Source of the DNA: a virus
Length of the DNA: 39,168 nucleotides
Strand: one strand, 5' to 3'
Virus record (IMG/VR): IMGVR_UViG_3300027773_000189
Location: 1-39,168 of that record
Below the pieces are notes generated by a model. That model was not told the DNA's origin and ran no database searches. It worked only from the letters and a program-made list of their open reading frames with translations. Numbering within the stretch: the stretch's first letter is position 1; each line of letters starts with the position of its first letter. Positions 1 to 39,168 of the stretch are shown piece by piece. Position numbers and translations under genes: made by a program.

Positions 1-3000
1 CTACTGAGGCTCAAATTCGGCGGTCAGATTCGCGTTGAAAAGAGACGTTGTGCAACCCGTCGCGGTGTAGCGCATTTGCAGCGTATCGCCCGCGTTGACC
101 TGGAAGTTTTGACCGCTCAGGCTCGTGCTATTTCCCGCTCCATTCGACACTGTCACCGTGTTGCTGTCGGTGCTTTGCGCCACGTCGTGAATCCAAAACG
201 AAATCGGAGACGTGCAACCCGCTGGCGCTCCCAGATTGATCTCGACCATTCCCCTGAGCACCATCGGCGTGGAGTTAGTCCACTGCGCGAACGTGACGCC
301 CGTAGCGTTCGATGTCTGGCTTAAATAAGCAGTCCAGGGAATGCGCGGATTCTTCGTCATCACACCATCGCCATTAATGTTGAGCGATGGCGGACTGACG
401 GTCTGGCCGAAGGTTGCCGGGCCAGGAATATTCACACCTCCAGTTGAATCGACTGTCGGCGGGTTCGCGCCCACGGCTCCTCCGGCAGCGTCGTTGTAGC
501 ACAGCAAATTACTCGTGCCGGGAATTAACTGATCCTGGTTCACTGTGGCGAGCAGCTTCTCAGTGCCGGTACTAGTGGATTCGTAGATGCCGTATTGCTG
601 CGCTCCAGCAAGCGGCACGAAGCACACCTGGTTCGTCGCGGAGGAGGATAACGACGCAGCTTGTGACGCGCAACTCGTCTCTGCAGAGGCCACGGCAGAA
701 GCTCCGGCCACAACGCCAGCGATCTTGTAGAAATAGGTCGTGGTTCCCGATCCGGAAAGTTTTGTGCACGTCTGACCTGTAACGGGGCCAATCTGACTGA
801 GCAGTAATTGTCCGACGATTCGCTGCTTTCCAAGCGTCGTAGTGTTGTTGCACTCAATGCTATCCGGCGATCCGCCGTAGTAGATCATGTCGGTATGGCA
901 GCGCGCGGTGCCAACCAACCAATCGCGCTTGAAGATCTGCGACTGGCGAAAATCCGGATATGTGAGTTGGAGATTACTCCACTTATTCAGCGGCGGATCG
1001 GCGACGTTGAAAGCGACGTTGGTGACCGACTGCACGTAATTCGGCCCTTGCGCGTATCCAGGACCTGAGTACCAGGTGTAGTTGATGGGCGCAGTGCCTG
1101 CCGGCATGATGCCGAGCAAAGTCAATCCATTGTCGGTTTCAACAGAGACATTTCCGCCGCCGCTCAGCGGACTGAAATCGATGATCTTTCCACTTTTGAT
1201 GGTTGAAGGACCTACCTGCCAGCTCACCGATCCATGCAGGTAGATCGGAATGTTATTCACTGAGTTGTTCGCAGCTCCAATTAGGAACTGATGGCTTCCT
1301 TCGCTGGTGAAGTTGAGCAGATCGAGGCGCAGCAGCCCGTTGGTTCCGCTGTAATTCGGATCGCCAATCACAATATCCGCAGTCGCGCTGGCGGAGATAT
1401 CGCACTCCCGACAGGAGAGATTTGATTCAGTCTGGATGCCGCGATCGCAGCCGTAGCACATGAAGCGATCGAGCGTGAGTTCGGCTGATTGATTCGAGAA
1501 TGCGTAGAAGCCGATGTCCGCGCCTTCGACCAGATCATTCGAGAAGAGCATCTGGTCATTGTTTGCGCCCCCCGTGGTTGGATATCCAGCGGGCGAGTCG
1601 AGCATGAATCCCCATTGGAACTGCGCACACTGATTTGGAATGAATGAGCCAGTGAAGCACGCGTTGGCTTCGGGATCGCCGCTGTTCGCGCCTCCTGTGT
1701 ACCAAGGTCCGATCAGATCATCTTCGAAGCGGTTGTACTGATTGTTGTGGTTGGTGGTTCCTCCACCTGGTTGCTGCAGTCGAATTGCAGCGCGCTGCTT
1801 GTTGCCGGAGACGCTGTAAACATGCACACCGCGGATGCTCGAGAACTGCGATCCGGCAATATAGAGCGCATCAGTCGGAGTCGTGTAGCTCTGATTCACG
1901 AGATAGATTCCGCAGCCCTGCAATGCGGGAGCTATGCCTCCGGTAGAGCTGAGATTTCCAGGACCAGGCGATACGAGGTTCAGGCTCTTATTCACAATGC
2001 TCACAGTGCCTGAGGTCATGTAGAGCCGGTTACAAGATACTGCGATCGGATTCAACCCCTCGTCCCCATTGGGAGCGAGTGCGGCCAGCGCAGAATTCAG
2101 ATTCGCGGTGTCGTCGCTGCCATAAAGGATTGACTGGCTAGTTCCATTTACGGAAGGCGCAACGTTTGTAGTGAGGACGATAGTCGTCGAATTCGTGACG
2201 CTCGCAATCGTGTCGGCCAGAGCCAGATTAGGACCGGACGTAATGCCGATCGACGGCGTTCCAGTGCAGCCAGATCCTGCATATACGACCGTGAGTGAAG
2301 CGACAGCGCTTCCGGTTTGATAGCTGCCGGCAGCGAGCACTGCTTTCAATTCAGGATTGTACGTGCAGGTCAGTCCGCTAACAGAGACGCTGGGCGCAGT
2401 TAGATAGCCGCTGCCGCCGGCAGTCACGGTGGGCGTAGTAATTGCGCCGCCAGACAGCGTCGTTGTCGCCGTCGCTCCTGATCCGTTTAAGCGCGCGCCG
2501 TACAGGACGACGAGTTTTCCTACGTCGCCCGCGGCGAAACTGGCTCCGGTGCATGAGATCGTGTAACTGCCGCTCGTGAACGTGCAGGCGCTCGGCAGAA
2601 ACACTGCATCACCCTTTGCCCAATGATCCAAGTTGAGCCAGGGCGAGATGGCGGTCCAGCGCGTCTGCAGGAAATTCTGCGTAAACACGCCACGTTTGCG
2701 ATCCGATACAAATTCGATCGAGCCGAGGTTCGCAGATGAAGCAAGTCCAGCATAAGTAGAAGTCGCGAGAGTGAACGTGCCTGTGAGCGAACCGGAGACA
2801 CTAAGATTGCCGTTCACCGTGAGCGGTCCATTCACGGTGCCGCCGCTCACTGGAATCAGCGCAACACCGGTGGGCGCATACGAATCCAAATTGAAACTCG
2901 TGCCGCTGATTCCAACTTTGCGGTAATCGATCACGAGCTGATTGGTGAGCGCATCACGGGCCTGGATGCGATAGAGCACGCCTGTCGGCGAAGTGTTCTG

Positions 3001-3273
3001 CGGATTTGGCACTTGCAGCGCTCCGCCGCCGATAGCGCTGGTAATCCCGCCATTCGAGATGTTGAAGCAGAACGGACGCTTCAGAATAGTGCCGCCGCCG
3101 CCAACCATGAAGTTGATGGGGCTGTCGTACTGATCGGTGGCAGTGAAACAGATCGTGCCGGCAGCAAGCTTATTCCCGTTTAGGTCCGCGATGTTCGATG
3201 CGCTGATCGCGGTGTAGTTCTGCGCGGCGGAAGCTGCGCACAAAGACAGCACAATAAAGGCGAGTTTCTTCAT
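1..3273 (-). CDS. Secreted tailspike-like protein with pectate-lyase-type beta-helix
   Basis: This 1090-residue protein probably binds or degrades a surface polysaccharide. It starts with a clear Sec signal peptide (MKKLAFIVLSLCAASAA, then Q). An N-terminal fibre-type domain follows, then a Gly/Ser/Val-rich linker (NGPLTVNGNLSVSG). Around residue 390 the SDDTANLNSAL stretch matches the opening of the pectate-lyase-superfamily helix found in phage tailspikes. The next 300 residues have the Asn/Gly-rich, turn-rich look of a right-handed beta-helix, and a beta-rich C-terminal domain closes the protein. I chose the internal ATG at 3273 because it gives an intact signal peptide and sits 4 bases after the upstream stop. 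The gene ends exactly at the window edge with TAG. A signal peptide on a tailspike is odd, because virion spikes normally assemble in the cytoplasm. It could instead be a host-surface or secreted adhesin carried as cargo. Confidence 0.8.
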   Translation of the reverse strand: MKKLAFIVLSLCAASAAQNYTAISASNIADLNGNKLAAGTICFTATDQYDSPINFMVGGGGTILKRPFCFNISNGGITSAIGGGALQVPNPQNTSPTGVLYRIQARDALTNQLVIDYRKVGISGTSFNLDSYAPTGVALIPVSGGTVNGPLTVNGNLSVSGSLTGTFTLATSTYAGLASSANLGSIEFVSDRKRGVFTQNFLQTRWTAISPWLNLDHWAKGDAVFLPSACTFTSGSYTISCTGASFAAGDVGKLVVLYGARLNGSGATATTTLSGGAITTPTVTAGGSGYLTAPSVSVSGLTCTYNPELKAVLAAGSYQTGSAVASLTVVYAGSGCTGTPSIGITSGPNLALADTIASVTNSTTIVLTTNVAPSVNGTSQSILYGSDDTANLNSALAALAPNGDEGLNPIAVSCNRLYMTSGTVSIVNKSLNLVSPGPGNLSSTGGIAPALQGCGIYLVNQSYTTPTDALYIAGSQFSSIRGVHVYSVSGNKQRAAIRLQQPGGGTTNHNNQYNRFEDDLIGPWYTGGANSGDPEANACFTGSFIPNQCAQFQWGFMLDSPAGYPTTGGANNDQMLFSNDLVEGADIGFYAFSNQSAELTLDRFMCYGCDRGIQTESNLSCRECDISASATADIVIGDPNYSGTNGLLRLDLLNFTSEGSHQFLIGAANNSVNNIPIYLHGSVSWQVGPSTIKSGKIIDFSPLSGGGNVSVETDNGLTLLGIMPAGTAPINYTWYSGPGYAQGPNYVQSVTNVAFNVADPPLNKWSNLQLTYPDFRQSQIFKRDWLVGTARCHTDMIYYGGSPDSIECNNTTTLGKQRIVGQLLLSQIGPVTGQTCTKLSGSGTTTYFYKIAGVVAGASAVASAETSCASQAASLSSSATNQVCFVPLAGAQQYGIYESTSTGTEKLLATVNQDQLIPGTSNLLCYNDAAGGAVGANPPTVDSTGGVNIPGPATFGQTVSPPSLNINGDGVMTKNPRIPWTAYLSQTSNATGVTFAQWTNSTPMVLRGMVEINLGAPAGCTSPISFWIHDVAQSTDSNTVTVSNGAGNSTSLSGQNFQVNAGDTLQMRYTATGCTTSLFNANLTAEFEPQ

Positions 3274-3277
3274 GGCT

Positions 3278-4030
3278 CTATTCGAACTTCTCAATCTTTT
3301 GCCGTTTGTTAAAGCCGGATGGCGCTGCGGCGCCTCCCGCCGGCTTGATGGTCACAGCGAGCACGTTGTAAGCGCCGCTGCCGGTGAAGTTTACTGTTTG
3401 TGCAACACCGGAGCCGCCGCTTAGGATTTTGTATTCGGTCCAGTCGCCACCGCCGTCGTTCTGTCCTTGCGTGTAGCCGCTACCCACGGCCGTCGTCGAA
3501 TCTTCGCAGACGCCCCACACCGCATCGTTGTTGTTCACTGGCGTTACGGTTCCCGAGCAGCTTCCCGTTCCGGTGGATTGATTGTGCGCATCGAAAGTTG
3601 TCGTCCCCCCTGTCGTGTCGTTTCCCGAAAACTCATCGGCTTTCCAGTCGCCGTAGGGACTACCTCCGCAGGTTCCACCACCCGTGAAAGTTGCGGTGAA
3701 CGTCGCGGCACTAGTACTCGGCGCGATCGCTGCAAATGATCCGACCCATCCAGCCGTCGTGCTGCCTTGCAGTCCGCTGATCGCGGTGATCGTCCATCCG
3801 CTTGCGCTAAGAGAGACCGCAGTCGGCGCTGTAGTCGCCGAGCAGGTCACTTCAAAAACGATAGCGTGGTTAGCGGCGCTGGGCGTGCATGCGAACGTAA
3901 ACGATCCACTGCTGATGGTTGCGGTTGTTCCCTTTACGGAACAGCCGCCGGCCACATGAGCAATCTGCGCCAGGCCGGCTCTGCTGCAGAACAGAACGAT
4001 GAAAAACGCAAGTGAGTAGAACCTCCTCAT
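3278..4030 (-). CDS. Small exported protein of unknown function
   Basis: This 250-residue protein begins with a signal peptide (MRRFYSLAFFIVLFCSRAGLAQ). The mature part is rich in Thr, Ser, Gly and Ala and has paired cysteines (CSVKG, FACTP, VTCSATT, GGTCGG, GSCSG, GVCED). This suggests a disulfide-stabilised beta-sandwich. The C-terminal part (VNFTGSGAYNVLAVTIKP) resembles the last strands of concanavalin-like or carbohydrate-binding folds seen in secreted proteins of soil bacteria, but I do not recognise the family. The ATG at 4030 overlaps the TGA of the upstream gene (ATGA) and opens directly on the signal peptide, so I prefer it to the upstream in-frame ATG. The tailspike gene starts 4 bases after its stop, so the two are probably cotranslated. 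Confidence 0.75.
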   Translation of the reverse strand: MRRFYSLAFFIVLFCSRAGLAQIAHVAGGCSVKGTTATISSGSFTFACTPSAANHAIVFEVTCSATTAPTAVSLSASGWTITAISGLQGSTTAGWVGSFAAIAPSTSAATFTATFTGGGTCGGSPYGDWKADEFSGNDTTGGTTTFDAHNQSTGTGSCSGTVTPVNNNDAVWGVCEDSTTAVGSGYTQGQNDGGGDWTEYKILSGGSGVAQTVNFTGSGAYNVLAVTIKPAGGAAAPSGFNKRQKIEKFE

Positions 4031-4392
4031 TGCATCGTCACCTGCCACGGCGGACTCACGATCGTTTGCACCTGCTGGCCGTTTTTGGTCGTAACCGTTC
4101 CAACCTGCCAATTGATCGGATTGCTGTTGTTATCGACCGTTGGAATGGCAATGGTTGCGGAGGAATTCGGCGGTTGCGTGTAGCTCCACACAATCTGCGT
4201 GCCGGTCGCAGCGTCGAAGACGTTGAACACCGCAGCTCGCGATGGATCGTTGTTGGTGACCGTGACCTGGCTGGTGCTCGTGTTGATCTGCAGCACGACC
4301 AGTCCGTTCTCCAGCGAGGATGTGTGTACCAGCGCGGCAAAGGCTGTCAGCGAAGTGAGAATGAGAATTATTAGCAGCATGGGCATTTTCAT
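4027..4392 (-). CDS. Small exported beta-rich protein of unknown function
   Basis: The 121-residue product has a strong signal peptide (MKMPMLLIILILTSLTAFA). About 100 mature residues follow with alternating beta-type sequence (VVLQINTSTSQVTVTNN, IVWSYTQPPNSSATIAI). This pattern suggests a single immunoglobulin-like or beta-sandwich domain. It has no cysteines and no recognisable catalytic motif. Its stop overlaps the start of the next exported gene. The upstream leader carries an AGCT-rich junction repeat whose AAGGAG may help as a distant Shine-Dalgarno. It could be an accessory of the neighbouring fibre and spike proteins. Confidence 0.7.
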   Translation of the reverse strand: MKMPMLLIILILTSLTAFAALVHTSSLENGLVVLQINTSTSQVTVTNNDPSRAAVFNVFDAATGTQIVWSYTQPPNSSATIAIPTVDNNSNPINWQVGTVTTKNGQQVQTIVSPPWQVTMQ

Positions 4393-4403
4393 ATGCGACG
4401 GTT

Positions 4404-4440
4404 GCTTCTAAGCTCCTTAAGCTCAGCAGCTAAGAAGCTC
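4404..4440 (-). repeat. AGCT-rich junction repeat
   Basis: This 37-bp intergenic stretch is built of GCTTCT, AGCTCC, TTAAGCT, GCAGCTAAGAAGCTC units. It can fold because GCTTCT at one end pairs with AGAAGC at the other. Read on the minus strand it contains AAGGAGCTT ahead of the 4392 gene. It shares its vocabulary with the repeats near 7977, 12861, 20861, 22421 and 31530. Confidence 0.7.
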
Positions 4441-4442
4441 AT

Positions 4443-7400
4443 TTACGGAGTAGTCGTCTCCATCCACTCGAAGGTGACCGTTACATTTCCACCGGTCAGA
4501 GCGCCGCCGAGATTGATCGCGACTTCTTGGGCTACACCTCGAAGCACAATGGGCTTTGACGGCTTGAAGAAGTAGATATCGTTCGAAGCAGCGGTTCCCG
4601 GGGCCATACAACCGATCTGCGCGTTGTCCAGATCGCCGACTGCGGTTCCCACTGTGGGCCCGGTGCCTGTATAAGAAAGCAGCGCACTCGACGCCGCGGC
4701 GTAATTCGAATCATCCGGAACCTCTGTGAAGCCTGCCGACGTGCCTCCAGTGTCCGCCGTCGATCGCTTGATCAGTTCGACACTTATTTGCCCCGCTGTC
4801 GTTTGCGTACAGGTCAGCGTGATCCTCGTTAGAAGGACAGTGTTGCTTGCGTTGCCAGGAATGACAGCGATATCCGTCGTAGAGCTGGCAGCGAACTTCT
4901 TAGAAGCGTGATAGCTGGCTGTCCCCGTGTCGGGGTATTCCTTAATGATCTGGCGTCCATTGGAATCAGCAGCGACTGCGTTGCCGGCAACCTGATTTAC
5001 GTTCACCGGCTGCGTAACTGCCGAGCCATCGACCTTAATTGCCGTTGTGTTCGCTGCAGTGCCAGAGAGATCGACCTTCAAATTTGCGGCGGTGGACTGC
5101 TGGACCGTGACGGTTCCCGAAACGGGCTGCGTCGTCGTACCTGTGGGATCGACGCGGACTGGAGCCCCTGAAACGCCGAGCTGGTTGCCGCTCGCGTCGT
5201 ACAGAGCGACATCCAATCCCTGGTGATTCGCGCCTGACGCCGTTGAAGTAACGTCGGCTGCGGAGGTTGTTCCTTTAGCGCCGCCTCGATTGATCGCCTT
5301 TGTCGAGCCTCCGGTCAGCGTGGCATCAAGCGCCAGGCCGTTGGTCGTGCCAACATTCGCAGTCACCGTTCCACTGACCGGCTGCGTTACCGCTGATCCA
5401 TCGATTTTGATCGCAGTCGCGTTGGCCGCCGTTCCGGAGAGATCGACCTTCAAATTCGCCGCCGTGGACTGCTGGACCGTGACGGTTCCCGAAACGGGCT
5501 GCGTGGTCGCGCTGCTGTCGGTGCGGATCGCACCGGCGGTTGTCATTGAGATCGGCGCGATCGTGCCGTTCGCCGGAGATGGCGCAGCGCTTTGCACGGC
5601 AGCGAAATATAGGAACGGCCCATTGTTTACCGCCGCGCGCGCGAGCCAGTTAGCCGTGCCCGATGTATAGCTTGTCACTTTGATCTGCGCGTTGCTCGCG
5701 TGCGGTGGGCAGATGACCGGATAGTCAGTCGTAGCCTGAGCCGACGCAATCGTCGCAGTCTGCGCGAGCTGCCCCGTTACGGGATCTTGGATGTAGCCAT
5801 TGACGTTGTAGAGCGTGCCGCCATCGAACGAACACTGCGGCGTGACCGTATAGACGCCGGTCCCCCCGGATTGAAGCTGGAAGGTAGCTCCGGTCTCACC
5901 GGCGAGCGCAATGGTGATGGTCGCGTTGAGCGCTCCGAGAGCCGTGCTCCCGGTACTCGTGTCTCCCGCAGCCGAGCACCCAGCCTTGCAGTTAACCCAC
6001 AGGCCGCTCGCCTGATCGCCCTTCGCTGTGACGAGCTGCGATCCCGCGGCCTGTCCTGTGTCGAGCAAGCGAACCACGGACGTTACCTTCTGCCTGGCAG
6101 CATCGCTTTCCGACGCTGCTGCGTTCGCCGCAGCGTCTGCTGGACCTCCGCCAGTTCCACCTCCGGAGACGATGCTGACTTTCACCGCGTGATTCGTTGT
6201 GTCCGTTGCGTCTGCGCCGCCTGAATCGACTTGCTTAGTCGCGAAGGTCCCACTTCCTGCGTTCGCAGTGACGGTTCCCGAAACGGGCTGCGTGGTCGTC
6301 CCTGTCGGATCGACGCGCACTGGAGCCCCGGAGAGGCCGAGTTGGTTGCCACTCGCGTCGTAGAGAGCAACGTCGAGTCCCTGATGATTGGCTCCGGACG
6401 CAGTGGACGTAACATCTGCGGCCGACGTAGCTCCCTTTGCGCCGCCGCGGTTGATCGCTTTTGTCGAGCCTCCGGTCAGCGTGGCATCAAGCGCCAAGCC
6501 GTTGGTCGTGCCAACATTCGCGGTGACCGTTCCGCTCACAGGCTGCGTTACCGCTGAACCATCGACTTTGATCGCAGTCGTATTGGCTGCCGTTCCGGAG
6601 AGATCGACTTTTAGATTCGCAGCAGTGGACTGCTGAACAGTTACAATTCCCGAAACGGGCTGAGTGCCGCTGGGAATTGGGCGCGTAACGATGCCGTACT
6701 CGCTGCCGGCAGGCGTTGAGTTCAGGACTTTTGCGCCGTGAATTGCTGGAGTCCCCGCTGTATCGAAGCCTCCGATAGCCACGGGATTCTGCGCACTTGT
6801 GCTTCCTTCGGCGAACAGACCTTGAACAAGCGGATCGCCAGGCACGAAGTTCGCGCCGTCCCCAATTGGAATCTTCCCTGCGGCGGCAGCGCCGTTAATC
6901 TTGAATCCTCCAGCGAGATTCACGCTTGCATTGAATGTGTGAGCGCCAGTCCAGGTCGGAGCAATGCTGGTATCAAGCTGACAATCGGTGCGCGTTGCAC
7001 CGGAGTTGTCGGCGCAAACGATGCCGCTAAAGAAGTTAACTGTCGTCCGTTGCGCGAGATTGGTTGCCGCGTTTTGAATGCGGTTGTACCCGCCGCCGCC
7101 CACGCCTCCACAGGCTGAGCCAAGACACGTTATCGCCGTGACATCGATGGGACCATTGATCGTCTGCAGGCCGCCGCCTGTGGGGTTCGTCACGACGGCG
7201 TTCGGCGTCACGATCGCTGGCGATGTGGTCGCCGCGGCGGCGCTCTCGAGTACGAATGCGCCTGGTCCGACCACGTAAGGCACGGTCTTGCCGTTGGGTC
7301 GGCCATTGACCAGGACGGTGACGTTGTATTGCGTGGTGTTCAGCGTGCCCTGGCAGTCGATCAACGTATTCGGGTAGAGCGCCCCGCTGAAAGCTCCCGT

Positions 7401-7664
7401 GGTCGAGTTGACGGCGAAATCCTTCTTGTAATCGCCGAGGATCGCAACGCCATCAACGCGAGCCTGACCGTTGGGGCATCCAATCAGTTCGAAGCGGATC
7501 GAGGTGCTTCCTGGTGCGCTGCCGTCTGGAATCAGTACGTGTCCCGAAACCGGAACGGTCGTCTGAGCAATCGCGACGGTAGAGGCGAGCAGCAACGTTG
7601 CCGGCTTCAAAAAATGCCAGACGCGCTCACCAGCGCGCCTGGCGCGACAGAGGAGAAGTTTCAC
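4443..7664 (-). CDS. Exported fibre-like protein with long internal repeats
   Basis: This 1073-residue protein starts with GTG and has an N-terminal signal sequence: a basic stretch, then FLKPATLLLASTVAIAQ. Mature residues 35-150 form a beta-rich domain (VPVSGHVLIPDGSAPG, PNTLIDCQGTLN) that resembles the N-terminal domain of the tailspike-like protein encoded at 1-3273. The centre holds two near-identical copies of about 130 residues plus a third partial copy. They are marked by TQPVSGTVT, STAANLKVDLSG, GSTKAINRGGAKG and GLDVALYDASGNQLG. Repeats of the TQPVSGTV kind are common in phage fibre and structural proteins. The C-terminal 180 residues form a separate beta-rich domain ending FEWMETTTP. 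The start lacks an ideal ribosome site, so its first residues are uncertain. Receptor binding or adhesion is inferred; the signal peptide argues for placement outside the cytoplasmic membrane. Confidence 0.75.
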   Translation of the reverse strand: MKLLLCRARRAGERVWHFLKPATLLLASTVAIAQTTVPVSGHVLIPDGSAPGSTSIRFELIGCPNGQARVDGVAILGDYKKDFAVNSTTGAFSGALYPNTLIDCQGTLNTTQYNVTVLVNGRPNGKTVPYVVGPGAFVLESAAAATTSPAIVTPNAVVTNPTGGGLQTINGPIDVTAITCLGSACGGVGGGGYNRIQNAATNLAQRTTVNFFSGIVCADNSGATRTDCQLDTSIAPTWTGAHTFNASVNLAGGFKINGAAAAGKIPIGDGANFVPGDPLVQGLFAEGSTSAQNPVAIGGFDTAGTPAIHGAKVLNSTPAGSEYGIVTRPIPSGTQPVSGIVTVQQSTAANLKVDLSGTAANTTAIKVDGSAVTQPVSGTVTANVGTTNGLALDATLTGGSTKAINRGGAKGATSAADVTSTASGANHQGLDVALYDASGNQLGLSGAPVRVDPTGTTTQPVSGTVTANAGSGTFATKQVDSGGADATDTTNHAVKVSIVSGGGTGGGPADAAANAAASESDAARQKVTSVVRLLDTGQAAGSQLVTAKGDQASGLWVNCKAGCSAAGDTSTGSTALGALNATITIALAGETGATFQLQSGGTGVYTVTPQCSFDGGTLYNVNGYIQDPVTGQLAQTATIASAQATTDYPVICPPHASNAQIKVTSYTSGTANWLARAAVNNGPFLYFAAVQSAAPSPANGTIAPISMTTAGAIRTDSSATTQPVSGTVTVQQSTAANLKVDLSGTAANATAIKIDGSAVTQPVSGTVTANVGTTNGLALDATLTGGSTKAINRGGAKGTTSAADVTSTASGANHQGLDVALYDASGNQLGVSGAPVRVDPTGTTTQPVSGTVTVQQSTAANLKVDLSGTAANTTAIKVDGSAVTQPVNVNQVAGNAVAADSNGRQIIKEYPDTGTASYHASKKFAASSTTDIAVIPGNASNTVLLTRITLTCTQTTAGQISVELIKRSTADTGGTSAGFTEVPDDSNYAAASSALLSYTGTGPTVGTAVGDLDNAQIGCMAPGTAASNDIYFFKPSKPIVLRGVAQEVAINLGGALTGGNVTVTFEWMETTTP
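5105..5502 (-). repeat. Intragenic direct repeat, copy 2
   Basis: This roughly 400-bp block encodes the run from TQPVSGTVTVQQ through GSTKAINRGG and GAPVRVDPTG. It is nearly the same as the block at 6265-6662, with scattered mostly synonymous changes. The first about 120 bp of the motif occurs a third time at 5017-5134. Boundaries are approximate. Confidence 0.75.
6265..6662 (-). repeat. Intragenic direct repeat, copy 1
   Basis: This is the partner of the block at 5105-5502 in the same fibre-like gene. The two encode almost identical protein, differing for example by TVTVQQ/IVTVQQ, ANTTAIKV/ANATAIKI and GATSAAD/GTTSAAD. This points to duplication inside the gene followed by mild drift or gene conversion. 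Confidence 0.75.
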
Positions 7665-7688
7665 CTTGCGGCGATTCTCTCTTAGCGA

Positions 7689-7970
7689 TCAGCGAATACG
7701 TGCGGCGACTGCGGACTGTGCGGAAGAGTTGGCTTGTTTGGGATCGTCGAGTCCGAACTTCTCTCGAATCTTGTTGCGGTACTGTACCACGGAATCGTAG
7801 GAGATCCGCCACGGACTCCGCGCGCGCAACTGATACGCTTCCAGGCTGCCGTCTTCGATCAGGCGCAGTACCGTATCGGGACTGGTGTTGAGCAGGCGCG
7901 CTGCGCGAGTCGCCCCGATCTCGAAGGAGCTGGTGAAGAGCGACATCTGGCGTCCAGTGATGGGTTTCAT
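7689..7970 (-). CDS. Excisionase/MerR-like helix-turn-helix protein
   Basis: This 93-residue protein contains a compact DNA-binding domain at residues 18-70: an ATRAARLLNTSPDTVLRLIEDG helix-turn-helix, then LEAYQLRARSPWRISYDSV. That layout is typical of the HTH_17/excisionase family, where a wing follows the recognition helix. I chose the ATG at 7970 because the longer frame upstream runs through the junction repeat and reads as nonsense. A hairpin followed by six T residues lies directly upstream. The gene may therefore be expressed by readthrough or form its own unit with the downstream exported block. It is a candidate local regulator of those genes. Confidence 0.75.
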   Translation of the reverse strand: MKPITGRQMSLFTSSFEIGATRAARLLNTSPDTVLRLIEDGSLEAYQLRARSPWRISYDSVVQYRNKIREKFGLDDPKQANSSAQSAVAARIR

Positions 7971-8011
7971 AAAAAAGGCTGCTGAGCTTCTAGCTGCTAA
8001 GCTCCTGAGCC
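7971..8011 (-). terminator. Hairpin plus T6, possible terminator or attenuator
   Basis: On the minus strand, GGCT-CAG-GAGCTT, a 9-base loop and AAGCTC-AGC-AGCC form a stem of 6 bp plus 4 bp around an internal loop. Six T residues follow directly at 7976-7971. This fits a Rho-independent terminator. It overlaps the last codons of the gene ending at 7997, and the next ATG begins right after the T run. It is also a member of the AGCT junction-repeat family. Confidence 0.5.
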
Positions 8012-8422
8012 CGAGGGCTTCTTCAGTTGCGTTGTGGTGATGATCAGCACGCCTGCTTCCGCGAGCGACAGCATGTCGCGCAGCTTTGAACTCAGCGCGA
8101 TGGCGGCCTCGCACGAAGCGCAGGCTTCGGAGTCTTCAGGCTCGCAGTTGTGACATTCCGTCGCGTCGTTGCGGTCTTCGTCGATCTGCACGAGCCAGCG
8201 CAGTTCGTCGAGGCTCAGGTCGTATCGCTTGTACATTACCTGAGCGGTGTTCGGATTCGGCGCTACAGGAGGCGGTGGATCGAGGCACACGATGAGGCCG
8301 ATGCCTGAGTTCGGCGCGTGGACCCACTGCTGCGTGAGTTCTCGCCAGATCGGCGTGTCGCCGTCCATGCAGCGATGGCACAACTTCACCCGATCACCCG
8401 ATGACCCGATTACCCGATTCAT
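7997..8422 (-). CDS. Early protein with two Cys-pair motifs, unknown function
   Basis: The 141-residue product has two putative zinc-binding regions: LCHRCMDGD near residues 14-22, and CHNCEPEDSEACASCEAA near residues 91-108. A middle segment (YDLSLDELRWLVQIDEDRN) looks helical. The ATG at 8422 is well supported by GGGAGGAG four bases upstream, inside the end of the GemA-like gene. The first 11 codons are made of an 8-base tandem repeat (ACCCGAT units on the plus strand), so the N-terminus is repeat-derived. The stop codon lies inside the hairpin at 7977-8011. I do not recognise a family. Nucleic-acid binding through zinc is plausible but inferred. Confidence 0.65.
   Translation of the reverse strand: MNRVIGSSGDRVKLCHRCMDGDTPIWRELTQQWVHAPNSGIGLIVCLDPPPPVAPNPNTAQVMYKRYDLSLDELRWLVQIDEDRNDATECHNCEPEDSEACASCEAAIALSSKLRDMLSLAEAGVLIITTTQLKKPSGSGA
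8388..8418. repeat. 8-bp tandem repeat, four copies
   Basis: ACCCGAT begins at 8388, 8396, 8404 and 8412, an exact 8-base period with one variable base between copies. It lies just inside the start of the gene at 7997-8422. Because 8 is not a multiple of 3, gain or loss of a unit would shift the frame. Confidence 0.8.
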
Positions 8423-8929
8423 TTACTCCTCCCACTTTCCCTCGCGCTGCAGCAGGCGCTTCATTGCCCACCAGACGCGGTTGCAATCGCCGACCGTGCG
8501 AATTTGCTTGTGACGTCCAAGCGGAGAACTCGGCGAGGCGAGCCAGGCGTCGAAGCGGCTGCGGTCCCAGCCGAGGCGCTCGATCGCGCGCTCGATGCGC
8601 GCCAGGTCTTCCGTGCCGGCGATCTCGGCGCTCTTCTTCGAATCGCCACGCCGTCCATGCGTGCCGGCGGCCTGCGCGCGATCTCGTGATCGCGGCCTGT
8701 GTGCCGGCACGCCCAGCGACTGATTCAGCGCTGAAATGGCTCGCGCCGCTTCCATCGCCGTCAGATCATTGAAGCTTCCAATCGTCCGCTGCGCGATCTT
8801 GCTCGCCCACGCCAGGCGCTCGGCGCGGCCGTCGCCGGTCACAACGTCCAAGCTGCGCCGCGAATGCTGCGCCCACAGCGTGAGCAACTTGGTGCGTTGT
8901 CCTCCCGTGATTGGCTGCGCTGGAGTCAT
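8423..8929 (-). CDS. GemA-like early regulatory protein
   Basis: The 168-residue protein opens with TPAQPITGGQRTKLLTLWAQ and later has LTAMEAARAISALNQSLG. It ends with a helical segment (GDCNRVWWAMKRLLQREGKWEE). This arrangement resembles the GemA/gp16 (DUF1018-type) early proteins of Mu-like phages, in which an N-terminal recruiting helix and a C-terminal helical domain flank a variable middle. The middle here is Arg-rich (RPRSRDRAQAAGTHGRRG). Mu GemA is linked to host gene control and DNA topology. The ATG at 8929 overlaps the upstream stop (ATGA), and I preferred it to a longer in-frame start. The family call rests on pattern and position and is moderate. Confidence 0.55.
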   Translation of the reverse strand: MTPAQPITGGQRTKLLTLWAQHSRRSLDVVTGDGRAERLAWASKIAQRTIGSFNDLTAMEAARAISALNQSLGVPAHRPRSRDRAQAAGTHGRRGDSKKSAEIAGTEDLARIERAIERLGWDRSRFDAWLASPSSPLGRHKQIRTVGDCNRVWWAMKRLLQREGKWEE

Positions 8930-9120
8930 TTCTTCGTCGGATCGATCGCGATCCCCTCTCGGATCAGGCGCGCTTCGCACCGTTCAAGCGATTCACTCGT
9001 GATCTTGCCTTCAACAAAACAAAACCCGGTCCAATACATAAGCTGCTCCAGCTTCAGCAGGTCACTCTCACCCTCGATCTCGATGTAGAGCGGTAAGATT
9101 GATTTCTTTTTGCGCTTCAT
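8926..9120 (-). CDS. Small early protein, unknown function
   Basis: This 64-residue protein has a lysine-rich start (MKRKKKS), a short beta stretch (LPLYIEIEG) and a helical body (SDLLKLEQLMYWTGF, SESLERCEARLI). The ATG at 9120 overlaps the TGA of the upstream zinc-finger gene and its own stop overlaps the next start, so it is part of a tightly coupled series. No family is recognised. Confidence 0.6.
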   Translation of the reverse strand: MKRKKKSILPLYIEIEGESDLLKLEQLMYWTGFCFVEGKITSESLERCEARLIREGIAIDPTKK

Positions 9121-9224
9121 ACGTTCGCTGAAGTCTTCGCTCTCATGCATGAGCTGAAGTGGTCGCCGAATTCCTTATTGGGAATGCAGTCGAAGCAGAA
9201 GATGCAGCGGGTGAAACCCTTCAT
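9117..9224 (-). CDS. 35-residue zinc-finger-like protein
   Basis: The product is only 35 residues and is dominated by a Cys/His array: C7, C10, C13, H22 and C26 (CIFCFDC, then HFSSC). This fits a single zinc knuckle. The ATG at 9224 overlaps the upstream TGA (ATGA) and its own TGA overlaps the next ATG. Translational coupling on both sides supports a real gene despite its size. A longer in-frame start at 9359 would overlap the previous gene entirely and adds low-complexity residues. Confidence 0.6.
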   Translation of the reverse strand: MKGFTRCIFCFDCIPNKEFGDHFSSCMRAKTSANV

Positions 9225-9427
9225 GCGCCGGCCGTTTTCGTCTTCGCCTGAACGCCTGGCTTGCTCGGCCATGCCCGGCCGCATGTCGGACACGACTTGC
9301 TCCGCCGCGCCGACTGCCGCTTCTCGCGCATCCGCTCCGCTTTGTCCTCGTTCCTGCATTTAGCTCCGCAAAACTTTTGCTTCCCGTTTACCTGGTTACC
9401 GCAGCCTCTCATGCAAAACCGGGCCAT
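9221..9427 (-). CDS. Small zinc-ribbon-like protein
   Basis: The 68-residue product has three Cys groups: FCMRGCGN, KFCGAKC and SCPTCGRAW. A basic helical linker (RNEDKAERMREKRQSARRSK) separates the last two. The pattern resembles small CGNX-type or double zinc-ribbon proteins found in phages and soil bacteria. Its basic charge suggests nucleic-acid contact. It begins inside the 3' end of the preceding membrane-protein gene and ends in an ATGA overlap. Confidence 0.65.
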   Translation of the reverse strand: MARFCMRGCGNQVNGKQKFCGAKCRNEDKAERMREKRQSARRSKSCPTCGRAWPSKPGVQAKTKTAGA

Positions 9428-9557
9428 GTCTCCTCTGTCGCAGCATGTTGTTAAAACATTGTTCGGCGCATCGATCCGCGTGCGCGGCGATCTGGCAAAG
9501 CGCGATCCCGACGCACAGCAATACCGCCCAGATCGCCGCCAGGAATAGCCAGATCAT
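9396..9557 (-). CDS. Small single-pass membrane protein
   Basis: This 53-residue protein is mostly one hydrophobic segment (MIWLFLAAIWAVLLCVGIAL) followed by a short Cys- and His-containing, basic tail. The start overlaps the stop of the upstream gene (ATGA at 9557). It overlaps the next gene by 32 bases, so its tail may be dictated partly by that frame. Its role is unknown; small membrane proteins in phage early regions often act in exclusion or in host membrane effects. Confidence 0.55.
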   Translation of the reverse strand: MIWLFLAAIWAVLLCVGIALCQIAAHADRCAEQCFNNMLRQRRHGPVLHERLR

Positions 9558-10129
9558 CGGCCGCCTTCGCCTTCCCACGCTGCGAGCTCGTGATCGTTCT
9601 CTTCCGGCCGGTCTTCGTCTTCCTCGTCGATCGCTTCTTCCTCGTGCTCGACTGCGCCGCAATCGCAAAAGTCTTCGCTGTTGGCATCGAGCGCTTTGCA
9701 GCCGAGCTCGTGATCGTTCTTCCATGAATCATCGGGGGACTCTGTGGGCTCGCTGGACGCGGCGATCTGATGCGTCTTCGGTAGCTCCAGGACGATCAGC
9801 TTGCGCGGAACTTCGCGATCGAGGAGCTTATGGATCAGCGCCTCAGTCGAGGGATTTATCGCGTACACCGCGCTCGGACTCACGATGCGGCTGCGTCCAG
9901 GCGCTCCCGCGCGGCGAACCTTGGTCCCGATCGGCGCGAGCTGATCGCGGCCTTCGACTTCCAGCCATTCCGGACGCTCCAGCGTGTACTCGCGCTCTTT
10001 CAATTCGGGAACGTCGATCTGGAACATCGCTTTATCGCCGAAGTACTGCGTGGTCAGGTACCCGGCTTCCTTCGCATGGCCGAAGAGTTCCACGACGGCC
10101 CATCCTTCAAACTTCGCCTGCTGCTCCAT
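9554..10129 (-). CDS. Early protein with highly acidic C-terminus
   Basis: The 191-residue protein begins MEQQAKFEGWAVVELFGHAKEAGYL, a conserved-looking domain with alternating strands through about residue 70. The remainder is low complexity and strongly acidic (EHEEEAIDEEDEDRPEEN). The sequence NDHEL occurs twice, encoded by a 17-base direct repeat (near 9588 and 9705). Two Cys (DFCDCGA) lie between them. The ATG at 10129 overlaps the upstream TAA (TAATG). The acidic tail could mimic DNA or bind basic host proteins; this is inference only. Confidence 0.65.
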   Translation of the reverse strand: MEQQAKFEGWAVVELFGHAKEAGYLTTQYFGDKAMFQIDVPELKEREYTLERPEWLEVEGRDQLAPIGTKVRRAGAPGRSRIVSPSAVYAINPSTEALIHKLLDREVPRKLIVLELPKTHQIAASSEPTESPDDSWKNDHELGCKALDANSEDFCDCGAVEHEEEAIDEEDEDRPEENDHELAAWEGEGGR

Positions 10130-10779
10130 TAAGCAACCTCCCTTTGAACTTTGTCTCTTGCCTCGATTCCGAAATGGGGAAACACCAGCGACTTAAACCA
10201 GTACTCATCCACGCGGCGCAAGGAATACTCGTCAGGATGCTTTCGGATAAATGCGAGCACAGCGGGCTCGCTGACGCGATCGTTGGGATTGAGGCGCATC
10301 CATCCACGGTTGAGCCAGTAGTTCACCGTCTTCTCAGATACGCCGAACGCCTGGCATAAGTCCTTCAGCGTGTAGCCTTCGCGAACGCGAGCGGAGAAAC
10401 CGAGCTTGTGGATGAGGTTGTACGTAACTCCTACGCCACGATGAAGCACGCGCGCAATTTGGCAGGCGGTCATCTCGCCAACGTGATCGCGAACGTATTG
10501 CTTCTCGATCTCTGTCCAGGGACGATGAACGCTCGCCAGTCCCTGGCGCTGAGCTTCGCGGCAGACGATCGTTCGCGGGAACCCGGTGATTGCGACCACC
10601 CTGTCGATCCGCTGTTTGAGTTCCTTCACGCCCTTGGCCTCATAAGCCCACCGTAGCTTCGCGATCTGCTCTTCGGTCCAGAAATACTTGCGACGACACA
10701 ATCCGTGATGCAGCCGGCAGCGCCTGCACATTCCGTCGCGCTGCGCCGGCGATCCGCACTGGAATCGGCACTCGATCAC
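10129..10779 (-). CDS. Multi-helix DNA-binding protein with N-terminal zinc motif
   Basis: The 216-residue product starts at a GTG preceded by GGGAGG. It opens with a Cys-rich region (ECRFQCGSP, MCRRCRLHHGLC) that fits a zinc-binding motif. Two SANT/HTH-like stretches follow (WTEEQIAKLRWAYEAKGV, then WTEIEKQYVRDHVGEMTACQIA). A third helix-turn-helix (YTLKDLCQAFGVSEKTVNYWLNRG) comes next. The repeated pattern resembles phage and transposon regulators that read extended DNA sites. I rejected the longer frame to 10917 because it reads through a dispersed repeat. It may be a middle-gene regulator, in place of Mor or C, for which I see no clear homologue here. Confidence 0.65.
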   Translation of the reverse strand: MIECRFQCGSPAQRDGMCRRCRLHHGLCRRKYFWTEEQIAKLRWAYEAKGVKELKQRIDRVVAITGFPRTIVCREAQRQGLASVHRPWTEIEKQYVRDHVGEMTACQIARVLHRGVGVTYNLIHKLGFSARVREGYTLKDLCQAFGVSEKTVNYWLNRGWMRLNPNDRVSEPAVLAFIRKHPDEYSLRRVDEYWFKSLVFPHFGIEARDKVQREVA

Positions 10780-10809
10780 CAGCCAGCCTCCCGGATGCGG
10801 TCTAAGACC

Positions 10810-10894
10810 GGCCGCTGGCTTCTGGCTTCCGGCTTCCGGCCAAAAACAACCGAAGCGCAAGCCAGCAGCCAGAGGCCAGTAGCGAGTAGCCGTT
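10810..10894. repeat. GGCTTC/GCCAGC inverted-repeat element
   Basis: GCTGGCTTCTGGCTTCC-type repeats at 10810-10840 face their inverse (GCCAGCAGCCAGAGGCC) at 10861-10877. The 17-base arms match at all but about two positions. The element fills the gap between the gene ending at 10895 and the GTG start at 10779. Its vocabulary (GCT/GGC/AGC triplets) resembles the other junction repeats. Confidence 0.65.
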
Positions 10895-11350
10895 TCACGA
10901 CGCTTTTTCCTCCTCAATCTCGGTCCGCAACTGGCCGAGGCGTTCCAAAACGAAATGCCGGTCTTCGAGCACCTTGGCGCGCTTGATCAGCTCGCGGACT
11001 TCGCTCCAGTAAATGCCTGCCGCTTCCTTCGCTTCTTCGGCCGTAGTGATCAGGTAGTAGCCGAAGGGACGCGTTCGCGCCGCGCCGATCCGCACTTTGA
11101 AGTCGACGACCAGGCTGCGCATCAGGTCTTTCACTTTGCGCTCATCGAGCTTCACCAGCTCACAGAGTTCCTTCAGCTCGATGGCCCGCTCTCTCCCATA
11201 ATGGAACCGCAGCGCGATCAGCAACCGGCGCTGGTCATTCGTCAGCGGAAACGGCGCAGCCTTGCCGTAAAGCAGATCGTTGATCTGCTTCAGCGACTCG
11301 CTCTCGACATCGGTGAGCTGCGGGAATCCGAGTTGGGGGTTTTCGGACAT
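10895..11350 (-). CDS. Winged-helix-like early protein
   Basis: This 151-residue protein contains a probable winged helix at residues 40-105. LTNDQRRLLIALRFHYG is followed by ELKELCELVKLDERKVKDLMRSLVVDFKVRIGAARTRPFGYYLI. The last part resembles the recognition helix plus wing of replication and transcription regulators. A helical C-terminus (WSEVRELIKRAKVLEDRHF) may mediate dimers. Similar proteins lie in early regions of transposable phages, but I cannot name the family. The start at 11350 is followed upstream by a host-type palindromic repeat rather than by another gene. Confidence 0.65.
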   Translation of the reverse strand: MSENPQLGFPQLTDVESESLKQINDLLYGKAAPFPLTNDQRRLLIALRFHYGRERAIELKELCELVKLDERKVKDLMRSLVVDFKVRIGAARTRPFGYYLITTAEEAKEAAGIYWSEVRELIKRAKVLEDRHFVLERLGQLRTEIEEEKAS

Positions 11351-11351
11351 T

Positions 11352-11436
11352 CAAAACCTTTTCACCACCGAGGACACGGAGGGCACAGAGGAAAACAATT
11401 CCAAACGCCTCAGCGCGCCTCTGTGTCCTCTGTGGT
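11352..11436. repeat. Host-type palindromic element (CCACcGAGGACACgGAGG)
   Basis: CCACCGAGGACACGGAGG at 11365-11382 faces its inverse at 11418-11435 with 16 of 18 positions matching. The pair makes a long hairpin with a 35-base loop. Repeats of the GAGGACACAGAGG kind are scattered in many Acidobacteriota and related genomes. It fills the space between two early genes exactly and runs up to the stop codon at 11437. Confidence 0.75.
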
Positions 11437-11649
11437 TCATTCGTTTTCCTGCAGCAGCGCGAGCGCCTCAAAATACCGATCGTTGAAGTTCTTCGTCAGG
11501 TGCTCCTGAAGCGCGCACTGCAACGGGCCGGGCAGCCTTGCCCAGCACGCGGCGCAGAACGGATGTCCCTGCGGCTTCTTCGCGCCGCAGCGGCAGCGCT
11601 GGCCCATGCGGTCCTTCCAGGCTTCGATCTTTTGTTCGCGGGTGATCAT
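11437..11649 (-). CDS. Small zinc-ribbon protein
   Basis: The 70-residue protein has a four-cysteine zinc ribbon near its start (RCRCGAKK, then FCAACWARL). A helical C-terminus follows (LQCALQEHLTKNF, FEALALLQ). The start at 11649 overlaps a TGA (ATGA) that closes an unassigned reading frame. It is probably a small DNA- or RNA-associated early protein. Its last codons meet the palindromic element at 11365-11435. Confidence 0.65.
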   Translation of the reverse strand: MITREQKIEAWKDRMGQRCRCGAKKPQGHPFCAACWARLPGPLQCALQEHLTKNFNDRYFEALALLQENE

Positions 11650-11747
11650 TGGTCAGCTCGCGATATCCAGTTGCTGAAGGTGTCCGCTTTGTCTTCCAGC
11701 GAGAGCTTGCTCCACCAGGAATCCAGTGCCGATGCGGGAACGCAGAT
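11646..11747 (-). pseudogene. Possible small coding remnant without a standard start
   Basis: A frame open from about 11798 to the TGA at 11648-11646 reads ICVPASALDSWWSKL then SLEDKADTFSNWISRADQ. This has the composition of a real small phage protein and ends in an ATGA overlap with the next gene, like its neighbours. No ATG, GTG or TTG exists in the frame; only CTG (11726) or ATC (11747) could start it. It may be a gene that lost its start, or one using a rare start codon. Confidence 0.3.
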
Positions 11748-11752
11748 CGTGG

Positions 11753-12319
11753 CTAGTCCATCGTGTGGAACTCGCTTTGCTGGGGGGCGATGATCTCGTT
11801 ACGCTTCGCAGCGGCTAGCGGCGGGAGTCGAGGCTTAACAGCAGACGCGCTGTTCTGCTGCGCGCCTCGCTGCTTCTTCGGCACGTACCAATGAGCAGAG
11901 CAGCGTCCGGATTTATTCTCTAGCGTGATCCTCTTCGTGCAGCCCTCGACTGAGCAGGTGCGTCGTTCCATAGCGGGAAGCTCCTTTGTTCTACGTGGAA
12001 CATCTTGAGAAAGAGCGCGTTCAAGCCGTTCCGGAATCGGGACTAGCTCGGCGTGCGCCTTCGCGCGTTTATCCGGCTTCGGCAGGAACGCCTTGTGAAT
12101 CGCGCGAGTCAGTGAGCCGGGCGACGCTTGCGGATCGGCTGAGGACACATCCGCTACCGCGGACGGTACAGAGGCGCCGACGAGGCGCACGCCTTTGGTG
12201 TCTTCGTAGCCGACGCTCTTCTTGCATGGCGAGCAATGGAGATCGCCGTCAATGTCCCACTCGGCTGGCGTGCGCAATTTGTGCATCGTCCAGCAGCGCT
12301 CGCACCATTGCTGCGGCAT
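11753..12319 (-). CDS. Early protein with two Cys-pair clusters
   Basis: This 188-residue product begins MPQQWCERCW and continues with LHCSPCKK, a four-Cys zinc-ribbon candidate in the first 40 residues. A second group (CSVEGCTKRI, then GRCSAHW) lies near residues 125-147. The rest is basic and low in predicted structure. The ATG at 12319 follows the upstream stop by two bases. I rejected the longer in-frame start at 12412 because it lies deep inside the upstream gene. No family is recognised; nucleic-acid binding is plausible. Confidence 0.6.
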   Translation of the reverse strand: MPQQWCERCWTMHKLRTPAEWDIDGDLHCSPCKKSVGYEDTKGVRLVGASVPSAVADVSSADPQASPGSLTRAIHKAFLPKPDKRAKAHAELVPIPERLERALSQDVPRRTKELPAMERRTCSVEGCTKRITLENKSGRCSAHWYVPKKQRGAQQNSASAVKPRLPPLAAAKRNEIIAPQQSEFHTMD

Positions 12320-12321
12320 GG

Positions 12322-12858
12322 CTACCCTCCGATCTCCTCGACGTTGATCGATGGCGCACGGTGCGTGATCTTCAACGCCTGGCCGAATAGGTGACGGAGA
12401 TTGCGCGGGCATCCCTTCGGCAGCTTGCCCGCGATTACTTTCATCGCAGTGGACGCGAGCGAGTACTTCGGGGAGAACGTGAACAGCGACTCGAACAACG
12501 TCCGCGCCTGGCTTTGCTCCATCCCAGATTCGATCATGGCCAGCATCACGCGCTCGGCGGCCTGCGTGTCTATGCTGGTCGATGTGCCATAGCTTGCGTT
12601 CACGTAATAGACCTCGCCGCAGAGCCGCTTCGATTTCTCCGCTTTCGGCGGAACTGAGCCGTGCTCTTCGATCATTCGCAGCAGCTCCTGGCGAGCGGCG
12701 CTCATGCGCTGTTCGAGCGACTCTTCTTCGAGTTTCAGCGCGAGCCAGTTGCGCGCGGCCTGGTCGATGGTGGATGGTTTCGGGGCAGGCTTCGAGGTCG
12801 CGACAGTGCGCGGCTTCGGCGCGTGTTCCGGAATGGGAAGTACTCTTGCGGTTGCCAT
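12322..12858 (-). CDS. Coiled-coil early protein, possibly Gam-like
   Basis: The 178-residue protein has a Pro/Lys/Ala-rich start and then a helix (IDQAARNWLALKLEEESLEQRMSA). A beta region with GEVYYVNASYG follows, then a helical C-terminus. Mu Gam, a host-nuclease inhibitor that coats DNA ends, has a similar length and a helix-then-beta order, and sits in the same part of the early operon. I see no firm sequence match, so the Gam suggestion is weak. The start is strong: AAAGGAG lies five bases before the ATG, supplied by the junction repeat at 12861-12882. Confidence 0.55.
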   Translation of the reverse strand: MATARVLPIPEHAPKPRTVATSKPAPKPSTIDQAARNWLALKLEEESLEQRMSAARQELLRMIEEHGSVPPKAEKSKRLCGEVYYVNASYGTSTSIDTQAAERVMLAMIESGMEQSQARTLFESLFTFSPKYSLASTAMKVIAGKLPKGCPRNLRHLFGQALKITHRAPSINVEEIGG

Positions 12859-12860
12859 AA

Positions 12861-12882
12861 AAGCTCCTTTAGCTGCTAGCTG
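12861..12882 (-). repeat. AGCT-rich junction repeat carrying a ribosome site
   Basis: AAGCTCCTTTAGCTGCTAGCT on the plus strand reads AGCTAGCAGCTAAAGGAGCTT on the minus strand. It overlaps the stop of the gene at 12869-13228 and provides the AAAGGAG site for the ATG at 12858. Confidence 0.65.
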
Positions 12883-13228
12883 AATCTTGTTGTTGTTGCC
12901 GCGCGCCTTCCGGCGTCTCGCAAACGATGACGGTGATGTCGCCGTTCTTGCTGCGAATAACCCAGCGCGAGCCGACGAGGATCAGGGAATCGTCCTCGCG
13001 GCAGTAGGTGCCGAAGCGCTGCGCGATCTCCTTCACGCGATCGCTGAGCACGGCGCGCTTCTGCCAATAATCGGTGTGCGTCTGGACAGCGAGCTGAAAC
13101 TGCTCGCTCGCCGCGTGCGCCTTAGTGCCTTCCGCAACTGCAGCCTTCGCCTGTTCGACTTCGAGCGTCAGCGTAGAAAGGCTGTCAGCCAGCGCATCGA
13201 CGTATTCGGGATCAACGATGATCGACAT
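12869..13228 (-). CDS. Early protein, unknown function
   Basis: The 119-residue product has a long helical first half (YVDALADSLSTLTLEVEQAK, then QLAVQTHTDYWQKRAVLSDR). A short beta domain (DSLILVGSRWVIRSKNGDI) follows, and the protein ends in a Gln/Ser-rich tail that reads into the junction repeat. CAGGAG nine bases before the ATG supports the start. It may be a partner of the neighbouring coiled-coil protein. No catalytic motif is visible. Confidence 0.6.
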   Translation of the reverse strand: MSIIVDPEYVDALADSLSTLTLEVEQAKAAVAEGTKAHAASEQFQLAVQTHTDYWQKRAVLSDRVKEIAQRFGTYCREDDSLILVGSRWVIRSKNGDITVIVCETPEGARQQQQDSASS

Positions 13229-13229
13229 T

Positions 13230-13544
13230 TCAGAACACTCCTGTTGGATCGTCCTGGAATTTGCGCTCTGGCGGATTGGCTATTGCGCCGCGCGGCGCTT
13301 CTAGCGAGCCGGTCGTCAGCCAGCGCGAAGTGAGCTGCATCGCGTGCTCGTCGCCGCAGACGAAGCGCAGCGGAATGCCGACGCGGTAGAGAGATTCGAG
13401 GAACGCGAGGCATCCATGGCTAACGCCGCGCCGGACGTTGAGGTATCCGCGCTCGATCCAGATCACGCGCCAGGACGTATTGGCGAAGTGATCGATCGCC
13501 GTCATGCGATCGCAAATGTGGCAGCGGATCATTCGGATTCTCAT
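13230..13544 (-). CDS. Early protein with Cys pair, unknown function
   Basis: The 104-residue protein starts MRIRMIRCHICDRM, so a CxxC zinc-type pair lies at residues 8-11. A further Cys/His set occurs downstream (SHGC, FVCGDEHAM). The C-terminus is polar and Pro-rich. It opens with an ATGA overlap from the upstream membrane-protein gene and ends one base before the next gene. The family is unknown. Confidence 0.6.
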   Translation of the reverse strand: MRIRMIRCHICDRMTAIDHFANTSWRVIWIERGYLNVRRGVSHGCLAFLESLYRVGIPLRFVCGDEHAMQLTSRWLTTGSLEAPRGAIANPPERKFQDDPTGVF

Positions 13545-13684
13545 AGCCGCGCCAATCCTGCGAGGAACGCCAACAAGATCACGGCAGCTCCCAGCAAAAT
13601 GATCAGATCGAGAAACTCGGTGAAGACATACTTCGCGCCGCGCTGCTCAATCGCTTCCCGAATTGGTTCCCAGAGAACGCTCAT
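13541..13684 (-). CDS. 47-residue single-pass membrane protein
   Basis: The reading frame opens MSVLWEPIREAIEQRG and ends in a hydrophobic span (LDLIILLGAAVILLAFLAGL). This predicts an amphipathic N-terminal helix and one membrane helix. Both its start (ATGA at 13684) and its stop (ATGA at 13541) overlap the neighbouring genes. The exact fit between two genes supports its reality. The function is unknown. Confidence 0.6.
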   Translation of the reverse strand: MSVLWEPIREAIEQRGAKYVFTEFLDLIILLGAAVILLAFLAGLARL

Positions 13685-13887
13685 GAGTGTCTCCAGGGCG
13701 CGACCGGCTCCCAATCCGTTCGCGTAAAATCGAGCTTCGAGGGTTTACGAATGACGGTGGGATCGGTGTAGCCGGCGATGATGCGAATTCCCGTAACAGG
13801 ACCGCCGCGAGAAGCCCAGACATCATGGCCGTCTTTACCCGGCCGCTTCGCCAGGTATTTGAGCTTGAGCGCCTGTTTCAGCGTCAT
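13681..13887 (-). CDS. Small basic early protein downstream of the MuB-type gene
   Basis: The 68-residue product is basic at the start (MTLKQALKLKYLAKRPGKDG), with a beta-type centre (HDVWASRGGPVTGIRIIAGY). It starts in an ATGA overlap with the end of the MuB-type gene and ends in an ATGA overlap with the 47-residue membrane-protein gene. Coupling suggests a role near transposition, but no family is recognised. Confidence 0.6.
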   Translation of the reverse strand: MTLKQALKLKYLAKRPGKDGHDVWASRGGPVTGIRIIAGYTDPTVIRKPSKLDFTRTDWEPVAPWRHS

Positions 13888-14846
13888 TGCACCCTCCGTT
13901 CCGGCGATGCTTCCTTGATCGCGGTGATGCCGAAGAACAGGCGTCGTGCGCTGATGTACTCGGTCTTCTTGCGGACATCCGGAACGCGGGAGTCGCCGAT
14001 CAGCTTCGCGATCTGCTTCGCGGTGACTTCGCCGATCTCCTCGCGGACGATCTGCTCGGCTTCGGCGTCGGTGATGCCCGGCAACTCAACGGCGGCGCGC
14101 AGGCGCGAGTTCCACTGCTCCAGCTCCATCGATCGCTGGAAGGTGCGAATCAGGTCATGCGATCCGGCAAAGAGCAGGCCGCAGTGGAGGCGATCGAGGA
14201 GCTCACGTACCGTCTCGAGACAATCGACGCTCAGGTGCTGCGCCTCGTCGAATACCAGCAGCACGCGGCGTTTCCCAAAATCGAACCGCAGATTTCTGAT
14301 AACGCGATCCGTGTCGCCGGCAGTAATGGTGCCGCACGCCTCGGCAACGCGCTTCAGCAGTTGGTTCGGGCGAATCGCCTGGCGACAATAGACGTAGTAG
14401 GCGCGGCGGCCATGACCGTTCTTCGCCAGCTCCTCGCGATTCAGCTCGGCAATCAGGTGTTCGAGCGCGAAGGTCTTCTGCGATCCCGGTCCGCCATAGA
14501 TCACTCCGGCGCGTTGTTTATCGAGGCAGTCATAGAACACGCGGCGCAGCGTGCGGACGTTAGCGGTCTCGTAGAGCTTGCCTTCGGTCTCGGTGAACGG
14601 GGCAATGGGATGCGCGGCGATGAAGTCAGAGATGGCGGCGCATATCGCGGCGTCGTTGGCGGCAACGCTTTCATATCGACCAGCGATGAAGAAGTTCAGC
14701 GACACCTGGCTGTAGTTAATGCGGCGCGCGAAATCGCGAGTGTTCAGCCCGGTGCGATTCAGGTAATCCTGCAGCATGGCGCGAACGTCATTCGAGCGCG
14801 CGCTGCTCGCGCGAAGCTGCTCTTTCCTTTCCGCCGAGAGTGCCAT
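13884..14846 (-). CDS. MuB-type AAA+ ATPase, transposition target selector
   Basis: This 320-residue protein is the size of Mu B. Residues 1-85 hold a helix-turn-helix domain (TGLNTRDFARRINYSQVSLN) as in Mu B's N-terminal region. A Walker A motif GGPGSQKT lies at residues 118-125. A Walker B with VLLVFDEAQHLS places the acidic pair at D200/E201. MuB-family ATPases bind DNA as filaments, choose target sites, stimulate the transposase and provide target immunity. The gene starts in a TGATG overlap with the transposase stop and has AGGAGG just upstream, so the two are translationally coupled. Confidence 0.9.
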   Translation of the reverse strand: MALSAERKEQLRASSARSNDVRAMLQDYLNRTGLNTRDFARRINYSQVSLNFFIAGRYESVAANDAAICAAISDFIAAHPIAPFTETEGKLYETANVRTLRRVFYDCLDKQRAGVIYGGPGSQKTFALEHLIAELNREELAKNGHGRRAYYVYCRQAIRPNQLLKRVAEACGTITAGDTDRVIRNLRFDFGKRRVLLVFDEAQHLSVDCLETVRELLDRLHCGLLFAGSHDLIRTFQRSMELEQWNSRLRAAVELPGITDAEAEQIVREEIGEVTAKQIAKLIGDSRVPDVRKKTEYISARRLFFGITAIKEASPERRVQ

Positions 14847-16825
14847 CAGTCCTCCTCGTAGAAGTGCTTCACCATGTCGTCGTAGCCAACTGGAGCGGCA
14901 GCGACGGACGGAATTGCGACTGCTGGAAGCGCGCGTGTTCTCTGCACGCGCATGGGTCTTGCTGCAAGTCCTGCGCGTTCGCGCAGAATTTCGATTTCGG
15001 AAAGCTCACCACGAGACTCGCTGCGAGCGATAAGTCCGCCGATGTAGTCCTTCATCGCGCGACGAACGCGACTGCGTTGGCGCATCGAGGCTCGGATTTC
15101 GTCGCGGGAAACAGGACCGTGCTCCATCAGCTTGCTGGCCTGGAGCGTGGCGAGATAGTTGCCTTCCAGGTCCATCGCAATCGCCTCGCCCATGTTGGCG
15201 GGATCGCACGCAATCAGGACGCGCTTCTCTATCTCCAAGGTCATATTGCGAAGACTGTCGTTCAGCACCGGCTCGTAGCGATGTCCGTCCAACTCGATGC
15301 ATCCGCCTTCACGCACAACGCGCACTTCGCGGCGGCGCAACAACACGTCAAGAGCGCGTGGATCGCAGGGGCGGCGTTGCCCCACTGGATATTCGGCGTC
15401 GAAGATCTCATTCGGGGTTCTACCGTCCATTCCCTGCCCGGTGTGCTTGTGCTCGGCGTTGTACTCGCTGATCCAATAGGCCGCGAGCTGGAGGAACTCG
15501 CTGGCCAGGGGCAGCGGCGATTGTTCGATCTGGCCGGACTTCATCAGCTTCTGGTGCTCGGCAAGGACCTGGTCGCACTCTTCCGGTCGCTCCTTTGGCG
15601 AATGGCCGGAATAGAACGGGCCCCACTTTGCATCGAAGCGCGCGTGCAGAGTGCCAAACCAGCGCTCGATATGCTTCGATTGCGGATGCTTGGGAATGCA
15701 ATACTGCGATTCGATCCCCAGCCTCACGAGCACGCCGGAAGCCTGCGGCGAGAGCATCACTTTGCGCCCGAGCGCCTTCATGTCTTTGCCGTTGTCGATG
15801 TAAAACGTCTTCGGCTTCCCGAATTGAGAAATGGCAATTCGCAGCGCGGCGGAGAGCGTATCGCTCGAAGGCGTGGCGCAATGGACGAAGCCGAGACACT
15901 TGCGGGTGCGGTAGTCGATGATGGCAGTCAGCCACGGGCGGATCGGCGCGTCCAATGGATGATCCGGGAAGATGTCATTGCGGACCCACACGTCGTGGAT
16001 CATGTGATCGCTAACCCAGATGTCGTTCGCCAAGTGGTCGGTGTACTTCTTGACCAGGAACATCTCGCAGCGGTCGTGATAGGCGCGTTCGCCCTCGCGC
16101 GAAATGATCTGCAGCGGCTTCGGCAGGCCGCGCAGGAAGGTGCGGACCGTATCGTAGCTGGGCGCGTCCAGAGTGCGTTTGCCGCACTCGCGCAGCAGCG
16201 CCTCGTGGACTGCCGTGATGCTCAGGCGCTCGGAAAGATACTTCTTTTCGGCGAACTCGCGGAGAACCGGATTCTCTTCGAAGTAGCGGGAGGTCCCCTT
16301 GTCGGAGCGAGCGCGATCGGCGAGAGCCGTCCATCCGTGCTTCCTGAATCGGGAATACCATCGCCACAGCGTTCGCTCCGAGATGTTGCGTTGCTGCGCG
16401 ATCCACTTCGTAAATGCGCCGAGGCTGCGAAGATGAGGAGCGTTGGGCTGCTTCGATCCGAACTCAAGAAGCGGCGCGATAGCTTCATAGCGTTCCTGCG
16501 CCTGCTTCTCAAGTTCGGGCGGGAGAACGGCCCTGTGCGCGTCGGCCAGCTCTGGCGCTGAATCAAAAATGCCGCGCTGCAGATTGACGCTGGGAGAACA
16601 GACAGCGCTCGGCTGTGCAGCACGCGCGAGGCTAAGTTCGAAGTATTTGCGTTGCGCTTCGCCTGGAAGAGAGTGGACGGCATATTCGCGGTGCTTGCGC
16701 CCATTACGAAGAGTCTTCTTCGACATGCGCGTCTGCACTTCGCCGATCGATACCTTCATCTCGATCGTCCGCGGAGCCCAGCCGGTGAGTTCGCCGACTT
16801 CCTGTTTGGAGATCCAGGCGGTCAT
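14846..16825 (-). CDS. MuA-type DDE transposase
   Basis: The 659-residue protein matches Mu A (663 residues) in length and domain order. Residues 1-65 form the Mu-type winged helix (ISKQEVGELTGWAPRTIEMK). Residues 140-245 form the end-binding helix-turn-helix region (WRWYSRFRKHGWTALADRAR). Residues 265-400 form the RNase-H-like core. I place the catalytic triad at D273 (VSDHMIHD), D344 (YIDNGKDMK) and E387 (KHIERWFGTLH). A beta-barrel domain and a basic tail, where Mu A contacts MuB, end the protein. It should bind phage ends, nick and join them to target DNA for both integration and replication. Start and stop overlap the flanking genes. Confidence 0.95.
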   Translation of the reverse strand: MTAWISKQEVGELTGWAPRTIEMKVSIGEVQTRMSKKTLRNGRKHREYAVHSLPGEAQRKYFELSLARAAQPSAVCSPSVNLQRGIFDSAPELADAHRAVLPPELEKQAQERYEAIAPLLEFGSKQPNAPHLRSLGAFTKWIAQQRNISERTLWRWYSRFRKHGWTALADRARSDKGTSRYFEENPVLREFAEKKYLSERLSITAVHEALLRECGKRTLDAPSYDTVRTFLRGLPKPLQIISREGERAYHDRCEMFLVKKYTDHLANDIWVSDHMIHDVWVRNDIFPDHPLDAPIRPWLTAIIDYRTRKCLGFVHCATPSSDTLSAALRIAISQFGKPKTFYIDNGKDMKALGRKVMLSPQASGVLVRLGIESQYCIPKHPQSKHIERWFGTLHARFDAKWGPFYSGHSPKERPEECDQVLAEHQKLMKSGQIEQSPLPLASEFLQLAAYWISEYNAEHKHTGQGMDGRTPNEIFDAEYPVGQRRPCDPRALDVLLRRREVRVVREGGCIELDGHRYEPVLNDSLRNMTLEIEKRVLIACDPANMGEAIAMDLEGNYLATLQASKLMEHGPVSRDEIRASMRQRSRVRRAMKDYIGGLIARSESRGELSEIEILRERAGLAARPMRVQRTRALPAVAIPSVAAAPVGYDDMVKHFYEED

Positions 16826-17058
16826 GAGCGAAGCCTCGAAGCTGCGGAGCCGCGAAGACGCGAAGCCCTCTTCTTCTGCGTGAATTCAGTTTGCGCGTCG
16901 ACCCATTTGAGATGGAGGAGGTAAATGGCATCCGATACGGCGAAGTCCTGATCGCCGCGATTTAACAAATGCCGGATGGAGCGAGATAGAAGCACCTCGG
17001 CGCGGAAGAGTTCCTCGTAGCTGCGCAGCTTCGCGGCTTCGCGGCTTCGTGGCTTCAT
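16822..17058 (-). CDS. Small protein bracketed by inverted repeats
   Basis: The 78-residue product has a helical core (SYEELFRAEVLLSRSIRHLLN, then AVSDAIYLLHLKWVDAQTEF). Its first residues (KPRSREAAKLRS) and its last (SRLRGSAASRLRS) are encoded by opposed copies of a GCGAAGCC-type repeat. The ATG at 17058 and the stop at 16822 both form ATGA overlaps. The core is probably the ancestral gene, with repeat sequence added at each end. The function is unknown. Confidence 0.55.
   Translation of the reverse strand: MKPRSREAAKLRSYEELFRAEVLLSRSIRHLLNRGDQDFAVSDAIYLLHLKWVDAQTEFTQKKRASRLRGSAASRLRS
16828..16867. repeat. GCGAAGCC-type repeat, left copy
   Basis: GCGAAGCCTCGAAGCTGCGG-like units span this stretch and form the inverse of the 17021-17055 block. 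It encodes the C-terminal basic tail of the gene at 16822-17058. Confidence 0.65.
17021..17055. repeat. GCGAAGCC-type repeat, right copy
   Basis: The stretch is a run of CTTCGCGG and GGCTTCG units. It is the inverse of the block at 16828-16867 and encodes the first dozen residues of the same gene. Confidence 0.65.
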
Positions 17059-17231
17059 CTGCACACCTCGTTCAACCAGCATCCGAAGACAGTTCCCATA
17101 ACGAAACCGACACCAATCAGGAACAACGCGAAGTCAAGCTTGCGCGAGCGGCGCATCTGTTCCGCAGTGGCTTCGACTTCGCGATCGGCCTGATCGAGCC
17201 AAACGGCATCGTTCTCCGGGAACGAGTTCAT
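17055..17231 (-). CDS. Small single-pass membrane protein
   Basis: The 58-residue protein has a polar, acidic first half (NSFPENDAVWLDQADREVEAT). One C-terminal membrane helix (LDFALFLIGVGFVMGTVFGC) follows. The ATG at 17231 overlaps the TGA of the 29-residue ORF and is preceded by AAAGGAG. Its stop overlaps the next start. Its role is unknown; a tail-anchored topology is likely. Confidence 0.6.
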   Translation of the reverse strand: MNSFPENDAVWLDQADREVEATAEQMRRSRKLDFALFLIGVGFVMGTVFGCWLNEVCR

Positions 17232-17317
17232 CGGCGGCTCCTTTTGCGTCTGCATTTGGTGCGTTCCCAAATGGAACTCAGCAATTCTTCGCAGTCGAGA
17301 TCGAGCAGCCAGCCCAT
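17228..17317 (-). CDS. 29-residue coupled micro-ORF
   Basis: The frame reads MGWLLDLDCEELLSS and ends in a basic tail (KCRRKRSRR). It starts in a TGATG overlap with the upstream stop and ends in an ATGA overlap with the downstream start, filling the gap exactly. It may be a real micro-protein or a translation-coupling leader for the membrane protein. Confidence 0.45.
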   Translation of the reverse strand: MGWLLDLDCEELLSSIWERTKCRRKRSRR

Positions 17318-17721
17318 CACTTCTTCTCCTGAATGCTCGCTTCGATCTGAGCCATCTTTTCGGCGGCGTGCTTTTGCGCGAGGTATTGGCGACCGAGCTC
17401 AAGTAACTGCGCATCGCGATCGTCGATCAGCCTCATGCCGAGGCGCTGCGCGACGACCTCGACAACCCGGCAGTCATCAACCGCGCGGCAGAACGCGGGC
17501 GCGAATGCGATCGGGAACCTGTGCTGCTCTCGCGCTTGCGATGTGTATGCGTCGAGCATTCGCGCCGTGATCTTCCCCGCAGTCAAAGCGCACATCTCTT
17601 CGGCAATCTGGTCGCGGCTCTTCGGACACTTGCTGATTGCCTCGGTGACCAGCCCACGAATCAGCGCGTCGATGTCAAGGCTGCCGCGAATCATTGCTGT
17701 ATGTTCTTTTCTGCTGTCCAT
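17317..17721 (-). CDS. Early phage regulator-like protein
   Basis: The 134-residue protein has a helix-turn-helix-like stretch (CPKSRDQIAEEMCALTAGKITARMLDA). A region with REQHRFPIAFAPAFCRAV and a helical C-terminus (LLELGRQYLAQKHAAEKMAQ) follow. Proteins of this layout sit just before the transposase in many Mu-like phages, where they are usually called CII-like or DNA-binding proteins. I recognise the pattern but not a named family. The first ATG (17721) has AAGG nine bases upstream; a second in-frame ATG lies at 17694. Confidence 0.65.
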   Translation of the reverse strand: MDSRKEHTAMIRGSLDIDALIRGLVTEAISKCPKSRDQIAEEMCALTAGKITARMLDAYTSQAREQHRFPIAFAPAFCRAVDDCRVVEVVAQRLGMRLIDDRDAQLLELGRQYLAQKHAAEKMAQIEASIQEKK

Positions 17722-17778
17722 ACATCGACGCCTTTGTGCGAGCCCATATAGAACTTTCCCGAATCGGGTATGTGCTCC

Positions 17779-17985
17779 CTAAGCCACCTTCGCCGCGACT
17801 TTTTCAATCCGGCGAATCTCTATTTCGAGCGCCTTCGCAATCCGCTTCGACTTCCGCAATCCAAGGGCGACCTTCCGGACGATGGAAGGCGTAACGCCGA
17901 TCTGCCTGGCTACCCTGCTGTAGAGTCCGTAGTAGAGGCCTGGACGTCGGAGGAGCTTGAGTCGCGTGGTATTCTGCAAGGCCAA
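17779..17985 (-). CDS. Ner-like helix-turn-helix protein, first early gene
   Basis: The 68-residue product contains a helix-turn-helix (YSRVARQIGVTPSIVRKVALG) and a basic helical tail (LRKSKRIAKALEIEIRRIEK). I infer a TTG start at 17985: AAGGA lies six bases upstream and a sigma70-like promoter ends about 15-20 bases further. As the first gene leftward of the switch, it has the position and size of Ner in Mu, a small repressor that shuts down both lysogenic and early promoters. The plus-strand frame covering this gene is the upstream extension of the repressor frame and is probably not translated. Confidence 0.75.
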   Translation of the reverse strand: MALQNTTRLKLLRRPGLYYGLYSRVARQIGVTPSIVRKVALGLRKSKRIAKALEIEIRRIEKVAAKVA

Positions 17986-18007
17986 GATTTGTCCTTAAAC
18001 AGCCAGA

Positions 18008-18037
18008 GTTATATAGCCGAGGCTATATTGCCGTCAA
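18008..18037 (-). promoter_or_regulatory. Leftward early promoter overlapping an operator
   Basis: On the minus strand, TTGACG (18037-18032) is followed after 16 bases by TATATA, or after 18 bases by TATAAC, a good sigma70 pair. The expected transcript starts near 18002, about 17 bases before the Ner-like TTG. The perfect palindrome at 18011-18028 covers the spacer and -10, so a protein bound there would block the promoter. Confidence 0.7.
18011..18028. promoter_or_regulatory. 18-bp palindromic operator candidate
   Basis: ATATAGCC-GA-GGCTATAT has two perfect 8-base arms. It sits between the divergent Ner-like and repressor genes and over the early promoter. This is the expected place for repressor or Ner binding. 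Its right edge touches the proposed repressor start codon, so it could also control the repressor itself. Confidence 0.7.
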
Positions 18038-18795
18038 GCGAAAAATCTGAGGAAATCTTTGCCCCGGCTCATCTGCCTGAGTACGCCCGACGAATCAGCG
18101 ACTTACGGAGGAGGAGCCTCCGATTGCTCCAGGCGGAGTTCGCCAAACGCATGGGAGTCTCCCAGGCAACGGTGTCGGACTGGGAGCGCGGAAGGAAGGA
18201 GCCGTCGATCGACTCCTATAACAAGCTCGCTCGGCTGTGTCCGGACGATGCGGAAGCTAAATGGTTCGTCCAGCGGTATCTAAAGCTCACGGGGATGGAT
18301 CAGATCGCGGCCTCGTATCGCAACAAAGCGAAGATCGAACAGTTTCGAACGTCGGAAGTAAATGAAGATGTAGTGAGGGTCCCAATGTTGAAGGATGCTG
18401 CGGCTGCTGGAACGCCGAGAGCCATTGATGAAAAGGAGATCGAAAAACATTTAGCCATTCCGCAAGAGTGGGTTGGCCGAAGAAGCACGATCACAGCAAT
18501 TAAAGTTGTAGGCGATTCCATGTCGCCGATCCTGGAAGAGGGATACATCGTCCTCGTAGATACGAACGACCGCGATCCCAAGCGACTCATCAATCAAATG
18601 GTCGCTGCGCGCGACGAAGACGGGGTTACGATCAAGTGGCTCCGGCGCGGAGATCGGAAAGACGTATTTCTCCTGGTTCCTCAGCACACCAGCGTTCGTC
18701 ATCCGGTCCGCTTGCTTGTGGAAGGCAGCGCCGAAGTAGAAGTAGTGGGACGCGTACTCAAATGGATCGGCGAACCTCCGCCGCCGAGGAGATGA
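18028..18795 (+). CDS. LexA/CI-type self-cleaving phage repressor
   Basis: The 255-residue protein has an N-terminal helix-turn-helix at about residues 20-56 (ISDLRRRSLRLLQAEFAKRM, GVSQATVSDWERG). It has a C-terminal S24 peptidase domain. The Ala-Gly cleavage site is at 127-128 (DAAAAGTP), the nucleophile at S164 (VVGDSMSPILEEG) and the catalytic lysine at K203 (DGVTIKWLRR). Repressors of this type hold lysogeny and cleave themselves when RecA is activated, so induction by DNA damage is expected. The start is uncertain. I chose the TTG at 18028 with GAGG five bases upstream; other in-frame options are TTG 17989 and TTG 18124, which has a strong GGAGGAGGAG but would remove the first HTH helix. 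Mu's own repressor is a different family. Confidence 0.85.
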   Translation: MPSSEKSEEIFAPAHLPEYARRISDLRRRSLRLLQAEFAKRMGVSQATVSDWERGRKEPSIDSYNKLARLCPDDAEAKWFVQRYLKLTGMDQIAASYRNKAKIEQFRTSEVNEDVVRVPMLKDAAAAGTPRAIDEKEIEKHLAIPQEWVGRRSTITAIKVVGDSMSPILEEGYIVLVDTNDRDPKRLINQMVAARDEDGVTIKWLRRGDRKDVFLLVPQHTSVRHPVRLLVEGSAEVEVVGRVLKWIGEPPPPRR

Positions 18796-18799
18796 ACAG

Positions 18800-19078
18800 A
18801 TGAACAGCATTTTTGAAACAGCGAATGTATCGGAAGTGCGAACGCCGCGCCACGTCGAAGAGCGTTATGGAGGCTTGCGGATAGTAGTTGCGCTCTTGCG
18901 CGTTGCAGGCGGGGCCGCAATGATTCTCTCGGTGATCGCTGCACTCATCGTCGCGTTCGGCGATTCAGCGTCTTTCGCCGGCAATAGCTTTGTATCCGCT
19001 GTCGCCATTCTGTTGTGCGGAGGAATCGGCGGACTCCTCGTGGTATGCATTCGGCGAGCTCATCCAGGTCGTAATTGA
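18800..19078 (+). CDS. Two-helix membrane protein
   Basis: The 92-residue product has two membrane spans (IVVALLRVAGGAAMILSVIA, then FVSAVAILLCGGIGGLLVVC) and a short basic end. GAGGAG eight bases before the ATG supports the start, and its stop overlaps the next TTG start (TTGA). As it follows the repressor, it is probably expressed in the lysogen. A superinfection-exclusion role is possible but not shown. Confidence 0.65.
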   Translation: MNSIFETANVSEVRTPRHVEERYGGLRIVVALLRVAGGAAMILSVIAALIVAFGDSASFAGNSFVSAVAILLCGGIGGLLVVCIRRAHPGRN

Positions 19079-19371
19079 CATCGAAGAAAACACCAGGCGG
19101 TCCGCAAGTGTCTGACGTCGATCGCGAACAGCGTGAACGCCTGGCGCGGCGACTTCAGGCCGTGTACATAGCGGAGATGAGCGGGAAGGGCAGCGTCGAC
19201 AAACTCTATCGCCAGTTGGAGAAGCACCGCGTCGATCCAGGATGGCTAAACATGGCGGACCAGATGCTTGAGGTCTTCCATAGCCTCTATATCGTGCAGA
19301 CTTCCACGGACCGTGTTCGCCGCAGGGCGCAGATCATCGAATTCGAGAAGTTTGATCCGCAAGATCTTTAA
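19075..19371 (+). CDS. Lysogeny-side protein, unknown function
   Basis: The 98-residue, largely helical protein (REQRERLARRLQAVYIAEMS, VDKLYRQLEKHRVDPGWLN) starts with TTG in a TTGA overlap. It has no membrane segment and no clear motif. Its position between repressor and methylase suggests a lysogen-expressed or regulatory function. Confidence 0.6.
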   Translation: MTSKKTPGGPQVSDVDREQRERLARRLQAVYIAEMSGKGSVDKLYRQLEKHRVDPGWLNMADQMLEVFHSLYIVQTSTDRVRRRAQIIEFEKFDPQDL

Positions 19372-19392
19372 GCCGCAATAACTCCTTGACGC

Positions 19393-19409
19393 TCCGAGCT
19401 ACGCTCGGA
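19393..19409 (+). promoter_or_regulatory. Hairpin over the methylase ribosome site
   Basis: TCCGAGC-TAC-GCTCGGA forms a 7-bp stem with a 3-base loop that ends 2 bases before the methylase ATG at 19412. The only purine-rich site near the start (CGGAAG) is partly inside the stem. Folding would hinder translation initiation. Confidence 0.45.
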
Positions 19410-19411
19410 AG

Positions 19412-20365
19412 ATGGACTCTCCATTTCCCTGGCCTGGAGGTAAACACGCGCTGAAGAAGATCCTTCTTCAGCTCATCCCAAAACACAGAGCCTACGTCGA
19501 GGTCTTTGCCGGATCGGCGAAGTTGCTCTTTGCCAAAGCTCCGTCGCGATGGGAAGTACTGAACGACATCAACGACGAGCTGCTGACTTTCTTTCGCGTA
19601 GTGAAGCATCGTCCGGCTGAACTTGCCGAGATGATGGAGCGCGACTTCATCGGTAAGGCGCGATTTACGGAGCTGCGCGAGAGAACCAAATCGGAACTGG
19701 AAATCGAACGCGCTCTCCGCTTCTTTTATCTGGCGTGGCATTCGTTCGGAGCCAAAGGCGAGCATTTCGCCTCTCACCGGATCACGCAGATCGAGAAGAC
19801 CGCGCTTCCAATCAGGCGCTCGATCTCAGTGGTACGCGATGTCCTGCTGCGGACCGCTGAGCGGCTGCGAAACGTTCTGGTAGATCGGCGCGATTTTGCC
19901 GATTGCCTTGAGCGGTACGATTCGCGGACCACGTTCTTCTACCTCGATCCGCCTTACACTGCATTCCAACCCAACGGGCGGTATCAGCCTCTTGGCGATG
20001 ATCGCATCCGTGAGTTGTTCGCGCGACTGAAGAAGCTGCGCGGGAAGTTCCTGCTCAGCTTTGACGACGCTCCGATCGTCCACGAGTTGTCGTGCGGCCT
20101 GTGCGTGAAGCCTGTCTCGGTGCTATACACGATCGCATCAAAGGGGCCGAAGAAAGCTTCGGAGTTATTGATCGCGAACTATCCGCTGGCTGAGGGACAA
20201 ACTTTGCTAGTCTCAAAGGCAGATGGCTGCTCCCAAGAAGAGGAAGCGGGTCGGAATCTTCGTTTATTGCACCGAAGAAGAGAAAAAACGCATCGAGAGA
20301 ATGGCGCGCAAGACGCGCCGGACGCTCAGCCAATATCTGGTGTACGCCGCTCTGCGGCAGGCTGA
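19412..20365 (+). CDS. dam: DNA adenine methyltransferase (D12 class)
   Basis: The 317-residue protein has the hallmark motifs of D12-class N6-adenine methylases. These are PFPWPGGK at residues 4-11, VEVFAGSAKLLF near 29-40 (S-adenosylmethionine binding) and DPPY at 179-182 (catalysis). The target is probably GATC, as in the Dam family, but specificity cannot be read from sequence alone. Family members usually end near residue 270. Here about 45 extra residues after LLVSK are Arg/Glu/Gln-rich and coincide with the ribbon-helix-helix gene in another frame, so this tail is probably a by-product of the overlap. The enzyme could modify phage DNA against host restriction or time transposition. Confidence 0.9.
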   Translation: MDSPFPWPGGKHALKKILLQLIPKHRAYVEVFAGSAKLLFAKAPSRWEVLNDINDELLTFFRVVKHRPAELAEMMERDFIGKARFTELRERTKSELEIERALRFFYLAWHSFGAKGEHFASHRITQIEKTALPIRRSISVVRDVLLRTAERLRNVLVDRRDFADCLERYDSRTTFFYLDPPYTAFQPNGRYQPLGDDRIRELFARLKKLRGKFLLSFDDAPIVHELSCGLCVKPVSVLYTIASKGPKKASELLIANYPLAEGQTLLVSKADGCSQEEEAGRNLRLLHRRREKTHRENGAQDAPDAQPISGVRRSAAG

Positions 20366-20387
20366 GCTGGACGAAGAGGCCCGCTGA
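20223..20387 (+). CDS. Ribbon-helix-helix DNA-binding protein
   Basis: This 54-residue reading frame lies mostly inside the methylase 3' end in a different frame. It reads MAAPKKRKRVGIFVYCTEEE, then KKRIERMARKTRRTLSQYLV. A beta strand (VGIFVYC) followed by two helices with a SQYLV turn is the ribbon-helix-helix signature of CopG/MobC-type proteins. AAAGG lies just before the ATG. It could be a transcription regulator acting on the palindrome-rich non-coding stretch that follows. Confidence 0.7.
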   Translation: MAAPKKRKRVGIFVYCTEEEKKRIERMARKTRRTLSQYLVYAALRQAELDEEAR

Positions 20388-20425
20388 AAGCAGTTTCCCA
20401 TTCCTGGACGGGCTACTACCTTCGT

Positions 20426-20444
20426 GACTAGCATTATGCTAGTC
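20426..20444. promoter_or_regulatory. 19-bp perfect palindrome, possible operator
   Basis: GACTAGCAT-T-ATGCTAGTC has two perfect 9-base arms around one base. It lies 39 bases after the ribbon-helix-helix gene, a common position for a site bound by the protein just upstream. Confidence 0.55.
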
Positions 20445-20738
20445 GCATCCTTTAAGTTCTGATTCCCGCCGCTTTCAAATCGCAAGCCAACCTAATCCGC
20501 GAGCGGGAAAAGGGCTCGATCTGTACAAATAATGGACACGCTCCTCAGGCCATCGCTCTCTTTGCATTCATTCCGTTTCCGTGCTCTACTCTCTCGCAGC
20601 TTCCTCAAATCCCCGCCGCTAAAACACAAAGCTCCGCAGATTCCGCAGAGGCCGCACAGCATTCAGCAACTCACGTTTACTCTGCGCTCACGTTAACAAA
20701 CGACAAGCGATCCGCGACGAAGTCAAAGCTCTGACTTC

Positions 20739-20774
20739 CCGAATTGGCCCCGGCAGCGGCCGGGACGAATTCGG
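20739..20774. repeat. Long stem-loop
   Basis: Two 16-base arms (20739-20754 and 20759-20774) match at 14 positions around a 4-base AGCG loop. The stem is GC-rich and has no T run, so it is not a classical terminator. Confidence 0.6.
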
Positions 20775-20810
20775 TGAGGAAAGGAGGTCGCGGAGAATCG
20801 CCAGAGCCAT

Positions 20811-20850
20811 GACTTCGGGAGATCGGGTCATTGCCCGATCGCCCGAAGTC
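20811..20850. repeat. Long stem-loop upstream of endolysin
   Basis: Two 17-base arms (20811-20827 and 20834-20850) match at 16 positions around the loop TCATTG. Its core GATCGGG/CCCGATC shares sequence with the 8-bp repeat at 8388-8418. Confidence 0.65.
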
Positions 20851-20888
20851 TGTCCGATGCCTGTAGGAGCTTAGAAGCTCCAGCAGTT

Positions 20889-21407
20889 ATGCCTGTAACG
20901 CGGGAACAACAATTCGCATTTCTAAAGAACGTAGTCACTGCTGCTCTCGCATCGCAGGCGAAGTGGGGAGTGCCTGCATCAGTCACGATCGCGCAGGCAA
21001 TCGATGAATCGGAGTGGGGACAGAGCGATCTCGCAAGGCAATGCAACAACTTCTTCGGTATCAAGACCGCGCATCTGCATGGCGAACCTTACCAGCGATT
21101 CCCGACGCATGAGTACATCAACGGAATGCTAAAGACGGTGATGGCCGACTTCCGCAAATATCCATCTCCGATCGAGAGCTTCGACGATCACGGACGCCTT
21201 CTGGCAACGCATGTCCGCTACCAGCCTGCGATGGCTGTGGTCGATGATCCCGCGGCCTTCGCGCTGCAACTTCAGGCGTGCGGTTACTGCACAAACAAGA
21301 ACTACCCCGGCGATCTCATGCGCCTGGTGAAGCAGTTCGATCTCACGCAGTACGACAGCACGCCGCCCCGTCCGCCTGCCAATGCAGCGAAGGAGGTGGC
21401 CGCTTGA
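20889..21407 (+). CDS. Endolysin, glucosaminidase (FlgJ/GH73-like)
   Basis: The 172-residue protein has the core of the peptidoglycan N-acetylglucosaminidase family: SVTIAQAIDESEWGQSDLAR with the expected catalytic glutamate at E40, CNNFFGIKT, and a later YPGDLMRLVKQF. Such enzymes cut the glycan backbone of the cell wall. It lacks a signal peptide, so a holin or other membrane protein must release it. Several small membrane proteins follow directly. The start follows a junction-repeat hairpin. Confidence 0.85.
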   Translation: MPVTREQQFAFLKNVVTAALASQAKWGVPASVTIAQAIDESEWGQSDLARQCNNFFGIKTAHLHGEPYQRFPTHEYINGMLKTVMADFRKYPSPIESFDDHGRLLATHVRYQPAMAVVDDPAAFALQLQACGYCTNKNYPGDLMRLVKQFDLTQYDSTPPRPPANAAKEVAA

Positions 21408-22105
21408 GCGGTACTCCGATTCCCGCGCACACCCTGCCGGCACAGACGGTCGTCACGCTGCCTTCCCGTCACAACCTGCATTGGATTTACGCCGCAGTCA
21501 TCGTCGTGATCGTGGCGATCGGGGCCATCGTCGCGAATTCATTGGTCGATCACGCGCGGGATGATGCGAAACGCGATGCGGTGATCGAAGCAAAGAATTC
21601 GACGATTTCCGATTTGGAACAGCGCATCGCGTCGGAAAAGGCGATCAAGGATGCCGCGCTGCAGCAAATCGATGAACGGATCAAAGATCTGCAGGCGCAT
21701 CCCGCGCAGGCGCCTTCCGTGATCCACGAGATCATTCCAGGATTTCCCGCACATTCACCCGACGCGAGCAAGGCGAACCAGTCTCAGCCGACGACGCAAA
21801 ACCAGGCGAAGCCGGCTGAGACTGGCGAGCCGCCCGACTCTCCAGGCTACGTGCTGACGCAGCAAGACCAGCAGAAGCTCGCGGAATTCATTCTCGGCTG
21901 CAAACAGTGCGCGATCGAGCGCGATCAGTTGCAGTCGCAGGTTGCTGATCAGCAGCAGGTAATCGATGCGCAGAAGGTCCAGCTTGCCGCAGCGATAAAA
22001 GCGGCGAAGGGCGGATCGGTGTGGCAACGCACGAAACGCGCCTTCAAATATCTCAGCATCGGCGGCGCGATCGGCGCGATCGCGGTGGAGGCGACGCACC
22101 GATGA
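21404..22105 (+). CDS. Membrane-anchored coiled-coil protein, possible spanin
   Basis: The 233-residue protein starts with TTG in a TTGA overlap with the endolysin stop, and GGAGG lies seven bases upstream. It has one membrane helix (WIYAAVIVVIVAIGAIVANS), then a long coiled coil (IEAKNSTISDLEQRIASEKA, onwards). A Gln/Pro-rich linker and a second helical part with CKQCAIERDQLQSQ follow. The topology resembles inner-membrane spanins that act in the last lysis step, and the gene order fits. No Rz1-like lipoprotein partner is evident, so the role is inferred. Confidence 0.65.
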   Translation: MSGTPIPAHTLPAQTVVTLPSRHNLHWIYAAVIVVIVAIGAIVANSLVDHARDDAKRDAVIEAKNSTISDLEQRIASEKAIKDAALQQIDERIKDLQAHPAQAPSVIHEIIPGFPAHSPDASKANQSQPTTQNQAKPAETGEPPDSPGYVLTQQDQQKLAEFILGCKQCAIERDQLQSQVADQQQVIDAQKVQLAAAIKAAKGGSVWQRTKRAFKYLSIGGAIGAIAVEATHR

Positions 22106-22203
22106 TCGAAGCGTTGAAGTTGGTTTGCTGCGCTGCTCTGGGAGGCCTTCTCGCCGTGCTTCTCATGATCGGCTGGCTTAACAGCAAATGGAGCCGCCCA
22201 TGA
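22102..22203 (+). CDS. 33-residue membrane protein
   Basis: The product is almost entirely one membrane helix (LKLVCCAALGGLLAVLLMIG) with a short basic end. Its start and stop form ATGA overlaps with the neighbours. It could be a small holin or antiholin, judged by location only. Confidence 0.6.
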   Translation: MIEALKLVCCAALGGLLAVLLMIGWLNSKWSRP

Positions 22204-22442
22204 ATGAAGTGGCGCAGCTCCTAGGGAATCCACTGGTGATGAAGCTGCTGAAGTGGCTGCTCGCGTATTGGGTTTACTCCGCTGCGGTCGGCGCGATGCC
22301 GATGCCGCAACCAGGCGGAAGCGGTTTTTACAAGTGGGCGTTTGCGTTCCTACATGGAGTCGCGGGCAACGTGAATCGCGCGCTGGTCGCAATGAAAGTG
22401 CCGGGCGCTCAAGAAGAACAAGCTAGAAGCTTAGGTGCTTAG
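22200..22442 (+). CDS. Small lysis-region protein, unknown function
   Basis: The 80-residue protein has an amphipathic helix (LVMKLLKWLLAYWVYSAAVG) followed by FYKWAFAFLHGVAGNVNRAL. Similar proteins accompany endolysin genes in several tailed phages of soil bacteria, but their function is unknown to me. Its last residues (EEQARSLGA) are encoded by a junction repeat. Confidence 0.65.
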   Translation: MNEVAQLLGNPLVMKLLKWLLAYWVYSAAVGAMPMPQPGGSGFYKWAFAFLHGVAGNVNRALVAMKVPGAQEEQARSLGA

Positions 22443-22458
22443 CAAGCTTAGGAGCTTA
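22421..22458 (+). repeat. AGCT-rich junction repeat carrying a ribosome site
   Basis: AGCTAGAAGCTTAGG, TGCTTAGCAAGCTTAGGAGC span the end of one gene and the leader of the next. The AGGAG at the end (22450-22454) is the Shine-Dalgarno for the ATG at 22462. Confidence 0.7.
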
Positions 22459-22461
22459 TTT

Positions 22462-22812
22462 ATGTCTTTCGGAACCATCTTTCAACTCGTCGGTGCCATT
22501 GTGGGAATCGTGTGGGCGCTGATCGCGCGCCAGTTCTGGCTCGCGTTCTTCTTTGGCTTGCACCTGGCGGGCGACGGCATTGTGGGATTCCTGCGACCGC
22601 TGGCTGGATTGGTGACGATCGAGAAGGACGCGGCGCAGTTCGTGAAGCTTCGCGCGTTCCTGTTGTTCGTCGGATTAGCGCTGATGTTGGTCGGCAAAGT
22701 CGCGAGCATTCACTTCACGATTCTGTTTCCGATCACATCGACGGGAATTTTCATTTTCGGGTTCTTTCTCTCGCTGATCGGAGCGTTCACGTATTCGGAG
22801 ATTTACACCTAA
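22462..22812 (+). CDS. Multi-pass membrane protein
   Basis: The 116-residue product is highly hydrophobic with three or four spans (FQLVGAIVGIVWALI, FWLAFFFGLHLAGDGIVGFL, FLLFVGLALMLVGKVA, FIFGFFLSLIGAF). The AGGAG in the junction repeat supports the ATG at 22462 over the upstream in-frame ATG at 22435. Holin is the likeliest role given the lysis context. Confidence 0.65.
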   Translation: MSFGTIFQLVGAIVGIVWALIARQFWLAFFFGLHLAGDGIVGFLRPLAGLVTIEKDAAQFVKLRAFLLFVGLALMLVGKVASIHFTILFPITSTGIFIFGFFLSLIGAFTYSEIYT

Positions 22813-22933
22813 GGCGAGGGCCTTAGAAATCGGGCGGTTGGCTGGTGAGGGGCACGACGGAGGAGCGGAAGGCTCCTACAGGCCCTGTGAAACGGCACAG
22901 AGGCAACTCCTGAAGGAAGGGCATGGCTGGATT

Positions 22934-23461
22934 TTGACGATCCTCGGGTTCACGGTCGGAGAGTTCGTGAAGAAGGTGCTCCTTGGGTCAGGAGTGACTG
23001 CGGGAGCGATCGCGACTTATCAGCTCTTCGAGATCGCAAAAAAAGACCCGCGCGCTCTCGAAACGGTCCTTGGGTGGGGACCGATCTTTGTGATCGCAGT
23101 TGCCTTGATCTTCATGGTCGATCGTCGTCTCGGAATGGGAATCGAGGCGCTGCAAAACAACGCCGTAGCCCAGGAGCGAATGTCGGACGCTATGCAGAGG
23201 ATCGCGGAGAAAGACGATCGCGAGGCTGAGGAGTTGAAGCGTCTGGTCAGCTACAACGCGCTGCAGAGCGACAAGGTTCTGGCGCGAATGGACGATCACA
23301 CTCGCGTGCTCAACCAGGTGGTCGTGGACCAGGGCAAGCACGCCGAGCAGTTGAAACGGCAAGAGTTTTATCTCGCGCAGATTGGCGAGCAGGTAAAGCG
23401 GTCAAAGACCGCGATCGAGCTTGACGTGCCGGCCGATCGAGCCAGGGGAGCAAAGGCGTGA
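22934..23461 (+). CDS. Mu gp25-like membrane/coiled-coil protein
   Basis: The 175-residue protein has membrane segments (VTAGAIATYQLFEIA; WGPIFVIAVALIFMV) and then a long coiled coil (DAMQRIAEKDDREAEELKRL through EEQLKRQEFYL-type heptads). It occupies the place of Mu gp25 (DUF2730-type) upstream of the terminase genes. The frame is open from 22838. I prefer TTG 22934 because the upstream part is repeat-like sequence with a GGAGC/GCTCC hairpin. Confidence 0.5.
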   Translation: MTILGFTVGEFVKKVLLGSGVTAGAIATYQLFEIAKKDPRALETVLGWGPIFVIAVALIFMVDRRLGMGIEALQNNAVAQERMSDAMQRIAEKDDREAEELKRLVSYNALQSDKVLARMDDHTRVLNQVVVDQGKHAEQLKRQEFYLAQIGEQVKRSKTAIELDVPADRARGAKA

Positions 23462-23775
23462 ACAGCGCTGTCGATGTCGCACGAGTGAAACGCCTGCGGG
23501 GCGTCGTGCTGGAGCTCGTCTATACCGGACACCGCGAACAAAGGAGCCGGCTAGACGATGTCGCTCTCTGGGGACTGCTGCAGGAGTTGCAGTACGACGT
23601 GAGCCAGAACGATGTGCTCACGCTGCTGCAGGACTTGAGAGAGCGCAGCCTGCTTACCTTTGAGGAAAAGAAGAATCGCTTTTTTGGACGCACGGAGATC
23701 CGCTTGATCCAGATCACGCCGCAAGGACGAGATCTGGTTGAGGGAACCACGACTGATGCTGCAGTGGTGCTCTGA
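23458..23775 (+). CDS. Winged-helix-like protein in the Mu gp26 position
   Basis: The 105-residue product starts with GTG overlapping the upstream stop. It has a helical first half (VKRLRGVVLELVYTGHREQR) and a winged-helix-type second half (QNDVLTLLQDLRERSLLTFE, RTEIRLIQITPQGRDLV). It lies where Mu encodes gp26. A DNA-binding or packaging-accessory role is likely. Confidence 0.65.
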   Translation: MNSAVDVARVKRLRGVVLELVYTGHREQRSRLDDVALWGLLQELQYDVSQNDVLTLLQDLRERSLLTFEEKKNRFFGRTEIRLIQITPQGRDLVEGTTTDAAVVL

Positions 23776-23777
23776 AT

Positions 23778-24479
23778 ATGACTTCGCGAGAGAAGCGGAG
23801 ACACCCTGGCGTCGGCCAAGCGAGGAAGACGCGCCAGCCGCTCCGAATCGACAGACTGCCGGAGCAGTGGCGGCAGCAACTGTTGGTTTATCGGGCGAAG
23901 GGATGCACCTGGGCCGAGATCGAGGAGTTGAGTCGTGGCCTTTTATGGGATTCCGAGGAGGCGAAGGATGCACGCCGGCTGTTTCCCGAACTGAGAATTC
24001 CGGCGACGACGCTGGCGCGCTGGTACGACCTGCGCGTCGAACAAGTGAATCGCGAGATCCAGGCGCGGAGTGAACAAGCTCGCACGCTGGCCCAGGCGTT
24101 TGCAGGCGCGAATCTATCGAAGACCGACGAAGCGGTGGTCAACGCGCTGAGAGACACGATCTTCGCCGAGATGCAGAAGTCGAACGCGGCAAGCCGCGAA
24201 GACCTGATCGAGGCGTTGACCAACTTGGGAATGCTGCTCACGAAGATTAAAACCAACGAGATTCGCGAGCGGAAAGTGAAAGTCGACGAGCTGGCCGCAG
24301 AGCTTGCCAAGCGTAAGACGGACGCGGCCCTGAAGAAGTTCGAAGAAGCAAGTGCGCAGGCAAAACGAAAACTCGAAAAGGGACAGAAGCTCGGGATTGA
24401 GGATCTCAATCGTATTCGCGAGCGCGTGTTTGGTCTCGATCCTCTCAAGCCAGGCGCTGGGACAGCAGCCAATGCCTAA
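23778..24479 (+). CDS. Small terminase-like protein (Mu gp27/DUF3486 type)
   Basis: The 233-residue protein has a helix-turn-helix region (LPEQWRQQLLVYRAKGCTWA, EIEELSRG) and long helices (RTLAQAFAGANLSKTDEAVV). A conserved-looking C-terminus follows (ALKKFEEASAQ, IRERVFGL). The sequence and its place just before the large terminase match the Mu gp27 family, the probable small terminase that recognises the DNA to package. Its stop overlaps the large terminase start by eight bases. Confidence 0.8.
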   Translation: MTSREKRRHPGVGQARKTRQPLRIDRLPEQWRQQLLVYRAKGCTWAEIEELSRGLLWDSEEAKDARRLFPELRIPATTLARWYDLRVEQVNREIQARSEQARTLAQAFAGANLSKTDEAVVNALRDTIFAEMQKSNAASREDLIEALTNLGMLLTKIKTNEIRERKVKVDELAAELAKRKTDAALKKFEEASAQAKRKLEKGQKLGIEDLNRIRERVFGLDPLKPGAGTAANA

Positions 24480-26004
24480 GAAGGTGAAGGCCAGGACGCC
24501 GCGAGCCGAAGTCCTCAATCAGGACATCGTGCTACCTGCGTTATTCCAGCTTCGCCCATATCAAAAGGCGTGGGTCGATGATCCGGCAAGGGCGTGCTTC
24601 GCTGTGAAGTCGGCGCGAATCGGCTTTTCTGTCGGGACAGGCATCAAGCGCACGATCAAATGCCTGGCACGCGAGAACCGCACTTGCACCGTGCTCAGCG
24701 CTTCAAAAGCTCAGTCGATTGAGTTCGTCGAGAACGTACAGAAGAACGTCCAGGCGATGGGCGCGATGGCGCAGTACTTCCCGGAAGAGACCTTCACCGA
24801 CTTCGAGGGGGCGACATCGATCACGCAATCTCGCATTCAGTTCCCGAACGGTTCACGAATCATCGCGCTTCCGGCTAATCCCAGAACGGCACGCGGCTAT
24901 CCGGGCGACGCGGTCCTGGATGAATTCGCGCATCATCAGGATAGTTATGCGATCTGGGCAGCGATCATTCGCCAGATCGCGCTTGGTAATGAAATCGACG
25001 TGCTGTCCACTCCGAATGGCGAACAGGGCAAGTACTTCGACCTGGCGAAAGAGCTCGGGATGACCGATGGCGTTGCGCCTTCGCCAAATCCTTCCCAATT
25101 TGGAATCTGGTCGCGTCACTGGATAGACGTGCATCTTGCGGTGGCTCAGGGTTGTCCGATCGATATTCAGCAGATGCGCGAGCTGATCCGAGACGAAGAC
25201 ACGTTCGCCCAGGAATTCCTGTGCGTCTTCCTGAAAGCCTCCGGCGCATGGCTGCCGCTGGAGCTGATCGCCCAAGCCGAGGACGACAATGCCACGACTG
25301 CATGGCCGAGCGGATACGTGCCGAGCGGTCCTCTCTTCGCCGGCATCGACGTTGCGCGCGATCGCGATACCACTGTGATGTGGCTGGATGAGCGGATCGG
25401 CGACGTGTCCTGGACGCGTATGGTTCTGCGGCTTCACGGGATGCCCCTGACCGAGCAGCACGATCTCCTGGCGCCGTTCGTGCAGATCACGACCCGCACC
25501 GCGATCGACGCGACCGGCATGGGCGTCGGCCTTTACGACATGCTCGACAAGAGCTGCCGTGGCCGCGTGATGGGAATCAACTTCGCCGGAGTAAATGAGC
25601 AGCACGTCCGTTTCAAAACGGACCTTGCGATCCGCATCAAGAAAAAGTTCGAGATCGCGAAGAGTCGCATTCCGCGCGACAACGACATTCGCCAGGAGCT
25701 GATGGCGATCAAGCGTGAGAGCACCGCAACCGGCGTGAAGTTCGACGCGCCGCGCATCGAGTTGGAAAGCGCAGTAGCTGGAGCGCAGAAGAAAAAAGTG
25801 TACGGCCACGCGGATTCATTCTGGGCGAAAGCTCTTGCAGATCTCGCCGCCGATTCAGCTCCTGACGCAGTGATCGTCTCCGTTCCATTGGGCCGCGATG
25901 ACTACCGCGCGCCACGACAGACCGCGTTCGGAGATCGGACCATCGATGAAGAGACGACGCCGATCGGCGGGCTGACTGTCGAGAGGAGAAGCCGATGGGT
26001 TTAA
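24472..26004 (+). CDS. Large terminase (Mu gp28-like)
   Basis: The 510-residue packaging motor has an ATPase half with a Walker A-like VKSARIGFSVGTG at residues 45-57. Its Walker B is AVLDEFAHH, with D150/E151. A nuclease half follows, with GIDVARDRDTTVMW (D293) and DATGMGVGLYDM. It cuts and pumps DNA into the head. I took the ATG at 24472 because the long upstream extension overlaps the gp27-like gene in another frame. The length is typical for Mu-like terminases. Confidence 0.9.
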   Translation: MPKKVKARTPRAEVLNQDIVLPALFQLRPYQKAWVDDPARACFAVKSARIGFSVGTGIKRTIKCLARENRTCTVLSASKAQSIEFVENVQKNVQAMGAMAQYFPEETFTDFEGATSITQSRIQFPNGSRIIALPANPRTARGYPGDAVLDEFAHHQDSYAIWAAIIRQIALGNEIDVLSTPNGEQGKYFDLAKELGMTDGVAPSPNPSQFGIWSRHWIDVHLAVAQGCPIDIQQMRELIRDEDTFAQEFLCVFLKASGAWLPLELIAQAEDDNATTAWPSGYVPSGPLFAGIDVARDRDTTVMWLDERIGDVSWTRMVLRLHGMPLTEQHDLLAPFVQITTRTAIDATGMGVGLYDMLDKSCRGRVMGINFAGVNEQHVRFKTDLAIRIKKKFEIAKSRIPRDNDIRQELMAIKRESTATGVKFDAPRIELESAVAGAQKKKVYGHADSFWAKALADLAADSAPDAVIVSVPLGRDDYRAPRQTAFGDRTIDEETTPIGGLTVERRSRWV

Positions 26005-27542
26005 CTCTTCTCGATCTTCGCGAAGCTAAAGCTGCCGTGCAACCCCAACCTGCGGCGAAGCCGGCACAAGTCAAAGAGTATCTCTCGCCAACACTCTTCG
26101 GCTTGGTATCCGGAGATGGCGAGGACGCGCGTTACCGTCGCATCACAGCGCCCGCAACACTGCGTGACCTGAATCCGCTGATGCACATGCGGATGCAGCA
26201 GGTGTGTTTTTTCCTGAAAGCCACGACTCCGTTCGGAAAGCGAATCGTCGAGCTCATCGTCAGCTACGTTGTTGGCGAAGGATTCAAAGTCGTCGCGCAG
26301 GACGCAGCGGTCCAGGAAGTGATCGACAAATTCTGGACGGATAACAATCTCGATGAAGCACTCGCTTCCTGGTGTGATGAGACGATCACTCTCGGCGAGC
26401 TCTGCCTTCCCGTTTCCGTAAACGACGTGGATGGATCGGTGAGGCTGGGATATGTCGATCCTCTAAACGTGGAGTCGATCGAATACGGAACGCTCACCAC
26501 GGTCGAAGGCACGCAGACGATTGCTTCTCCCACTGCGGTTCGCTTGAAGCTCATGCTCGGCCAGCAGTCGCAGGAGCGTCTGACGATTGTTCGACGGGAC
26601 GACGATCCAAACTCGCCGACATGGGGCAGGCTCAACGGCCAGTGCTTCTTCTTCGCGATAAACAAAGCGAAGAGCGCGACGCGCGGGATCTCCGAGCTGT
26701 TCACGCTGGCCGACTGGATCGATGTCTTTGACCAGGCGATCTTCGATTTTGCCGATCGCGTGCGCTACCTCAACGCATTCGTCTGGCATTACATCCTGAA
26801 CGGCGCAGACAACAAGGCAGTTGAAGCCTTCAAGAAGGAGGTCACGAAGAATCCTCCGCGCCAGGGCGGAGTGATGGTGACCAACGAGCAGGTAAAGATC
26901 GAAGCGCAGACGCCGCAGTTCCACGGTTCGGACATGGCCGACGCCATGACGCTGATCAAGAAGTATGGACTCGGCGGCGCTGGCTTCTCGCCGATGTTCT
27001 TCGGCGATCCTGTCGATTCCAACCGGACCACCGCCAACGAGATGGAAGGTCCTACAGGGAAGAAGCTCACGCTGCGACAGAACGAGCTGCGCCGGTTCCT
27101 CAAGACCGTCATCGACTTCGTTATCGACCAGGCCGTCGTCCACGGAGTAATTCCCGAAGGCGCGAACACCAGCTACTCGATCCAGGTGCCGGACCTCCTT
27201 ATTAAGGACATTCAGAAGGCGGCGACGACGCTGCAGGGACTTACGGCATCGATGGCCGTGGCCGAAGATCGCGGCTGGGTGCAAGGCGAGACTGCGGCGC
27301 GCGCGATCCACGTTGTGCTCTCGCAGCTCGGTGTCGATGTCGATTCAAAAGAGGAATACCAGCTCGCGCAAGAGGAGAGTGCCAACAAGAAGGCGCAGGC
27401 GATCAACGACATGGCCGATCAAGGTCAACTCGCCGACGCGCTTGATCAGGCGAAGAAGCTGAACAAAAATCAGCCGCGCACACCGGAGGCGAATGCAGCA
27501 GCTACCGGCAGCGAAGGCGAGCCAGGGTTGAGGGTGAATTGA
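25995..27542 (+). CDS. Portal protein
   Basis: The 515-residue protein begins with a polar N-terminus. The portal-type core follows (TPFGKRIVELIVSYVVGEGF, FWTDNNLDEALASWCDETIT, LGYVDPLNVESIEYG, PRQGGVMVTNEQVKIEAQTP). A charged C-terminus ends the protein. It forms the ring through which DNA enters the head. Position between terminase and Mu F-like protein agrees. It overlaps the terminase stop by 10 bases. Confidence 0.85.
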   Translation: MGLTLLDLREAKAAVQPQPAAKPAQVKEYLSPTLFGLVSGDGEDARYRRITAPATLRDLNPLMHMRMQQVCFFLKATTPFGKRIVELIVSYVVGEGFKVVAQDAAVQEVIDKFWTDNNLDEALASWCDETITLGELCLPVSVNDVDGSVRLGYVDPLNVESIEYGTLTTVEGTQTIASPTAVRLKLMLGQQSQERLTIVRRDDDPNSPTWGRLNGQCFFFAINKAKSATRGISELFTLADWIDVFDQAIFDFADRVRYLNAFVWHYILNGADNKAVEAFKKEVTKNPPRQGGVMVTNEQVKIEAQTPQFHGSDMADAMTLIKKYGLGGAGFSPMFFGDPVDSNRTTANEMEGPTGKKLTLRQNELRRFLKTVIDFVIDQAVVHGVIPEGANTSYSIQVPDLLIKDIQKAATTLQGLTASMAVAEDRGWVQGETAARAIHVVLSQLGVDVDSKEEYQLAQEESANKKAQAINDMADQGQLADALDQAKKLNKNQPRTPEANAAATGSEGEPGLRVN

Positions 27543-28414
27543 GCGCACGCCAGCAACAATTCGCAGCCAAACTCGACGAGCTGAGGAAGCGTTCGCGTGC
27601 TCTTCCGCCGAAGGCGCGCCAGGAGATCGTGGATCTGCTGGAAGAGGCGAAGAAGAAGATCATCGCCGAAGTCGCGACCCTCGATCCCAACAGCTTCACC
27701 GCGGCGCAACGAACCGCGCTGAAGGTGTCGATTGATCGCGCCCTGGCTCAGTTTCGTGCGCAGGCAACCGAGAAGGTGAATCAGCTCCAGGCCGCAGCCG
27801 CAGTGATCGGCGTGCAGAGCGTTGATGAGCCACTGGCCGCATCGGGAATTGGCGATGCGAGTCTTGGCCAGGTGTCGGCATCCACGCTTTCGATCGCGCA
27901 AGGCTACACCGCCGATCTGATCACCGGTCTCTCAGCCGACGCATCCGCCAAAGTCAACTCCGCGATCTCGCGAGCTTTTCTCGGCGGGCAGGGGATGAGC
28001 GACATCATCCGGCAGGTATCGCTTGCGCTAGGCAAAGACTCACCGACTGCGGGCCGCGCGATCACGATTGCGAACAACGAAATCCTGCGCGTGCAGTCGA
28101 TCGCGACTCAATCGCGAATGGAAGACCTGGCGGAGCGCCATCCCGATCTGCAGAAGGAGTGGCTGCACATACCTGCGGCGCGTGTTCCCAGAGTGGGACA
28201 CATCATCGCCGACGGTCAGGTCGTGGATGTGGACAAGCCGTTCAACGTCGAAGGCGAGGACTTGATGTATCCGCGCGATCCAAACGGATCTCCGGAAAAC
28301 ACCATCAATTGCCACTGCCTCTCGCGCCCCTACATCGCGCCGGACAAGCTGATGGCAACTGACGCGCACAGAAGCTTGCTTGACTCGCTGGGCATATCAG
28401 TGAGCGCTGCTTAA
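27539..28414 (+). CDS. Mu F-like minor head protein
   Basis: The 291-residue product starts with TTG in a TTGA overlap. Its first half is helical. The last 100 residues carry the Mu F signature: NEILRVQSIATQSRMEDLAE, KEWLHIPAARVPRVGHIIAD, YPRDPNGSPENTINCHCLSR. The conserved Asn-Cys-His-Cys at the end is typical. Mu F and SPP1 gp7 relatives sit at the portal inside the head and help head assembly. Confidence 0.85.
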   Translation: MSARQQQFAAKLDELRKRSRALPPKARQEIVDLLEEAKKKIIAEVATLDPNSFTAAQRTALKVSIDRALAQFRAQATEKVNQLQAAAAVIGVQSVDEPLAASGIGDASLGQVSASTLSIAQGYTADLITGLSADASAKVNSAISRAFLGGQGMSDIIRQVSLALGKDSPTAGRAITIANNEILRVQSIATQSRMEDLAERHPDLQKEWLHIPAARVPRVGHIIADGQVVDVDKPFNVEGEDLMYPRDPNGSPENTINCHCLSRPYIAPDKLMATDAHRSLLDSLGISVSAA

Positions 28415-28431
28415 AGGAGGCAGCAAAACAG

Positions 28432-28887
28432 ATGGCTGAAGAAAAACAGAAATTAGAAGTCCCGAATCCTCCGGAGCACGCAGGAGCGCTCGCGGAGATC
28501 CCCGACGAAATCGTTGAGAAGTGGAAGAAGGTCTATGCAGAGACCTATGGCGCTTCAGGCGATGACGACCAGGGCGACGATTCCACTCGCAAGGCCGCGG
28601 CGCTGCGGGAAGCGAACCGTCTCATTCGCGTGAAGACGCCGAAGTCGTACGAGGATGCAGCCGCGATCCCGGACTGGCAGCTCATGCTGAAGGAAGAAGT
28701 CAATTACGACAGTCTTCCCAAGCACGCGAAGGACGAGGTGAAAGCCGCGAAGGGCCGCAAGAGTGGCGCGTATCTCCGGGTGTACACCACGGACGGCAAA
28801 GAGCACTTCTTCCCGAAACCGGAAGCCAAGGCCTCGAAAGAGAGCAAAGGCAAGGACGAGGGCAAGGGCGGCTCGGCCGCAGCGTAG
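28432..28887 (+). CDS. Head-region protein, unknown function
   Basis: The 151-residue, highly charged protein has a helical segment (IPDEIVEKWKKVYAETYG) and a repeat-free middle (KAAALREANRLIRVKTPKSY). A Lys/Glu-rich C-terminus (KESKGKDEGKGG) ends it. The first part resembles ChaB-like segments found in some phage head proteins. AAAGGAGG lies 17 bases before the ATG. Confidence 0.6.
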   Translation: MAEEKQKLEVPNPPEHAGALAEIPDEIVEKWKKVYAETYGASGDDDQGDDSTRKAAALREANRLIRVKTPKSYEDAAAIPDWQLMLKEEVNYDSLPKHAKDEVKAAKGRKSGAYLRVYTTDGKEHFFPKPEAKASKESKGKDEGKGGSAAA

Positions 28888-28967
28888 ATATGTCGAAGTT
28901 CCTATGACGAGAAGTCGTCTCGCCGAATCGGAGTAACTTCCGGTCCGGCGAGGCGATGAGGAGCACG

Positions 28968-31529
28968 ATGACGAAGACAAAATCAGTCGGCGGAAAAGAA
29001 TATCCGGCCAGCGTGTTCGCATACGTCGGCAACCCAGACGATCCGAGCACCTGGCATCTCCCGATTCCGGACGAGGCTCACGTTCGCGATGCCCTGGCGC
29101 GATTCAACCAGGCGCAGATTCCGGCTGCAGACAAAGCGAAGGTCGCGCGCAAGCTCGTGGCCGCTGCCAAGAAGCACGGCATCGACGCCAGCGGGTTCGA
29201 GAAGGAGTATGCAGTTCACGAGAGCACGAACTGGCAAAACGTGCTGGAGGCTCTCACCGGCGAACTCTACGAAGTGTGTGAAGCCTTTCCTTCTTACGTC
29301 ATCGCAGAGAAGGATGGCGAGCTTTATCGCTTCGGCTACAGCTCTGAAAACGGCAAGATGATCGTCGAAGAGCCCCAACCGGTTACAGTCGCCTACGTTC
29401 CCGTTTCGGAATCGGCGCGGTTCATATGCGAAGGCTCCGTCGAAGACGACGGCTACACCTGGCCGGTGCAGATCATCCAGGAAGGATTCGCGGGTGGTGA
29501 AGTCGGCGGCCAAGCCGTTCCGCACTACTACTCGGCCGACACCGTCCGCCAGTTCGCGGAAGCGGCGAACGGCGCGCGCTTCGGGCGGAAGCATCCTGGA
29601 CCGCTGGAACAGGAAGACGATCCTGCGCGGATCGCCGGCTACTTCAGCGAAGGGCGCGTCGTCGGAAGCGCCGCGCACGCCAAGCTGCACCTGCTCAAGA
29701 GTGAGACCGCGCTGCGCGACAAGCTGCTGGCCATGAAGGAGTCAGGAAAGAACGATCTCTTCGGACTCAGTGTACTCGGATACGCGGAGTTCAAACCGGG
29801 AAAAGTTCAGGGCAAGTCCGCTCTCATTTCGGGAAAGCTGGCAAAGCTGGTCTCGATCGATCTCGTTACGGAAGCGGGAGCGGGAGGCAAATTCCTTAAT
29901 TCGATGCGCGTGGCTGCGTCTTCGGTGAGCTCGATGGCTGAGATCGACGAGATGCAGAAACGCGCCATCAAACCCACAACCACTAACAACGGCAGCTCGA
30001 ATGACGCTGGCCGAAAAGGAGCACACATCGTGAAGCCACAAATCATGAAGTTGCTCGAAAAGCTGCGGACTCGCAATGCTGGCCGCGCCGACGAGCTGAC
30101 GACCGAATTCAATGGGCTTAAAGAAGAGCAGCAGGCGGAATTCCTGGTGAAGGTCTCCGAAGCGGTTGCTGCCTCGGTCGATCACAAGAACGGAGAGGAC
30201 GTAAAGGAAGCGCAGGCGATTCTGGCCCAGATCAAGGAAGCGCAGACTGAGTTGAAGAAGATCGAGGCAAAGAATCTGATCGAGCGCAAGCTCGCCGATT
30301 CGAAGCTGCCGCAGCCCGCAATCGCCCTGGTGCGCGAGCACCTGAAGGACCAGCTCGTGGATGAAGCTGCAGTCGATGCCGAGATCAAGCGCACTCGCGA
30401 AGCCTTTGCCGCGTACAGCACCATTGGCCGCGTAAACGCCGGGGGAGCGCGAGTCGCTCTTGAAAGCGTCGATAAAGTGCAGATGGCGATGGACGCGCTC
30501 TTCGGCGTGAAAGAAGCCATCAAGCAATGCCGCGAGTCGGGCGTGAAGCCGCTGCGCGGAATCAAGGAAGGGTACATCGTCTGCACCGGCGATTTCGATT
30601 GCACCTTCCAGGATGGCGGTTTCTCGCGAGTGACGGAAGCGATCGCAACCTCAAACTTCCCCAACATCCTGCTCAACTCGATGACCAAGCGGCTCATCCA
30701 GGATTACCAGGAAGTGGGAATGGGCGGCCTGGAGCGACTGATCGTGCCCGCGAACATCGCCGACTACAAGTCGAACGATCGCGTCCGCATGGGTTACCTC
30801 GGTGACATTCCGGTCGTGGCGGAAAACGCGACGTACACGGAACTCACCTATCCCACGGACGAAAAGATCAGCTACGTCGTGCAGAAGCGCGGCGGCTTGA
30901 TCACGATCTCCGACGAGACCATCAAAAACGATGACCTCGGCAAGATCGCGGCTTTCCCATCGCGCCTGGCCCGCGCTGCGCGGCGCACGCTGAAGCAGTT
31001 CGTGACGAACTTCTTCGCGACCAATCCGACGTACGATCCGGATTCGCTCGCGCTGTTCGTCGCGGGACACAACAACCTCACCGTCAACCCGCTCAGCTCC
31101 GCCAACCTGGACGCCGCTGAATTGCTGGTGATGAGCCAGACGGAAAAGGACAGCGGCAAGCCGCTGAACTTCCCGGTGCAGTGGCTGATGGTTCCGCTGC
31201 AGCTCAAGGCAACGGCGATGCAGATCAACAATAACCCCACCGGAACCAACAATTGGTATGAGCGCTTCGGCACGAATCACCAGGCTCCGGAGAACATGAT
31301 CGTGAATGAGTTGCTCTCGTCCACGACGCGTTGGTGGGTTGGCTGCTATCCGTCCGAAGCTCCCGGGCTGGAGATCGGCTATCTGGACGGCATCCAGGAA
31401 CCGCAGTTGTTCCTCGCGAGCGATCCCACAGTGGGACTGAAGTTCACGAACGACCAGATTGTGTACAAGTCGAAGTTCGTCTTCGGCGGCAAACCGATCG
31501 ACTTCCGTCCCTTCGTCCAGAACAATTAG
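28968..31529 (+). CDS. Fused prohead protease, scaffold and HK97-fold major capsid protein
   Basis: The 853-residue protein joins three parts. Residues 1-75 form a small domain (FAYVGNPDDPSTWHLPIPDE). Residues 160-310 match a herpes-type prohead serine protease, with the likely catalytic His at 209 (GRKHPGP) and Ser at 268 (DLFGLSVLGYAEF), and the usual VSIDLVTEAGAGG end. From about residue 355, a coiled-coil scaffold-like stretch (FLVKVSEAVAASVDHKNGED) precedes an HK97-type capsid domain (ITISDETIKNDDLGKIAAFP, NEL-LSSTTRWWVGCYPSEAPG). I used the ATG at 28968, which has GAGGAG upstream. A strong internal start at 30030 could also give free capsid protein. Confidence 0.85.
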   Translation: MTKTKSVGGKEYPASVFAYVGNPDDPSTWHLPIPDEAHVRDALARFNQAQIPAADKAKVARKLVAAAKKHGIDASGFEKEYAVHESTNWQNVLEALTGELYEVCEAFPSYVIAEKDGELYRFGYSSENGKMIVEEPQPVTVAYVPVSESARFICEGSVEDDGYTWPVQIIQEGFAGGEVGGQAVPHYYSADTVRQFAEAANGARFGRKHPGPLEQEDDPARIAGYFSEGRVVGSAAHAKLHLLKSETALRDKLLAMKESGKNDLFGLSVLGYAEFKPGKVQGKSALISGKLAKLVSIDLVTEAGAGGKFLNSMRVAASSVSSMAEIDEMQKRAIKPTTTNNGSSNDAGRKGAHIVKPQIMKLLEKLRTRNAGRADELTTEFNGLKEEQQAEFLVKVSEAVAASVDHKNGEDVKEAQAILAQIKEAQTELKKIEAKNLIERKLADSKLPQPAIALVREHLKDQLVDEAAVDAEIKRTREAFAAYSTIGRVNAGGARVALESVDKVQMAMDALFGVKEAIKQCRESGVKPLRGIKEGYIVCTGDFDCTFQDGGFSRVTEAIATSNFPNILLNSMTKRLIQDYQEVGMGGLERLIVPANIADYKSNDRVRMGYLGDIPVVAENATYTELTYPTDEKISYVVQKRGGLITISDETIKNDDLGKIAAFPSRLARAARRTLKQFVTNFFATNPTYDPDSLALFVAGHNNLTVNPLSSANLDAAELLVMSQTEKDSGKPLNFPVQWLMVPLQLKATAMQINNNPTGTNNWYERFGTNHQAPENMIVNELLSSTTRWWVGCYPSEAPGLEIGYLDGIQEPQLFLASDPTVGLKFTNDQIVYKSKFVFGGKPIDFRPFVQNN
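30014..30032 (+). promoter_or_regulatory. Internal ribosome site and GTG start for separate capsid product
   Basis: AAAAGGAG (30014-30021) lies eight bases before an in-frame GTG at 30030. Starting there would yield a 499-residue scaffold-plus-capsid protein without the protease. The adjoining linker (TTTNNGSSNDAGRKG) looks like a domain junction. Confidence 0.6.
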
Positions 31530-31612
31530 CTCGACGCTGCTGGCTGCCGGCTCTCGCTGCTAGCGAGCCCGGCAGCCGATCAGCACGAGTCGCTAGCAGC
31601 CAGGAGCTTTCG
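31530..31612 (+). repeat. Junction repeat with strong hairpin after the capsid gene
   Basis: GGCTGCCGG at 31542-31550 pairs with CCGGCAGCC at 31569-31577, extended by CTC/GAG with one bulged base. GCTAGCAGCCAGGAGC units follow. AGGAG at 31602-31606 is the probable ribosome site for the ATG at 31617. There is no T run, so it is more likely an RNA-processing or stability element than a terminator. Confidence 0.65.
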
Positions 31613-31616
31613 ATAA

Positions 31617-32021
31617 ATGCAACCGACATGGATGCCAATTCGCTGGTTCAAGGTCCAGCTCTTCATCAGTGGAGTTCTGGCAGTGGTCAATGGCCGCGCA
31701 ACGTTCAAGGTGATGCAGCGACTGCGGATCGTAAACACTGAGTTCGCGCTCGGCATTGCTCCCACCGGTGCGGGTAATACTGCGGTCACGGTGAAAAAGA
31801 ACGGCAACGCGATCGGCGCTGCGACAGATCTGCAGCTCGCCGCAGCACAAACCTCCGTCACAGCAAAGCCGTCAGTCTCCTCGCTATTGACTGGAGGCGA
31901 ACCTGTCGGCGTCCAGTGCGAGCCAGGCGACACGATCACGGTCGATGTGACGTCGATCTGCGCCGCGACCGCAGGAACGGACGGCGCGATCACGCTGCTG
32001 TGTGCTGCGATCGATAACTAA
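31617..32021 (+). CDS. Possible head decoration protein
   Basis: The 134-residue beta-rich protein (FALGIAPTGAGNTAVTVKKN, AKPSVSSLLTGGEPVGVQCE, DTITVDVTSIC) has the look of a capsid-surface or head-decoration domain. It follows the capsid gene directly. No family is firmly recognised. Confidence 0.6.
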   Translation: MQPTWMPIRWFKVQLFISGVLAVVNGRATFKVMQRLRIVNTEFALGIAPTGAGNTAVTVKKNGNAIGAATDLQLAAAQTSVTAKPSVSSLLTGGEPVGVQCEPGDTITVDVTSICAATAGTDGAITLLCAAIDN

Positions 32022-32136
32022 GGCTTTCTGCAACTGCGCTATCGGAGGACGGCGTTGGTTGCAGGAGTAAGGCGGGAGCGTGCGGCCAGTCCGGCGCTCC
32101 TGCTGAATACAACACAGTTTTACCAAATAGGGAAGT

Positions 32137-32862
32137 ATGTCTTTTAAGCCAGAGGACTTTCGCGCAAACGTAAAGCGCAAGGTCCAGGACAACGCGGGAC
32201 TCCTGACGGATGCCGATTTCGATGCATTCGTGACGCAGGCGGTGCGCCAGCGATACTCGCAGGATCGCGCGCAGGTCATCGTCACGGATGTCGCGGCAGA
32301 CGGATCGACGCTTCTGCCGCTTCCCGTTCTGGCACAGCAGCAGAATGCTCCTGCGGTTCCAGTGTTCGAGGTAGGCTTCTCGGCGGTGAAGACGCTGGAG
32401 TATCCGATCGGCGTCGTGCCGCCGAGCTACTTCCTGGATTCGGATTGGCAGTACTACCAGACGCCCACCGGGATGAAGCTATTGCTTCTGGCAACCAGCC
32501 CGGCGAACAACGAGCTCGTTCGTGTGACATGGACCGCGCGTCACGCAGACGATGGATCGAGCGTTCCAAATCAGGACTTCGAGGCGGTGTGCGATTTCGC
32601 TTCGTCACTCTGCGCTGAGGCTCTCGCGGCTCGCTACGCGCAGACGCGCGACAACACAATCAATGCGGACGTCGTTAACTATCGCACCAAGAGCCAGGAA
32701 TACCTGACGATGGCGAAGGCTCTGCGGCAGAGATACTTCAACGCGCTGGGAGTTGATGAAGGCGGAGGCAACGAGCAAGGTCCGGCGATCGCGATGGGGA
32801 ACATGAGCGAGCAGCTTGGAGCGGGAGTGGATCGGCTGATTCACAGCAAATACACGAGATGA
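32137..32862 (+). CDS. Head-tail connector/adaptor-like protein
   Basis: The 241-residue protein has helices at both ends (DFDAFVTQAVRQRYSQDRAQ; AVCDFASSLCAEALAARYAQ) around a beta centre (VGFSAVKTLEYPIGVVPPSY). This pattern fits gp6-type adaptors that close the head after packaging. GGGAAG lies just before the ATG. Its stop overlaps the next start. Confidence 0.65.
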   Translation: MSFKPEDFRANVKRKVQDNAGLLTDADFDAFVTQAVRQRYSQDRAQVIVTDVAADGSTLLPLPVLAQQQNAPAVPVFEVGFSAVKTLEYPIGVVPPSYFLDSDWQYYQTPTGMKLLLLATSPANNELVRVTWTARHADDGSSVPNQDFEAVCDFASSLCAEALAARYAQTRDNTINADVVNYRTKSQEYLTMAKALRQRYFNALGVDEGGGNEQGPAIAMGNMSEQLGAGVDRLIHSKYTR

Positions 32863-33386
32863 GCTTTCAGGTCAAACTCCACGGAGTCGAGAAGGTCGCG
32901 CCCGAGTTGCAGAGCGCGGCGCACGCGGGAATCCTGCGCGGACTGGAAGCAGTGGGAATTCGCGGCTCGGTGCTCGTGCAGAACAACATCAAGACTCCCT
33001 ACAACGGACGGCCTGCTGCAGTTGCGAGCGGCCAGCTCGTGAATTCAATCCACGGCGACATCATTCAAGGAGACAACGTAAACCGAGTCGTCATCGCTGC
33101 CCATCCGCCTGCAGATGTTTACGCAGCGCCCGTCGAGACAGGTACAGCTCCACACTTCCCGCCGCCGCAGGCTCTCGTGCCGTGGGTGAAGTTGAAATTC
33201 AAGGTTGGCGATAAGGAGGCATTGTCGATCGCGTTCGCGATTGCAAAACGGATTTCCCAAAGAGGAACCAAAGGACAGTTCATGTTCCAGCGGGCGCTCG
33301 AACAGCTCAGCGGAGAAGCCGCTTCCATTATGGAACGTTCACTCGCTGAATCGTTCGCCGCTGCCGGCTACAAGGGAGCTGCCTGA
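32859..33386 (+). CDS. Tail completion protein, HK97 gp10-like
   Basis: The 175-residue product has features of the HK97 gp10/virion-morphogenesis family: VLVQNNIKTPYNGRPAAVAS, SGQLVNSIHGDI, a VYAAPVETGTAPHFPPPQAL loop and a helical end. These proteins join head and tail. It starts in an ATGA overlap. Confidence 0.75.
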   Translation: MSFQVKLHGVEKVAPELQSAAHAGILRGLEAVGIRGSVLVQNNIKTPYNGRPAAVASGQLVNSIHGDIIQGDNVNRVVIAAHPPADVYAAPVETGTAPHFPPPQALVPWVKLKFKVGDKEALSIAFAIAKRISQRGTKGQFMFQRALEQLSGEAASIMERSLAESFAAAGYKGAA

Positions 33387-33871
33387 TGCCCGTTGATTTG
33401 GAAGCAGTCATCATCCCGCAGTGCCAGGCGATTTTGCAGAGCGTTGCAGGTGTCGGGCAAAACGTTCATCCGTTCATTCGCGTTGCCGCTGACGATGCGG
33501 CGTTTCTGAAACTGTTCTTCGACGCGGCTGCGGGCAGGGTTCACGGCTACACCATCACTCGCGAGAGTACCGACACTCGAGAGAACGACGTGGGTGCGGC
33601 GATGGATCTCCACATGATCGTGATTCGTGGGTACATGGGCGTGCAGGACCAGGCCCAGCCGAGTCCCACAGAGATTCTGATGCAGACGGAAGTGGAGGCA
33701 ATTCGCACCGCGTTTTTTGCCAAGCGTCACTTGGAAGATGCTCAGGGAAATCGCAAGGTGTTTTGGTGCGATCGCATGAAGGTACGCACGTTTGCGCACG
33801 CGCAGTTTTCCGATTTGTTGTGTCACTACGTTGAGCTGACGATGGTCGTCAAGGACTACCCGATCAACTGA
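33386..33871 (+). CDS. Tail terminator-like protein
   Basis: The 161-residue alpha/beta protein (LEAVIIPQCQAILQSVAGVG, VGAAMDLHMIVIRGYMGVQD, YVELTMVVKDY) fits the size and pattern of tail terminators. These cap the tail tube and contact the connector. It starts in a TGATG overlap. The assignment relies mostly on order and fold-like pattern. Confidence 0.6.
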   Translation: MPVDLEAVIIPQCQAILQSVAGVGQNVHPFIRVAADDAAFLKLFFDAAAGRVHGYTITRESTDTRENDVGAAMDLHMIVIRGYMGVQDQAQPSPTEILMQTEVEAIRTAFFAKRHLEDAQGNRKVFWCDRMKVRTFAHAQFSDLLCHYVELTMVVKDYPIN

Positions 33872-33880
33872 GGAGGCCGA

Positions 33881-34123
33881 ATGGCCGAGAAGGATAGAAA
33901 AGATTTTGTCAAAGTGAGACTGAGCGCCGCAGGCGAGAAGCTAGCAGACGGCGGACCGCTGACGATCGCAAACGCGCGGTCACATTTCACTTTCAAAGCC
34001 GGCGAGGTCCAGGAAGTGACTCGCGCGTACGAGTGGCGCGCCTTCCTCTCGCAGGAGACGTTCAATGGCGAGCCGATCTTCGAGCTCGTCGATGATTCCG
34101 CAGTCGCAGCTAAGGAGGCTTAA
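33881..34123 (+). CDS. Small tail-region protein
   Basis: The 80-residue product has a basic, beta-rich body (FVKVRLSAAGEKLADGG, ARSHFTFKAGEVQEVTRAYE). It lies between the terminator-like and tail-tube genes and ends in a TAATG overlap. No family is recognised; similar small proteins in this place are often tail accessories. Confidence 0.6.
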   Translation: MAEKDRKDFVKVRLSAAGEKLADGGPLTIANARSHFTFKAGEVQEVTRAYEWRAFLSQETFNGEPIFELVDDSAVAAKEA

Positions 34124-35127
34124 TGCCGGGCGCACCCTTCGAGTCGCAGAAACTTAGTATCCGCAATCTTGTGGTGAGCCCGAACAAGCAGCTCACCTAC
34201 GGCGAAGTGATGGCCGATGCCAATCTCCTCCATCGCGTGCGCTTCGATCCGAGCGCGTTCGCCACCTTCAACGACGGCATCCGTTCCGATTTGAACCTTG
34301 CGGGCAAAGGGCATCCGTTCGCGAGCGAGCGGCAGTTGATCTCGCGCGATCTGACCTTCAGCTTCAACCAGGAGGCGACGGACTTCCTGATCGGCTGGGC
34401 GCTGGCGATGATCTTCGGCAAGGATGTTGTCACGGGAGCCGGACCGTACACGCACACGTTCAACTTCGATCTGACCACGAACCAGGCTGTCGCGACCTGC
34501 ATTTATGTAGAGACCGACGCTGCGGTGAAGCGCAAGCTGCAGGACATGAGCGCCACGGAACTGACAATCTCCTGGACCGACAAGGGTCCGGTGCGGATCG
34601 CGATCGCGTTCGTCGGCACCGGAAAGTTCACAGACGGCGCGATGGCAGCGCTGCCGGCATTGCCGGTGAACACCTACCTGCTCGGCTCCGACGTGGATAC
34701 GCAGATCGGACCTGTGGGCGCGCCGGTCTCGTGGAAGGGACGTGCGCTGAGCGGTCAGATTAAGTTGACCACCGGAACAGTCGTACATCGCGCGCCAGGC
34801 GGCGGACTGTACGGGTATTTCAATCGCGTGGGAATGCAGCGAGCTTCTCTGTCGATCGTGATAGCAGCAACGAATGCTGATGATGTGAACACTCTCTGGG
34901 AGAACCAAACGAACCAGGAAGTGAAGATCATCATCAACTCAGGCGCTGCGGCTCAATGCACGCTGGATTTACCAAATCTGTACTTCAACCAGGTGCAGCC
35001 CTCGGCCGATGCCGAGCGCGTCGTCTATACGCTCACCTCCGACGAGAACAACATCCTCCAGGGCGCGAGCGCTCTGGTGACTGCCACCGTCGTGAACAGC
35101 CAGGCGAGCTATCTGGTCGCGGCGTAA
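34123..35127 (+). CDS. Major tail tube protein
   Basis: The 334-residue protein is beta-rich with repeated domain-like segments (ERQLISRDLTFSFNQEATDF, LTISWTDKGPVRIAIAFVG, MQRASLSIVIAATNADDVNT). This matches phage tail-tube subunits of the two-domain type, which stack as rings around the tape measure. No sheath gene follows it, which supports a non-contractile tail. Confidence 0.75.
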   Translation: MPGAPFESQKLSIRNLVVSPNKQLTYGEVMADANLLHRVRFDPSAFATFNDGIRSDLNLAGKGHPFASERQLISRDLTFSFNQEATDFLIGWALAMIFGKDVVTGAGPYTHTFNFDLTTNQAVATCIYVETDAAVKRKLQDMSATELTISWTDKGPVRIAIAFVGTGKFTDGAMAALPALPVNTYLLGSDVDTQIGPVGAPVSWKGRALSGQIKLTTGTVVHRAPGGGLYGYFNRVGMQRASLSIVIAATNADDVNTLWENQTNQEVKIIINSGAAAQCTLDLPNLYFNQVQPSADAERVVYTLTSDENNILQGASALVTATVVNSQASYLVAA

Positions 35128-35346
35128 TACAGAGGTTGCCGGGCACCGCCAGCGGCAGCTAGTCCAAACCGGGAAGCTCGTCTAGGACGGCGAGAGATTT
35201 CTCGGACTGGCGGGTAAATATGTTTTACAGGCCGTCATCTTCGACGGCATCGATGTCCGCAGCCTTCGCGGACCTCAGGCAAGACGAGCTCCTTCAAGCT
35301 CGGAACGTGAAGTAAAAAACACCGACATCCTCTGAAGGAGCAACGA
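35128..35346 (+). ncRNA. Structured leader or ncRNA candidate between tail genes
   Basis: I see no convincing gene in these 219 bases; one 31-codon frame (35220-35315) lacks a good ribosome site. Three short perfect stems follow in a row: CGAGA/TCTCG (35191-35204), GCCGTC/GACGGC (35231-35248) and GTCCGC/GCGGAC (35255-35273). GAAGGAG (35333-35339) precedes the next ATG. The gap is unusually long for this operon. Confidence 0.4.
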
Positions 35347-36105
35347 ATGAACGTCACTCTACCCCTTGACCAGCCACGCGTTGTTGCGATCAAGCAAAAA
35401 GACAAACGCTTCGTCTATCGCTTTCGTCGTATCACCGATCGTGACTGGAAGCGCTACTACAGCGGCATCGCCAACCAGACTGAAGTCGTAAATGGCGAGC
35501 AGGTCCGCATCTTCGATTACCGCACTGCGCTGCAGGTCCTGGTCGAGGAAACGCTGGAGAGCGCGGAAGGCTACACCGGACCAGGCGGCGTGTCGGTCAG
35601 CCAACTGAAGGAGTGGAAGACGAAGCTCCCGATCGGGCACAAGATCGCCGCCGGTCTCGTTCTCACCGACGTGAGCGTCGATGACTCTGCCGCAGCCGAA
35701 AAAGATGTCTCAGTGATCGCTGACCTGACCGAAGTCGTGCTGGCTGCGAAATGGTCAGCAGACGAGAGCGGTGCGATGGCGGAGTTTAGAGGGCTTGTCC
35801 ATCGCTTCAACCATCCCTCGATCGATCAGCTTCGCAGGTTCAATCGCGAGAGCTCGCGGGCGCGCGTGGTTGGAGGTTCCAGATCGGGAAAGACGATCTG
35901 GCCTGGCCGCCAGGAGATACTCGCCGAGTTCTACGATCAGCTCATTGCCAGTGTTGACGGTTACAGCTTTGGCGGCAGCGCGCTCACGGACCAGGTGCAG
36001 ACGATTCGGCAGCAGATGGACACTCAGCACAAAGTTGCTGCGGCGCAGGCTCTGTTCAGCGGCGGAGATGACGCCGAGATTGACCAGGCCGCGCAGAGCG
36101 AATGA
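35347..36105 (+). CDS. Tail assembly chaperone-like protein
   Basis: The 252-residue protein has a beta-rich start (VTLPLDQPRVVAIKQKDKRF) and then helical parts (AEFRGLVHRFNHPSIDQLRR; LTDQVQTIRQQMDTQHKVAA). Position between tail tube and tape measure fits the first tail assembly chaperone. Its TGA is followed at once, in the same frame, by the ATG of the next gene. Confidence 0.65.
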   Translation: MNVTLPLDQPRVVAIKQKDKRFVYRFRRITDRDWKRYYSGIANQTEVVNGEQVRIFDYRTALQVLVEETLESAEGYTGPGGVSVSQLKEWKTKLPIGHKIAAGLVLTDVSVDDSAAAEKDVSVIADLTEVVLAAKWSADESGAMAEFRGLVHRFNHPSIDQLRRFNRESSRARVVGGSRSGKTIWPGRQEILAEFYDQLIASVDGYSFGGSALTDQVQTIRQQMDTQHKVAAAQALFSGGDDAEIDQAAQSE

Positions 36106-36483
36106 ATGTACGTCGAGAGCGATTACGCCCACCTGCGGATTGCCGCGCGGGAGTCCCTCGAAGAAGGATGGGCGCTGCAGGGTGCGGAACGCACGCTTCG
36201 CCTGGGGCGAGCGCAGGACCGCGCAGCATACATCGAGCGCCGGCTGCCGAAGCGGACACTGGCCGAAGGCTACTACACATGGATCGATTACCTCTTGTGG
36301 CTTTCGGACGTGCATGAGGTTGTCTCATTTCGGAACTTGACGGCGACAGAAGTGGAAGGCATCAGGATCGTGCGTGAGGCGCGCGATCAGTTTCTTGCAC
36401 GTCATCCTCGTTGCGGGAAATGCGGCGCAATGAACGACAGGTCCGCACTGAACTGCGCGGACTGCGGTGTGGAGTTCAGCTAG
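36106..36483 (+). CDS. Second chaperone-like protein with zinc ribbon
   Basis: The 125-residue product is helical (YAHLRIAARESLEEGWALQG; GYYTWIDYLLWLSDVHEVVS) and ends in a clear four-Cys zinc ribbon (PRCGKCGAMNDRS, LNCADCGVEF). It is in the same frame as the upstream ORF, separated only by TGA. In many siphophages the second chaperone is made as an extension of the first, so occasional readthrough could give a 378-residue fusion. Alternatively it is reinitiated at the adjacent ATG. Confidence 0.6.
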   Translation: MYVESDYAHLRIAARESLEEGWALQGAERTLRLGRAQDRAAYIERRLPKRTLAEGYYTWIDYLLWLSDVHEVVSFRNLTATEVEGIRIVREARDQFLARHPRCGKCGAMNDRSALNCADCGVEFS

Positions 36484-36489
36484 AAGAAG

Positions 36490-39168
36490 ATGGCTACGAC
36501 CGTCCAAATCGAAGTCACGGTTGACGACAACGGCGCTGTTCAGGGCATCAAGGCGTTCGAAGGACAGGTCACGCAATCGTTCAGTCGAATTAAGCAGTCG
36601 GCGCAGGATGCCAGCGCGGGCCATGCGAAAGCCCTCGATGCGATGAATGCGTCTCACGCCGAACTCCACGCAGGGCTGAAGCTGATCGAGAGGGATTTGG
36701 GAATCGAAGTCCCAAAGGCCCTGGCCACATTCGTCCTGAAAAGTGAAGCGGCGGAACACGCGATCGCCGCCCTGACTGGAGTGGCGGTCGGGTTTGCAGG
36801 CGCTGGCGTCCTGATCAGCTACTTCACCGAGGTCGCAAACAAAGTCGTCGAGCTGACCACTGATCTCTTCATCTTCACCGACGAGATGAAGAAGTCGCAG
36901 GAACAACAGGTCGCGATGAATAATCGCTTGCTGCAGTCGAGCCAGGCTGCGGCGAAGGCGCAGGAGGACATTCGCCAGCGTACACACACGGCATCGCAGA
37001 TCGCGATCGAGGACCTGAATCATGAGCTGGACAACAGGCAAAAGCTCGCAAGACAGATCGAGCAGCAGCAACAAGAGATCGACAAGCTGGGAGCTGCTGC
37101 CGCCGATAACCCGTTTTACGCCGCGGGCGCTGCCTTCAAAAAGGACATGCAGGACGCGCAGAACGAGCTCGCGGCTCTCCGGATCGAATATCAAAACAAC
37201 GCGATCGTAGTTACCGATCTGGGAATCAAAGCTCAACAGGAGAGAGACCAGGAAGCGGAAGAGGAGAAACAAAAGCAACGGGAGATACGCGACGAGACGA
37301 TCAGACTGCGCAATGAAGCCACGCAAGCGGGGCTGAAAGGACTCGACCTGATCATCGAGAAGGAACGCGAGGAAGAGCAAGAGCTTCGTTCCCGCTTTGG
37401 AACGCTCACGGCTGCGATGCGGTCAGCTCTGCAAGATAAGCTTGCGAAGGACCTCGACGCAGAAATCCAGAGGCAGAACGACGAGCGATCTAAACAGCAG
37501 CAGGCGGCGTTCGATAAAGAGGCTGCTGCATACAAACAGCACGAAGATCTGATTACCGGATTAGAGCGCGAGGCGACTGCGGCCACGCTGTCCGAACGCG
37601 ACAAAGTCATCCAGGCCGAGCAGGACAAGATCGCAAAGCTGAACTCGCTCGACTCCGATTACGAATATCAGGTTCAGCTCGTCCATGAAGCTACTGCTGC
37701 GAAGCTCTCGGAGATCGATCAGCAGCAATATCAGAAGGCCCAGCAGCTCGCGCAACAATATGGCTCGCAGTTGATGGCGATCTTTCACGACATCACCAGC
37801 GGGAAAATCGGGCAAGCCATCCTCAACGGCTTCCAGCGGCTCTTCGCGAACATCCTCGGACAGTGGATCGTGACGCTCACCGGAATGCAAAAAATATCTG
37901 CCGGCAGCGGATCTGGAGGCGGGTTGCTCGGCGCTTTGCTCGGTTCCGTGTTGGGAATCGGCGGCAGCTCACTGGGCGGCAGCGTCGTAACCGGAGCAGG
38001 CACGATCATCCCTGGAGTTACTCCTGGAACGACTCCTCCGTTTTCGAGTTTTCTGGATGCCGGCATGACGACCACGGACCTGGTCGGAGGTGCCGCGATC
38101 GCGAGCGGCACTCTCTCTGCCGGGGCCGGAACGGGAACGGTTGCTGCCCAGCAATCGACGATAAAGCAGATCGGCGCGCTGGCTGCGCTTGGCTCATTCG
38201 GCAGTCTAAGCAAGCTTGCTCCGCTCGGAATCCTCGGCTCGCTGATGCTGGGCGCGAAAGGCGGAGGCAGTGCGATCGCTGGAGGAGCGCTCGTTGGCGC
38301 TCTCGGCCTGGCTGCGCTGTATGGCCCAAACGCTGCTGCTACGGCCGCCGTCGCCCCATTCGCTGGCTTGCTCGGTCCTCTGGCAGGCGGGCTGATCGGA
38401 TTTGGAGTTGGATCAGCCACTGGCAGTCCCACTGCCGGAGGATTGTCGGGAGCTGGATCTGGCGCTCTCGTGGGCCTGCTTGCTGGAGGTCCAATTGGGG
38501 CGCTGATCGGCGGCATCATCGGCGGTCTTGCAGGACTTTTTGGCGGGATATTCGGGCACGGGCCGTCGAAGCACGACCAGGCAGACAAGTGGATTCAAGC
38601 GAACGTGATTCCCGCGATCAACGCGGAGGTTGCCAACTATCAGGGATTTCAGACGGATTATGGAACCGCCATCAACGACTTGGAGAAACTGAAGACTGAC
38701 AGCTACAACCAGATGCTGTCCCAATTCGGGCATGACGCGACAGTCGATGAATGGAACAAGTATGTCGTTCCCGCCGTCCAGCAGGCAGAAACTACGATCG
38801 GCGGATACAACACCGAGCGTAACCGGCGCTCATCGATCAACTTCGGCCTGCCTCAATTCGCGAGCGGCGGCCAGTTCCGAATTGGTGCAGGGGGGCAGGG
38901 ACTTGCGGTCCTGGACGACGGCGAAGTTGTGATGGGTCGGGCCGCAACGCGCATGTACGGAGCTAGCAATCTGTTGGCGATGAACGCTGCCGCGAACTCT
39001 GGGGCTCCCGTTCGGAGCGCAAGCGGAGGCGGCCAGGTGACAGTTGTAGTCCAGGCGTGGGACGCGAGCAGCGTGCGCGATTGGCTGCGTAGTGGAGGAG
39101 CGCAAGAGATCGGCGAAGGCATCCGCAAATACTGGCAGCCGAGCTATATGGGAATGGGAAGAGGCTGA
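36490..39168 (+). CDS. Tail tape measure protein
   Basis: The 892-residue protein has long coiled-coil tracts (LNHELDNRQKLARQIEQQQQ, EQQRDQEAEEEKQKQ-type heptads and IQRQNDERSKQQQAAFDKEA). A Gly/Ala-rich hydrophobic region (GALLGSVLGIGGSSLGGSVV; GALIGGIIGGLAGLFGGIFG) and a globular end follow. This is the classic tape-measure layout: it sets tail length and leaves with the DNA to cross the inner membrane. GAAGAAG lies seven bases upstream of the ATG. It ends exactly at the window edge. The tail-tip genes that usually follow are outside the window. Confidence 0.85.
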   Translation: MATTVQIEVTVDDNGAVQGIKAFEGQVTQSFSRIKQSAQDASAGHAKALDAMNASHAELHAGLKLIERDLGIEVPKALATFVLKSEAAEHAIAALTGVAVGFAGAGVLISYFTEVANKVVELTTDLFIFTDEMKKSQEQQVAMNNRLLQSSQAAAKAQEDIRQRTHTASQIAIEDLNHELDNRQKLARQIEQQQQEIDKLGAAAADNPFYAAGAAFKKDMQDAQNELAALRIEYQNNAIVVTDLGIKAQQERDQEAEEEKQKQREIRDETIRLRNEATQAGLKGLDLIIEKEREEEQELRSRFGTLTAAMRSALQDKLAKDLDAEIQRQNDERSKQQQAAFDKEAAAYKQHEDLITGLEREATAATLSERDKVIQAEQDKIAKLNSLDSDYEYQVQLVHEATAAKLSEIDQQQYQKAQQLAQQYGSQLMAIFHDITSGKIGQAILNGFQRLFANILGQWIVTLTGMQKISAGSGSGGGLLGALLGSVLGIGGSSLGGSVVTGAGTIIPGVTPGTTPPFSSFLDAGMTTTDLVGGAAIASGTLSAGAGTGTVAAQQSTIKQIGALAALGSFGSLSKLAPLGILGSLMLGAKGGGSAIAGGALVGALGLAALYGPNAAATAAVAPFAGLLGPLAGGLIGFGVGSATGSPTAGGLSGAGSGALVGLLAGGPIGALIGGIIGGLAGLFGGIFGHGPSKHDQADKWIQANVIPAINAEVANYQGFQTDYGTAINDLEKLKTDSYNQMLSQFGHDATVDEWNKYVVPAVQQAETTIGGYNTERNRRSSINFGLPQFASGGQFRIGAGGQGLAVLDDGEVVMGRAATRMYGASNLLAMNAAANSGAPVRSASGGGQVTVVVQAWDASSVRDWLRSGGAQEIGEGIRKYWQPSYMGMGRG

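Follow-up and report, generated by a model that had tools for sequence, protein, structure and literature searches.

Sec signal peptides (SPs) that appear to be real were found on fibre-like phage proteins encoded in a prophage record of 39,168 nucleotides (the window, meaning the whole stretch of DNA analysed), and homologue searches support their occurrence well beyond it. We marginally favour the reading that the signal-bearing gene block of the window encodes tail fibres or spikes together with two small companions, which would be exported, oxidised in the periplasm and joined to virions at or after lysis. The export of the signal-bearing fibres is well supported by sequence features, and we infer that the exported fibres go on to join virions. 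Tail fibres are commonly known; a fibre family with predicted Sec signals in the slots of signal-less fibres found no precedent in the searched literature on tailed-phage fibre SPs, post-lysis fibre attachment and GTA tails, in which subscription journals were thinly covered.

The signal-bearing gene block of the window

The record belongs to a Mu-like prophage of an acidobacterial lineage. A Mu A-type transposase gene (14846..16825, minus strand; phrog_310, E 9.8e-98) heads the leftward early operon, which also contains the gene of a MuB-like ATPase (13884-14846; phrog_296, E 5.6e-32). A repressor gene lies between the transposition genes and the rightward late operon (24352..39168, plus strand), the latter comprising terminase, portal, head morphogenesis, protease/major head, neck, minor tail and tape measure genes. 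Judged by this transposition and late gene content, the phage is a Mu-like siphophage. Its nearest relatives were IMG/VR contigs and Acidobacteriota genomes, and neither the 1090-aa spike described below nor its N-terminal domain had a match among isolated phages (INPHARED). The record opens at base 1 with the stop codon of the gene for the 1090-aa protein and closes at base 39168 with that of the tape measure gene, its last gene; since both ends fall exactly on stop codons, it was cut along gene boundaries, and the tail-tip genes are probably missing from it. An Rfam search over positions 1-9000 returned no match.

An original prediction, made from the letters of the window, had placed Sec signals on four minus-strand ORFs between positions 1 and 7664. 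All four were found there, each opening with an n-h-c signal and an Ala-type -3/-1 site. The 1090-aa tail spike or fibre (1..3273) consists of a 17-aa SP (3223..3273, minus strand), an N-terminal domain (NTD) of about 111 residues directly after the signal, and a long body; its predicted cleavage junction is MKKLAFIVLSLCAASAA↓QNYT (...SAA↓QNYT). In alignment A1, the A↓QN junction was invariant in four homologues and the n- and h-region sequence had diverged. The 250-aa predicted exported protein (3278-4030) has a 21-aa SP (MRRFYSLAFFIVLFCSRAGLA↓QIAH), a KRQKIE motif at its C-terminus and an all-beta model of low confidence, and the 121-aa predicted exported protein (4027-4392) has a 19-aa SP (MKMPMLLIILILTSLTAFA↓ALVH). 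The 1073-aa repeat-rich fibre (4443-7664) begins at a GTG codon, from which a signal of 33 aa is read (VKLLLCRARRAGERVWHFLKPATLLLASTVAIA↓QTTV). An internal downstream TTG start gives a 15-aa SP (MKPATLLLASTVAIA↓Q), so that the protein has a signal whichever start is used. Its N-terminal domain differs from the NTD of the spike. A lipobox Cys at +1 was absent from all four proteins, whose junctions are of the signal peptidase I type.

The view of all four as fibre- or spike-like genes held for the two large proteins, which are fibre-like, and failed for the small 121-aa and 250-aa proteins, neither of which has a clear family match; likewise, the beta-helix proposed alongside fibre repeats was not confirmed in the large body, where AlphaFold pLDDT is below 50. 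Searches of Pfam, PHROGs and PDB sequences with the four proteins gave weak or spurious matches only, and the spike body, with its low-confidence model, matched neither Pfam families nor GDSL. From roughly residue 148 onwards, the body of the 1073-aa fibre is homologous to SP-fibres of loci L004 and L005, in which homologues of the 250-aa protein likewise open with an SP. A cassette as in the window lies upstream of the portal gene in phage L004, with a fibre and homologues of the 121-aa (95% identical) and 250-aa (71%) proteins; a further homologue of the 121-aa protein (83%) occurs in acidobacterial genome G504. Of 33 genomes, a single one had A3 and the 121-aa protein, which makes the small companions rare. 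The four genes and the early operon form one tight run with gaps of 24, 50, -4 and 4 bases, beginning behind an HTH/excisionase-like gene (HTH_17, phrog_2907; 7689..8114, minus strand) directly upstream of the block. The same kind of neighbour is found in L037, L100, L109 and L110.

Signal peptides were called with an in-house score, which flags 8-14% of the other ORFs in the loci, a figure that includes host genes and wrong-start ORFs under greedy ORF calling. The ORFs at 1-3273, 3278-4030, 4027-4392 and 4443-7664 scored 4.63, 3.92, 4.72 and 3.54, respectively, values reached by residue shuffles at p = 0.0008, 0.015, <0.0002 and 0.028. No internal 60-mer window of any of the four proteins reached the score of its own N terminus. 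Among about 40 hand-picked genes of the window, the four SP genes were consecutive; the remaining ORFs that scored were short, probably encoded membrane proteins or had questionable starts. An example of the last is the terminase ORF, whose SP-like beginning at GTG 24352 overlaps the upstream gene and was set aside as most likely wrong; among the identified structural genes of the late operon, none had an SP. As a control, 158 neighbouring virion and early phage genes from recurrent clusters were scored, of which one was positive, marginally.

Signals and cysteines across the NTD family

A profile of the NTD (A5) was built from mature sequences only, so that the SP calls were not biased by the query. 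The search detected the NTD in 34 of 298 genomes of one acidobacterial order. After trimming of fragments, 48 homologues from viral contigs and acidobacterial genomes were kept, whose members are related and not independent. An SP directly preceded the NTD in 39 of them, the end of the signal coinciding with the start of the domain. The remaining nine (L033, L036, L088, L089, L090, L091, L093, L095 and L097) open with the NTD itself or no more than a few residues ahead of it, and in most of them a stop codon lies a short way upstream. The scores were bimodal, 3.4-5.4 in one group and below 1 or none in the other. With a tolerance of up to 3 residues for moving the cleavage position to an A↓Q, the junction of the signal-bearing homologues had Ala at -1 in 39/39, Gln at +1 in 27/39 and mostly Ala at -3, with SP lengths of 15-30. 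The claim that fibre-like proteins bear genuine Sec signals was thus supported. As to the same block in relatives, which had been suggested as a check, signal-bearing NTD fibres occur well beyond the window, and L004 contains the same cassette. On a tree of the NTD, signal state was clustered, with two to three changes and signal-less clades nested among signal-bearing ones (the tree is unpolarised). A dual start yielding a cytoplasmic isoform was discarded as a general explanation, since only 2/39 have a ribosome-binding start close to the junction.

Cysteine counts offered evidence independent of the signal score. Exported proteins are recognised to favour even numbers of Cys (PMC7678975). 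The mature proteins of the window contain 22 (spike), 12 (1073-aa fibre), 6 (250-aa protein) and 0 (121-aa protein) cysteines, all even, and the count of 22 recurs in the three closest full-length homologues of the spike. Across the family, 33 of 35 mature signal-bearing fibres had an even count (19 of 20 after dereplication at 40%), compared with 35 of 57 controls (p about 2e-5). Within the NTD itself, even counts were found in 38/39 signal-bearing and 4/9 signal-less members. A TIC/PFC cysteine pair occurred in 19 of the 39 signal-bearing and none of the nine signal-less members; correspondingly, profile columns 25 and 52/53 were both Cys in 19 signal-bearing and no signal-less members (p = 0.007, relatedness ignored), and a Cys at column 25 never occurred without one at column 52/53. 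This bias supports oxidative folding outside the cytoplasm, and the parity of sequence-derived counts argues that the signals work.

Gene slots and the predicted fold of the NTD

The NTD genes belong to phages by their surroundings. Phage structural or mobility genes (PHROGs representatives) accompanied 45 of the 48 on the same strand, and chance capture of a host gene was rejected on this account. Signal-less and signal-bearing fibres share gene slots. In slot A (tape measure-fibre-Dit-tail protein-phrog_2134 protein), the fibre is signal-less in L033, L088 and L089 and signal-bearing in L092, L099 and L113. Slot B, after the central fibre J, is held by signal-less fibres in L036, L091 and L093 and by a signal-bearing one in L114, and slot C, after the tip protein, by signal-less fibres in L095 and L097 and signal-bearing ones in L096 and L102. 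Slot D follows a phrog_1101 tail protein and is occupied by signal-bearing fibres in L039, L040, L083, L084, L085, L087 and L098. At the end of the Mu-like early operon (slot E), the fibre bears a signal in the window, L037, L100, L105, L109 and L110 and is signal-less in L090. The cleanest pair of the two states is L088 (signal-less) and L099 (signal-bearing), with identities of 77% between tail tubes, 63% between phrog_2134 proteins and 55% between Dit proteins; their fibre NTDs are 44% identical and align from residue 2 in L088 and residue 25 in L099. GDSL esterase modules were present in fibres of both states, signal-bearing in L034, L099, L103 and L114 and signal-less in L033, L036 and L088.

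Slot E is followed closely by host genes (YceG, cytidylyltransferase, ArgJ, RibD, outer-membrane barrel), by which alone the prophage edges in relatives were placed. In G185, G443, G441 and G563, the late operon at the far end of the prophage finishes with the tip protein and contains no NTD gene. The edge gene is therefore the sole NTD fibre detected in these four Mu-like prophages, and in Mu-like prophages other than the window the edge is the standard place of such a fibre. Against a tail role for the edge gene, the tail-tip protein itself could be the receptor-binding protein. The signal-bearing genes had originally been described as lying away from the late genes, which is true of the window, where they belong to the early operon, and untrue of most relatives, in which such fibres sit inside the late tail operon. 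The cassette of L004, between terminase and portal, adjoins an unrelated inserted gene pair.

A structural relative of the NTD was found at the level of fold. In the AlphaFold model of the 1090-aa spike, the NTD had a pLDDT of about 70 and most of the rest was below 50. For the NTD, a VIA-align search gave as best match residues 1-105 of 8kec_b, one of the two tail fibre types, the long or the other, of phage A-1(L) (Z 9.3, rmsd 3.1, 95 aligned residues, 20% identity), and also matched a Bxb1 tail-tip protein (Z 6.5). No solved relative was found by a sequence-profile search with the NTD, nor any match at E <= 0.001 by Foldseek with the whole-spike model; jelly-roll-like VIA-align matches for residues 945-1073 were set aside, that part of the model being of low confidence. 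Both fibre types of A-1(L) attach to the baseplate, and the long one does so through a shoulder domain, Met1-Ile155 (PMC10966104). From the fold match of this one domain, the NTD is predicted to be virion-docking-like. The A-1(L) fibres (PDB 8KEC; PMC10966104) resemble the proteins studied here in the predicted fold of this domain and in its place at the N-terminal end of a receptor-binding fibre of modular build. They differ in that the matched domain starts at residue 1 without an SP and in their origin from a myophage of a cyanobacterial host, and they share no sequence-level match.

Proposed fate of the signal-bearing fibres

In the preferred reading, precursors with a cleavable Sec SP would be moved to the periplasm and cut by signal peptidase I, a step well supported by the sequences, and would fold there with disulfide bonds, as cysteine parity suggests. 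Once lysis proteins open the cell, fibreless tails from the cytoplasm could meet the periplasmic fibres, whose N-terminal domain, if the single-domain fold match is a guide, would dock to the tail tip and complete the virion at or after lysis. With phages like T4 and P22, fibreless particles can be supplied with purified fibres in vitro, which makes post-lysis docking plausible. Signal-less relatives would produce fibres of this kind in the cytoplasm, as is usual, and the export step could therefore be a switch that has flipped on only a few occasions within the family. The occurrence of signal-bearing fibres in the slots of signal-less ones, together with the edge as the standard place in Mu-like prophages, shifts the balance from a decoy or adhesin made during lysogeny towards a tail part that passes through the periplasm. 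Of the interpretations first offered, a tail part joining outside the cytoplasm is accordingly favoured and the decoy or adhesin less so. The position of the window block behind early genes suggests that its proteins appear ahead of the late gene products, a timing that would also suit receptor blocking. We tentatively propose, at somewhat below an even chance, a tailed-phage lineage that finishes its virions outside the cytoplasm, with Sec-exported, disulfide-bonded fibres docked only at lysis and forming a shared pool.

The main competitor, which we consider less probable than the preferred reading, is that the proteins are exported and never enter the virion, being fibre-derived secreted enzymes or adhesins that deacetylate or bind envelope polysaccharide, or receptor blockers that would shield the lysogen from superinfection and keep progeny off debris, a purpose like that of the T5 Llp lipoprotein. 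The signals and the cysteine parity fit such export equally well, the small companions carry SPs too, and the genes lie where accessory genes usually do, both at the edge of Mu-like prophages behind the early genes (with a gap of 24 bases in the window) and in L004, beside the inserted pair between terminase and portal. Secretion without assembly, however, leaves unexplained why every member keeps a virion-docking-like NTD and why signal-bearing genes replace signal-less fibres in the same tail-operon slots, and it would leave the Mu-like prophages examined with no other NTD fibre.

Export itself would be illusory if the signal were vestigial or bypassed, the fibre trimerising quickly in the cytoplasm, escaping Sec and being assembled in the ordinary way with its N terminus uncleaved or trimmed. 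Tails are built in the cytoplasm, and the signal-less relatives in the same slots show that cytoplasmic assembly is possible; yet an unused signal should decay, whereas the n-h-c form and the -1 Ala have been retained even where NTD identity is low, the even Cys counts point to an oxidising compartment and a ribosome-binding start for a signal-less form is almost absent, and we regard this account as unlikely. We give still less credence to an uncleaved signal anchor that would keep the fibre tethered to the inner membrane until the cell lyses or a virion makes contact. Phages use such SAR domains in endolysins, and the length and hydrophobicity of the SPs could permit insertion, but the junction with Ala at -1, mostly A↓Q and directly before a folded domain in nearly all members, is typical of cleavage. 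Chance or wrong start codons, which might be suspected given the share of unrelated ORFs that the simple scorer flags, can be dismissed almost entirely in view of the constant junction, the bimodal scores and the contrast of 39/48 NTD homologues with 1/158 neighbouring phage genes.

Known systems parallel the signal-bearing fibres in part. T5 Llp is a phage-encoded exported lipoprotein that blocks the receptor, and is thus likewise an exported phage protein possibly acting on the envelope of its producer; Llp is small, whereas the window encodes large modular fibres, and its proteins have no lipobox Cys at +1. The pIII and pVIII proteins of filamentous phages are virion proteins with cleaved Sec signals, but those virions assemble in the inner membrane, unlike the window phage, which is tailed and whose tails are assembled in the cytoplasm. 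Polysaccharide-deacetylating (GDSL/SGNH) tail fibres share an esterase module with several NTD homologues, though not with the window proteins; typical fibres of this kind are not known to have an export signal. The signal-less acidobacterial fibres are alike in NTD family, gene slots and GDSL esterase modules, and differ in opening directly with the NTD and in having neither the TIC/PFC pair nor cysteine parity in the NTD.

The absence of export signals has been used as a mark of tail proteins: target proteins of phage DGRs have no signal peptides of bacterial surface proteins, which was taken to support their phage origin (PMC6199706). In the family described here, a whole group of tail-fibre-like proteins bears functional-looking signals. 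If the preferred reading is true, an assembly step of a tailed phage can occur outside the cytoplasm, or the fibres serve an additional function on the producer before lysis; a shared fibre pool could also bind the envelope of the producer before lysis or serve other phages. Same-slot pairs of the two states, such as L099 and L088, make the export question directly testable. Annotation pipelines, meanwhile, risk labelling signal-bearing fibre genes as host exoproteins.

C-terminal motif of the exported proteins

The 250-aa exported proteins were found to share a basic, conserved C-terminal motif, [FV][NS]KRQK[IL][EQ][KR], which lies at 3278-3320 (-) in the window and at the C termini of the homologues encoded at 9452-10201 in the related phage L004 and at 2795-3556 in the related locus L005. 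The L005 protein retained the motif even though it was only 27% identical outside it.

Genetic context and variants of the fibres

In L004, the cassette encoding the exported fibre lay between the terminase and portal genes, next to a gene pair judged HipA/HipB-like by eye only (5140-6854, -). In the related locus L035 (7447-9885, -), a holin-like membrane ORF continued in frame, without a stop, into a signal peptide-bearing fibre with the N-terminal domain of the window's 1090-aa spike, and the fibre's own start was preceded by a strong ribosome-binding site, GGAGGAGG. A second copy of a fibre with this domain in L040, behind the first, was spread over two frames around 11840-12165, reflecting either a frameshift or an assembly error; a small exported protein came next after it.

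Rightward genes and record ends

A DNA methyltransferase gene (phrog_56, 19412-20365) was located early in the rightward operon of the window. The reading frame encoding the large terminase subunit stayed open upstream, across the preceding gene (24352-24480), where a signal-like stretch occurred; this upstream start is most likely wrong, with the true start at about 24478. Both record ends, positions 1 and 39168, fell exactly on stop codons. Since related Mu-like prophages carry two genes of ~220-290 aa and a tail-tip gene in the ~4-5 kb beyond the tape measure gene, and the record is cut at stop codons, the tail-tip genes are probably missing from it.
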